64,000 nucleotides of DNA from Candolleomyces eurysporus (Eukaryota > Basidiomycota > Agaricomycetes > Agaricales > Psathyrellaceae): the NCBI GenBank assembly GCA_027579435.1, contig JANBPK010001472.1, positions 1 through 64,000 on the forward strand. The letters run 5' to 3'. Position numbers and translations under genes: made by a program. This document shows positions 1-64,000 of the stretch, in pieces; position 1 is the first letter of the stretch; every line of letters begins with the position of its first letter. The notes beneath the pieces were generated by a model, which saw only the letters and a list, made by a program, of their open reading frames with translations, ran no database searches and was not told where the DNA came from.

Positions 1-471
1 GATGATAGGACAGTGTGCCTGTGGGACAGCCAAACAGGAACCCTTCTTGCCACTTTTAAAGGCCATTCTGATTGGGTAGACAGTGTTGCCTTCTCACCTG
101 ATGGGCAAAGGCTGGCATCTGCATCTTATAGGAGAGTGTGCCTGTGGGACAGCCAAGCAGGAACCCTTCTTGCCACTATTGAGTGTGGACCCCTTTCCAT
201 GGGTTTTGCAGATTCTTCCACATTCTATGCAAATATTACAAAAGGCTACCCCCCTGTTTCTGGATTGGTCAGAGTCAAACTGACTGACCACCCTTTGTCA
301 TCAACTGTGGTTCCAATTTGCTGGTTTCCTTCATCCTGGCAGGTTACCAGTGTATCCTTTGACTCTACATGTTCATCTGTAGCTATTGGATGTAAAACTG
401 GCAGTGTCTATATTCTTGACATTTCTCAAGTGTTGAAGAATCATGATGAATCCAAAATTTCTCACATTTAG
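1..471 (+). CDS. WD40 repeat protein, C-terminal part (5' end outside window)
   Basis: The frame is open from base 1 to a TAG at 469-471, so the gene begins upstream of the window. A WD40 blade is plain: GHSDWVDSVAFSPDGQRLAS followed by a CLWD strand end. A second, nearly identical CLWD segment lies exactly 123 nt (41 codons) earlier, and the two copies of the strand-end sequence are almost the same at DNA level. This fits recently duplicated blades. After them come about 95 residues with one weak blade (VTSVSFDSTCSSVAIGCKTG). In basidiomycetes such C-termini usually belong to NACHT-WD40 or other NLR-like proteins, but the N-terminal half cannot be seen here. It is followed by AT-rich, CpG-poor DNA. 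Confidence 0.8.
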   Translation, partial: DDRTVCLWDSQTGTLLATFKGHSDWVDSVAFSPDGQRLASASYRRVCLWDSQAGTLLATIECGPLSMGFADSSTFYANITKGYPPVSGLVRVKLTDHPLSSTVVPICWFPSSWQVTSVSFDSTCSSVAIGCKTGSVYILDISQVLKNHDESKISHI

Positions 472-2581
472 ACTCCAAATGTGATTCTTGCTGTTACTTC
501 TCTTGAACTCTTGTATATATAGTATCTCCTGTATGTTCCCATAAATTCACTTTTTTACCCTTTTGTTCATGTTAATGCTGAGCACCTATATCATGGAGTC
601 CACTATTTTTTAGGTCAGGCAGTGGGGTTTTGATATCATTACCTTATTTTCTGCTCAAGGATGTCTGTTCTGCCAAAGGTTGTAAGTAGAGCAGGTTCAG
701 TGTTTCAATTTTGAGTGCATCTAATGAAATTGCCATTAAAGTTGGCATCAGGATTCACAGGGCCTAACTGGTAAAGGTAGTCTGGGATTGGCATTCAGCC
801 AGATGCATTAAGAATCCCCTTTACAGTGTGTTCAACAGCCAAGGTCTGGGAAGGACAAGACTGTGATCTTGTGTTGCTCAGGTTTTATATTCCACCTCAT
901 CTTTCCCAGCTGAAATCACATATTAACTCTCTACCCACCAGTGACTGTCAACATTATAGAAAGAAAATAGAACCAGGTATTGGTGGAGACCATGCCAAGA
1001 TTCTAGCTGTGCAAGTCAGGTGCATCCCTGGACGCTAAATTGGGGTCACCATTTCCTTTCTGGTGGAGCTGCATGAGATGCTAACTGATGACTGAGGGTG
1101 GACAGCCATCCTTGCCCCTGTTGCCAATCTCAAGCTGCTTGGATAGGTATGGTTGCCTTGTCTGGAGTCACCTGCACCTGTTTCCCTGATGCCAACAGTT
1201 GGTCTGGTCATTTCCTTGACTCAGGATTCACACCACTTCAGTTTCTTCTGCTACGTTGGAGTTTATTTCAGCCACCCACCCATACCATCAACTATGGACT
1301 TTGTTGTTGACACCTTGAGCTGCTCTAGCACTCATACTTGATTAATGTGAAACCGCCTGATTTCTAGACCCCTAGTTGTGCCACCTGAGAGTCCTGGCAG
1401 CTGTGTGTAACAGATATATAACTTTCGGAAACCACTTCAGTCAAGCCATTTGACTTTTAGCATGGTGCTGACTAAGGTAGCTTCTCCAGTCAGGGTATAA
1501 TACAACTGGGGTGGCTTCAAGCTGACAGTGAAGTAATTGAGAACAGGGAGACAACCAACACAGACTACACCTCAACCCACACCAACTCAAAGTTGAGCTG
1601 TGCAAGATGAATAGTATGTATGAACCTTCTGTAGTTGTGCCACACCCAAATCAGGGGTGCAAGTATGGAGGGTAGTGTAGAGTATTAAGAATTAACAAGT
1701 TCTTCTCTCTTGTGCACACTAATTCCAAGTAATTGAGGAGTACTTGATAGTCACACAGTCAACTGGTAAGGTTGTATCTTTATTGCTTTGATCTTTCCTT
1801 TAACTTAGTATGATGCCGCATGGGATAGAAGTCACAAAACCAGTCAATTGCAAATGCAAAGTAAACAAAATAAAAACAGCAGTAATTTTCTAGAGAAAAC
1901 TATGCTACAAGAGTCCATTATATATATACTATCTGGAGTCATGCAATCACTGGAGCTTGGTAAATAGGTGTACACAAGATTTAAAAATAAAAAGAGTCCA
2001 AGCCCCAGCTAGAGAGAGAGATAAAGAGATAAAAAGAGGGTATTGGATATGCCAAGGTGCTGCAGCGCCACTCCTGCGCTCATGCTGTGACTATTAATAG
2101 GTTCCTTTTGCCTTTTTGGGTTTGCTGAAGGGGATGCCAAAGTTGATCGAGGGTGGTTGGTCTATAGTTATACCAACTGCCGCCTTGTCATGCCTGTGCT
2201 CGAGTCACATGGGGAGGAGTTGGACCTCTGTCAATTGAATACAGTTATCTTGGCAAGTCCCTTGTGACCGCTTTCCAGGTTATCTCTTTCCATGAACAAC
2301 CTTCCTTTCAGAGTACTTTGAGCTCCTTTCTCATGCCATGCCAGCCATCATACTGTTTGATGTGCTGAAACTGCACCACGCATCTCTTTATGGGCGTAGG
2401 GACTCATCCCACTGCTCTAGCACTGAGTATACTTGATTAATGTGAGGCCACGCAAGAGGGTAAGTACCTTTAGTGCCTAGGAGACCTCCTATATTGCCTG
2501 AGAGCGAAACTGAGTTGCTCAGCTGCAGGGTAGGCTGTTTAATCTGAAGCGGCGCCAACCAGCTAGCTTACTAAACCCTAA

Positions 2582-2855
2582 CACTGCAGTTTTTTTTATG
2601 TGTTTGTTCAATGAGCACATCTTAAGCAAATTGGGTGCAAGGAATGCATTTGTTTACAGTTTGTGTTTGATGTGCCTACATTGGACACATATTGAGCAAA
2701 GTTTTAGTGGTGGCAGAAGGAGGCCAGACACATTCAATGCAAATTTGAATTTGCCTGGGTTGAACATTTGTATTGCAGATTGCAGACAAAGTCAACCCTT
2801 GCATTTGGTTTGCTTAAAATGTGTTCTTTGAACAAACACATCAAAAACCACAGTG
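2582..2855. repeat. MITE-like element with ~45-bp terminal inverted repeats
   Basis: The left end starts CACTGCAG and then reads on through ATGTGTTTGTTCAA. The right end, read on the minus strand, starts CACTGTGG and contains the same ATGTGTTTGTTCAA, and both arms continue to TTAAGCAAA. The arms match over about 45 bp with a few mismatches, and weaker pairing continues inward. Length is 274 bp. The frame open inside it (2598-2831) is a by-product. I see no clear target-site duplication. Confidence 0.7.
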
Positions 2856-3859
2856 TGATAAATCACACTTGGGATGCCAAGGCTCAACTATTCACAGATT
2901 AATTTTGTTCAAGCTCAAGCCTGGGCGTTCAGAACCCGCATTAATGTGAGTATTATGTATAGTATTGTTGGATGAAGGAAGAATCAAATACTCATTACTA
3001 TTTTTACACAATAGAGCGTGTTTACCAGCAGCAGAATGCTCAGTGAAACACCGAAATTCATACTCATAGCTCTTGGGCAACAGCCTGATGACTCATTATG
3101 AAGATCTAATCTCCTTCAAGATTTTTCCTTTCTATTTATCTCTTTATTTTGTTTACATGCAACACAAAGTTCCGTGATCAGCACTTTGGTGGATGCCACA
3201 GGTGCTCATTAACGTTTGCAAACATGGTGCATTCAATTTTATGTCTCAAACTTCACATTTCATGGTTCATACCAGGGTTTCTAGCCCTTTGTCGAGGCGC
3301 TCATGCCATCCATTGGTTTGGCACTCAGCTTGAAGCTCTATGCCTGGTAAAGGTATTCCTGAAAGAAATAGTCATCTGGGGGGAGAACAAAAATGAATTT
3401 TATCTCCAGCATATTTGGCTACCTATAGTCTCACAATACCTTATGGCACAATGTTTTGTATAAAATGTGCTAGTCTTGGCAGACAGGACTATCAAAAACT
3501 TGGCACTGAGGCAAGAGAACAAAAGAAGTGTTGATATGTAGTGTTACAATCCCTTGGACTTGTCTCATGGACTCTCTGGTCTCTGTAGTTCCTACCTCAC
3601 GTACGCCTTGTGTTTGCCTTGTGGTTACCTCATGTATGCTCTATGGACTCATGTATGACCTTATGACCAGTACTTAGTGTTTCAGTAGCACATGTTTTTC
3701 ATTTAGCTTACTCATAGTTTCATTTCGCTGGCTGATACTTTAATATTGCTGACTGATGTTACCATGCCTTTTACATGAGGCATATAGTATATAAGTAGGC
3801 TAGGATAGTCTGTATTCCTTAGCTCATTCTTAATAGAACCTACCTCACCAGATGGGACC

Positions 3860-4388
3860 ATTTTTATGCATAAACCCTGGTCAATCCCACAATCTGTTCA
3901 TGCATAAATCACTGGATAAAATATACTTGCTTCTATGCATGAACAGTGTTTCTAAAAAAGAGCACCTGCCTGCTGGCCTAAATGATTTGTCATCAAAGTG
4001 ACAACCTTGGCACAGCTCCATGCAGAGGGTTTTTGTTTCCCGGGGTTTTTTTAGGACTTAAGATTGGTTTAGGGACTAGGGCAGCTATATCAAGCTTTTT
4101 GGGATAGCCATTTCCAATCCCAGAATGGATGTATCATCCATTCTGTTGAGTTTCAAGTAATTCTTAGGGTTGGTACACAGGGGAGGGGACATAACACAGT
4201 GGAGAACAAAGTAATGTTGCCTTCTATGTTTTTTGGGCATGTCTGTGTTAGCATCAACAGTTAATTTATCAGCAAAGGGTTTAATTAAATTTAGAAGCAG
4301 GGTTCATGCATAAATGACAGCCAAGGGATCATCCTGTTTTTATGCATGAATCTGGCTAGGTTACATCCTTGAATTTATGCATAAAAAT
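3860..4388. repeat. Inverted-repeat element with repeated ATGCATAA/ATGCATGAA motifs
   Basis: Near each end there are three copies of a core TATGCATAA, CATGCATAA or TATGCATGAA motif: about 3863, 3900 and 3933 on the left, and 4309, 4340 and 4373 on the right. When the right end is reversed, the order and spacing agree with the left end, beginning ATTTTTATGCATAAA in both. That gives imperfect arms of about 90 bp around about 340 bp of unrelated DNA. It looks like a non-autonomous transposon with subterminal repeats. Confidence 0.5.
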
Positions 4389-4682
4389 ACTCTCCACCCC
4401 TCGTACGAAAGCCTCGTATAAACTTGAACTTAGTCTTGTAGAAAGCCTCACAAGACCTGAACCAGCATCGCACGCAAACTGGATTACGTGTCAAGAACTT
4501 GAATACGTCTCATTCCTATATCCTTTAGGAGTATCGACGTAACAGTAGAGGGTGAAAACTCAATAGACAAGACCCTCCTGCACTCCCAAGTCTAGACTGA
4601 GCAAATTGTGGGCGCTTAATAATAAAAGCCACTTGGCCGGCAAGCAGCAGGTGGCTCAGGTTTGGGCAGGTAAGGCAGTGGC

Positions 4683-5967
4683 TTAGGCTCTGCAATTCTT
4701 CTTCAGTCTCTTGCCTATCATTGGAGTATTTGGTGTACAATAAATTGGCTCCTGAATCAAATGTTATCTCTACAGTACTACGCCATTAGAAAGAAATGTG
4801 AAGCGCACCTGATCAGGATTGGTCGTTGTTGCAGAGGAATCAAAACCCCACATATTGCCAAAAGTCAGGTGGAGAGTTGGGTTACTCTGGATGCAAGGCA
4901 GATAAATTTAAAGATTTAGATCACCAAGTGAAATAATACTCACCTCTGCTACCTCAGGCTCTTTGGGACTGGTACGCAACGGCTTCAGATTTATATCTTC
5001 AATGGATCGAAGTTTCCGGCGGCAATTCTCCAATTCCAAGGCAAGCTCTGCAACCCTTTTCTCTTCTTTGGCTGCCAGGGCCTCTAGGCAGCAGGACTCA
5101 GCCTCTTGAACAGCCAGCTCCTCTGCCTCCCCTTTCCTTTCTTCCTCTTGTTGAAATTCCCTCAACTTCTCCGCAGCAGTCAAATACGTGCTGTGCAAGC
5201 TCTTAATTCGCTTGAAGTCGGTCGAAAATGTATTTCGCACTTGATCATCGATTGCCTTGGCCAGAGGGTCCGTCTTGACTCCATCACGAATGATGTATAG
5301 GTTAATCGCAACCTTCCAGTCAATTTTCTCCGCGTCCTCTATCGAGATAACAGCCTTGCGAGAGACGAGATCATGACACCCAGATAGTAATCATGCCTCG
5401 ACGTTGTATTCCTTCCCTAGCTGTATTTTCTCGATGGGTTCAAGGTTCAAACCCGATAGCTTCTCAATGGCCTGTTTGCGAAGATCATTGAAAAGCCATC
5501 TGGTAGCTAATTTCAACACAGAAAGCCACTCGTTTTTAGACAAGGCCAAGTTACTGTGCAGGACCCTAATTTACGGCCATTAGCTCTTCGTCAATTAAGA
5601 TAATCAAGAAGTAGAGCCTTACTTGGGGTATACCGCCTTTAAGAAGCTGCGAAACTCGTCAGCGCTAACACCATCGAGCTTAACAGCATTCAGCTGAGAG
5701 TCCTCGGCAGTGTCGTACTCGTGCTCCGAGCCACCATCTCCATCGAGAGCATACTTGCTGGCAAAGTGCTCCGATTTGCTGATAAGTCGGTACTTGGGAA
5801 TGCGAAACAGCCGTCCTCGGGCCTGGACGGTCGTCAACCGATTGCGAATCAGTCACGGTCGATTATGAGATGCAGCAAAGAAAGATTGCACTTACCGAGA
5901 AGGTCACAAAGTCCCAATAGTACTCTTCGTCAAGGTCACAGGGACGACGGGGGGCACATTGAGTCAT
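4683..5967 (-). pseudogene. BTB/POZ domain protein with an in-frame stop
   Basis: Exon 1 (5896-5967) starts MTQCAPRRPCDLDEEYYWDF. A 73-nt intron leads to exon 2 (5623-5822) with ARGRLFRIPKYRL and FRSFLKAVYPK. This is the agaricomycete BTB signature: a 'D..YYWD.V.F' start, then 'LF.IPKYR', then a YP end. A third exon gives LSKNEWLSVLKLATRW and IEKLSGLNLEPIEKIQLGKE, then a charged coiled coil (about 5240-4950). The frame is broken by TGA at 5391-5393, where relatives usually have tryptophan (EYNVEA*LLSGCHDL). One more exon, after an intron ending near 4890, reads SNPTLHLTFGNMWGF. The end is either TAG at 4770 or, after a further intron, TAA at 4683. BTB proteins act as Cullin-3 substrate adaptors. 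It is a recent pseudogene or carries one base error. Confidence 0.75.
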
Positions 5968-7335
5968 CTTTGAGCGATTCGGGGGTATTGATGAGATTTA
6001 GAGTTAGTGGGAGTAGAGTTAGTGGGAGAAGCAGGGTAAGAACGGGAGTTGGTGGGAGCTGCTTTTATATAGGCTCAGAGTGAAGGCGGTGCCCACAATC
6101 ACCCTCGTGGCTGATAGGTTATTAGACGCCGACATTGCTCCTAGCCTTTTCATACTATGCAGAGCGCAGACCTGAGCACCGAGATGTGCAATCAAAAGAG
6201 TAGCATGGGCATTAAAATATAATAGAGGAAAAAGAAATATCTCATACTACTAATACACCCTTGGCGTTCGACCGTCCTCACCCCCTTTTCTGGACTCTGG
6301 TCTTCTGTCCCATCGTCAGCCCATTTGACGTTTCCGATCAACACTCTCCTGTACAATATTAGAAGGGACCTATAACTTGCCCAAATTGTGGAGAGTGTCC
6401 GACCAGTCGCGTCGAACCCTGCCTATTCGAGAAATATCCGGCTTCCTTGACAGATGGTGTAGGTCTTCGAATATACCCAAAATTTGGTATTGCACGCTGA
6501 CCCTGATACACTTCACTATTCCCTCTATCTCTCCGTCTCCCAACTATCCTTCAGTGTTCAGAAGCATTCACGGCACGGACAGCCTGCCGCACACCCAGAG
6601 GGGAGGACCCAGCTCGAAAATCGCCTCTCTCGTCGTAACGTTCCACCATTGCAACTCTCAGATGCAAGTCGATCAAGCAGGGGAACGTCTCCGCGACAAA
6701 TTGACTCAGAAGCCAAATTGGCGCAACGTTTTGATTTGACAAATGTTGAACAGTGCACAAGGTTCGAGACTCCGATGGTTTATTCACTGGGTATATTGCC
6801 GATTATTTGGTGTAACCCTCGAGCCTTCTCATCAACTGGCCATATAGCGTGTTATTAGCAGAAGAATGCTCAGTGAAACGCCAAAATTTATGTTTCGTAG
6901 CTCTTGGAAAACGGCCTGACTGCATCGGTCGTTCAACCTCGAGGTGTCGACGTCAACGACATTCGTAGCTACTCCAGGGAAAATAGCTAATATACTAATG
7001 ATTGCCCCTAATCCGTTAACGACACCCCCTGACATCGGTTTCATCGCTTCGCATCCGACACCACTTGTGAAAAAGGCCCCCACTGCGCGCTTACCTTTGA
7101 CCTCGGCATGAGGCGCTTTTCTTTGGGGCTCCGGCGCTTCTACAGGTCTCCTTCCTCCACGGGCAGGAGTTGGGCACCTTTGGCGCCAAGTGCCAGTGGG
7201 TGCATGACTTCCTGTTTCTGACCTTGGGGTTCCGTCTCTGTCGAACGAGAGCGGTAGAGCGGAAGACGGAGATGGCGTACATGACAGGTGGTTGAGATAT
7301 TTAGGTACATTGAATAGGCTGGCTATCCGTCAGCA
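5968..7335. other. Intergenic region between BTB and F-box genes, no assigned gene
   Basis: Several overlapping frames of 60-125 codons are open on both strands (for example 6484-6858 + and 6832-7083 -), but none shows a family I know, and their spans contradict each other. 6842-6925 is a diverged copy of the sequence at 3012-3088 in the CpG-poor zone. The minus strand at 7091-7282 encodes a basic, Arg-rich stretch without a recognisable domain. Confidence 0.4.
6842..6925. repeat. Dispersed repeat shared with 3012-3088
   Basis: AGAATGCTCAGTGAAAC and TAGCTCTTGG occur at both places in the same order and spacing. The copies match over about 75-80 bp with scattered, mostly transition-type differences. 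The other copy lies inside the CpG-poor block; this one is CpG-normal. Confidence 0.6.
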
Positions 7336-9083
7336 TTACAATAGATAATCAACAACGAATGCCTTCCTTTCCCAACTTGGATTCTGGGTTACACACACCG
7401 ATCTACCAGACACGGTGCAGAGAGATATCTCCTTCACCTTATCAAACGACGTGGACGAGTGGANGGGGGGTAAGCATCACAGTCGGGGCTCTCTCTGTGC
7501 TAGTCTGGGGTGCATCGGTACCGTCATCGCCTGCATTACTCGGCATTGTCACCGAATAAATGCAATCTAGGCAGTCGGGATACAATTGTCCCTGGGGCGT
7601 CATGGATCCCGCGTGTACCATGGTGGTCGAGGTAACTCCGAAGCCAATGTCTCGAATCGGGCCAGGAAGACGAATTGGAATCACGTTGTGTAGAACGCCT
7701 CGTGGAAACGAAAAGGAGGCCAATAGATCGAGCCTCATGTCCGCTAGTCGTCCTGGGTTAGAATCATCCCAAATCGCACTGAGTTGGTAGCGAAAGGCAC
7801 GGATCGGATCGACCGGAGCCTGAGTTCGGGAGGCGGAGCATAGGAAGACATCAAACGCGAACGGGAGATTGGTGGTGTATTGTGGGCTCGGGAACACAAC
7901 TCGACCCTCAGTGCCTCGTGGGATGCTCAAATTGAGCGGGATCGTGATGTCGGGAGGACCTTGAATACGGGGATGCTGGCCTCCGAGAGTACGAAGCCTT
8001 GGAGAAGGGACAGGCGAGCCGATGGAAGGAATTTTCCAAACGAGTATTGCTGAATCACGAGTATGGATGTGAATGAGAACGCCGTCGGTTGCAATAATCT
8101 TGAGAGCCCCCCAGATAGAGCTGCATATCAGGTAAGATTCCAAATGGGATAATCAAGCAACACACCGTGTGTGAAAGAACCACCATGGGACCAACCAAGT
8201 AACGATTCGTGACGAAATTCCAAATGATGCTTTCACCGCAGGACAAAAGGAGCATATCTCCCACAATCGATACCATCCACGCAAATGAGGTGTCATAGAG
8301 CCTCATTTTGCCGATCTGCTGGAAATGTGGGTTCTGAGATCCTGGATGAATTTCGAATACTTTCACTCTGAGGGACAGTTGGAATCGTTCATCAGTAAGC
8401 GTTTGTTCAGTAAAGTGTCAGACCACGTACAGACAATCCGCCGCAACTGCTACTCTCAACCGGTCATCTTCCATCACGGAAAAAGTCAGGTCGGAGATGA
8501 AATATTCGCGCATATTTGGTTCAGGGAATGAGGCCTGAGCGATGACACTAGGATGGGCTATGGTTCCAACTGGTCCAAGATCCAGCATAGTGACGTGGTT
8601 TTCGTTCGCCGTGAGCAAGTATCTCCCTCCAGGAATCAATAGGCAGCGATGCCCTCGCGATTGCGTGACGCTAGTAATTGGGACCTTCGACCTCGGGCTC
8701 AACATGGTCAATTCAGCATTGCCCCCCAAGTTGTTGACGTCTTTAGCATGCGCCCGAACCAGGGTGGTCCACCGATAAGAGCCTGTTGCGATGTGCCGAA
8801 GCTGCGAGAGGTCTAACTCGTCGATGGGAAACGATGGGAAGTACAGCCCCTTTTGGTGGCAAAATGAACGAAGAATGGTGACCCATGTACGTCGGAGAGC
8901 AAGAGACTGGTGAGTCGTCCGACAGGTCTTTGCCGATCATGAGTATCACAAACACATTTTCAACGTGTTGCCGATACACACCTGCCCAAGGGATACGATA
9001 TCCTGGTAGGATAGGTATACTGTGATATGATCCCAGAGTTCGAACAGAGTCTCTTCGTTTAGGATGCCGCTGGAGTTGGACAT
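7336..9083 (-). CDS. F-box-like / propeller-like protein, family copy 1
   Basis: Four exons: 8982-9083, 8431-8927, 8166-8367 and 7336-8098, with intron phases 0, 2 and 0. The product is 520 aa if the N at 7464 is treated as a spurious base. With the N counted, the frame ends early. Without it, the end reads EISLCTVSGR then FVVDYLL, matching the C-termini of its relatives (DYLA). The N-terminus (LFELWDHITVYLSYQDIVSL) is an F-box-like helix set. Later segments (CLLIPGGRYLLTANENHVTM then LDLGPVG; WNFVTNRYLVGP; AILVWKIP) resemble blades of a beta-propeller. It probably acts as an SCF ubiquitin-ligase adaptor, but the substrate is unknown. It lies in tandem with the next copy at 9463-11211. Confidence 0.8.
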
Positions 9084-9462
9084 TGTATGGCGTGGCTTTG
9101 ATCGACAATGATCGGGAAGGGAAGCTTCGGGTGAGAGATCCTCAAGTACGTCAAAGAATTCAGGAACTGAGGTGTTGGCACACTTACCCTATATACTGCA
9201 ACGAGTGGCCTCGTCAAACGAATGGTGAGTGGGTTGGGAGGGACTGGTCGGGAGGCAAAGTCGGAAATTATAATGAATTACGAATTTGCCCCTGTTAGGA
9301 TCGGAGGCTCTTAGCCTGGAGTCAAGCAAAGCACGCATATATAAATGAAACGTGTCGTGAGCAAAATCAGTTGGGTAAAACGTAACATGGAAATACTAGT
9401 AGGTACAAGAATTACGACAGGAAACGAATCTAACCATAAGCTCTTCTAATATCTTCCTGGTC
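9084..9462. promoter_or_regulatory. Intergenic region between F-box copies 1 and 2
   Basis: 379 bp between two genes on the same strand: upstream of copy 1 and downstream of copy 2. A TATATAA sequence occurs near 9338 but no regulatory element can be assigned with confidence. I see no gene. Confidence 0.3.
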
Positions 9463-11211
9463 TCAAGCTAGATAATCGACAACAAACTCCTTTCTGACCC
9501 CATCGGGCAATTCAAGTTTCGCCATGTATAAGACCCTCCCAGTCGCCGTACACAACGATATCCCTTCCACGCCCACTCCGTACGAGTGAAGGTGCGTAAC
9601 TATCGCATTCGCCCTCTTTCCCGTACCCTGAGCGTCAATGTGGGGGTCTTCTTCACCACTTTCATCCGGCAAGACAACCGAATAGATACTATCCTTGAAT
9701 AGGAACGGGTAATCTCCGTTCTGCAAAAAAATCAGAGAACGAATCATAGCGGACGACGGGAGCCCAATTTGGAGATCAGCGGGCCCCGGGTAGCCCTTCG
9801 GGAAGAATTTCTGGTCGGGAGCGTATGGCGGAAATGAGAACGTCGCCAACTGGTCGAGCTTCATATCAACCAGCCGCCGAGGGTTCTGTTTCCATACAGC
9901 GTCAAGTCTGTAGCGATAAGCTATAGTGGGCTGGGTCACATCGACGTTGACATCAAAGCAGGCGAACACGTCGAATGTGAGAGGGAGAGCGGTTGCATGC
10001 AGAGAGCTGGAGGGAAGTATGTATCGAAGACGAGCTTGACTTGAGACTGTACAGTTGAGCGGGATGATGAAATCAGGGACAGCACCTTGGATGCGGGGGT
10101 GGCTTCGTCGTAAGGAGGGCAGAATGGTGGACGGTACAGCTTCAGACTGATCATCCCAAGACGGGATACGCCACACGTCCAACGATGCACTAACCCTATT
10201 GAAGTGGATGCACAGATCTTCGGTACAGATGACCTAGTTCGTTTGGACGAGTTCAGCACCCTCGTACACCTACACCGTCTTTTAAAAACGCACCTCATCT
10301 GCACGTCCACGCTTGGGCCCCAAGATATACCTTCCAGTGGCGAAATTCCAACACACTATGGTTTCAGCCCATTTCATGAACAACCTATCCCCGAGGATCG
10401 AGAGTCTCCAACAAATCCCGACATCGAAGAGGCTGATCTTTCCCAACTCCTGGAAGCGTGGCTCGACGCTGGTAGGGAAAATGTCGTAGACCTTCGCCCT
10501 AGAAAAAAGGAAACCGTGTTGAGTTCAACATCATGGCGACTTTTCAATAGCTTTACTTACAAAACGTCAGCGGCGACTGCAATCCTCAACCCATCGTTCT
10601 CAATCAATCGGAAGGTAAGATCGCAAATGTCGAAATCGGGGACATGTGGCTCCAGCAGCGAGACCTTATCGACAACGGTGGGGCGGACCTGGGTCCCAAC
10701 ATAACCCAGGTCCAGTAGAATGAGGTTGTGGTGATCGGCAGTGACCAGGTACCGACCCCCAGGAATCAGGATATGCCGTTTGTCATTTGGCGGCTCCGGT
10801 CCGGGAAGGAAGACTTTCGAAACGTGTGGCAATTCCGTCGTATTCGAATGATCCTCGTGGCTCTTCTTTCCGTTTTCTTTGAGAAGGCAACCCCAGCGGT
10901 AGGTGCCTTTCGCCGCGTTTTGAAGTTGAGCAACGTCCATATCAGCGGCTGGATACGATGGGAGGTAGACTCCTTTCTCGACACACAGAGATTTCAAAAT
11001 AGCTATCCATGTGCTTCTCAGAGAAAGGAATTCTTGCAGAGCACGACAAACCTATGCGAAGCATGATCAGATTCCGGATACACGGTCCACGCGGGGCGTC
11101 ACATACCTGGCCGAGCGACAAGATGTCCCTGTAGGGGAGGTGGACCATGATTTGGTCCCATAGCTCGGTGAGGACGTCTCTAGGGACACCGATCTTTTCA
11201 ACTTTAGACAT
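9463..11211 (-). CDS. F-box-like / propeller-like protein, family copy 2
   Basis: Four exons join without error: 11107-11211, 10561-11051, 10294-10498 and 9463-10233, giving 523 aa with intron phases 0, 2 and 0. The N-terminus LTELWDQIMVHLPYRDILSL is an F-box-like motif. It is followed by VCRALQEFLSLRSTW, then ILIPGGRYLVTADHHNLILL with LDLGYVG, ILGDRLFMKW, CWNFATGRYILGP, and the end EFVVDYLA. Those W/L-D/W strand ends are like propeller blades, though this is not a canonical WD40. The function is inferred to be an SCF-type E3 adaptor. Identity with its neighbours is moderate at protein level, with the exon plan conserved, so this is an old duplication. Confidence 0.82.
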
Positions 11212-11634
11212 CGTCCTTTGTGGTCGAGATTCCTTTGTTCGAGGGGAGGAGACTTTTACTGTGAGGAACGGGACGACGGGTTCAGATGAAAGAAGCTCGG
11301 ACTGGTAAGGGCAACAAAATCTGACCTCAGAGGCCTTTCGTTAGGATGGATAGGACACCGAGCTGAGACAGTAGGTGAAAGTGAATGATATAGAATGAAA
11401 GGGCTGGACGCGCCAATTACATCCGCTCGCCCTGTCAGATATTTAGCCTTGTTAGAACTGGTGGATTTAGACGTCAAGGTTCTGACTTACAATAGTCAAT
11501 AATGGAAACATGGCGAGTGAACAATAGACCTTGGCGGAATAAAATTATTACATGCGAGGCAGCATTGTGGTAAAGTACATGGTGAACTAATCGGGTCGTA
11601 AGCTAAAGGGTGAGTACTAAGAACAAAGTCACGA
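11212..11634. other. Intergenic region, F-box copy 2 promoter side
   Basis: 423 bp between the start of the F-box gene and the 3' end of the SDR gene. No gene or repeat recognised; the open frame at 11256-11477 has no family signature. Confidence 0.3.
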
Positions 11635-12633
11635 CTATACGTTAGTGGCATCGACGGTATGCTCCCAAAGCTTCGTCTTTGCTTCCTCGCTACCATAGTA
11701 GCGCTTCCCTTCCAAATTCTCTCCATGATTGTCGAATCGAATGGCGCCATCGGTGCTGGTAAGGAGTCCATGCCACATGTATTCCGCACAATCGTGTCTA
11801 GTCACCAGGAACGGTCTAGCGAGAGTATTGGCAATGGGAGCGACAGCGCGCATCCAAGCCGAACGAGCGGACGAGATTAGGTTGGTGAGTACGCCACCGG
11901 GGTAGGAGTGGGCAAATATGATATCTGGGTTTCGCTCATGGAAAGACTGTTAAGGGAGACGAATAGTAGGGTAAGAAGACTGATTGAAGAAAAGCCTTGA
12001 CAGTCATTGACGCACCTCGATCATCAGGTCATTATACGTCGGTGCGGCGTCGGCAGCAGCCTTCACCGAATATCCCTTCTTCAACCCCAGATCATTGACG
12101 TCGATCTTTCCTGAGTACCCAGCAGAAAGAACTGACAAAACTCTGGCTTCCTCTTCCTCCTCCTTCGCCTTTCGCAAAGCGGGCAACAGTTGGTCGATGA
12201 ACTTCCATCTCCCGTAATAGTGGACGGCCAATTTCTTGTCAATACCCTCGGGTGTCTCGTCTCTTCCGCTCGTTGTGAAAAAGCCGGGACTCATGATGAG
12301 GTAGTTGATCTTCGAATGCCGAGCGAGAATCTCTTCGGAAGCAGATTTGACGTTTTTCATGAGGGTAGCGTCGCATTTGACGAACTCGTGGCTCCAAGAC
12401 TCTCCCTCCCCCGTTGTCGGTTTGGGGAAAGTAGCGATAATCTCCTTCGCAACGGCCTCACTCCTCCCGACGATGACAATGTGGGCCCGTCCAGATCTCC
12501 AGCGAGCAAAGGCCTCCGCCATACCTTGCCCAATACCCGACGTACCACCCACGACTACAGCGACGGGTGCGCCCTTGAGATTTCCAACGAACTCGGCATT
12601 GCTCCTGCGAATGGCTGCGAGAGTCGGCGACAT
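11635..12633 (-). CDS. Short-chain dehydrogenase/reductase (SDR) family protein
   Basis: Two exons, 12016-12633 and 11635-11946, joined by a 69-nt intron (donor GTGCGT, acceptor ACAG), give 309 aa. The Rossmann NAD(P)-binding turn is VAVVVGGTSGIGQG near residue 30, followed by HIVIVGRSE. The strand that usually ends in NNAG here reads NYLIMSPGFFT. In place of the classical YxxxK there is APTYNDLMIESFHERNP, then HSYPGGVLTNL. That pattern is usual in a basidiomycete SDR group annotated only as NAD(P)-binding proteins. Substrate unknown. It diverges from the DUF6699 gene at 13419 across 785 bp that should hold both promoters. Confidence 0.85.
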
Positions 12634-13418
12634 GGAAGACGTGGAATATTGCTGGTAGGCAACAGCGAAAATAACAGGAAGTGCGAAAAGGGCTGCGAGA
12701 CGCCTTTGGGGGGGTGTTCAAGGGGGAAAAAGGCATTGATATGGATTGACATACCACGACATCATTTATAGCCCATATCCCAGCCGAGAGTGACGAAGCC
12801 CATTGGCATGTGTGATCGGCGGTCCATGGCGGCTGGCGGCTTGGAATCAAGGACGTGGATCAACGGCAGAGCTGCAGTTCGGCACGTCCCGTGACTCAAA
12901 CGCGGGGGCAAACAGGGACACATAACGCCTCAGCGGAACCGTGTATCCAAGGACTGAGCAACAAGCCTAATCTCGAGATCTCCGAGTGAATCATTCTGGG
13001 GTGCAGAGGCGCTTGGTAAAACGAAGAGGCGTCCCATTGTTCTGTCCAACTCCGCTGTCATACTAGGGCCCGCCTCTGATGCGCGCCCAGGCGGACCCGC
13101 CATTAGAGCGTTCAGCCCGCCCAAGATTGCCATAAAAGGCTTAAGCGGACGTCAAAGTCGCTAGCGGCATCATCGGCATTTGAATTCTAATCAATACCAG
13201 CGACGTCGGTGGGCCCAGGTGGGAACCGTGGGATGAACGCGAGCGTCTGTCTGCCATATTTGGTAAGCCCGCCTTCTATCCGCCCATTCAATCGTGACTC
13301 ACTTTGAACACCCATCATCTTCTGACCGACCGCCGACACTTAAGCCAATTATGGTAATCCCGAGCATTGTTGAACACAATCAACAAACATTTTCTATAAA
13401 TTCGAGCGTACGGTCTTC
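12634..13418. promoter_or_regulatory. Divergent promoter region between SDR and DUF6699 genes
   Basis: 785 bp between two gene starts that point away from each other. A TATAAA-like sequence (CTATAAATTC) lies at about 13394-13403, about 20 bp before the DUF6699 start codon. No gene with a known domain is seen; frames near 12930-13133 are short and unrecognised. Confidence 0.4.
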
Positions 13419-14347
13419 ATGACTCAATCCAACTCCCCCAAGTCCCACGTTTCCTCCCCTCACAAGTCATATTTTGAACCGATGGCTTACAGCTCCCCGT
13501 CACAGTGGCCATTGTCCGACAAGGACTGGAACACATACTATCCATCATCGCAATCTTCGTCCACAGCCGTGTCCTCATGGGGAACAGGTATGGCAAAGAT
13601 TCTCATTTACACCCGACTGCTGGTGATGTTGACGCTCCTTTCCAGGTGGAATCCATTCGCCAACTTCCTACCATTCGGTTCCGCAGTCGTCACCAAGTCA
13701 GTGTTGCACGTCCGCTGTGTAGATAGTGGTTGACATTGATCCGTCTCTCATTAGTTCCATATGTTCCCAACTCGCCAGGCGCAAGTTCAGTGTACAGCCC
13801 GAGCCAAGCCAGCTTAAACAGCCTCTCCTATCAGAGCATCCCACCGATCCGAATCAGTTCATCTGCATCCAGTGCCAGTCAATTCTATAATGGTCCCGAG
13901 CTTCACCCTGCCCTTCTGTACGGAGCGGCACACTCAGTGCGGTTTGATACTGCCAATACACAATTTCCTTCCTCGCTCCCTCTAGACCCTCAAACGAGCG
14001 CGTTTCGTCCACCAATCTCTCAAATCACTGTGGAATTCCAAAATTTATGGAAATTCCAAATCGCTGTAAGCACAGGAGGGTATATCTCCGTTTATAGTCT
14101 GTTAGAGGGTATCTATCGTCACTGTCGCGCTGAACTGCGACGGGAACAGATTTCCGAGATGCCGAAGAACCTAAGGTCTGCGGCGAATGCCTGCTACCAG
14201 AACCGTATCCATCGACAGCGATCTCAAGCGGCATCGCCGCCTATGATTGTGCTTGATTTCCTGGTTGGAAACACCATGTTCGTTGGGTTATCGCCCAAGG
14301 CGCAGGACCCATCGACTTGGATCGTTCATTTCGGTCAAACCTTCTAA
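13419..14347 (+). CDS. DUF6699 domain protein, copy 1
   Basis: Three exons, 13419-13587, 13646-13696 and 13755-14347, give 270 aa without error. The first 120 residues are Ser/Pro/Tyr-rich and probably disordered. The C-terminal half fits DUF6699: HPALLYG start, AFRPPISQITVEF, FQIAVSTGGYISVYSLLEGI, a helix with R..A....R, then MIVLDFLVGNTMFVGLSP and WIVHFG. This domain is widespread in Agaricomycetes and has no known function. The Pfam assignment is from pattern memory. The gene converges on a second DUF6699 gene whose stop lies 620 bp away. Confidence 0.8.
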
Positions 14348-14966
14348 AGTGGACGTCAGAGCTACGCTCTCTCGTTTACTGAATGCTCTAGAGTGCCTCA
14401 GTCACCAGCCAGCCTCCTCCACTCATTACATTCGCCAAGTATAATGCTATCCGCCCAGGCTCTCTCCGCTTAGTCTGATTTATCTCTATCGTTATCGTCT
14501 GAACTATTTGTCTAAACCCTCCCCTCCATACGGACATCGTTGAACTCTTTCGAGAACTTTGATACCCTGTGAGAAACTTTCATTATCACTAGATGATTTT
14601 TCGTTTTTGTAGCATAGTTACGCAACGACGTGTTTGTATCATTAGTTTACAGAATGAATCAGCCTAAATCCCCTATCACATACGCCAACATCCTAGACGA
14701 CATACAGCACAAGAACTACAAAATAACCAACAAAGAGAGTGAGGTGAACCAAAGCAAAGACAGCGAGCGACGGCAGCGAGCTGTTAAAAATACAACAATT
14801 AGACCGGAGAAGTAAGGGAACTGTTATACATCGGATGACATGAAACCCCAAAGAGAATGAAGAAAAGCCCCAAAAGTATGAAAATGAGCGACATAGGGCA
14901 TACCATAACACCTGGAGGAAGTCACGGACTCCCGAGAATAGAGATAGACAGACAGAAATCGACCGT
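14348..14966. other. Convergent intergenic region between DUF6699 genes
   Basis: 619 bp between the two stop codons. The DNA is AT-richer than its flanks and carries only short frames. It should hold both 3' UTRs and polyadenylation sites; I cannot place them. Confidence 0.3.
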
Positions 14967-16384
14967 TCACCTCCCCTCAGCAAACACCAGCTTTCCAAGG
15001 ACACCATCTCTCGACGAGCGATCACCCTTCCTCTTCGACTCAATGCCGACAAGCACGGTCTTGTTCTTCAGGAAGTCGATCCTTTTGACACCCTCCGTCA
15101 AATCGTCCCCTGTTTCCCTGCACCTTCGGCGGTACGCCCTAGCGATCCGTCGCTGCTCAGGGGAATCTCCCTCGCCGAGTTCGTCCCACTCGTCTTGGCA
15201 GATACCCCTGGCCAAGGTACTGTGAATGGCGCAGAGGACATCAAGGTTGCTGACGAAAGCGTCAGAGTTGCCTTCGTCGTCCGAGTCATCGTCATCCTCG
15301 TCGTCCGAATCCGACGACGCGTCGATGTAAAACTTCTTCTCCTGCTTGCGGGGCAGGGAGCAGGAGCTTGAAGTTGCAGCACGGAGAGCGGGAGACGAGA
15401 ATGGTGACAACTCTCCCTTTCCTTGGGAAGGGGACGCAGGGGGCACAATCGGTCGACCGGTTGCATCGACCGGTGCTGAGTTCCCGGAAGCATGGATAAC
15501 GACAGGCCAGGGAAATTCATCACTCGTCAGGGTTAGCTTTCCCCGTGTAGGTGGCTCCGTGGCCGGCTCCAACAAGGTGCACATCGGAATACGCTTGTTC
15601 AAGTAGTCCATCGTGTTGTTGTTCGAAGGGGTCGCTGAGACGTCGTACTGGATCGGAGCAGCCGGCTTCCCGCTGCGGCCCAGGGCGAACAGCGGGTGCA
15701 TGTGCACTGCCTGAGGCTTCCNGGGGATTGCTGAACGACACATGGCATTCTATAAACGATCGATGGGGGGAATGAATTAATGAATCAGTACCTGAACGGA
15801 AGAAGGAAATTTGAGCAAGGACTCACTTGACTTGAGCGGCATCATCGGCGAGCTCTTTGGTGAACCCTTCATAGCTGACGACAATTTTTGCTTGCCACAT
15901 GAGGACTGAAGAGAGGACAGGGATGAGGAAGAGGAGGAGGATGATACGGTTCCGAAGGAGGAGACGGAAGAACTTCTCGACGGGGGTTGGGAGCAAACCG
16001 ACCGATCGGCTTTTGCAGGGTACTGGTAGCCATAACTGTTATCTGCCCAACGATCAGACTGCTGCTAAGATTGACAATTGAGCTGTACACACTTTGCATG
16101 GCATCGAGTGCGGCCTGCCGTGATTTTCCGTCCCATCCTGACCTCGGCGACGAATTCCAACTCGACTTCAGCTCGCTGGATATCACTTTCGGTGTCGCGG
16201 GACCGTATTGGTATTGAGGAAGAGATGGCGGTGATAGCGGTGGAGAGGGGAGGGGTACTTGAGCTGGTGAGTAGAAATGGGAAGGGGTATCGGTGGGAGA
16301 TTGTTTAGGAGTACTGTTCCCAGAAGATGATGAGTGCTGAGAGGCGAAGTTTATCATTTTGCGGAAGTAGGAAGGCATTGTCAT
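14967..16384 (-). CDS. DUF6699 domain protein, copy 2, with long Ser/Pro-rich N-terminus
   Basis: The start MTMPSYFRKMINFASQ opens a Ser/Pro-rich region. A second block in another frame (SDRWADNSYGYQYPAKADRS to about 15827) continues the same composition, so an intron or error lies between them near 16080-16200; I could not fix it. Exon 3 (14967-15749) carries the domain: HMHPLFALG, PIQYDVSATPS, LEPATEPPTRGKLTLTSDEF, PWPVVIHASG, VLCAIHSTL, YRRRCRETGDD and GVKRIDFLKNKTVLVGIE. The N at 15722 must be dropped to join exon 2 to the domain frame (VSFSNP-RKPQAVHMHPLF). An Asp-rich acidic run (DASSDSDDEDDDDSDDEGNS) interrupts the domain. Function unknown. Confidence 0.75.
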
Positions 16385-17137
16385 TGGGGGAATAAGGAAG
16401 AGCGAAAGTTACCAAAGCCCTTATAATATCTAGGGTAATTGCTTACGAGCTCATGTTTGCTGGCAGCGAAAGCAGAATCAGGGTTCACCAGACCCTAGAC
16501 CGAACGAAGGCGCGAAACGCACGTGTAGGGACCTTTTTGTGCTGTACGTTCGGAAGAGGTAATGCTCGGGTAGAGAAGCATAGCCCGCCAGTGTCTTGTC
16601 TCCTAACATGACGCCTGCCGACGTCGAAAAATGTTGGACGAGCGAGCACGAGGAGATGCGAGTTAGGTCGGGTAATCCATGCCGAGAATGTGTTCAGGGT
16701 TTCGTCCTGATAACGTTACTAGATATCGTATGATTCGATGCATTTCCCTCTCACCATAAAGGACCAGTTGAAACAGAGAGTTTGCGATCGATAGCGTCAT
16801 TCACGTCCATAGTTAAGGTGCTGAGGTGGCAGCAAATGTCAAAATGCGGGTGCTCAAATCTGGCGTCTATCATGCCGGCACTGACAGACAAAACGCCGTG
16901 TTGATGCCGCTGCTTCCATCAGATTTGCCGAGTGTCGGCGCGAAATCGGAGACGATAAGATGCATAGGCGGTGTCTTCCTCATTCCAACAGAAAAATTGG
17001 CAAGAAAATGTCGGTTATACTTGTCTCGTGCCCGGTAATTTTCGACATAAATAGATACTATTCACAGCTATAATTTGAAGAATCGGAAAGCCACACTGCA
17101 CAACTATTTACGCTGCTGTCGCATGGCTCAAATAGAA
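16385..17137. other. Intergenic region upstream of DUF6699 copy 2
   Basis: 753 bp between a gene start and the GH30 stop, both on the minus strand. No gene, repeat or RNA recognised. Confidence 0.3.
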
Positions 17138-19611
17138 CTAGGCAGGTGCGTACCACAACAGCGTCGTCACTCCAACAGGGAATGTGTAGGTGGCCTGAGG
17201 AATTAAGCGGCTATTATCATCCGGTGCTGCGGGAACTTAAAGATGATAACCGTACCTGCATTCCTCGAAACGAGATCGTTGTTTTCAATGGCACGGGATT
17301 CCAACCATTAGAACCGCCATCATTCCCTGAAAGATGCGAACGAAGTTAGACATACACTCGAAGAGTCTAGGCGGCCCGAGAGGTCGCGAGTAGATCCCGA
17401 CACGCACAGTTAAGCACTACGAGGGAATATCTAGCCCATTCAGCTTGTGAAGAGCGACGGGTGACGAAGGCGGAAACACGAAGTGCCCATCCTTTTCCAC
17501 CCTTCATGGCCGTTCCGATCCGTTGACCGAATGGTCCTCCATCATCCTGAGGGAGAATAGCTTTCGACGCCTGGGCCATTGCATAGACTGATCGTTGAAT
17601 TAATATGAGTGCTTCGGAGGGAAGGCATATTGAACTCACATTCCTGGTTGAATACGTAGCTCCCGTCGTTATTTACTGTCACAAGGGGGCGACATCCAGG
17701 TCCGCCGCAGCTATTGGTTCCAGGTAGCTTAGGGTTACCTGCGCCGTCCAGCGCAATATTCCACATCAGGCCCTATGTCCATGGAGGTTATACCCCGCAT
17801 TCATATTGGGAGAATCGTCAGGGAACTTACTGTGCGTGCAAACCTCTCCACACTCCCGACCCAGCTGCGAGCCATCGTGATCAATGCATGTGTTACCTTC
17901 GGGAAAGTCAATCTCTTACAGGTTGTCCATATACCACTGTTGAAGACCGTTAGTACCAAATAGAGTAAAAGTGAATAAAGGCTCTCCGAACACACCTTGA
18001 TGTCATCCCACCAGTCGGACCCGTAAGTTCCGGAGCATTCGGTAAAGTAGATGTCCTGTCGGTGGGCGGGAATGAGTCGCATCACATGAACGGTGCAACA
18101 TGAGGGAAGAAGAACCTACATACCTTGTTGGGACGACTGCTATGAAACAGATCTTGATTCTTCACTGAACCTGCATAGCAGTGAAACGCAATACCAGAGA
18201 GGGCTTCCCCGGCTTGGTCCAGCTATGTCGCCAAAGAACCATTGGCAATGAGTACTAGACTTGTCAATATGACGTCGACCAATTAAACCTACGATTTCAC
18301 CCGGATACCACGCAGCGTTGTCCCAATTATGCTGCGAATAAAGTAAGCATGGCTCTCGACTCTAGACAATTGGACCGAAGGGCGCACCTCGTAACCGACG
18401 ATCTTGATTCGTCCCAAGCCAGTCGAATCAAGTGCATTACGCAAAGCGACCACAATTCCCGCTTCTACGTCGGGTGTCATCAAACACGTTGGGTACGTCG
18501 GGTTACTGTTCTGGGGTTCGTTCTGGAAAAACCGTTCAGACGGGATTAGACACGTAAAACCGAACGATGGACGACATGCACCTGAATCGATATCGCGTAA
18601 ATGGGAACCCCCTGTGACTGGAAACCCTGAACAGCTCTGAGCAAATACCGGGCATCTGGGCAAATCAGCCTCATGGCCGATGCCGGTGTCACGGTTGGAA
18701 GAGCAGCGAGACTTACAAGCAGGGATGTATCGCTCCAGCATATTTCCGCCGTTCATCGTCTGAGAGTCTTTCATCCAACCCGGCTGGAAGAGAGGGTCAG
18801 GAAATACTGAAGGGACAACTGTGAGAGAAGCCCTTACCGGCGACCAGGGTACCAAGTGAAGCTTGAGGTACTCGTTTATAGCCATTACGTCTCTCAAGAC
18901 AGCGAAAACATGGGATGGGACCTGTGTTATGTCAAATCGCGACATTGATTCATCTCCCTTGTAATCGTTTAGACTGTAAACTGCTCCCTAGGGTCAGCCA
19001 TTCCTTGACTACGCAAGTATGGGCAGAGGGGACTCACCGTTCGCTGAGAAATCGGAAGCCCCAATTGGAACACGAATGTAATTCAAACCCGCTCCGCTCC
19101 CTGAGGTGGACGGGTTGAAGGCCGTGTTCATAAGAGCCCAATAGTTGGAGGGATTTCGTTTCTGTCCCTGAATGTCAGTAGGAGGATGATTTAAGATGGT
19201 TGTTCGATCCCACCTTTAGATTATTCAAGACCAACGCCGAAGCGTCCGCTAAGAGGACGTTTCAAAGTAAGGTGAGTTCATCACAATGGAGCCATGTATT
19301 TGGACGGTGAAGCCCACTTAGAGTTGCTCCGAATCCGAGCATCACCTGGTACTGTGCTCGATCATCGACGGCAATATCTGCTTCACCAATGGGTCCTGGT
19401 TGAACGAAGTTGATTGGTGAGGACGGTCTCAGCGAGGTGAGTAGCTGAGATCGATCCCACGTCGTTTGCCACTACAAACGAGACGACGATTGTGAGGTGG
19501 CCATCAAAATTTTACCGACGAAAAATAGAAACTCACCACGTCCCAAATCTGCTGACATTTGCAGAAGGGGAGGCATAGTAGATAGAGAATTTGCAGAATC
19601 GCAGCAGCCAT
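17138..19611 (-). CDS. GH30 endo-beta-1,6-glucanase (secreted)
   Basis: The start MAAAILQILYLLCLPFCKC is a short hydrophobic signal-like leader. Many small exons then give the GH30 core in order: QYQVMLGFGATL, DASALVLNNLK, GAGLNYIRVPIGASDFS, PWSP, PGWMKDSQTMNGGNM, then ISIQ joined to NEPQNSNPTYPTCLM, where the Glu of NEP is the expected acid/base. YFTECSGTYGSDWWDDIK follows, and its Glu is the expected nucleophile. After it come MWNIALDGAGNPKLPGTNSC, GGPGCRPLV, MAQASKAILPQDDGGPFGQR and YSLVVLN. Final exons read ISFRGMQ then ATYTFPVGVTTLLWYAPA and a TAG at 17138-17140. No key residue is missing. GH30 enzymes of this type cleave beta-1,6-glucan, acting in wall remodelling or attack on other fungi. 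Confidence 0.88.
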
Positions 19612-20282
19612 GGTAATAAGAGCCACCCCCGACGTTCTACAGAGTGCTGGGTGACCCTTGAGGTCTCATCTTATAGTCGTACCATTCACCTTTTGGGACC
19701 AACCTGAGCCAACGGTGGAACGTTATGTTCCGGTGGGTTCACCTCGCCACCCATTTCCGTATTGCCCTTCGATTGAGCTTTAGTGCTTGAGCACGAGAAC
19801 AGGATACGACGTCCATTCGAAAGGATCTAGCGTGAGTCTAAGCAGGTGATTAAAGAACGCGAGGTGAGGGATCTGCATACCTCGTTGCGGGACGGGCGGC
19901 ACTGCCTGAGACGGGCCTTCATCTGGCTCTCAGTTCACAGGTCTTTCCCCATCCTGGGGCATAGCGAGTAAGGACAGTAAAAATTCTGTAATATACGACA
20001 AGAACTGGTCAAGGAAGTGCAGATGCTAATAACGACAGTGACAGTACTAGTGATGAACGCAGGAGGCAAGATGATGTACGAAGGAGATGCTAAGTGTTAG
20101 CAAATTATATAATACAAAAACAATGCCGAAAACTACAAAATGCGCAATGTCATACGATGAGAAGATCGAAGTCTATGTAATGTGGTGTTGTACAAGATGA
20201 ACAAATGCGAAATGAAAACAATGATATGTCGATAGCAAGAAAGGACAGAGAAAGAATGAGCAGAACCTGAAAGAGCAGTGTG
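19612..20282. promoter_or_regulatory. GH30 upstream region
   Basis: 671 bp upstream of the GH30 gene and downstream of the HMG gene, both on the minus strand. No gene or repeat recognised. Confidence 0.3.
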
Positions 20283-22353
20283 TCAACGGTTGGTCCGTGG
20301 ATCTAAATCTTCGACATGGTCCCAGTCATCAGCGGATAAACCCATGCCCATTGAGTCTTGCTGTCGGCTGGAGCTGGACCAATGAGCATCTTGAGGGTAC
20401 CAGCCCCCGGCACTAGAAGGCTTGGGTGAGGCAGCACTATCTAGGCGGCCGGCCTTATCAAGTCGACTTCCGTCAATGCCGGGGTTAAATGAGTAGTCCC
20501 CCGCCCATCCGGTAAGGGTCGAGTATGACGTAGGTGGAAAGGTTAGCGACGAGGGGGCAACGGGAGGTAGAGGGTGGTAGTAGTAAGGAGGTTCGATAGT
20601 ATTGGGATCTGCAGCGTGAGGGGTTGGACTGGTATTGGTGCCCAGCGGCGGAAACGTGTTCGACGAGAGCGGGGGAGGATCATCCAGTGGATCTTTGATA
20701 TCGACTATTAGACCATGGCGATTAGCAGGGTTGTTCCAGGAAGTAGCTTCACTGCCATCGCTAGGAAGGTCACTCGAGTCGAAGTTCTATAAGGTCAGGC
20801 GGGCATTAGCATAGGAGAATACTGGAGAAATGGGATCTCACCTTGCCATAGCTCTCGTACGCCATCACAGTGCTGTCCGTTTCGTACCCCATTTCGCGGT
20901 GGGGGATTTCATCGGAACACTGTTTGTCTGACGAGGCTTGAGAAAGATCCGATTGGCTCGAGGCCCAGTGCCAGTACGACCCCTGGCCGGATTGAGGTCC
21001 ATACGGCGTGAGTGGATCTTGAGGCTGCCAGTCGGAGGGCTGAGGGAGTGTGTATCCGACCGATGGCGAGCGGAGGGGGGCTTTGGCATAATCACGTTGA
21101 ACAGAGCTATCGCTGCTGGTTGCACTAGGCGCTGAGGGAATGTTGAAACGATTTGTGGGACAAAGATCGGCGATTGAAGGAGATGAGGTCGAAGGGGATG
21201 ATTCGGGATGAGACCGAGTGAACATTTGCGTCAGCGGCACCGTCGATATGCCTTTAGGAGGTGGTTTTCCAGAACCGCGACTGTCCTTCAGATCCTGGAC
21301 GGCAGAATTGGGCTTCAGAGAATCCGCTCCAATGGCTGTGGACGGAGATTGCGAGGGTATAGGAGATTGGGAAGGATCTGGAGATCTCTCTTCACCCGAA
21401 GTCGACGCAGTTGAATGACGATCCGGAGACGAAACAAGGGAGGGGCTGCCGGGTGACTGAGGGGTAAGCCGATCGGGTTTGCCCCTCAATGAAGTCTTCA
21501 TTTGAGAGCCTGGCGCTGGCTTCCGGTTCTTATCTTCCCACTCTTCCACTGCAATTGCCAACTCGTCCCCCTTCTTCCCTTCGCGAATGAGGTCAGCTAT
21601 CTTGGCACAGCGGTCGTCATCAGCCGGACGGTTTGTCTCCCTCTCCTTGCCTTTACTTCTTGACTTGCTGGCCTCGTCTTTCCGCGCCTCGTCATTTGCT
21701 TCCCCGCCTTCAGAGGGCTCATTGGCTTTGATCACAGTACTTCGACGTCTTGAGCCAGTGCCGCCTTCCTTCGGCTTCGCCTTGCCCCCAACGGGATACG
21801 GACCTGGTCGAAACCGCCAGTCTGGGTACTGCTGGCGATGCTCTTCCTGGGCGACGACTGCCTTGGCCTCCCACTCGGCTCGTTCTTCAGGCGAGAGAGC
21901 CTTCCAGTAGTGCCCTATACGATACTTCAGAGCCAGGCGCCCACGTGGAGGAAACAACTCACCGATGATCTTCGAGAGGTTACTGTGGTTCCCTTCGACC
22001 TTGTCGGGTATCTGCTGACTTTTGATGAACGAGGAACGAAAGAGGATGAAGGCGTTCGGGGGACGTGGAATGTGGCTAGAGACGCGCTTCTTTGGCTGTT
22101 GGCCACGTGTAGACTTGGAACGAGGACGCCCAGACGACGTTGGGGGCATGGGGTGGTCGACTGGAGAGGGTGGAAGACTGAACGAGGCAGTCACGGGGGA
22201 TTCTGTTGTTGAGATGTTGGACGAGGTGGAAGCGATGGTGATTGTTGACGGGGTTACCTGGGAAGAATCCAAATCCGCGAGAGAAGGAGAAGCAGAGTCA
22301 AGTAGGAACGTGTAGTTCGATGACGAGTCCGGCTTGTCAACGAGAGGTGGCAT
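20283..22353 (-). CDS. HMG-box (MATA_HMG type) transcription factor
   Basis: Three exons, 21963-22353, 20842-21914 and 20283-20786, give 655 aa. The HMG box spans residues about 94-164: HIPRPPNAFILFRSSFI, then HSNLSKIIGHYWKALSPEER and EEHRQQYPDWRF. It is split by a 48-nt intron (21915-21962) that contains no stop and has a length divisible by three. Unspliced, it would place 16 foreign residues after SKII; spliced, it restores the canonical KIIGHYWKAL. N-terminal and C-terminal parts are Ser/Pro-rich and low complexity, typical of activation regions. The protein resembles basidiomycete sexual-development regulators such as Prf1/Ste11-like and pcc1-like HMG proteins, but I cannot assign the orthologue. 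Confidence 0.88.
21915..21962 (-). other. In-frame 48-nt intron inside the HMG box
   Basis: Donor GTGAGT and acceptor ATAG. Length is divisible by three and there is no stop, so retention would insert 16 residues between helices 1 and 2 of the DNA-binding box instead of truncating the protein. Confidence 0.8.
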
Positions 22354-24954
22354 GTCTTTGAACGTGTTCAGAGTAGGGGCAGTCAAGGGGTGAGGCTGTG
22401 CGCACCGTCGTCCTCGACGTCCTCGTTGTTGGGCTCCCGAGACTGGACAAAATCCATCTGCGGTGCAGAGAAGCGTCAAAGAAGAAACAAGGACGTTGAG
22501 AACGCGACGCACCCGTGGAAGGATTGATGAAGGACAAGGAAAATAACGGGGGTAGGGCGTCCGTGATGCGAACGCACACCAAGAGGCCTTTCCTTTATGC
22601 TCGATGCAGGAGTTCCCACCAACTGTAGGGGACGAAATGTCGCTGGCTTCGACCACGTCTTTGCAACCCTAATTCCGGGAGGTCCTCCTCATGTCCGACA
22701 GCGAATGTCCAAAGACAATAAGAAAAAGAAACCACACATCGAGGTGTACGTTGAATCTGAATCGCTGATACCCGAATTCGACCTCTGTGGACCCAGGCTA
22801 TCGGAAGCATCACGATCCAGGAAGACATATCCTCGGATGGGAATATGGATCCCGGAGCATGGAACCCGCAAGTCTGGGTCTCCGTAGCTGGGCGATGACG
22901 TTCCTTTCACCTTGTTGACTGCTATCACACGATAAGCGAATGGACAGTTCTTGGAGGAGCTCACCGCCATTTCCTCGTCTGCAATCACCGTAGACGCCCC
23001 CTCTCCTTCCTGCTATCGTAGCATTGCCAGTGCCAATGGTGCCTGCATGGGAAAATCTCGGGCGCAATTGCGAGATGACGATGATGCCGAGATGCCGTGA
23101 GATATGAGAATCCCCGACTGCAACCGACCCCAGACCGCACCAATTCGTTCAGCACCAATGGCGGGGCAGAAATACCCCAGAAGGCCGTTCGCAGAGCCTC
23201 GTCCGACCAGAGCTTCGTCCCACAACAATCCGAAATTACGATACCCGCCTTCGACAAGGCAATGCCCATTATCGTACGAGCTTTGCCTCTGGATGGGATT
23301 CCCAATCCTAAACATGCACTTCCGCTGACCTTCTCCAATTCTTTGAAATGTGAAGAATTAATTTCCAGTTCATTTCACGACTATGTAACTTTCTGAGTCA
23401 AATTTGCTGCAATGAACAGCCTTGAAATGCGCCGCAATATTACGGAAATTCATCTCAGGTATACATAGAGCACCTCATAAAACGTAACAGATGCTCGGCG
23501 GTAGCTCGCCACTGATTCTTCTTTCCTGGCTCTGTCAAGCGCCACTTATATTCGCACAAGCCAACCATCCTGAGCTCTGCCTTTGGGAAATTCGTCCAGG
23601 ACGACGGTCTGTGAGCTCGGTGAGTCACAGAAATCAATATCTAATCGCTGGCAGATATTGATGATGTGAGCGAATGTCGAATCCAGAGATGCCCCAACCG
23701 TGTCCGAGATCAACGCCATTCAGCTGTCCACCTGCACCAGGTTGACGGGCCGAGATTGCCCTATTCAGTCGGATCCAGCAACTCGTTTCCTTCGAGAATC
23801 ATGAAGCATGACACTACCCAGATACGTGGTTCCCGTTGTTCTCCACTTTCGACAGAATGCCGCCATCGTCATCCTGGTGCCCAAGCCTACTCCCTGGGGA
23901 TTAGTAGCTGTCACCCGAGCGTTAGTTCCATCGATCAGCACTTCAGGCGAAGCCTCATTGGAGGAGGTCCGTGCCTATCGATTATCTTTGACATTTTTCG
24001 AGAAATGGTCATGTACGTACATAGGTCTAGACCCACAAATCCTGTCGTGACTTGGAAATTACCTCTCCCCGCTATAGGAAGTCGTCACTCTTGTCCTGCA
24101 GGAGAAATTTGCGTCATCGAGCTCGAACTTGACATCGGCTGTGACGAGCCCTCGCCTTGCCCTGCCCAGTTCCACCCGACTCTCTACATCGTTCACCGTA
24201 TCAGGTATTTATTTGGTTTACCCTTGTCAATGCAAAAAATATTTTCGCGCTCTACGGCACTCTACCTGGGTGCCCATGCGCCTATTTTGATCAGGTCACC
24301 CTGAATTTCTGAACGGAGCCAAATTGACAGGTCTCATGGAGAAATTCTTGCCTGCTTTGACCTCCGGCGGATGCTAACCTTCTTCTGAGATCGTATTCTT
24401 CGCGATCTATGATTTCCATCAAGCGACCCACCAACGGCCCCCATTACCATTGTCCGAAGTGCGGGCGCACTCGCACAATGCAACTTGTTTATCCGGTACT
24501 CCCATCTGTGTTAAGTATACTGATGGTTCGATGGTCTATTTACGAAAGCACTGGACCCAGCATGCGATATTCCCAAGGATCTCCATCTATCATCTCACAT
24601 ATAGAGTTATCAGTCGATTCCAGGCTGTTGTTTATCAGCGGGAGTTGGGAGTCTTTCACATGTTTGAGCCCTTCTCAATTTGGTTGGAACGATGCTTATA
24701 TATTCGTCGACATTTCTGTAAGTCGACGGCGACGACTCAATTGGCCAGTGGTCACGAACTTCCCCGAGCCCTTATCGATATCTGTATACACTCCAATCCG
24801 GCGTACACTATCTTGAGAAAATGCTAGTATTTTGGGAAGAAATTTGATATACACGACCGGGTTGTTATCGCCAAGTTCCGAAAATAGGGATAAGCTGAGT
24901 ACACACTCCTGAGTTATGGAGCTGAATTCAAATAGCAAACTCTGGGTTACTAAT
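22354..24954. other. Unassigned 2.6 kb between HMG and MFS genes
   Basis: Frames of 60-210 codons occur on both strands (for example 22597-22887 +, 22985-23338 -, 23666-24304 + and 24409-24816 +), but they overlap and I recognise no domain. 22597-22887 (+) looks the most protein-like (IEVYVESESLIPEFDLCGP). A small intron-rich gene or a decayed one is likely here. The region upstream of 22353 should include the HMG promoter. Confidence 0.35.
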
Positions 24955-27619
24955 CTATAAGACATAACGGAAATCCCGGTTCTCAATGTCGGTGAGATCA
25001 AGGAAGGCCTAGTATCCCGTTTCAGCGTTGCAACGCACCCCACACCAGTGACTGCGTATAGAACTCACCTTGTCGACGTGTTGCTTCGCCACAGTGCCAT
25101 CATCCAACTCCCGCTTCACGTAAACGTCGTCGTACTTAGTACTTCGGGGTTCTCGCTCCCGACGTTTGTTTTCCAAGGCGAGCATCGTTCGAAGCATGAG
25201 CAATAGGACAGCTGACACGAACACACACAAGGATACTATAATCCAAGGGATCCGGTTCCTTGGTCCAATAGAATTGTGAGCATACGACACAGCGAAAAGG
25301 GGAAAAGCGCACCTCGGCTGGTACTGCTTCTTCCACATAAGGGGACCAACAGCAAGGCCAAGATATGCGGCAATCAAGACAATGGCATTGGTCGTTATAC
25401 CTTTGAATGACTGAATCAAACATGCGGAGAATCGGTGGGTCAATTGTGGGCTTACGTTTGGTATGGCCGGCGGTGAGGGATGTCACCCATCCCAAGAAAA
25501 CGGTGTAAGGAATGCTAACCCAGACTATGAATGAAGAGTGGTCAGTAAGGCCTCCGAATGAAAATTGAAGAATACGCCTTGACTAACATGAAAGCCAGTA
25601 CATGAAAAGGAGCGCAATTTTGTTCTCGGATGGGAGTATATTGATCAGAATAGACCCCACAAGCGGCGGGATCGAGGTTAAAATAGTGGCATAACCTCTG
25701 CCGACGGCCGGTATGCAGGAGAGGTAAATTCCAATAGAAATCCCAATAACTTCGAATAGCTTCAGTCATAATTGCTTGTGTGCATGTGTGAGNAAAAAAC
25801 CCACTGGACACAACGCCATCTGCGCAGCTCAAGAGCGTCGTTTGTAGCGCATTGAAGCCGAGCTGCGATACAATGATTTGCTTTTGGAAAGTCATCTGTT
25901 CGTCCACAGGAATAACTTGAGCCAGGCCAACCCATATACCTGCTTTCGGAGGGACTCACAGAGACAGGGACATGTCTACCGGCTTTGTGAGCGTTTGGGG
26001 ATCCATCAACACACACAGGCCCTGAACTCACGATAGAAATCCAAACCCGGCCATGATCCAGACCTTCGAATCCTTCAGCGTCTCTATGAACCTGAAGAGG
26101 CGAGTAGTGAATGAGGCGGTCAACAATCCGGAGCCGACAAAATCTCAATTATAGAAGACACACTGTTCTCGCTTCCATCGCTTATTTTCCACACCCGCTT
26201 GATTGACCTTGATCCGCTGCACAGTCAAGATACGCTCTTCAGGGGTCAGGAAGCGAGCAGTCGTCGGCGAATCGGGGAAGAAAATGCTGGGGAACGTCAG
26301 GATCTCGTCGGTGATAGTTGTGGGGGCTAACACGTACAAGAAAACCACTCCGAACAAGAAAGTGACTATGCCCATGATAATCATCATCCTACGTCGCCTA
26401 TGAGAACCGTGGCAGACGCCAATGATACACAAACCTACCACTGCCAGGGCATAAGCCTCGTTCCCTATTTAAAAGGTATTTCACTACTGACGAAACATGT
26501 CGAAGCGAACGAAGCTTACCGTGATGTGGAGTAATCCGAATGCAAGGAAACCTAAGAAGCTGCTTCCACACATCCCAGCCATATCTACGTATGACAACGA
26601 ATCATTAAGTAGTGACAATTGAGAGAACACGATGATACCCACACCAGTACCCAACACGTTGAGTGTGTTCTTTCCTGGTGTAGAACATCGACGTCACAAG
26701 CATAAAGCCAGGCAATATAACACCTGATTCGATCAATCAATGGATGTCAAGTCGAAGGACAACAACAAGTTGAACACTACCTTCGCACATTCCGAGTACT
26801 ATCCGACATGCGACCAAAGCTCCAAAGGATTTACACGCAGCATGGGCGAGCAGAGCGACCGACCAGACCAGGATGTTGAGACTGCAAATGATCAACAGGG
26901 TGAGCCGCTAAATTCCGTTCAAGCTTTCATGAGCACGGCTACCTCATCCACTTTCCGATTGGAAACCTTTGTAGTGCTAGATTTTGCGGATACTGAATGA
27001 GTGGAAGCCTTTCCGTCATCCTCGGCCCTGGAAAAAAACTGATCCATAACAACATACCTCGACAGCCAGAATCGTGATGTAAAGTATAGTTGCTAGCCAG
27101 TTGAATTCATCTTGGGTCAAGTTGGCACCCTCGCTGTTGCAGAGAATCAGTACTTCGAACGAGTTGATTTATGAAAAACAGCTGACAAGATACCCAGAAT
27201 TGCGGATTGGGCGACGACGACTTGATCAGCAATCATGATACTGGTGATCGCGCAAGTTAAAATGTGTGTATGCAGCGATACGAATCGACGACATTACGAA
27301 CATAAAAGTGACTGTGATAATCAAACGATCAGTTGAGACGTATCACGAATGAATGGCAGTTGAAGACGTACAGCACATGAGGGGTAACAAATGTCTATCG
27401 ATCTTTTTTTCTGGNAAAAAAAGACCGAAGGGTGTTAGCGACCTGGACTACTTTTGCTGATCAGCGGCCAGAGTCATACCTCAGCCGGTTCGCGACCTCA
27501 GGCGTGAGGTTCTCCGCTGCATCTTCAGCGATGATGGCTGCCGTGTCGATATCGCGAGCCTGAACAGTGATAGACCGATCCTTGCCGTCGTCTAGCTCGA
27601 TATCCCTGGAAGAAGCCAT
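24955..27619 (-). CDS. MFS transporter, Dal5/allantoate permease-like (ACS family), copy A
   Basis: The N-terminal exon starts MASSRDIELDDGKDRSI at 27619. Small exons then carry the membrane segments. Clear family blocks are FLFGVVFLYVLAPTTI, then FFPDSPTTARFLTPEERILT and VQRIKVNQAGVENKRWK in the central loop, QLGFNALQTTLLSCADGVVS, and AVGRGYATILTSIPPLVGSI. The last blocks are KGITTNAIVLIAAYLGLAVG, KYDDVYVKRELDDGTVAKQH and, after an intron, LDLTDIENRDFRYVL, the usual Dal5-family tail. The stop is at 24955-24957. These proteins are plasma-membrane anion symporters for allantoate, nicotinate and other organic anions; the substrate here is unknown. N characters at 25793 and 27415 fall in or beside introns. 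Exon borders are only partly resolved. Confidence 0.82.
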
Positions 27620-28439
27620 GGTGGAGAGAGCCGTTGTTCAGATGTCCTAGTATGATTCTCCGGGAAGAATGGGCGATAAGGCTCTTGTACAAGCCCTTAT
27701 ATACAGGACTGCACCTCTGATGACTTACCATACTAGCAGGAGGAACATCCGACCGGACCTGAACGACATTAGAAGCAGACGACTGAGCCAGAGCACGAAA
27801 CACAAATGGTTGTAGTAACGTTACCACGTGTCTATCCAGCCCGACTAGTTAGTCCGAGCTTCGCAAACTCCACTGCTATCGAGTTGAAACGAGTTCGCTT
27901 CGTGATCACTTGACCTAGGGCCTGGGACGCTATGGGATAGTTTCATTACGAATTCAATGAATAGAAGCACATAGCTGACAATCGAAGACAAACCAATCAA
28001 CCAGCGTGGGGTGGCCTGGGAGTAAGAAGTGGGTTTGAAGCATGGAAGTCAGTCTTGGAACAAAGGAAATTGTCTCTTTATCACTTTCTTATAAGAATAG
28101 GTGATAATTGGCCGTGTAAGAGTTGCTGAGCAAACGCGAGGGATCGGCTTGGACCAGAAGATTTAATTTCGCCATTAGCCAGCTTGAGTGCACAGTTACG
28201 GGACAGAGAACCGTCAATTCTTCAACCAGACGCCGGCAGTGCATTTTAGTACAATGAGATAGGGTGGTATCGTCTACGAGGTCAAAAAGTCTGGGATCCT
28301 CAAGACAACTCGAGACGTGGAGTTGCTTTCAAGGTTGGCGTTCTGGCATCATTGACGTTGGCCGGCGCCTGGGAATATAACAAACGCAACTACAAGTAAA
28401 TAAACGAATTGGAATCCCTCATTTCCTGTCAACTTGTGA
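27620..28439. promoter_or_regulatory. Upstream region of MFS copy A
   Basis: 820 bp with no recognised gene; it must contain the promoter of the transporter. No motif can be assigned. Confidence 0.3.
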
Positions 28440-29050
28440 CTGGTCTTGAGCTAATCGCCCCCATTGTTCCCTCGCCCACTCCATAGACTGCCGACGACTT
28501 AAGGTTGTGGTAAAGAGCCTGATCCTCCTAAGCATGTTGCACCCTTGGAGACTCGTAAACCACTTGATATTCGAATCCGACGTCTGCCTCCCGAATCGCA
28601 GCCCGTAGGCCTCTCTGGCCTTCCTCTCCGCCTAACAATTGCGTCCTTGAGCCCTTCGAAGGCTTTCTGATCTCGCACATCCGCCGCTGTAGCTCAAGAA
28701 TTGAGATGAGCGGGAATATGGAGGCCCGTAACGCCACAGTAATAGCTGAAGTGCTCCGCGCGCTCTTGAATGCATCTCTCTCGCTCCAGAATCCTGAGGT
28801 CCAGCACTACTCTCTGCACTTTCCTTCTCCTGACCGCCTTAATAACCGGTGTCGAGCTTTGGATCTGCAGTGTTCATGAACAGGAGGTCGATGGTACGTT
28901 CAGTGACCTCGGCTGAGTTGTCAGTCCCAGTGCCTGTTTGGCCAAGGCTGAAGCGCTGAAGAATAGGTGAGTTGGACGTCCGGAAGGAACTTGGCGGTTG
29001 AGGCAACCAGTGATTCGGCCTCCTCACATGAGCTCCTTTGTCTGAGCGCC
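28440..29050 (-). pseudogene. Decayed paralogue of the 29864-30925 gene
   Basis: The DNA aligns with 29880-30340 on the same strand: both contain TTGTTCCCTC and ACTGCCGAC near the 3' end. At protein level ISILELQRRM here matches LDVLELQRRV there, in the same position. The reading frame is shifted and stopped several times and the N-terminal half is missing or unrecognisable. It is a tandem duplicate that has decayed. Confidence 0.65.
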
Positions 29051-29863
29051 TCCAACGGCGTGGTCGTCAGCCTCAGCGACGTCGACATTAAGGCCAGCGG
29101 CTGATAGAACCGGCTGTGGGGCCGAAGAAGCAGTAACTTTGAGTCTGCACGCAGTCATTTTTATATCGAACCCCTTGCTGTCCTTGTCGACCCTTGAGCT
29201 CGATCGGAAACGGAAGATGGTGGCAAAGTGGGTCTTCCCTTACAGAGCCTTTCTGTTTCCTCTTAGAAAAGGGTAGGGAATGGACCAATGGAGTAGCCAT
29301 TACATACCATAGAGCGGAGATATAAATATGCATATACATTCTCGCGACATGGAACACGAGGCGTTGTACCTACCACGATGGACAACACAGAGTTAGAGAT
29401 TCACCCATCTTGTTTTCACAGGTGGCCATGATAAGAGTGGTGGATCTGGATACACCTGGAGATTACACGTTGGATGAGATTACCAGGTCCATCATGGGAT
29501 AGGTAAGTGATAACGATGATGATCAAAGGAGAGGAAGAACTGATAATTGAAGGTGGATTTACCCCCTCGCATAGGGAATCAACCAGGAACAAATACTAGA
29601 AGCGAAAAAACGTTTCGCTCCGCTTCGGTGTTTCTTGTCCAGAACTCCTAAATCTTTCAACTCAGCCAAACGATCTCACCCCCAAGCCCGAGTCAGCTCA
29701 TCCAAAATAATTGGCCCATGATTGACTGGCCGTGTGCTCGCTGCCCCGTCTTCTCGCGCCCGGGTCACTTACTCAACGAATAATTGGAACAGTCCAAGAG
29801 GCCAGGGCAAATGAATATCAGTGATTTCACCCGATATTGATGATACATGAGGGATAACCCAAA
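29051..29863. other. Intergenic region between paralogue and parent gene
   Basis: 813 bp; no gene or repeat recognised. Small open frames on the minus strand (29088-29357) have no family signature. Confidence 0.3.
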
Positions 29864-30925
29864 TTATGATATCCCCCCAAGTTGTGGATGAGTTATCCGC
29901 CTCAGTTGTTCCCTCACCCACTTCCCGTACTGCCGACGCCTTTCTGGGACTTGATAACGCAGATCCTGCCAAAGGTTGTGATAGCGCAACTGCTCCCTCC
30001 GTGCATCTAGCACCTTTGGACAGTCCTTCTTCCCGGGCCCAGCAGATGTCGCCTTCAAAGCCTTCTTAGCTTTCCTCGTGGCGTAGTAGAGACGTCTTTG
30101 AGCCCTACGGTGGTCGCGTTTGGCTCCAGCTACTCGCCTTTGAAGCTCGAGAACATCTAGATGAGTAGGAATCGGGATATCTGGAACGTCATTGCAATAG
30201 TTGAGCTGAAGTTCTTCGGCATCCTGAACATGGTCTGTCCCGTCGGCTGGCGCTTGATAATGGCGAAAGGGCTTCAGGCTTAGGCCACCAAACCGCAAAT
30301 CGAGTGAGGCAAGGGCGAGATCAAGCTCGCTCGCTCCACCTTCGAACGATTTATTCACACTTGCGTAGTCGATTCTTGGCTTCTTTGACACACCCCTAAC
30401 TTGCTCTGGCCCGCCATCATGGTCTGTCTGCAAGTCCCTCTTTCTCTTGCCTTTTACAACATCTCGAGCCTCACCACTGATTTCTGCGGGTTTCACTACC
30501 CGCCACTTGTGACTGGACGTATGCTTCGGCCGCCCAGGACTCCGTTGACGTGAAAGCTTCTGACTATGTCCTGCGACTGCGGTGGAGTCCTTGATCACCA
30601 GATTCTGTTGAGCCATTGTCGAGAGGCCATCGAACTCAACATCAGACACGAGCCCAGTGATTTCGGACGTAGCCGATATCTCGACGCGCTGAGGATGAGG
30701 TCCGTCTGAGTGTGAGGCGTCAATCAGCAGAGCCTTTGTAACTGAAGGTTGATCGAGTTCAGTGTCTCGCGCAACCTGGGTGATCGAGGTAACCGGTGCC
30801 GCAATCTGTTCAGTGCGAGGTCTTTCGGGATGAGCGCCCCCAGCAGGTCGGTCAACGTCGACACTGGGCATGGTTAGAAGTGCAGCCGGAGGTTGGGGAG
30901 TCGGTTCGAGCTTGTACGAGGTCAT
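29864..30925 (-). CDS. Hypothetical protein, charged, possibly nuclear
   Basis: A single open frame of 353 aa starting MTSYKLEPTPQPPAALLTMP; the frame is open a little further upstream but without an ATG. The first 130 residues are polar and low complexity. A basic stretch near the middle (GKRKRDLQTDHDGG) could be a nuclear localisation signal. The C-terminal third is rich in Arg/Lys/Glu and helical (LDVLELQRRVAGAKRDHRRA, KKALKA, RRQYGKWVREQLRRI), perhaps a coiled coil. I do not recognise the family. A degraded tandem copy lies at 28440-29050, so it belongs to a small duplicated family. Confidence 0.6.
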   Translation of the reverse strand: MTSYKLEPTPQPPAALLTMPSVDVDRPAGGAHPERPRTEQIAAPVTSITQVARDTELDQPSVTKALLIDASHSDGPHPQRVEISATSEITGLVSDVEFDGLSTMAQQNLVIKDSTAVAGHSQKLSRQRSPGRPKHTSSHKWRVVKPAEISGEARDVVKGKRKRDLQTDHDGGPEQVRGVSKKPRIDYASVNKSFEGGASELDLALASLDLRFGGLSLKPFRHYQAPADGTDHVQDAEELQLNYCNDVPDIPIPTHLDVLELQRRVAGAKRDHRRAQRRLYYATRKAKKALKATSAGPGKKDCPKVLDARREQLRYHNLWQDLRYQVPERRRQYGKWVREQLRRITHPQLGGIS

Positions 30926-31774
30926 GTCGCCAGTCGATGTAAGTTTGAGTTGAATCGAAGGATGAACAGATGAAAAGCAGAGCACTTATACATCATGGAT
31001 TCGGATTCATTAGTCCTTGTATACAATTTTGGAACGTTGAGCACAAAGGTGGACCATGATCAGCCAACAAGGAGAACAAAGAACACAAAGCCTGCCGGTC
31101 CCTGGTCCTTGTTTGCGAGTAGTCATGGTGCCACTGCTGATGTGCTTGGATACTTATGTACACGTTTCGTATCTCCTAATTGTCCATTTGCAAACTCGTA
31201 CTATCTTCATTCCACATCCAAATTTTACTTCGAAGGTCAAGACGATAAGAAATCGGATACGACATACTCTCAAGAAAACCCGAGTGCATCCGACCCCCCC
31301 AGGCACCCTGAGGATGCTGTGGACTGACCTCCCAGAATGCGTGCACAACGAGAAAGGGTTCGGGATTATCAAACAACTTTGAGTTAGAGCTCGGACTTCC
31401 GAACAAGCGGTCGAGGGGCCAATATTTGGCATTTGTTTGGACACGGAAATCACTGATAAGTATGCCCTTCGAGTGTGAGGTGCCTATTGTCTTGAGAAAG
31501 AACGTTTAGAAACTCTGATTCAAAGAGAACCCAATGGGCCCGAGTGGCTCAGCGGCGGACAAGAGACACCCCGCAGTAAATATAAGGTTGACGACAATTG
31601 TATAACTGATATAAGTACAACGATACGATCTACGCGTCAGAACAAGGTCAGTCCAGCTTCAGAAAGACCAGCTTAACCACCGAAGGCTAATAACAAGAGC
31701 GAGATACACGGTCCGATCAACAGTCCGCGAGACGAGGGAAACTTGAACCCAAGGATATGACCACCAACGTATGC
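30926..31774. other. Intergenic region between hypothetical gene and actin
   Basis: 849 bp upstream of the hypothetical gene and downstream of actin. Frames at 30995-31327 and 31056-31382 (+) overlap and show no domain, so I do not call them. Confidence 0.3.
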
Positions 31775-33223
31775 TTAGAAGCATTCTAAAACATCGATCA
31801 CGGTCAGAGCTACGCGCACAGAAATTGAGCTGAGAAACATACTGCGATGAACGATTCCTGGACCAGACTCATCATATTCCTCCTTGGAGATCCACATGCT
31901 CTGGAAGGTACTCAGAGAACCGAGGATACTGCCTCCAATCCAAACCGAATACTTGCGCTCGGGAGGAGCCGTAATCTTGACCTTGATGTTGCTCGGAGCG
32001 AGGGAGACAAGTTCCTTATGCATGCGATCCGTGATACCGGGGAACATGGTGGTACCACCCGAAAGGACGACGTTGGAAAACAGTTCACGACGGACATCGA
32101 TATCGCACTTGAGAATGGAGTTGTAGGCAGCATCGTGAATTCCGGGATCCTCTTTACCAAGCAAGGCTGGGTTGAACAGAGCCTCTGGAGCGCGGAACCT
32201 ATTCGAAGGCAAACGCTAGTAAGCACTGATGCAGTGAGGACTGGAAAGCTTGGCAACTTACCTCTCATTGCTGATATTAATAACCTGCCCATCGGGAAGC
32301 TCATACTGCTTCTCCAACGAGGACGAAGTCGCAGCGACCTGCAATTCGTTCTCAAAGTCGAGTGCAACATAGCACAACTTTTCCTTGATGTCGCGAACAA
32401 TCTCAAGCTCGGCGGAAGTCGTGAACGGATAACCACGCTCGGTCAAGCATTTGACAAGGTACCTTGTGATGTCTCTACCAGCGATATCGATGCGCTGGAT
32501 CGCATGCGGCAACGAGAACCCTTCGTAAATGGGAACGGTATGGGTGACCCCATCCCCAGAGTCCACGACGATACCAGTGGTACGACCAGAGGCGTAGAGA
32601 GAAAGGACGGCCTGAATAGAGACGTAGAACGCGGGGACGTTGAAGGTCTCGAACATGAGTTGAGTCATCTTCTCGCGATTCGCCTTGGGGTTCTGCGGCG
32701 CTTCAGTGAGAAGGACAGGATGCTCCTCCGGGGCGACACGAAGCTCGTTGTAGAAGGTGTGGTGCCATATCTTCTCCATGTCGTCCCAGTTAGTTACAAC
32801 TCCATGCTCGATGGGGTACTTGAGCCGGAGGATGCCTCGCTTGGACTGGGCTTCGTCGCTAGGGACCGTTAGGATTAGTAGTGTCAAATTATAAGGTGAC
32901 GTACCCAACATAAGCTTCTTTCTGACCCATCCCAACCATGATACTTTCGTGACGAGGGCGGCCCACGATGCAAGGGAATACAGCTCGAGGGGCGTCATCA
33001 CCTGAACATATGTGAGTATTGCGTGTGTCGAATAATTGGGAGGGCTACAAACCGGCAACTGTGATATAAGATGTTAAACACCGAATGATGCTACAAATAG
33101 AGGCATGGTACTCACAGCCTGCTTTACACATTCCAGACCCATTGTCGATAATCTGAAACAATTTCAGAACCTGATCACTTGAAGCTATCGCCCACATACC
33201 AACGCTGCCATTTCTTCGTCCAT
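31775..33223 (-). CDS. act1: Actin
   Basis: Seven exons give exactly 375 aa, the standard length: 33200-33223, 33116-33152, 33053-33058, 32905-33001, 32262-32858, 31843-32198 and 31775-31785. The protein starts MDEEMAAL, then [20 protein letters not shown], and ends GPGIVHRKCF. Highly conserved segments include [52 protein letters not shown] and [20 protein letters not shown]. Exon 3 is a 6-nt microexon that supplies part of F-A-G, and the last exon encodes only the end of K plus C-F. No changes in nucleotide-binding residues are seen. The protein forms cytoskeletal filaments. Codon choice favours C-ending codons, as expected for high expression. Confidence 0.97.
33053..33058 (-). other. act1: 6-nt microexon of actin
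   Basis: The flanking introns are 33059-33115 (57 nt, GTGAGT..CACAG) and 33002-33052 (51 nt, GTTTGT..TTCAG). Only TTGCCG between them restores the invariant GFAGDD: GGC T / TT GCC G / GT GAT. Confidence 0.92.
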
Positions 33224-33320
33224 TGTTTCAGATAGCTGATTACTGTTGAGTGCTGATGAGAAGACGCTTGAAAGGAATTCAAAGTCGGTAGTGGTGGAGT
33301 ACCAGGTTGGTCGGAAGCCC

Positions 33321-33330
33321 TCTTATATCT
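33321..33330 (-). promoter_or_regulatory. TATA box of the actin gene
   Basis: AGATATAAGA on the minus strand, about 100 bp upstream of the actin ATG, in a GC-rich context. Position and sequence suit a core promoter. Confidence 0.5.
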
Positions 33331-34237
33331 CTCCGCCCCGTTGCGGCGCAGTAGCGACCGCGCAGAGTCAGTCCAAGGCGAATTTAGGCCTCGAAGACGG
33401 TTAGCGGTTGACGACCGCGAAAGCCAACGTCGTACCACTTCACTTCGACAAAGAGGAAAGCGCCCACGGCTCCACTGCGCAGTAACTGCGCTTGGGCAGG
33501 TTCGTTAAGTTTAAGATTGTTCCCGGGGAGTTGAGGCCGCTGGTGGCTACTAAGAGCTGGAGATCACCACATTTAATCTAAGCCGTCAGGAGGTTCGAAA
33601 CCGGCGAAGGGGGATCTGTAAGTGCCGTCTATTCTTGAGGGGAGGAAGATTACTCACTCTTGTCGCAGCAACTGCGCTGAGAGGGCCACGCTCGAATCAT
33701 ATTTAGCTCCAATTCAAGAACAGAAAAAGTAAAGGGTCAGTGGCGTGTGTCAAGCTTGATCTTGAGCTTCCTCCGGAAGTCGGTATGGGAAAGTGAGTAG
33801 GTTACTAGGTATATTTGGACTGCGGGAGGTGCGGACCATTATCCTTCTTGAAGTGGAAGTCTTTTCAATCAGCATTTCGATAGTCCAAGGCTTTCCAGAA
33901 ANTTTTTTTCTCTTTCCTTTCATCTTCGAGCAAGAATGCTCGTGTTAGTGAATCGGGGAATAGGATGAATATGAATTCTGGCCAGAGGCCAGGAACGGTT
34001 CAAGTAGTCGCCGCGTTCGTTGATAACTGGAGCAAACAAACCCAAATACATGATCGAATGCCGATGCCCCACTCACAGGCAAGAACCTAGACATTGCCGG
34101 CCAGCAAATTTACCGAAGCTTCAATTGCCAGTGGACCTAGGCGTTAAGAGCGATTGATTCCACCTTCATTCAGTCGTTCACATTTAATAGAGCCATGGTC
34201 GGTGGAACAGGCCAGGACATTGAGCACCGGGTTCCGA

Positions 34238-34315
34238 GGCATTTTGGCTCGGGTACTTTACGAGTCTTTACGTAAGGAAAGCTCGTTCTTTTAATCGAAA
34301 CGAGCCCAAAATGCC
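34238..34315. repeat. Nested hairpin
   Basis: GGCATTTTGGCTCG at 34238-34251 pairs with CGAGCCCAAAATGCC at 34301-34315 with one bulge. Inside it, ACGAG at about 34260 pairs with CTCGT at about 34282 around TTTACGTAAGG. The whole forms a two-storey stem of about 78 nt. Confidence 0.6.
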
Positions 34316-34622
34316 AAGAGCGCCGAGTCTTGTACCGGCCCATTTGGAAGGAGCACCTTCCATACCAAGCAATAAAAGTCGGTTTTACCCGAAGCCGAGT
34401 GGAACTAGGTGGCGTGGCAGTGCCACCCCTTATTCCTTGCTTCAGCATTGGCAATGGCTCCTGACTCTGCTGTTTATGCTAATTGACATCCAATTGCAAA
34501 GAAACGGTATAGAAGTAGATTGCATACATCCAGTAAGCGGACAGGCAGTCAAGGAAATGCAACNAAAAAACAGCTTGAGGTCAAGTGGGTTTGCCCTAAG
34601 ACTCCCTTCATACTTCTGAACT

Positions 34623-35049
34623 GCGCTCGCTGACGCACGCCTGCGGCGTGCTCCCGCTCGCGCGAGGGGGAGGGGTTGAATACAAACAAGTACATCGTCA
34701 TGTTTTCTACATAAAAGGATANTTTTTTCTATAAAAGGAAGACTTCTGAGATGGCAAAGCCTTGCTGAAGCAAGGAATTTCCCGATGCCGGCCACTTGGC
34801 TTTCACCCACGATCATTTTCGGTAGCAAACTCCGTCTAGGCTATTCGTCCATTAACTCAGTCGCACCATCAAACCTGAACCTGAAAAGATATCTGGTAGG
34901 CCTATGGCCTTGCAGGATCCTACTATTGAGCATCACGAAAATTGTGCATCGACTTACAGAGTGTATACAAGAGGATCTCCTAAAAGCAGGTGCTATNGGG
35001 GGGAAGCCGCACGAGCGCGAGCACGCCACAGGCGTGCGTCAGCGAGTGC
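34623..35049. mobile_element. MITE-like element with 42-bp GC-rich terminal inverted repeats
   Basis: The left end contains CTCGCTGACGCACGCCTG, then GGCGTGCTC, at 34626-34654. The right end (35008-35049), reversed, gives the same sequence with about five mismatches over 42 bp. The interior is about 340 bp and has no coding capacity of note. No clean target-site duplication is visible (CTGAACT versus CTTGACT at the flanks). Confidence 0.7.
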
Positions 35050-35927
35050 CTTGACTACCTCGAAGGGTGGGTAACATGTGAACTGTGTCACCCCTGTAAA
35101 GGCTCGTACTGCCGTGCACTGCAACGGCCTTCTACCAAAGTTATCCTCTGGGTGGATGTGCACCGTTCCTGAGACGTGCCGGTCGCATCAGCAGCGGCCG
35201 GCTTAATCCGAATATTCGGTCTCACGCTTACTTGTTGCATTGCAGCTCGTCCTGCCGTCGTCGCGCTTTCCTTCTGTACCTATGTACCTGTTTTCCGCTC
35301 GNTTTTTTTTCTTAAAGTTTCTCTAGGATCGTATGATTCTCGAGTCAAAATGCCTCGGAGAAATTGCCGCGCGCAGCGACGGCCCACTTACCGATGTTAC
35401 TGTGTTCCACATTGCCATTTGGCCACCAGACGATTTCGAATCAAAGTATATGATGAGTTTGTCATATACAGAAAATCTTTTAAGGTCGATTTGCTTCATC
35501 TGAAGCAGTCTCTTGGAGGGAATCAAATCGAAAGTCCACAAGTCGACATTGAAGATGCGGGTGGCATTTGACTGAAGCCACTAAGAGTGATACAATTCAA
35601 TTCGAGAGCGTTCCTTGGAGGTTGGTAAGAGCTTATGCCAAATGTCGGCCAGTTTTTTCGAACATCAAGAGTCCAACGGCCTCAATCCCCTTCCGCCGTC
35701 CTCCAACTTCCTCTGTGTGCGTCATTTCTCTTGTTTACTGCTATGGATTTCCTATAACAAATTATGACATGCTCGAGGAGCTATACAATCTAGGCAATAC
35801 AAGATCCAGACAAGGTCAGAACGATAACAGTTTACCTAGTGAGAGGGTCGTCGCTTAAAGGACTAAACGAGCTGGAAGAGCAAATGCAAATGTATGTATT
35901 GTGTACTAACAAGGGCATAATCGATCC

Positions 35928-37892
35928 CTATGCAAGATAATCCGCTACATATGCCCTAGTTTGTGCACCCTCAACGACAGTGTACACGGACCTACAAGCT
36001 GACTTGCAAAGAGAGATCGTCTGAAGGGCCTCATTGTCGTGCAGTTTCGTCAGAACTAAATCGGGATATTGATCCTGGGCCCAACTGCGGCTGCTACGTT
36101 CAAGATTTTGGCCGTCGAGAACCCCATCAACTACTGGCAGATCCACGCCCAACTCCTCATCCTCCCCGTTCGGCGAGTGCTTGGCGAGAGAGTAAATAGC
36201 GTCCCTGAACCTGGAGCCTCGTGGGATTGTATCGTCCTCCAAGCAAATTCGAACAAGAGCTGTTGACGAATATCTGTACCCCAGACTGCCCGAATGCAAG
36301 CTTTGTGCGAATGTTGGGAAGAACTCGAAGCGATCTGAGGGGAATTTCCAGTATGCCCTCAGTTTAAACTTGATCTCTTGAATTACACTCTTCAGAGGTT
36401 CAACTGAGCTGAGGCCAGATAGCGATGAGAGATCGTTGTGGCCTTCTCGAACGACTACATCCAGGGAGTACCGGTAGGCGACTGTGGGGGGCTCAAATCC
36501 CTTGTAAAAGGGGCAAGCAAAGGAGAACATGTCGAGTAAGATTGGGAGTTTGGTGTTCTGGGAAAAGTCTGATGGTAAAACGAATGCGATTCCACCATTG
36601 CGTTGGCGCTCGTCATAGTCTAGTGGAATGGACCAATCAAGGGGGCGATCGATGCATGGTTGAGGGGGCATCACAGATCCGGCATTGAGATCGTGAGGCA
36701 AAGGGGAGGCGGGGACAGGTTGGGTATTTGCATCCCAAGAGGGTATATACCATATAAGTATTGCGGTATTTTTGAACCCTATGTAGAGGTTCTCGGTACA
36801 CATGGACTATAAAACCGAGACATGATTGTTAATGAATAGGAGAAGAATCGGTGCTTGGCACGACATACTTGTAACGTCCAGGTACCAATACCAGGTCCCC
36901 AGATGTACCGCCCGACAATGAAATTCCAGGCCAATACACGTGACTTTGCTTGAAGAAACAGTCGCTCGCCTAGAAACGAAAGCGTCCACATCCATGCCGG
37001 GTGGTACGCAGTACTGAACCGGATGACGCCTAATTGCTCAAAAGACGGATTCTCAGGCTGCAAAACGACATCGTATACTTTGACTCTGTACAAGCTGTAC
37101 GTGAGTTCCCAGCCATCATGAAGAAAGGGTACAAAACGTACATCAAATTAGACGCAATCGCCACCCGTAAGGTCTTTCCGTCCTCCAAAACATCAGCCAC
37201 AAGGTCGCAGATAAATTGGAATTCATCAGGTCTGGAGGATGGGTCCGGCCCACTTGCCAGCTCGATCTGGGCTGCGATACGTGGTGCACTACCTCTCTTT
37301 TCGGAGGAGCGCATACCCGGGATTCCTAAGTCTAATATGCGCAAGTATCTTGTACCCGCAACAAGAAGGTACCTTCCTCCTGGTATCAAGAGGAGTTTCT
37401 TCATGTCTTCCACAACTTCAGGGGCGAGGTCAACCTTCGAGATCGGTTTGAGTGACTGAGGAGCCCGACTGATCTCAAGCGCAGGTCCACGGAAATCGCC
37501 GCCACTAGAATGAGTCCTGGAGTAGTGAGGGTATCTGTATCCAAATTCCTTGACGAGGTAGGGCCAATGGTAAGTCGATCCCTTTGCCGCGCGCTGGAGC
37601 TGGCTGACGTCCATAACATCCGTTGGAAACAACGGGGGGTAGAGGCCCTGTTCACGGCAGATGGAAGCGAGTATAAAACCCCAAGTTGCTTTTAAGCCTT
37701 GAATCTCATGGAGCGCGCGGCAGGTCTGTGGTTAATAGTATCAGCGATGTGCTCGTTGAATACTACTGAGGCGGACCTCACCGAGGTCAAGGAGAGGATG
37801 TCTTGGTGAGATAGCAAGGAGATTATGGTGCTCCAAAGCTCCAGCGGAAGATCATGGATGACGCTAAGAAGATTTTGTGAGGTTTCTAACAT
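35928..37892 (-). CDS. F-box-like / propeller-like protein, family copy 3
   Basis: Exons 37782-37892, 37142-37725, 36869-37085 and 35928-36806 join to 596 aa with intron phases 0, 2 and 0, as in copies 1, 2 and 4. The F-box-like N-terminus is LPLELWSTIISLLSHQDILS. Then come CRALHEIQGLKATW, LLIPGGRYLLVAGTRYLRIL with LDLG, LGERLFLQAKSRVLAWNF, GRYIWGPGIGTW, MCTENLYIGF, ILIWYIPSWDA and the end TRAYVADYLA. The start chosen is the ATG at 37892; an upstream in-frame region exists, but this one fits the relatives. It is a likely SCF adaptor, substrate unknown. A decayed duplicate lies 3.1 kb away (39069-40507), and exon 1-2 fragments of the same subtype recur at 43829 and 48666. Confidence 0.83.
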
Positions 37893-38789
37893 GATCGAGA
37901 TGTACAAGAAGGGCCGAAGATATTGTGTGTCTCGCCATAGCAGACAGCCCAATACCCCTCAACTATAACACTTACAAACAATGACCCCTAGGTCACAGTA
38001 ATATGCCCGGAGCTGGGAGGTTCGCCATCAGTCGGCAGGACACGGCAACCCACGCCAAACAACAGCGTCCGGCACAGTGAGCTTCACCGACTCTCGCTGT
38101 GCAACACCGTGAGCCGGCGTGATAGGCCATGGGGCGCGAGAGACGACGTTGATCACCGACAATCAACAGTTGTCACCGAGTATTATATCTGAAGTTTCTG
38201 TGAGATGCGCAATTTTTAGTGAGCGAGCATCCTCAGCGAGGTTGTTCAAGAGTAACAATGACGAGAGATGAATTATAGTGAAAGAAAAGTAGAGTGAAAA
38301 TGAATTCTTGAGTAAAAGAGAATATGATAGTCAAAGGAGCATCTTAATATAAATTCGTATTTTAATATAGTATCGCAGACAGTCTGTTGAGCCACCTACC
38401 AGCTTCAAGGGAGTACAAACAAGCTGAACGTACGATTAAAACACGAACTTTGCGTGTCCAATTGAGAGTGGAAGTGGAAGTGTACACACAAAGCGTACAA
38501 AGCAAACGCATGTCCAAGCGTCCAGCGTTGAGCGGTGACAGTCGGTGACAATCAACGACCAACGATGGCCCTGCTTGGTGAGTTCTCACAATACCCGCTG
38601 GAGGCTGAAGGCAAACAGCCATACACGCCGTGCGCCAACAATCACCGGTGCTTGACGATAACCGTCGACGACCCGCGTCGAACTTCTAGGTTACCGGCAT
38701 ATAACTCCTAGGTCAGCCGGTTTATCTCAGAACCCAACGCCCCCGATCCCAACAATGACACGGACACACAGGATCAGTTTCCAGCGACC
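37893..38789. other. Intergenic region between F-box copies 3 and 3'
   Basis: About 900 bp with no gene recognised. It includes the promoter of copy 3. An AT-rich stretch near 38217-38370 separates two GC-richer segments. Confidence 0.35.
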
Positions 38790-39068
38790 TTCTACCGTCC
38801 TTTAACCTTCCTCTGCATCCATCATATCTCTTGTTCACCAGGATGGATTTCCTTGGCGTACAGAAACCGCAAAATGCATTCTGTACACATAATACTCTCG
38901 AGCGGCCGTACGATCTAGTCAAATACGAACTTCAGGCGAGGCGATAACAGTCTCAGTCACAACTACCCAGACAACTGAAAGAGGGTCATCGCTTGAAGAA
39001 CCAAAAGAGCTGGAACAGGATAAGCAATGTACAACTACAGCATATACTAACANGGGCAGAATCGATCC

Positions 39069-40507
39069 CTATGCAAGATATTCCGCTACGTATGCCCGAG
39101 ATTGTCCATCCTCGATGACAGTGTACATGGACCTACAAGCCGACTTGCAGAAAGATATCTTCCGAGGGGCCGTACCATTGTGCAATTTTGTCAGAACCAA
39201 ATCGAGGTATTGAGCCCGCATATCCTCCAGATCCTTGACAAGAGAGTAAATAACGTCCCTGAACCTGGACTCTTGTGGGATTTTATTGTCCTCCAAGTAA
39301 TTTCGAACATGAGTAGTTGACGAATATCCATACTCCAGTCTGCCCCAATGTGGGCTTTGTCTGAATATTAGGAAGAACTCGAAGCGATTTGATGGGAATA
39401 TATAAGCTACCTCGTGTTCGAACTTGACCTCTTGAATCACACTCTTCGAAGGTTCAACTGAGCTGGGGCCAGATGACGATGAGAGGTCGCCGTGGTCATC
39501 CCGAACGACAATGTCCAGGAAGAAACGACGAGCGAGCGTAGGGGGCTCGGATTCGTCGCCAACAGAGGTCAAAGAGGTGAATAAGTCGAGTAAGATTGGG
39601 AGTTTAGTGTTCTGGGAAGAGCCTGGAAGTACGAATCAGATTTCGCATTGGGTCTCGTCATCGTCAAACGAAATGGACCAATCAAGGGAGCGGTCGATGC
39701 ACGGCTGAGGGGGCATCACAGATTCGGCATTGAGATCGTAAGGCAAAGGGGAGCCGGGGATGGGTTCAGTGTTTGCATCCCAAGAGGGTATATACCATAT
39801 GAATATTCCTTCATAGTGGAACCCTATGTAGAGGTTCTCGGTACACATAAACTATAAAAATGAGGCGTGAGTGTTAATGAAGAGCAGGAGAAGAATCGAT
39901 GCTTGGCACAACATACTTGTGATGTCCAGGTACCGATACCAGGTCCCCAGATGTACCGCCCAGCAATGAAATTCCAGGCCAAGACACGTGAATTTGCTCG
40001 AAGAAACAGTCCCTCGCCTAGAAACGAAAGTGCCCACATCCATGCCTCATGATACTCAGTACAGCACCGGATGACGCCTAATTGCTCGAAAGACCGATTC
40101 TCGTGCCGCAAGACGACATCATATACTTTGGCTCTGTACAAGCTGTAGGTGAGCTCCCTGCCACCATGAAGCAAGGGTGCAGGGCATACATCAAATTAGA
40201 CGCAATCGCAACCCGTAAGGTCTCTCCGTCCTCCAGAATCTCAGCAACGAGGTCGCAGATAAATTAGAATTCATTGGGTCTGGAGCTGGGTCTGGCTCAG
40301 CCAGCTCGATCTGGGCTGCGATACGTCCTGCACCGCCTCTCTTTTTGAGGGAGCGCGTACCCGCAGGTCCCAAGTCTATGAGGCACAAGTATCTTGTGCC
40401 CGCAATAAGAAGGAACCTCCCTCCTAGTATCAAGAGGAATTTCTTCATGTCTTCTACAACTTCGTGGGCGAGGTTAACCTTGGAGATCGGTTTGAGCGAT
40501 CAAAGAG
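39069..40507 (-). pseudogene. Decayed duplicate of F-box/propeller copy 3
   Basis: The last three exons can be followed against copy 3. The end YVAEYLA and ISFCKSACRSMYTVIEDG lie at 39069-39160. WNFIAGRYIWGPGIGTW and LGEGLFLRANSRVLAW lie at 39930-40040, and GRFLLIAGTRYLCLIDLG near 40380-40440. Breaks seen: a TGA with loss of several residues near 39633-39640, and a frameshift plus stop near 40262-40290. Everything upstream of about 40507 (exon 1 and the start of exon 2) is absent. Homology continues about 250 bp beyond the stop of both copies, so this was a segmental duplication including 3' flank. An N lies just downstream at 39055. Confidence 0.85.
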
Positions 40508-42083
40508 CCTGCTTTTCTGAACGACGTTAACAATAAGGTTAAGCTCCCCGTTCTCGACGAGCCCAAACTCGTCAATAGGCGGCGCAGGTATCCTGGCTGG
40601 ATTGAATGCACACAAGAGCCTTTCGAGATCGTCTCGGAGTGCGCTTCGACGTCGACCGCACTCACTTTGGACCACGCGTCGAAGGAGAGCTTAGTGAGGT
40701 ATCTCACCAAACTGACGCAGCTCTCCACCCTCCGCGCGTTGACTACTCGGAGAAGAGCGATATTCAATTTCGCTACGAGCGTGGCAGGGTGTTCAACAGT
40801 GCTGTGTTGTAGGCGCTGACACCGAATCAAGATCTTCCTGGCGCTGGGCTCGAGGGTGCTCTTCCCGAACTTTATAGAGTTGGGAAGCAACACTCAACTT
40901 GAACTCAGGCAAAGCTTCAACTTGTGGCTGCTTCGTCCTTGATCGGGAGGCTATAATGGAGTTCGTCAGCTCAAGAAGACGTCCCCAGCTCGCGAGGCTC
41001 GAGAACGTCGTGGAACTGACTAAATTCCGAATTCAATGCAAACCGAGGGAGAGGCGTGGACTAGTGGCGGTCACGGACACTAGCCGGATGAGTTCCTCAT
41101 CGTCGAAGAACTCGATGGAGAAGGAGGGGGAGGGAGGCCAAGAGGCCAAGAAGAGCGCGAAAGCAGAGTGGGAGGAGACGGATCAGGTGAAGGAGGAGAA
41201 TGCGCACCAGGAGGACGAGGCGGATAAGCAAAAGCGGGAACGCGATGGTACTGGACTTTCGACCACCAGCTAGGGCTCGAGGTCCTCCGGGTCCGAGTGA
41301 GAGGTAGCCACAACCAAACACGAGGACGCTATCTCAGATATCGATATCCGGAAGCACGACGTCGATTTAACCACGGACCTCGGGGCCAACGTCGACAGGT
41401 TATCGGCTACCGCGACTTTTCACCATAACCCGGAGGACGATGGCAACGAGAGGCGATGAATCATGGAAACACTCAGCTTGCCTTGGTGGAAGCTTTGCGG
41501 CGTGGTATAAGTCATCTGGTGGTTCGTCGGACACTGAGACCTGAAGATCGATGAGAAGAATTTGATTGTGCGAGCGTTGGAGGGGCGAAGGGCTGCGAGG
41601 TACCACATCCAAGATGGATATTGACTGAGACGCTGCACATGTATTATTAGTAGTGCTGTCGCTGAGAGATTGTGAATTGCAACGTACGGGTCTGATCCCT
41701 AGCTGCTTTGACAGAATGATTTCTTTCACTAAGCTCAAGCACAACACATGTACAGCCTAACATTGAAGATGAATGGATGAAATTGATAACCTACTCCGGT
41801 AGTACAATCAATCGTATTGCACGCGAATACAAATACCTAGTTCTTCGAGTAAGGGTAAGCAAGGAAAGGGAAGGTAAGAACGACCACAACCAACGCGTTG
41901 AAACGACCCACTCCAGCCTCTCTCTCTCCTGCTCCCTCTCCTCCTAGTCTCTTCGTACGTAAACGATTCTCTTCGTTCCGGTCTGTTTTGTTATGCCTCC
42001 CGAAGGAGATACACGTCCGCCAACGACTTCACCTCGCACCAATCCCTTGCCTCCTCCACACCTCAATATTCGCCAAGTGAGCC
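40508..42083. other. Mosaic of decayed coding-like DNA
   Basis: No intact gene. On the plus strand a frame from 40899 is acidic and coding-like (EKEGEGGQEAKKSAKAEWEE). It passes two stops near 41271 and 41298 and then continues in the same frame to a TGA near 41459 (AISDIDIRKHDVDLTTDLGA). On the minus strand near 40510-40680, PAPPIDEFGLVENGELNL looks like part of another protein. These may be remnants of one or two genes; I cannot name them. 41400-41747 (-) is unrecognised. Confidence 0.35.
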
Positions 42084-43674
42084 TCAGTTCCCAGCCCACC
42101 CCTTCGGCTTAACCTCCTCCCCCAGCTTCCTCACTCCCAACCAAGGGAGGAGCCCACCCCTCTTCATCCCCTCTTCACCTTCGTCCCAAGTATAACTCGC
42201 CGCCACAGCCAACTTGGTGCCGTCGCAGTTGAAGGCGATCGCAGAGACGGGGTTGGGGTATTTAGGGAATTGACGCAGACGTTTCTTGACTTTGTGGTCC
42301 CAGATGGAGACTGTGCCGTCTGAGCCTGCGGAGGCGAATGTATTGTAGCTGGGGAGAGAACGAATGGGTGAGTATCGTACCAAAGGACAAGGAAAGAAAA
42401 GATACAATAACGGGAACGGGAGGGGAGGGGCGACGAAGAGGAGAGGAAAGAATGAAACACGACGTACACAGGATGGAACGCGAGCGCGTTAACTGGCCAC
42501 ACATGGTCCACCTCTCCAATCGTCTGCCTATGACACTTGAAGGCGTACTTCTTCTCTTGCACGTCGGGTCTTGGATCAAAGTATTCTACGGCGATACGTC
42601 CTTCGACGCTAGCTGTGGCGTAGCCTTGGCCGTCGGGCATACAGGCGAGAGAGCGTGTCATGTATTTGAGAGAGGATTCGCGTTGCTGGGCGGGGGTGTC
42701 TGGCGGGTTCCAGAATCAATTTGTGTTCAAGGTGAGGGGGTGGAATTTGCAGAGAAAAGAGACACATAGGATCTATGATCAGCACACGAACGAATGAGAG
42801 AAGCAGAACGACTAACCCATCTTGCGAATATCGTAAATATGGAAAAGCCTAGAAGCCATCGCAACCACAAGGGTGTTTCCCACAAGATCCAAAGAGTATA
42901 TCCTCTCAGGCGTGGTATACGACGACGTCTGGAATGTCGGCGCCGAACCCGAGGAGGTGGATGGAGTTCGGGGGTCCCAGAAGCGGATGGTGCGGTCCCA
43001 AGAGCCTGTAATCAAGTTATCTGCCGAGAGTATGGTGTTAGACTGTACGTGAGGTGAATAAGGAGGGATAGAACGCACTGGTAGCCTTGGACCAAGCCAT
43101 CGAACTTATACTATCCGAGTGTGTTCCGAGGTGCGTGATCCTCTCAGTGTTCAGATCCAACCTAACCAGGACCAACGAGTGGGCAGACGGATCGGTGTTA
43201 GTACAACAAGCAGAATGGAATAGAAACAGCAACGCACTCTCGAACACCGGTGTCGAGACCCCCAGTATACCCTCTGCTCCCATCCTCGTTGAACGTGCAG
43301 GCAAGCACAGGCGCACGGTGATCAAACTTGGCTTTCTGCTCGCTTTGTCGGCCGGCACCGCTGTTCGGGGGTATGTCGCCCGTTTCGTAGTATCGTACAG
43401 TCTTTATTCGAGCATGGTGAGTGGAGACGAGAGCCGAAGGAGAACGACAAAGAACAAGTTGATTAGTCTAGCCACGGGTGCACGGGACAAGGGGACATAC
43501 CGCATCCCAGCTTGATACGAGCAACAGGTCCGGATTCGTAGGGTGATAGCGGATGGTGGAGATGCTATCCAGAGGCGGGGAAGGGAGCGTGAGCGTCGTG
43601 CTAGGATCGTTGTATTCTGGCGTGGGTGAGTCGTTGAGCAGACGGGAGAGCAGTTTGGTGAGCTTACCTGACAT
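42084..43674 (-). CDS. BUB3: Mitotic checkpoint protein BUB3 (WD40)
   Basis: ATG at 43674; a 52-nt intron follows MSE (donor GTAAGC). Exons then read LPSPPLDSISTIRYHPTNPD, LLLVSSWDA, TVRYYETGDIPPNSGAGRQS, KFDHRAPVLACTFNEDGSRG, YTGGLDTGVRE, LDLNTERITHLGTHSDSISS, NLITGSWDRTIRFWDPR, ERIYSLDLVGNTLVVAMASR, LFHIYDIRKM, YMTRSLACMPDGQGYATASV, EGRIAVEYFDP, KKYAFKCHR, WPVNALAFHPV and TFASAGSDGTVSIWDHKVKK. The end is EGMKRG..GEEVKPKGWAGN. This is the seven-blade BUB3 pattern, with the diagnostic EGRIAVEYFDP and FKCHR segments. It acts at kinetochores with BUB1/MAD3 in the spindle checkpoint. Some borders of small exons are not resolved. Confidence 0.9.
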
Positions 43675-43828
43675 TTTCAGGTGATGTCGATGTTTATTGC
43701 AACTCCCGGGGTATTCAGGACGGATACAAGAGAAACAAGCGTCAGGGAGGTCGAGGCCAACGTGCAAATCCAAATCCATCAACTGCCGCCCATTGTTTGT
43801 TCATGCTAGGACCAAGGGGTATTGGGCT

Positions 43829-43898
43829 GTCGCATGCGCTCCACGCTTAACTTCAACTTGGATTCGTATACTAGCTTCCGTCAACAGCCCCAACGCGC
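43829..43898 (+). pseudogene. Fragment of F-box/propeller exon 2
   Basis: GCGCTCCACG and CTTGGATTCGTATACTAGCT match, with scattered changes, the exon 2 start of the F-box family. The best partner is the copy at 48931-49011, which has CTTGGATTCATATACTGGCT. It sits 75 bp outside the left arm of the large inverted duplication. Confidence 0.65.
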
Positions 43899-44604
43899 AA
43901 TCTTGCATATATTTGCACGCCTTTGCAGACCGCGTTCTCACCGGGATCAAGGACAGAGACAAGGTTTCGTGGACTCAATGAGAAGACTTCTCCGTCGCGC
44001 TTCCCCTTTTAAACCCAAACACATACAAACAGTCTACCGTCCAATCCTCAGCTTCAGGTTGCAAGTGTCTAAGCGCACATAGTGGCGAAAGGACACCAGA
44101 ATGAACGACCGAAGCGTGAAAATCTCGTCCATATCTTCCTCCTGCTATCTTAAAGACTCCGTTTCCCCCCTGAGTTGTTCACGGGAGGACTCGAACTTGG
44201 TCCCAAAGTAGGTTCCAGGAGAAGGCGAAGCAGCTTTGCGAACTATGCTGTCCTTCTAAGCCGCGCACACGGCCCCCACTATCCTATATCGTTCAAGCGA
44301 CGCTTCGACAGAAGACTTCTGTGCGAACTTCGACAATCTCCGCAGTGCACGTGTGGTCTGGAACCTGAAAAATACCACACAAGATCCCATTCATTTCTCC
44401 TCCTGTTGGCCTATTTCTCTGCGATTGTCGGCTTAGCCTAGTGGGTGCCCAATTGTACCTGGAAACCTTCGCTATGGTGATTTCCTGCGCCTGAGAATCC
44501 GGGCATCCTTATCATCCTTTTAAAATGACCTTCGATCTATACTTGGGCGTAGGCACTCGTTGTCCCTCTCCGCCATCTGCCCATCCGCGCTGCTATCCCG
44601 CATT

Positions 44605-47119
44605 ATGGAAAGTTTATCCAGAGGGGAAAAGTTCCTTGACGTCGCCTCAGACGAGAAGATTACCGCCATAGGCTCACCCCAACCCCCGTCCTTCAATCCG
44701 GAGGCTGAGAGGCGACTTCTGAGGAAGCTCGATTGGATTCTTTTGCCAATCTTCATCGCCATCGGTGAGCATCGCGTGTTTTGTCGCCAAAACCGTGCTC
44801 CTCACTTACCGGTTTCCGCCTTGACCATAAGCCTGTTGTAACTTCATTGATCGGTGGGTGCCCGTATGACGCTCAAAACCATGCTCAACTGATTTGAGTC
44901 TTGACAACCGATTCATTTTTGTCAGAACGTCCATTGGTAAGAGAGAAAGTTTAATTTAGCTTGACCCCATAAGGCTATCTAACCTCGGGGGTCTTCACAA
45001 GGAAATGCTCGAGTTGCAGGTCAGTATGCAGTCTTTGTCACTTTTGTTTCCGTCTTACCTGCGACAGGGATGGAAAGCGACTTGCAAATGAGGCCCTTCG
45101 ACCTGAACATTGCGTTGACTGTGTTCTATATCTGTGTAAGTCCTCTGATTTCTCCGCGAAAGACTGTTTCTGTGTATGTACTCACGTCCACCCAACTATA
45201 TATCTTGAAGTATTGCTTCGCAGACATACCATCTAATCTCGCTCTCAAACACTTTGGGTCGGTTTGGCTCGCACTCACTGTTATTGGATTTGGTGTCATT
45301 ACACNTTTTTTCGGCGTTCCTTCGTGATAGGACAGGACTTCTTGTGAATAGAGCGTTCCTTGGTCTATGCGAAGGTGGAACTTTGGTAAGTGAATTCCAT
45401 TTGAATTACGAGCAGCCCACTTACAGATGTTTTGATAAAGTCGGCCCTGATGTACATTATATCAAGGGTACGTCTCGCATAGTCTGTACCCCAGCCCGTT
45501 TCTGATTAATCCCTGTCTAGTATTATCGCCGACACGAGCTTATGCTACGGGTAGGGATATTCTTCGGAGTGTCTCCAAGTCTCTCCGGCGCTTGTAAGTG
45601 GCTTCAACCAATCACCCTCAGGTATTGTAACGACGAAGACTGACTGCGGATATTGGGTTCGTATAGTCGGCGGATTGTTGGCTTCTGGTCTGTTGAAATT
45701 GCCAGACATGGGCATTGTGACATCCTGGAGGAAGGTACGTCGGTCGATTTGCTAACCTCAAGTTTTTTGGGCTAAATCTGGGCTTCAGATATTCCTAATC
45801 GAAGGTATCGCACCCTCGAGAGTTCATTCTTTGTCAAACCCTAACCACTTCGGCTATACCTAGGTCTCATCACGGTGATCTTTGGGCTCTTACTTCTGGT
45901 TATCTGCCCCGAAGATCCGAACAAGTCGAGAATCCTCAACCGAGAAGAGAGGGCACTTGCGATAGCCCGTATCGATGCAGATCAGGTCGTTAAAACGCAA
46001 GGTCAGAAGGAGAAGACGACTCTGCGGCTTGTATTGAGGTCATTCAACTTCATTGTCAGTGCTTGTGTCTTCCTCTATGAACACACGTTGGATCGAGCGT
46101 CGAATGCTAATTGAGTTTGCCAGACGATTTCGTGCACAGTGTGCTACATTATGGTGAATATGTCGTTCCAAGGCCTCAGCTTGTTTATGCCAACTGTTAT
46201 CAGATCACGTACGTCCACGCTATTCCTTGTATGAACATATATCTAAAATTGAGCTACTAGTGGGGAAATACAGTCAGTAAAACCAGCCGAGCTTCAACAC
46301 CTGGAAACGACTCTTACTCATTGATCCTACCAGGCACGGTCGAAGTACAACTCCGCACAGTGCCACCCTACGTCGCAAGTGGTACCTGGGTAGTAATTAA
46401 CGCATATATCAGCGCTCGCATCAAAAAGAGGTTTATTCCTCTCCTTTTCAACACGATGCTTATGATCGTTGGTTACATCCTGGCGTTGGAGACAAGAAAC
46501 TTACACGCGAGGTGAGTCAAGGTCCAAATTATCCATCGTAGGGTCAACATCCTGTGCGTCTGATAAACGGCTTCCACTCCATTCACACACTCTACTCTAT
46601 GCAGATACGCCGCGTGCTTCTTGATAATGATGGGAGCCTCAGTCTGTGGTCCCGTGGTACGTGCCCGGTGGTGCTACCCCTTCCTCTTTGCCTTCCTCCT
46701 GACTATACACGTCTGTTCCAGATCCTTACATGGGGAACAGACAACGCCTCACCGGATACGATGAAAGCTGTCGCCACTGCGGCAATACCGGGATTCGGCG
46801 CCATCGGTTCTATCTTGGCGTACGTTCACTCTTCATCTCTCCGTTTGCCTTGTAACTCACGGGTTGCATTGGCGTAAATTGCTTCAACAGTGTGTGGACA
46901 TATTCACCAACCGACGCACCCGACTTCCGAAAAGGAAACATTGCTAACATTTCGGCGATTTCCGCTGTGTGCGTCATCGTCTCCATCACTGCCGCATACA
47001 TACACTGGGAGAATGAAAAACGGGAAAGGGGTGAAAGGGATTACCGCTTGGCCGGGCAGACGGGCGAGGAGCTGTTGAAATTGGGGTATAGGCATCCACA
47101 GTTCAGGTATCAGATTTAA
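44605..47119 (+). CDS. MFS transporter, Dal5/allantoate permease-like, copy B (left arm)
   Basis: Start MESLSRGEKFLDVASDEK; a string of short exons follows. RKLDWILLPIFIAI and NFIDR lead to RTSIGNARVAG and MESDLQMRPFDLNIALTVFY, the signature of the anion:cation symporter family. Further blocks are IPSNLALKHFGSVWLAL, RTGLLVNRAFLGLCEGGTL, YYRRHELMLRVGIFFGVSPS, LITVIFGLLLLVICPEDPNK, VPPYVASGTWVVINAYISAR and YAACFLIMMGASVCG. The tail is EELLKLGYRHPQFRYQI. The N at 45305 shifts the frame, but the right arm lacks that base (CTTTTTTCGGCG directly), so the N is spurious. The substrate is unknown; relatives carry allantoate, ureidosuccinate or nicotinate. Tail-to-tail with the lectin at 47395. Confidence 0.85.
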
Positions 47120-47394
47120 CACGCGAGAAATGGATAGCGCCTTTTTTGTAGGAAAACTGCTCACTGCTCGAATTATGTGACTTTGTAACAGTCTTCTTGG
47201 AACTCATGGCAGCGCGATCCGCTAAAATAGGAATAGGCTCGAGACACGAGAGAACTAGGCAGCCAAATACTGAAATACAGAGATATTGTACATTTGTGTC
47301 CTTCGACTCATAACCCGAAGAAGCCGTCTCGAAACCGGATAAACGAACTAAGATGTATGGAATAGAATCTGCAGAGATAGCTGGTATGGGACGT

Positions 47395-48108
47395 TTACAA
47401 GGTCGCGGACCAAACCTGATTCGCGTTGTTATCGGTGCAGGTCCAAATTTGAATGGGATTCCCGTTCAAAAGCTTGCCATCAGTAAGGTCGAGACAAAAT
47501 CCTGTGAACAAGAAGTCAGTGTGGTATTCCTGAGATAGTGGGGGATAAATGAGAAAAGAGGTTCTTACCGTGGCCATTGATTGCAATCCTGTCATCGTCG
47601 GTGTAGTACCATTGTTGGGCTTCGACATCGACACACTCCCAGATCTTCACCTTCGCACCATCGTGGAAGGGAGCTATGCAAAGAATGTTCAAGTGATCGT
47701 ACCAGAAGGGATGCACGATGACACGTACGATTACCTGCGTCCAAACAAAAGTTGTGCGGACCCGCCACTCGGATTTTGGTGCTTCCACGTTCGAGGTACC
47801 AATTCTGCGCATCGCTGGCGTTACAATCGTATCTGTAATAATTGGGCAGTACTATGTGAGCAACAATCTCTTCCCAAGTTCATTCGCACGAACACCTGGA
47901 CGGGTGTGCCATTTTCGAAGATGGCACCTTTGACATCCACGCACTTGCTAGGATTGGTATATCTCGGGTGGATGCGATGAATGGGGGAAACAGGGACTGG
48001 TGGAGAGGAGTCGAGAGGTATCTGGGAGACCTCACTGGCCAAGGCCCCAGTCTCAAAAAGAACAAAAAGAGGAAGGACGACGCTAATGATCTTTGAGAGT
48101 TTTAACAT
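47395..48108 (-). CDS. Secreted ricin B-type lectin, left arm copy
   Basis: Four exons give about 175 aa. Residues 1-25 (MLKLSKIISVVLPLFVLFET) form a signal peptide. Then come a YTNPSKCVDVKGA start, DAQNWYLERGSTKI, NFCLDAG, KIWECVDVEAQQWYYTDDD and FCLDLTDGKL, with the end QIWTCTDNNANQVWSATL. The repeated Q-x-W strand ends and the CLD turns are the beta-trefoil carbohydrate-binding pattern. The first intron donor here is GTTCGT, whereas the right copy has GTGAGT, so splicing of this copy could be weaker. It is a lectin domain only; no enzymatic or toxic chain is present. It probably binds glycans in the wall or outside the cell. Confidence 0.85.
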
Positions 48109-48665
48109 CGCGGGTCGTCAGCAAGTTTGTGGTAGGAAGTAGGTCGAAAATCGGTCAGTTAGACAAGTCCAGTCGGTTCTCTGTCCTTTATACTTCCCCA
48201 CCGCAGACGGTATTTAGCCCCTAGACCCGTATGACCGCGTTCGTAAATAGGCCGCCTACACGAGGTATAATAAACTTCCATGACAGGGTAGTTGCATCTA
48301 CTTTACTGGGTATAAAACGTGTCATGTGGCTAATTTATCAAACACGCTTTTCCGAGTCGAAGGCGAACTGGTCAGTCAACAGTTGATAGAGAATGAATGG
48401 TAGCCATCATAGGATACATGAACCCGGGTTTGCAATTTTGAGTCAGATATGCCTTTGAAGTTCTGAATGGTTGCGCCACTCCGATATGAAGGGACCCAAG
48501 CACGTTCTTGGACCTTGCTGAAGCGAGCAAGCGTGTAAGTCTTGGAACTAGAAGAGCCTAGTGTTGAAGGCCTCAAGAGTGGAAAGACGTTTAAGCCTGG
48601 AAACATAGCGCGATGAAATCTTGCATCCATCGTTGGGTAGTGTAAGGATTACAATAGTGGACGGT
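48109..48665. promoter_or_regulatory. Lectin upstream region inside the left arm
   Basis: 557 bp upstream of the lectin start, duplicated in reverse at 51053-51606. Repeat identity remains high here, so promoter elements of the two lectins should be nearly the same. No motif assigned. Confidence 0.4.
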
Positions 48666-49011
48666 GCAGCTTTGGAGCAGCATATTTTCCTTGCTATTTC
48701 ACCGAAATATCCTCTCCTTGACCTCGATGAGGTCCGCCTTGGTGGTCGTCAACAAGCACATCGCTGATACGATGAACCACAGACCTGCAGCGCGGAAACT
48801 CAAGGCTTACCACTGGAGCTTTGGGACAGCATAATTTCCTTGCTATTTGACATCCTCTCCTTGACCTCGGTGAGGTCTGCCACAGCTGTCATCAAAGAGC
48901 ACATCACTATTACAATCAACCTCATACCTGCCGCGCGCTCCACGAGATTCAGGGCTTAAAGGTAACTTGGATTCATATACTGGCTTCCGTCAGCCAGCTC
49001 CAGCGCGTGGC
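48666..49011 (+). pseudogene. Two F-box/propeller exon 1-2 fragments in tandem
   Basis: The first copy begins exactly at the inner edge of the left arm and encodes LWSSIFSLLFHRNILSLTS, like LWSTIISLLSHQDILSLTS of copy 3. It continues through the intron to CACAGACCTGC. About 145 bp later a second copy begins (TTGACCTCGGTGAGGTCTGC) and runs into exon 2 (CTTGGATTCATATACTGGC). Both are plus strand, opposite to the intact copy 3. Confidence 0.8.
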
Positions 49012-50272
49012 AAAAGGATCGACGTACCATTGGCCCAGCCCCGCGGCACAACTATCCGTAGACCTAAGCTTGAGATTAGTCGGGTTGGAAATTCTTGAAT
49101 TGTGGTTTCCTTCAACGAGGTCATGCGGATTTCGGCTAGTTTGTCAAACTCCGCGTCGGTGTCGAACCTTTTAATGTCTTCTCCCAGCCTAGGATACACG
49201 CAGCAAAAATGTGGCAATTCTCCAGTGAAGTTGCAGAGACGTTCCGGAGAACAGCAAGCCCAGTGCTACTCTGCGTCTTTTCCGGAGCCCAGAACGTCGT
49301 CAACCACTACTGCAAATCATTAAACCTAGGCATCGTCGACATGTCGAGGATCTTCATGACCGGACTATGAAACAAACTCGCATCGCGATGGCATCTTTCC
49401 TCGATCCACCAACATCTTCGGTAGTAAGGGTTAGGTTTAGCAGTTGGCTTCTTGATGTGCAAAGAAACGCATTCGAGAGACGGAAATGTGTCTGGACCTA
49501 TACTTGATCGGAAGAAAACCCAGAACAGGGGGGAGTAGTAGTACAGCTGCCCCATGAGTGACCTCAGCCTAGCGATAGGAGGGGTATCGCCCAATCTGAT
49601 GGGGAGAGGTTTCAGAATATTCCAGAATAAATAGTTTTACCTTTGGATGATGTCCTGCGGCTCGTCGGGTTGTGGTTCTGTCTCCAACCCGTCCATGTAT
49701 ATAGAGGGAGAGTCTTGGATCCCTTCACTGAGATCATAAACGAGGTGGCCAATAATTCGATTTTTCCTTCCAAAACCTCCGCCCCCGGTGCCTGGTAAAG
49801 GTCGTTTTGGACGCTGGATGATGATGTGGTTCCACAGGCTGAGATAGTTGCGGGCCACGCGTCTCCATTGTCTGGATAGGCGCAGAAAGGAGAAGGGAGG
49901 AGTGTCGAGTGCCAGTCCAGACGGCACGTGGTCAGTGACACTAGATGCTGGAGTTTCAACGCTCCTGGTAAACTTCACCGTTTGGATGTAGTCGCAAAGA
50001 AAGAGAGAATATCTCGCCGAGAATGTCGTCTGGGACCTTTCGGATGGGAGCTAGCAGGCTCTGATACTGCTCCAACGCTTCTTGGTGTTGAGATCTCGCC
50101 TAGAGTCGCTCATCGAGGCTAGAGGGGGGTCTTTCGCACTCGGGAAGTTGAGACGAATGATTGCTGATTCGTGTGCTCGAATGATATCCTGAATTTGGTG
50201 GAGTTCTTGTTCGTTCCCAGGGTAGTAGTTCTCTTTGAAGTAAAGGAAAAACGGGGAATAAATAGGTCGCAT
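49012..50272 (-). pseudogene. Classical F-box protein, broken
   Basis: The N-terminal part reads ELHQIQDIIRAHESAIIRL, the coiled-coil lead typical of agaricomycete F-box proteins. It continues in another frame as LLAPIRKVPDDILGEIFSL, the F-box core, and in a third as FLRLSRQWRRVARNYLSLWN, the second half of the F-box with its LW. At least two frameshifts separate these parts. Downstream only pieces such as DAEFDKLAEIRMTSL remain (near 48990-49217), between several stops. It is unrelated in sequence to the propeller-like family. It fills most of the spacer between the inverted arms. Confidence 0.7.
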
Positions 50273-51052
50273 GGTAGCTTAAATGATAAGGATGTGGCGA
50301 TGGTGGTCGCGGTTAGAGAATAAAGTTGAAAAAATCACCGTGTTTGGTCATGATGGGTCATGACAGTTCTAAGAATGGTCGTCAATGAGCAAACTTGGGA
50401 ATGGGGGAAAACTTTCCAGAGGCCCGACGAATGGATGAGGTATTGGGCAAGAAAGCCAGTCAGGACTTGGAGGGTGTCATGAAATGGAAGGTGAACGTGC
50501 GAGAACTCGAGTCGCTTCTAGTTTGATAGATTAGGTAACATGCGCAGGCTGAGATACGATTCTTGGATCCAAGTACAGTGATATTCCAGAGATTTGGACT
50601 CTGTTTTCCTTTCCTTCTGGCAGTTTATACGCGCGGTAGCATCCGCAAGGTGAGATCAATTCGTCGAAAGCGAAATCGGATCTTCGTACGAAATCTAGCT
50701 GTTATAGAAGAGCCAAGGCTCGCGGGCTCGAAGGAACCAGACCTTGATAACACCAAGCCTAAACAAGTCACTCGATGTTTTCGTGATGCTCAAGAGCCAT
50801 GACCACTTGCTGTCATGAAAAGGCGGTTCCATAGCTCGAGTACGTAGTGCTATCGTACACGGTGTCGTAATACTGAACACGCTCCTCGGAATTCTTTACC
50901 TTCCGACTACATAGTTCCTCAAATATAGCACCTACACTGATCGCCTGACATCGATCACCCCAAACGAGGTATGTGCACACCAGTTGTCACTGGCCCTCCA
51001 AATAAGTACAAGGTTCATCTGGAACACCTCTAGAGCGCTTTACGATTCGGCC
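50273..51052. other. Rest of the spacer between inverted arms
   Basis: 780 bp with only short frames. One (about 50940-51060, +) has protein-like composition but no family I know. No repeat recognised. Confidence 0.3.
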
Positions 51053-51606
51053 GTCCACTATTGTAATCCTTACACTACCCAACGATGGATGCAAGATTTC
51101 ATCGTGCTATGTTTTTAAGCTTAAACGTCTTTCCACTTTTGAGAACTTCAATATGGCTCTCCTAGTTCCAAGACTTGCGCGCTTGCTCGCTTCATAGCAA
51201 GGTCCACGAACGTGCTTGGGTCCTTTCACATCGGAGTGGCGCAACCATTCAAAACTTCAAAGGTATATCTGACTCAAAACTGCATCCCCGGGTTCATGTA
51301 TCCTGTGATGGCTACCATTCATTCTCTACCAACTGTTGACTGACGAGTTCGCCTTCCTAGGAAAAGCGTGTTTGATAAATTAGCCACATGACTCATTTCA
51401 TACCCAGTAAATTAGGTGCAACTACCCTGTCATGGGAGTTGATTATACCTCGTGTAGGCCGCCTATTTATGAACGCGGTCATATGGGTCTGGGCGCTAAA
51501 TATCGTCTGCGGAGGTGGGAAGTATCAAATGCAGAAAACCGACTGGACTGGTCTAACCGACCGATTGTCGACCTACTTACTACCACAAACTTGCTGACGA
51601 CCCGCG

Positions 51607-52324
51607 ATGTTAAAACTCTCAAAGATCATTAACGTCGTCCTTCCTCTTTTTGTTCTTTTTGAGACTGGAGCCTTGGCCAGTAAGGTCTCTCAGATACCTC
51701 TCGACTCCGCTCCACCAGTCCCTCTTGCCCCCGTTTATCGCATCCACCCGGGATATACCAATCCTAGCAAGTGCGTGGATGTCAAAGGTGCCATCTTCGA
51801 AGATGGCACACCCGTCCAGGTGTGAGTGCGAATGAACTTGCGGAGAAATTATTACTCACATAATACTGTCCAATCATTACAGATACGATTGTAACGCCAG
51901 CGTGGCGCAGATTTGGTACCTCAAACGTGGAAGCACCAAAGTCCGAGTGGCGGTTGCGCCAAACTTTTGTTTGGACGCAGGTAATCGTACGTGTCATCGT
52001 GCATCCCTTGTTTCTGGTACGATCACTTGAACATTCTTTGCATAGCTCCCTTCCGCGATGGTAGGAAGGTGAAGATCTGGGAGTGTGTCGATGTCGCAGC
52101 CCAACAATGGTACTACACCGATGATGACAGGATTGCAATCAATGGCCACGGTAAGAACCTCTTTTCTCATTTATCCCCCACTATCTCAGGAATACCACAC
52201 TGACTTCTTGTCAACAGGATTTTGTCTCGACCTTACTGATGGCAAGCTTTCGAACGAGAATCCCATTCAAATTTGGACCTGCACCAATAACAACGCGAAT
52301 CAAGTTTGGTCCGCGACCTTATAA
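51607..52324 (+). CDS. Secreted ricin B-type lectin, right arm copy
   Basis: Same four-exon plan and signal peptide as the left copy (MLKLSKIINVVLPLFVLFET). The first intron has a good donor (GTGAGT). Residues differ in the first trefoil unit: VAQIWYLKRGSTKV here against DAQNWYLERGSTKI on the left, so one Q-x-W stays but with a changed middle residue. KIWECVDVAAQQW and the end QIWTCTNNNANQVWSATL are kept. Gly-Pro-His-Asn before FCLDAG is replaced by Val-Ala-Pro-Asn. The frame is intact. The upstream region is nearly the same as in the left arm. Confidence 0.83.
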
Positions 52325-52599
52325 ACGTCCCACGCCAGCTATCTCTGGAGGTCGAATTCTATCCCATACATCTTAGTTCGTTTATCCGGTTTCGAGACGG
52401 CTTCTTCGGGTTATGAGTCGAACGACACAAATGTACAATGTCTCTGTATTTTAGTATTTGTCTGCTTAGTTCCCTCGTGTCTCGAGCCTATTCCTAATTT
52501 AGCGGATCGCGCTGCCATGAGTTCCAAGAAGACTGCTACGAAGTCACATAATTCGAGCAGCTATCTTTAAAATAAAAGGCTCTATCCTTTTCTTGCGTG

Positions 52600-55104
52600 T
52601 TAAATCTGATACCTGAACTGTGGATGCTTATACCCCAATTTCAACAGCTCCTCGCCCGTCTTCCCGGCCAGGCGGTAATCCCTGTCACCTCTTTCCCGNT
52701 TTTTTATTCTCCCAGTATATGTATGCGGCAGTGATAGAGACGATGACGCACACAGCGGAAATCGACGAAATGTTAGCAAGGTTTCCTTTTCGGTAGTCGG
52801 GTGCGTCGGTTGGTGAATATGTCCACACACTGTTGAAGCAATTTACGCCAATGCAACCTGTGAGTTACAAGGCAAACGGAGAGATGAAGAATGAACGTAC
52901 GCCAAGATAGCACCGATGGCGCCGAATCCCGGTATTGCCGCAGTGGCGACAGCTTTCATCGTATCCGGTGCGGCGTTGTCTGTTCCCCATGTAAGGATCT
53001 GGAACAGACGTGTATAGTCAGGAGGAAGGCGAAGCACCACCAGGCACGTACCATGGGACCACAGACTGAGGCTCCCATCATTATCAAGAAGCACGCGGCA
53101 TATCTGCATAGAGTAGAGTGTGTGTGAATGGAGTCGAAGCCGTTTACCAGACGCACGAGATGTTGACCATACGATGGATAATTCGGACCTTGACTCACCT
53201 CGCGTGTGTGTTCCTTGTCGCCACCGACAGGATGTAACCAACAACCATAAGCATCGCGTTGAAAAGGAGAGGAATAAACCTCTTCTTGATGCGAGCGCTG
53301 ATATATGCATTAATTACTACCCAGGTACCACTTGCGACGTAAGGTGGCACTGTGCGGAGTTGTACTTCGACCGTGCCTGGTAGGATCAATGAGTAAGAGT
53401 CGTTTCCAGGTGTTGAAGCTCGGCTGGTTTTACTGACTGTATTTCCCCACTAGTAGCTCAATTTAAGATATATGTTCATACAAGGAATAGCGTGGACGTA
53501 CGTGATCTGATAACAGTTGGCATAAACAAGCTGAGGCCTTGGAACGACATATTCACCATAATGTAGCACACTGTGCACGAAATTGTCTGGCAACCTCAAT
53601 TAGCATTCGACGCTCGATCCAACGTGTGATTCATAGAGAAAGAAAAAAAAGCACTGACAATGAAGTTGAATGACCTCAATACAAGCCGGAGAGTCGTCTT
53701 CTCCTTCTGACCTTGCGTTTTAACGACCTGATCTGCATCGATACGGGCTATCGCAAGTGCCCTCTCTTCCTGATTGAGGATTCTCGACTTGTTCGGATCT
53801 TCGGGGCAGATAACCAGAAGTAAGAGCCCAAAAATCAATGTGATGAGACCTAGGTATAGACGAAGTGGTTAGGAGCTGACAACGAATGAACTCTCGAAGG
53901 TGAGATACCTTCGATTAGGAATATCTGAGGCCCAGAATTAGCCCAAAAAGCTTGAGGTTAGCAAATCGACCGACGTACCTTCCTCCAGGATGTCACAATG
54001 CCCATGTCTGGCAATTTCAACAGACCAGAAGCCAACAATCCGCCGACTATACGAACCCAATTTCCGCCGTCAATTTTCGTCGTTAAACTACCTGACGGTG
54101 ATTGGTTTAAGCCACTTACAAGCGCCAGCGAGACTCGGGGACACTCCGAAGAATATCCCAACCCGTAGCACGAGCTCGTGTCGGCGATAATACTAGACAG
54201 GGATTAATCAGAAACGAGCTGGGGCACAAACCATGCGAGACGAACCCTTGATATAATGTACATCAGGGCCGACTTTATCAAACATCTGTAAGTGTGCTGC
54301 TCGTAATTCAAGTGGGATTCACTTACCAGAGTTCCACCTTCGCATAATCCAAGGAACGCTCTATTCACAAGAAGTCCTGTCATATCACGAAGGAACGCCG
54401 AAAAAAGCGTAACGATACCAAATCCAATGACAAGGAGTGCGAGCCAAACCGACCCAAAGTGTTTGAGAGCGAGATTAGACGGTATGTCTGCGGAGCAATA
54501 CTTCAAGATACATAGGTGGGTGAACGTGAGTATATACACAGCAATAGTCTTTTGTGGAGAAATCAGAGGACTTACGCAGATGTAGAACACAGTCAACGCA
54601 ATGTTCAGGTCGAAGGGCCTCATTTGCAAGTCGTTTTCCATCCCTGTCGCAGGTAAGACGGAAACAGAAGTGACAAAGACCGCATACTGACCTGCAACTC
54701 GAGCATTTCCTTGTGAAGACCCCCGAGGTTAGATAGGCATATGGGGTCAAGCTAAAGTACTTTCTCTCTTACCAATGGACGTTCTGACAAAAATGAATCG
54801 GTTGGCAAGACCCAAATCAGTTGAGCATGGGTTGTGAGCGTCATACGAGCACCCACCGATCAATGAAGTTACAACAGTCTGATGGTCAAGACGGAAACCG
54901 GTAAGCGACGAGCACGGTTTGGTGACAAAACACGCGATGCTCACAGATGGCGGTAAAGAGCGGCAAAAGAATCCAATCCAGCTTCCTCAGAAGTCGCCTC
55001 TCAGCGTCCGAATTGAAGGATGGGAGCTGGGGTGAGTCTATGGCATTAACCTTCTCGTCTGAGGCGACGTCAAGGAACGTTTCCCCTCTGACTGAGCTTT
55101 CCAT
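52600..55104 (-). CDS. MFS transporter, Dal5/allantoate permease-like, copy C (right arm)
   Basis: Mirror copy of the transporter at 44605. Start MESSVRGETFLDVASDEK at 55104, end KHPQFRYQI at 52600. NIALTVFY, YIPSNLALKHFGSVWLAL, VTLFSAFLRDMTGLLVNRAF, LLLLVICPEDPNKSRILNQE and YVASGTWVVINAYISAR are retained. The exon 1 end differs: ILLPLFTAI here against ILLPIFIAI. A donor GTTCGT replaces GTACGT near 54245. The N at 52699 is an extra base beside a T-run when compared with the left arm (CCCG then five T). No certain inactivating change is seen, so it is scored as a gene. Confidence 0.8.
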
Positions 55105-55885
55105 GGTGCGGGATAGCAGTGCGGATGGGCAGATGGCGGAGAGGGACAATGAGTGCCTAATGTCAACGTTTGAGAGACATAAGAAGGATATATACCAGAT
55201 ATCATCAAAGATACTCGCCCAAGTATAGATCGAAGGTCATTTTAAAAGGAGCATAAGGATGCCCGGATGCTCATGCGCAGGAAGTCATCATAGCGAAGGA
55301 TTCCAAGTACCATTGGGCACCCACTACGCTAAGAGCCGACAATCGCAAAGAAATGGGCCAACAGGAAGAGAAATGAATGGGGTCTTGTGTGGTATTTTTC
55401 AGTTGCCAGACCACATGTGCACTGCGGAGGTTGTCGAATTTCGCACAGAAGTCTTCTGTCGAAGCACAAAGCTGCTTCGCCTTCTCCTGGAACCTATTCG
55501 GGACCAAGCCTGTGTCCTCCCGTGAGCAACGCAGGGGGAAACGGAGTCTTTAAGATAGAAGGAGGAACGAGAGTTTCATGCTTTGGTCGTTCATTCTGGC
55601 GTCCTTTCGCCACTATGTGCGCTTAGACACTTGCAATCTGAAGAGGATTGGAAGGTACCCACGGAACAGGGAAATGTGGGATTGTTTGTATGTGTTGGGT
55701 TCAAAGGGGGAAGCGCGATGTAGAAGTCTTCTCATTGAGAAGCGCGTCCATTCTCCATTCTCATTCCCCGAAACCTCCTCAGCTATGCACACACACACAC
55801 AGCTTATGTAATTTACCTCACCAAGATATAGGTGTGCACCTCCATATAGGACAAGGACGTTGCTGATGCGGTCAGGCCCATAGCC
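55105..55885. promoter_or_regulatory. Outer end of right arm and junction
   Basis: The promoter side of transporter copy C up to 55740, then about 145 bp of unique DNA with a short (AC)n run at 55788-55800. The next recognisable sequence is the F-box/propeller pseudogene. Confidence 0.4.
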
Positions 55886-57350
55886 CTGCCGCGTGTACGA
55901 GAATCAGAAAACGAATAGGGTCTCCTTCCTGACCTCTGTCAGCGACGAGCAAGGTCTCTACCTCCCATCGTTCCCCCTCAATGAGATGGACATTGACCAG
56001 CTTCAGTGTGCGGCCAATGGGCGATTGTTCCTTTGCCCAATTTTGTTAAGGAATTCAGGGTACAGATATCTTGTATATTCTATGAATTAATCGTGCAGCG
56101 ATGAACTCTCCCCATATGCCGAGATCGCTCAAGCCTCAGGCTTCTCGATTCCTCAAACCGGTCTCAAAGACCCCCTGGCTCTGGAAGTCTAGGGTATGAG
56201 CCGATTCCTTTAGTACCTGACTGGGGCAAGGCACCTTATGGTTGCAGACCCACATTTCCTCAGGTAGACGGACTTGGGCATAGACAGCATCAGAGTCCAT
56301 TGAAGGACAAAAAGTAGCGCCTTTGACGTCATTGCGCAGATTGGAGCATGTTGTACCGGAATCATCGAGGCCGGATGAGTTCAAGTTTATTTCCGACCTC
56401 ATTGCTGACAGTCAAGATGGTGGAGAGACCTTACCTGTTGGGGTAGCATCCAACTTGATGCACGTGCCATCCCCCTGCTTTATGGCATGTGCAGAGCCAA
56501 AGTGGACGACACGCCATTCTTCAAACAACTGCCAGGAGTCGCCCAATTCGACGCTCGGTATGGCATGCTTGTGAACTGGGCGACACAAGCTGTACTCACC
56601 GCTTAGCAATCTGTTTGCCCATTGACCATGCCTCTCTAATAGGCTTATTGTCCCAGTCTTTGTGAGTCAGGAACCTTTACATCGTCTCCACAGACGCATA
56701 TGGTATACTCCTTGGGATGCGAACGCCGAACTTCACCCTCCCCATTACCCTACATGCCTGATCATGACGATAACATACCCTCGTAGCTACGGATCGCCGC
56801 TCCGTTTGACGATCAACCTGGATCACGAAAGGGTTGCCCCTTGAATCCTTCCCATGATACCAAAATCCCTCTCTTGCTACACATGTTCTACATCCTCATC
56901 TGACTTACATTGCCCAGATGACGATTTGTAGTACGAGATGAAGGCGTATTGCAAGTTCCTTTCGAAGCTCGTCGAGTCATTCCCTTGGGACAGACCAGAT
57001 CCTTCTCCAGAAATACTCGAACTTGGACCGTCCACTAGCATTGTTGGAATGACTTTCAAGGGGGCACAATCCCACTCGAGCAGAGGTTTAGAATCTGCTC
57101 CCTCATCTACCCTCAGAGAGACGGGGAAGACGATGACGACAATGACTATGAAGAAGAAAAGGACGAGAAGGGGAGGATGCATCAAGGTGCTCCAATATGG
57201 TTGTTCGACCTACGATTTGGCTTTGACGAAACTTCATGGTGAGGTTATCCAGTCGATTTCTTTTTGAAAATCAGCTTGCAGGTCGGTCACCGGTATGCTG
57301 TCATTGAGGATAGAGCAACAAGATCATATGTAGCAGATTACAGCAACCGA
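55886..57350 (+). pseudogene. Decayed F-box/propeller copy, its last codons split by a MITE
   Basis: Exon 2 begins CRVYENQK and reads QGLYLPSFPLNEMDIDQLQC, parallel to QGLYPPLFPTDVMDVSQLQR of copy 3. Later pieces are SRPDEFKFISDLIADSQDGG (56370), AKVDDTPFFKQLPGV (56495), IWYTPWDAN (56700), YDLALTKLHGEVIQSISF (57215) and YAVIEDRATRSYVADY (57295-57340). Several stops and frame changes lie between, and exon 1 is not found. After VADY the MITE at 57341 interrupts the sequence; TATCTCCC follows the element at 57963, so the family's DYL ending resumes on its far side. Confidence 0.85.
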
Positions 57351-57962
57351 CGAAACGATAGACCCACTTTACAGAAATCACTGTAGTTGATCTTGTTTAG
57401 TTGTGGAGCTGTACAAACAAAACTATACCCAATTCAGTAGGCTGCATATCATTCTATCTTGACAAGCTCTGGTCGAAAGTCAACCACCATCATGTACCAG
57501 TGCGTCATTGAATATATACCCCAGGCTAATATGTACAACAGCACTATCAATTTCTCACTTCCCTCAACTTCAAGCATGGGCAATCGCCGTCATATTTCCA
57601 AAGGTGTGAAGGAGCAACTCGTCGTGATGTCTGCGTACATGAAACCTAAGAAAGTTGGTTGAACATGCACCTTGCACCCAATTAAAAATTTATCCTATCC
57701 CTAGCTCCGTGTGGGATCCATGGAGAAAGCAGGTTGCTTGGATCCGGCGACGACACTGAGCTGTTGGTTGAGAATGGACGCGCTGCTGGTTGGTGGTTGA
57801 GAATGGACGTGTTGCTGGCTTGTGGTTGAGAATGGACGCGCTGGTTGAGAATGAAACGCAGCCTACTAAATTAGGCATAGTTTTATTTGTACAGCTCCAC
57901 AACTAAACAAGATCAACTACAGTGATTTCTGTAAAGTGGGTCTATCGTTTCGTCGGTTGCTG
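57341..57962. mobile_element. MITE copy 1 with ~105-bp TIRs and TA target duplication
   Basis: Left arm 57341-57446 and right arm 57858-57962 are inverted copies with about five mismatches. The ends read CAGCAACCGACGAAACGATAG. TA stands on both sides (57339-57340 and 57963-57964). The interior includes a short minisatellite (57765-57853). No transposase frame. TA duplication suggests mobilisation by a Tc1/mariner-type transposase. Confidence 0.88.
57765..57853 (+). repeat. Minisatellite inside MITE copy 1
   Basis: GGTTGAGAATGGACG recurs three times, spaced by about 31 bp, followed by a partial fourth unit (GGTTGAGAATG). The units differ by one or two bases. Confidence 0.8.
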
Positions 57963-58044
57963 TATCTCCCTAGGTACATCCTGAGTGCTCAGAGGCCCAG
58001 TTCCTCCTCCGTCCTTATTCGGGCAGAAAGTACGAGACTGATTA

Positions 58045-58254
58045 CAGCTGGTCCGAAAACGATAGACCAGATCGTGTTTTGTTCCGGCGCCTTTGATATT
58101 TGTTTGGTTGTTGGGCACTGACGTAGCCAACCAAACACTCAAATGTGGCATATGGTTGACGATTGAATGGAGGCAAGTCGCGTACACGGTAGGATTTCAT
58201 GAAGCTTTCTTTGTTTGTAAGGCTCCATAAAACGCAATCTGGTCTATCGTTCTG
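58045..58254. mobile_element. MITE copy 2, same family, TA target duplication
   Basis: The ends are CAG..AACGATAGACCAGAT on the left and its reverse complement on the right, closing in TCTG. TA flanks both ends (58043-58044 and 58255-58256). 210 bp. The interior shares GATATTTGTTTGG and ACTCAAA with copy 3. Confidence 0.85.
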
Positions 58255-58861
58255 TAACGCAAGACGGAATGGTGGTGGCCACATATCTATGTTGCTCATC
58301 ACTTCACTTGAACATGCTATTTCTTCGGGTGGTGCTTTTGTGTTCGGTTGGAGAGGGTGAGAACGATTACCGATTTAAGTCGACATTGAGTCCGGAATTG
58401 AGTTTGTTGAAGATACCGGAAATGGATGAGACCCACGATAGCGATTAGGAAACGAGAGACCCGTTTCGCCTCCATTTCACTAAACTAAAGCTCATATTCT
58501 CACGATCGGCTTGAAGTACAGACGATAGACGTGCATGAGTTGCGGCATTAGAGTCCTCCTTCACGCCGTGAACCTAGCTCCCCTTGGCATTTGTTTACTT
58601 TTAGAATGGACAAACAACCTGTTTGGAAATTGGCCGGGTACCTGGGCGATCTAGAGGACAACGGAGACCTCCAAATCGACTCGGAGCTCGGTTTTGAGTG
58701 TCTATCAGATTGTTCGGCTCTAAAACTGACTAAAATCATGAAGGGAAACGAATATAGTTTCCTAACAGAAGTAGCCCCTACTAGAGTGTTTCAGAGCCCC
58801 ACCTAATTTAAAAGGAGAGGAGAGTATCTGGTCTCTCAATATCTTTCACCCCCCGAGAAAA
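58255..58861. promoter_or_regulatory. Upstream region of F-box copy 4
   Basis: About 600 bp. A frame at 58591-58806 (+) is short and has no known domain; it ends just before the gene and is not called. A TTTAAAAGGA sequence at 58807-58816 lies about 50 bp before the ATG and may serve as a TATA-like element. Confidence 0.35.
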
Positions 58862-60546
58862 ATGCAGTCATCCAGCTTTCTTGATTTACCCGTCGATCTC
58901 CACCTGAACATATTGTCTGAGTTGCAGCCCCAGAATCTCGTCGAGCTAGGGAAAGTAAGTTTGACGCTCAATAACAGGGACTTTAAACGATTGACGAATC
59001 ATCCGGTTGGGCTAGACATGCAGGCAGATGCGTCAAATCATCGACGAGAAAATTGTCTGGACTGCGGCCCTACACCGTACATGTCAATCACACAAACTAT
59101 TCAAGCCGTCTTTCCCCATCGAGTTGATGGACGTACGCGATTTGAAGCGCGCTGCACTAGGGCCTAGTCTCCTGGACAGCATGTTACCCAAAGCATTGCA
59201 TACAGAGGGCTACAGGTACCATTCCCTTGTACCAGAAGCGGAGACGACGCTCGTCCGGCCATCGAGCCAGTATAGCAGTACCACGGAGCCCAACCGCGTG
59301 TTCCTCATCCCCGGAGGTCGCTACCTTCTTGCCACTACGAAGTCGTCTTTGATGCTTTGGGATTTGGGCCCTGCCGCGATGGTGTCGAGGGGCGATTGCC
59401 CACAACCTGTGATGCTCGAAACCATCGGAATCAGTGGCTTGTTCCGCATGTCGGTTCCAACCATCCACTGCCCTACAACAGTCTGGTTTATCCTCGCCAT
59501 TCATACGGGGGATGGGCATGCAATACGGTGAGTTGTTACGACACTCGCGCATGTTCAGTGGCTCATACCTTTTCCTTCCATTCATTAGGCTCGTCGCCTA
59601 CGAGCTCGGGCCCATCCCACGTCTTCGACGGCTAGCCGAGATAACCCTCAGATTGTCTCAAGCGAAACATGTCTATCTACGCTGTATTCAAAATGGTATC
59701 GCCTATTTCCAAGTGGAAGGTGCATTCGGTGCATGGAACTTTGTCCATGGCCTCTGTGCATCATGGAGTGGCCCTACGGTAGACCGAGTGAGTAGCTCCG
59801 AATCTCACCGTTTTGCACGACTCAGCTATAATTATTAGCTCTTTGTGACTCGAGATCTCCTCGTTGGCATCGACGTTTCATCCGGAGTTTTGGCATGGAA
59901 AGTTCCTCCTCTGCACAAAGTGGATATAGATGGACTTGGGATGGAGCTTGACGAACTCACTGGTTTCCTCGAGCCATGCTGGGTTGTCAACTATGGGTCC
60001 CATCATGATAAAACCCAAGAAGTCGCTCCTTTTGATCTTGAAGGTGACGTCTTTGGACCGTCGAGAGACGTAAACCCAGAGTCAGGATCGCCACTCACTT
60101 TTATTTATCATCTAATGGGCCAGTCTGGCGAAGATCCTGGCTTATACAGCGCCTTATGGAGGTTCAAACTTGAGATTGCGGACGATCTCAACAGTGCTCG
60201 TCTAACCAAATCCGGTGAAACAGAACAGGTCTTCCTGCACCCTTCCATGTCCGGATTACCGTCCTCTGTTCACCACTCGATCTCGTTTCGTCACGTATTG
60301 ATGATGGCCACGGGATCTGGCCAGTGGCCTAAACTCTTTCATGGGGCCCTGCTCTCGGAAGATGATCGATATCACCGTATCAAGTGGAACATGGTGTTTA
60401 TCAACGTGAAGCATTCAACGGACTTGGTCGAAGGGGCGAGTCTTTGCCAGGCGTCTGGGAGACTAGTGTACATCTGCAATTCCAAGCTGAAGCACGCAGA
60501 TCGCCAGAACGGGATGCACGTCGCTGAATTGTTGAGCCGGAGGTAG
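58862..60546 (+). CDS. F-box-like / propeller-like protein, family copy 4
   Basis: Exons 58862-58954, 59028-59527, 59589-59787 and 59839-60546 join to 499 aa with phases 0, 2 and 0. The F-box-like start is LPVDLHLNILSELQPQNLVE. It continues with FPIELMDVRDLKRAAL, FLIPGGRYLLATTKSSLMLW then DLGP, RCIQNGIAYFQVEGAFGAWN, VTRDLLVGIDVSSGVLAWKV and ISLCQ-like ASLCQASGRLVYIC. The C-terminus is VAELLSRR in place of DYLA. Exon 2 begins at the second of two close AGs; the first would shift the frame. This is the only intact member on the plus strand and it lies between two MITEs of one family. Likely an SCF adaptor. Confidence 0.83.
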
Positions 60547-61657
60547 CAATAAGCCTGACTCGCTGGCCTCAGCTACCAACTCTTGTATTTAATTTTGATT
60601 TCTTAGATTCCAACTGTCGAGGAAACGATAGACCAGATTCCGTTTTTCTCTGCCGATATTTGTTTGGTGGTGTATCCAGCTAAATACTCAAACGTAGCGG
60701 GGCTGAATGTCAGCCCCAAGACCTTCCAGAAGACTGAGGATGAGCGAAGTGCGGTCGGAATTGGGAAAACGAAGCCCGGATGCTCCAAAAGGGAATAAAT
60801 GAAGCGGAATTTGGTCTATTGTTTCCTCGACTGCTGTCATGAGTCATAATCTTCGACATCAATGCTGCAACGGGGTGCACCCAAGCAAACGTGAAATACC
60901 CAAACGCTAATCAGATGCTTGCATATGACATAAGAAGCATTCTCGAGACTTGCCCTTGTACGCCACTGGCAATCATTTCTCTTGTTGACCACTGCTGGGA
61001 ACACCCTCATAGCCCGCTGTCCCTGCCTCGTGTGTACAATCCTTTTTTGAACCACTTTCATTTGCATTATTTTCGTCCGAGTGTTCCTCATCTACCGTCC
61101 CCACAAAACTCAATCGCAGAAGGCTCAATAACAACGCTAGAATAGTTGCTCTCGTGCCTAGATCTTCGCTTTTGCTTTTGTGGTGACGAGAAGGCGATTG
61201 GAAACAATGGAGAGAATTGGGATTAGGACCGTTCGTAAGCCAGATTTTAAAGTAAGGCCGACTCGGTGGCAAAATTAGACATCACAATCACACTAACCAC
61301 GTATGCGTAAAGGACGCCGCACTTATCTACGAGCTCAGAGCGACGGGGAGGCTGTTGGAATCATTGACAGTGCAATCACCCACAAGCACGGAAAATGTAT
61401 AGTATTGAATCCTGGACTCCACAATCTGCACCGTGCACCTCAAACTCATTGGAGGGCGTCATATTTGAGACGTGATAACATTGTTTAGGAGCCGAAGACA
61501 CATCGACTCTAAACATAGTCGTATCCCTGCATCCTCCTGAGGCCGTGGCGAAGCGAGGTAAGTATTGTAAGACGTAAGGCATCCGCTGCGAGAGGCTGGA
61601 AATGGGAGCAATGAGCACCAGAATCAACGGATAAAACTGTACAGACTCGAACGAACC
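60547..61657. other. Intergenic region with MITE copy 3
   Basis: 1.1 kb; apart from the MITE at 60611-60836 I see no supported gene. Frames near 60891-61272 overlap on both strands and carry no known domain. Confidence 0.35.
60611..60836. mobile_element. MITE copy 3, same family
   Basis: The left end CAACTGTCGAGGAAACGATA and the right end, reversed CAGCAGTCGAGGAAACAATA, pair over about 30 bp. The interior shares GATATTTGTTTGGTGG and TACTCAAACGTAGC with copy 2. Here the flanks read TC on both sides instead of TA. Confidence 0.8.
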
Positions 61658-62236
61658 TCAATTTCTAAGCTCTTTCATCCACTCCTTAATCTCATCCAAA
61701 TCATCCTGTTTTCCTGTCGTCACAAAACGCAGCCGAAGTAGGGATTGCAGCGTGCCCAATAGGAGGTGACGATGCTTGTGTCCTTCTGGAATATGTTCCG
61801 CAACAAGCTAACGGCCATACGTGATCGCTTCATCCAAATCGTCGATCCACTGACTCCTTCTGCCATATCGACATCGGAGGCGACAGACGAGCGTTGAGAG
61901 TGAAACCAGCCCTGAGGAATGGGGGTCTTGAAGGTGTTCTCTGCAGAGTTGTATAGCTTCATCGAGGTCCTCAATAGACCCTAGTTTCTCAAAACGATGG
62001 AGTTTATCAGAGAGATTCATGAGTGAATACTGGCGATGGGGGTGGGGATGTGGACGAAGGCTGAGCGCCTCCCGATGCATCGAAATGGCTTCTTCAACGT
62101 AAGAGACACTTGAGGGCAGGACCTCAAGGTTATCAATATTAGATTTATTTATATGAGAGGAAACATTAGCACTGAAATCGAGTCCTCCACTAGCCAGCTG
62201 AGCTCGCTGTGAACTACTTACTCCCTGAGAATACAA
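61658..62236 (-). pseudogene. TPR repeat fragment (CHAT/TPR type), stopped
   Basis: The consensus of large basidiomycete TPR proteins is present: YVEEAISMHREALSLRPHPH, then RQYSLMNLSDKLHRFEKLGS, IEDLDEAIQLCREHL and DDLDEAITYGR. A TAG at 61808-61810 stops the frame, after which LVAEHIPEGHKHRHLLLGTL and QDDLDEIKEWMKELRN continue in the same frame to TGA at 61658. Upstream of 62236 no further repeats are seen, so it is a truncated remnant of a protein that is usually much longer, often with a C-terminal CHAT protease domain. Confidence 0.75.
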
Positions 62237-62344
62237 TCACATCTACTTTCGGTCCAGCTTCTACGTGTTATCCTTAATCTCGATTTATTCTGATACACGC
62301 TATAACTCGATACCTACTTCGATGCACAACAAACATTCATTCCC

Positions 62345-63960
62345 TCAAGCAGCGGTGAAACTGATTTCAGGTAAGGAGGTCCTAGTCGCATGACTTATAG
62401 TCGTCGACACTGCCCCGCAGCCCCCTACCATCGTTGCAGGTTCAGGTCCATACTGCAAGGGGTTGCATCCAGGAAGACGCGGGATATCTGTGAACGTTGT
62501 TAATATACTTATGCACGTCTTACGCGATACTCTCGAAGGCACTTACATTCACCCTCGACTTTCTCGTCCACCGAAGTCTTCTGAACACACGCGTTGATCT
62601 CAGCGTCGGTCTGTACCGTTAACTCAGTGCAAGCTTCCGGCCACCCAAACCCGTCTTGGCAATTATCCATCGCGCGTTGGAGGGAGTCGCCTTCCCAACC
62701 GAAGAGATAGTCGCCGTGTTGCCCATAGCCCGTCCTGCATTCGCCGTGGTCAGCATTCGCACCCATGAGTATAGGGAACGAGGAACGGCTGGGGGGAAAA
62801 CTTACGGATCGCCCATGCTTAGAACCAACGGTTGACTCCCATCCGTCGGCCACATCGAGTTGAAGCGTGCAGTGTCCCAGTAAATCTCGTACAGAATGTG
62901 CGGAACCCGGATAGGGTGAGTATATGGGCAGGTACCAGCGAAACCCAGAATGCCGACGTTAGGGTTAACGGTTCCCATGGGGTACGCCACATGGCTCTTG
63001 AGGGTAGTCAGTGTGAGATTCGGACGGAAAAAATCATGGCAGAAACCCACACTATGGCCGGGAGAGTCGGTATTCTTTCCATCCCAGCACCTGCAATCCG
63101 ACGTTGTCAGAAAGGCGGTCATAAGGCGGAGAGTTTGAGGTAACGCTTACGATGGGAAGAGTATATTCGACCTGATACCGCCATTGCACTTCTTGTTTGG
63201 GAGATGGATGGTATCGTACTGGCCAGCACCCGGAGGGTAGGTATTCGAAGGCCCAAACGGATCGGGGGAGTCCCAACACCTAAACGACAGAGCCCAAGAA
63301 CCGACTCTTGCTGGGTCGGAAGGGACACCAGTTCGGATAGATGGGTCGCCAGTGATCATTCGGAAGCCCTGCCGGAAAAACGTATATGAGATTGAGGAAG
63401 ATCCACAGAAGTGATGACCTGAACCCTCACCTTTGGGAAGGCAGTCACCTTCTGACCACCAGGCTGAACGTAGTACACTGTCATACCGCCATTCGTCGTT
63501 CCAACAAAGTGGTTGGGTATTTGGGGGACACGGAAGAAAGTGCCGTTTGGGTGCTTGAAGTACATTACAGCCGTCCAGTAGTTCGATTTGTCCTCTTTGA
63601 ATCGACAAGTGGTACACGTTGCGAGTGAAGGAATGTCGAGGTCTGGGTGCATTGTCAAGTTGAATCTGCACATATTTTTAACCTTCTCGTCAAAGCTGGG
63701 GTGGAGACCGTTGACTCACGCATCCTAACAGATCATCGAAAAATATGCAGGTTCGATTATCCGTACAGCCGACAGGAAGGTCATGAGAGAAACGTACGCC
63801 GCCAATAATCTGGTGAACATGAGGGGAGACCACGCCGGGCGTCACCAGCCTTAGATAGTACATGATTTAGCCCAAAACTCGGGTCAATGCATGAAAGGCT
63901 TACGGGTCAAAACGTTGAGTAACCAGCTGGGAGCAGCCAAAGCGAAGCAGCGCCCGAGCT
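62345..63960 (-). CDS. DUF1996 secreted protein (partial, 5' end at window edge)
   Basis: The stop is at 62345-62347 (ISFTAA end). The exons read, in order from the edge: RFDPLVTPGVVSPHVHQIIG, DLPVGCTDNRTCIFFDD, MCRFNLTMHPDLDIPSLATC, NYWTAVMYFKHPNGTFFRVP, GGMTVYYVQP, FRMITGDPSIR, FRCWDS, PNKKCNGGIRSNILFPSCWD, SPGHSVGFC, RVPHILYEIYWDTARFN, GDPTGYGQHGDYLFGW and LPGCNPLQYGPEPAT. H-V-H-Q-I and CWDGKN are DUF1996 hallmarks, with many conserved Cys. The upstream frame (AATTWAFLPARALLR) suggests a signal peptide cut by the window end. Family function is unknown; members are secreted or wall-associated and some also carry WSC domains. Confidence 0.85.
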
Positions 63961-64000
63961 GGGAGGAATGCCCAAGTCGTGGCAAGAAGCAGCGAGAAGC

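What the first reader, a model, noticed from the sequence alone, without database searches (positions are those of the whole stretch)
43973..55740. Large inverted duplication of a transporter + secreted lectin module around F-box debris
Two arms of about 4.69 kb in opposite orientation, separated by 2.39 kb, each carry a Dal5-like anion transporter and a ricin-B lectin, tail to tail. The arms keep introns, UTRs and promoters and differ by scattered substitutions (5 in about 104 bases in the exon I compared). Both lectin and transporter copies appear functional. Such near-palindromes are prone to recombination and gene conversion. The fixed pairing of an uptake permease with a secreted lectin suggests the two may be selected together.
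Basis: seen in the sequence. Interest (0 to 1): 0.78.

Follow-up and report, generated by a model that had tools for sequence, protein, structure and literature searches.

The report
Inverted gene-pair duplication in a mushroom
A mushroom genome carries two mirror-image copies of a 4.7 kb stretch holding a transporter gene and a secreted sugar-binding protein gene; it looks like a real but ordinary gene duplication whose copies are slowly diverging.

Summary
Inverted arms 43973-48664 and 51051-55740 are 93.5% identical over 4,590 aligned bases with 26 indels, separated by 2,386 bp. Each carries a 17-exon MFS transporter and a 4-exon R-type lectin, tail to tail. The contig is C460 of Candolleomyces eurysporus H1R20. 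Haplotype joining is unlikely: the flanks differ and haplotig pairs match at 97-99% in their main blocks. Best reading: a segmental inverted duplication, probably in the C. eurysporus lineage, of an older neighbour pair; one low-divergence tract suggests gene conversion. 'Both functional' is partly supported: the transporter is constrained (dN/dS 0.37), but the left copy took 24 of 28 polarised changes, each copy holds one unresolved N, and the lectins show no constraint (24 nonsynonymous, 6 synonymous). 'Fixed pairing' is not supported genome-wide: of 14 contigs with lectin matches and 15 with transporter matches, only C460 has both; C. aberdarensis has one apparently adjacent pair. A known kind; low interest.

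The parts
43973..48664 (+). left arm of the inverted duplication
   Evidence: BLASTN and global alignment with the right arm, 93.5% identity
51051..55740 (-). right arm of the inverted duplication
   Evidence: same alignments
44605..47119 (+). left MFS transporter gene (TL), model of 17 exons including ones of 11, 12, 16, 18, 22 and 27 nt; one N at 45305
   Evidence: spliced model, intron ends; 87-88% protein identity to two C. aberdarensis proteins
52600..55104 (-). right MFS transporter gene (TR), model of 17 exons; one N at 52699
   Evidence: PF07690 at 113 bits for the part before the N
47395..48108 (-). left R-type lectin gene (LL), 4 exons, 176 aa, hydrophobic N-terminus (by eye)
   Evidence: model same as annotated H1R20_g14118 = P0001; PF00652 at 91 bits for a 174-aa variant
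51607..52324 (+). right R-type lectin gene (LR), 4 exons, 176 aa
   Evidence: model; PF00652 at 89 bits for a 174-aa variant
48665..51050 (.). spacer between the arms; no close copy found in the genome apart from its match to the 37.6 kb gene
48665..49084 (+). fragment like the gene at 37464-37847 (called F-box by eye), with an internal repeat of 143 bp spacing
   Evidence: no Pfam match for 48768-48959
42084..43800 (-). left outer flank: BUB3-like WD40 gene (H1R20_g14117)
   Evidence: P0144, 96% identity over 95% of a hand-joined query; WD40
55878..56508 (+). right outer flank: diverged relative of the 37 kb gene
   Evidence: tblastn 36% and 55% identity
45944..46343 (+). tract of low divergence between the arms, candidate gene conversion
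   Evidence: 7 mismatches in 400 columns, permutation p 0.0002

Best explanation
A segmental inverted duplication. A stretch of about 4.7 kb that probably already held an MFS transporter (Dal5-like) and a secreted single-domain R-type lectin as neighbours was copied in opposite orientation 2.4 kb away, most simply in the Candolleomyces eurysporus lineage, in a neighbourhood that holds several copies and fragments of an F-box-like gene family. Since then the arms have drifted apart to 6.5%, with perhaps one short gene-conversion tract in the transporter. The right transporter stays constrained, the left evolves under relaxed or altered constraint, and the lectins diverge at about a neutral rate. 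Shown: arms, gene models, divergence, trees. Inferred: timing of the copy, conversion, relaxed constraint. Not known: which arm is the original, and the breakage mechanism; fold-back or template switching after a break would be the usual route (general knowledge).
For: Arms with differing flanks at all four ends. No other close copy of arms, spacer or left flank was found in the 65.9 Mb assembly. Five haplotig comparisons (four contig pairs, two of the five overlapping) match at 97.0-98.8% in their main block, against 93.5% here. LL and LR are sisters (99/98); joining either to the nearest C. aberdarensis lectin is rejected (p-AU 0.009, 0.008), as is joining TL or TR to either C. aberdarensis transporter (p-AU 0.00004-0.003). 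Site patterns: 14 for TL+TR against 1 and 2; 9 for LL+LR against 1 and 1. The neighbour pair seems to exist in C. aberdarensis. Constraint. Around the tract (45943-46430) introns have 5 of 182 and exons 6 of 306 differences, against 58 of 834 and 72 of 1,176 in the rest of the gene.
Against: The TL+TR branch itself is weak (58/23), and the tested pairings were named after the first tree was seen. C. aberdarensis also has two close transporters, 92.7% alike, about as far apart as TL and TR (92.1%), so an older duplication homogenised in each species is not excluded. One haplotig pair (L034/L035) has further blocks at 88.8 and 93.5%, and a third lectin locus (L023) matches L021 and L022 at only 88.5-90.2%, so divergence between kindred loci in this assembly varies. 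The tract is one region picked from the data; its longest identical run (p 0.067) and the 150-column scan (p 0.096) are not significant. No reads were seen.
Confidence: 0.8

Rival explanations
1. Older duplication in an ancestor of these Candolleomyces species, the copies kept alike inside each species by repeated conversion between the inverted arms (concerted evolution).
For: Both species have two close transporters that cluster by species; the first 53 residues of the two C. aberdarensis copies are identical (by eye); a low-divergence tract exists here; a sister grouping of the two C. aberdarensis lectins is not rejected (p-AU 0.13).
Against: The two C. aberdarensis lectins are only 76% alike; few sites group TL or TR with one particular C. 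aberdarensis copy (1 and 2); orientation and junctions in C. aberdarensis were not seen.
Confidence: 0.15
2. Assembly artefact: two haplotypes of one locus joined head to head.
For: The assembly retains haplotigs and has 12 Ns at homopolymers in this window.
Against: Main haplotig blocks are 97.0-98.8% identical, the arms 93.5%, though secondary blocks of one pair are at 88.8 and 93.5%; the outer flanks of the two arms differ; no stretch over 122 bp is identical, so even short reads should tell the arms apart.
Confidence: 0.03
3. The transporter and the lectin are a functional module, duplicated because both are selected together (for example, the lectin binds a polymer whose breakdown product the transporter takes up).
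For: Apparently adjacent in two species.
Against: No second contig with both was found in this genome; no sign of constraint between the lectins; accelerated change in the left transporter.
Confidence: 0.07

Closest known systems
Segmental inverted duplications (fold-back inversions), e.g. those studied in yeast after double-strand breaks (PMC10622511; search listing with the start of the abstract)
   Same: Two arms in opposite orientation around a unique spacer.
   Different: Here the event is old (6.5% divergence) and its breakage mechanism cannot be read from the junctions.
Chromosome palindromes with arm-to-arm gene conversion (PMC3403216, PMC7023750; search listing with the starts of the abstracts)
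   Same: Inverted gene-bearing arms, and a tract of lower divergence that suggests conversion.
   Different: The listed abstracts link such palindromes to sex chromosomes and to conversion; these arms differ by 6.5% overall, so conversion has been local at most.
Fungal Dal5-like MFS transporters
   Same: PF07690; best NCBIfam profile TIGR00893 over 54-448; 66-73% identity for P0026-P0037.
   Different: Substrate unknown; all NCBIfam scores are below their cut-offs.
R-type (ricin-B) beta-trefoil lectins
   Same: PF00652 at 91 and 89 bits; three QxW repeats (by eye); match to the lectin part of a xylanase, 1isv, at E 3.3e-16.
   Different: A lone domain of 176 residues with its leader, without an enzyme part.

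Membership tests
segmental inverted duplication | two homologous arms in opposite orientation in one contig | tested here: met
segmental inverted duplication | flanks of the arms not homologous to each other | tested here: met
   alignment falls to noise at all four ends
segmental inverted duplication | junctions crossed by single reads | not testable with these tools
   no reads available
gene-converting palindrome | tracts of unusually low divergence not explained by coding constraint | tested here: inconclusive
   one tract, low in introns and exons; longest identical run p 0.067, 150-column scan p 0.096
transposon-borne duplication | arm ends repeated elsewhere in the genome or bearing terminal repeats | tested here: not met
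   no further close copies of arm ends found (that search skips very common words); no shared terminal repeat by eye in the junction letters
MFS transporter | MFS_1 domain above its cut-off | tested here: met
   113 bits against 33.4, right copy up to its N
Dal5-like anion:cation symporter | transport of an organic anion | not testable with these tools
   no assay; subfamily profiles below cut-off
R-type lectin | Ricin_B_lectin domain above its cut-off | tested here: met
   91.3 and 89.2 bits against 29
R-type lectin | sugar binding | not testable with these tools
   no assay

The most novel reading that the evidence does not exclude
A mushroom palindrome that homogenises a transporter-lectin pair by arm-to-arm conversion separately in sister species, so that the copies look younger than they are, while one transporter copy escapes and diverges.
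Probability: 0.12. Interest if true: 0.45.

Novelty: new member of a known kind. Interest (0 to 1): 0.2.

Why it matters
It is a clear example of a gene-bearing inverted duplication in a basidiomycete and a small test case for conversion and unequal fates of paralogues. It does not reveal a new system. The homopolymer Ns may also have hidden genes from annotation: the protein lists show BUB3 (g14117) and the left lectin (g14118) of this contig, but none of the 120 transporters listed (of 448) is from it, and the right lectin is not among the 23 lectins listed.

Tried and rejected
Haplotype joining: rejected on haplotig identity and flanks, with the reservation that one haplotig pair has secondary blocks at 88.8 and 93.5%. 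Transposon carriage of the arms: no repeat found at the ends. Synteny through BUB3: in C. efflorescens the BUB3-like protein (MD484_g8053, contig 43,359) and the lectin (g4622, contig 162,165) are on different contigs, and none of the 120 listed (of 1,436) is named C. aberdarensis, so the ancestral place stays open. F-box-like fragments near three of the four arm ends (43815-43882, short and weak; 48665; 55878) suggest but do not show a role in the break. A GTGGAC motif lies both just outside the left arm's outer end and at the arms' inner end (by eye), which could be chance. Paper searches: Candolleomyces + genome (23 papers, 15 listed); ricin B lectin, permease, inverted duplication, any 2 of 3 (20, 10 listed); inverted duplication, gene conversion, fungi, inverted repeat (9, all listed); ricin-type lectin and mushroom terms, any 3 of 4 (196, 8 listed); micro-exon + Agaricomycetes (0); conversion and palindrome terms, any 3 of 4 (17, 8 listed). 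None of the listed titles names this locus. Of PMC12786890 I saw 12 passages; of the other papers only listings.

Full report
What is there. The window is the first 64,000 bases of contig C460 (187,397 bp) in a 65.85 Mb, 1,296-contig assembly. The left lectin's 176-residue model is the same as H1R20_g14118 of Candolleomyces eurysporus, whose contig is also 187,397 bp long, which names the organism. A published comparison gives 70 Mb for the GenBank C. eurysporus assembly and calls it and two sister assemblies fragmented (PMC12786890, passages seen).

The duplication. Arms 43973-48664 and 51051-55740 face each other across 2,386 bp. Aligned end to end they show 299 mismatches in 4,590 bases (93.5%) and 26 indel events. 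At all four ends similarity stops abruptly. Divergence by class: transporter exons 5.3%, transporter introns 6.2%, lectin exons 5.6%, lectin introns 6.6%, the flanks within the arms 7.9 and 8.5%, the stretch between the two stop codons 9.3%.

Genes. In the left arm the transporter runs forward (44605-47119) and the lectin backward (47395-48108); the right arm is the mirror image. The transporter model has 17 exons, six of them of 27 nt or less (11, 12, 16, 18, 22, 27), all introns GT-AG in both arms. The C. aberdarensis protein P0024 carries the residues of five of these six small exons; at the 12-nt exon both C. aberdarensis proteins read a longer stretch that resembles the intron beside it, while P0026 and P0034 fit the short reading (by eye). 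Each copy contains one N beside a homopolymer, as do all 12 Ns of the window, so they probably mark uncertain run length; the frame continues on either side. Pfam gives MFS_1 for the right transporter up to its N and Ricin_B_lectin for both lectins, scanned as 174-residue variants.

Not two haplotypes. The assembly keeps both haplotypes at some loci: five comparisons from four contig pairs (two of the five overlap) match at 98.8, 97.8, 97.0, 98.7 and 98.6% in their main block; the 97.0% pair has two further short blocks at 88.8 and 93.5%. In the same call a further lectin locus (L023) matches L021 and L022 at 88.5-90.2%, which I take for a paralogue without having shown it. The arms are more diverged than the main haplotig blocks, have different outer flanks, and are identical over no more than 122 bp at a stretch. 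No other close copy of the arms, the spacer or the left flank was found. On the right flank (55741-60500) the listed matches elsewhere fall in two repeated stretches only, with 40 of 80 candidates scored. Distant transporter paralogues lie on C1238 among others.

Age and relatives. The nearest proteins are in C. aberdarensis: transporters g12914 (90% to the right copy) and g9447 (85%), lectins g9446 (79% to the left) and g11272 (72%). Trees were built from 15 transporter rows (the two here and 13 of the 120 listed relatives) and 8 lectin rows (the two here and 6 of the 23 listed relatives, one cut, one with an odd stretch in its annotation). The two lectins here are sisters (99/98) and pairing either with g9446 is rejected (p-AU 0.009, 0.008); a grouping of the two C. 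aberdarensis lectins is not rejected (0.13). The transporters cluster by species: the C. aberdarensis pair at 99/96, TL with TR only at 58/23; each of four cross-species pairings is rejected (p-AU 0.00004 to 0.003). These pairings were named after a first tree had been seen, which weakens the p-values. Site patterns agree: 14 for TL+TR against 1 and 2; 9 for LL+LR against 1 and 1. The simplest account is a copy made in the C. eurysporus lineage; the similar divergence inside C. aberdarensis (92.7% against 92.1%) leaves an older duplication with concerted evolution open.

Fates. Between arms the transporter has dS 0.107 and dN 0.039 (35 synonymous, 43 nonsynonymous; p 0.00005 against neutrality), the lectin dS 0.053 and dN 0.061 (6 and 24; p 1.0); the two genes differ from each other at p 0.026. 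Of 39 residues compared that differ between TL and TR, 28 can be polarised with C. aberdarensis: 24 changed in TL, 4 in TR (p 0.0002); 11 cannot. Only 2 of the 24 hit sites conserved at 90% or more among 118 relatives, and 4 of 24 bring a residue not seen there, so TL looks relaxed or altered rather than plainly dead. Both lectins keep three QxW repeats (by eye). The left lectin's first intron donor is GTTCGT where the right has GTGAGT.

Conversion. Mismatches in 100-base bins are over-dispersed (variance/mean 1.71; mean of 5,000 shuffles 0.93, maximum 1.82). The lowest 400-column stretch, 45944-46343, has 7 mismatches (permutation p 0.0002); scans of 250 and 600 columns give p 0.001 and 0.0004, one of 150 columns 0.096. 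Around it (45943-46430) introns have 5 of 182 and exons 6 of 306 differences, against 58 of 834 and 72 of 1,176 in the rest of the gene. This is what a short conversion tract would leave, but the region was picked from the data, and the longest identical run is not significant (p 0.067).

Pairing. Lectin matches (E up to 0.01) lie on 14 contigs of this genome and transporter matches (E up to 1e-6) on 15; only C460 is in both lists (these searches score only the best candidates). Among the listed fungal lectin relatives I saw, by eye, no shared contig length with a listed transporter except g9446/g9447 (120 of 448 transporters listed). The pairing is therefore known here from this locus and one sister species, and joint selection is not shown.

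Verdict. A real, correctly located inverted segmental duplication of a kind well known in eukaryotes (general knowledge), of interest mainly as a test of conversion and unequal paralogue fates.

Noticed in passing
57335-57967: An element of about 630 bp with 117-bp inverted ends (95%), beginning CAGCAACC and flanked by TA (by eye), beside a diverged relative of the 35.9 kb gene (57214-57341); eight copies elsewhere of 88-99% identity cover nearly its whole length. It looks like a non-autonomous DNA transposon (MITE).
   Followed up: partly
44832-46272 and mirror 53438-54878: The transporter model contains exons of 11, 12, 16, 18, 22 and 27 nt, kept in both arms; C. aberdarensis g9447 lacks residues of some of them, perhaps skipped by annotation.
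   Followed up: partly
35842-40499: Tandem pair of F-box-like genes (name by eye), 82.9% alike over a 1.3 kb piece and 79.8% over a 0.24 kb piece.
   Followed up: no
window, 12 places (e.g. 7464, 25793, 35302): All 12 Ns in the window are single and sit beside homopolymers, which can break gene models in this assembly.
   Followed up: partly
L021/L022, L028/L029, L044/L045: Pairs of contigs match at 97.8-98.8% over the compared 2.7-3.2 kb, so the assembly seems to retain haplotigs.
   Followed up: partly
63356-63715: DUF1996 gene fragment on the minus strand (PF09362, 68.9 bits).
   Followed up: no
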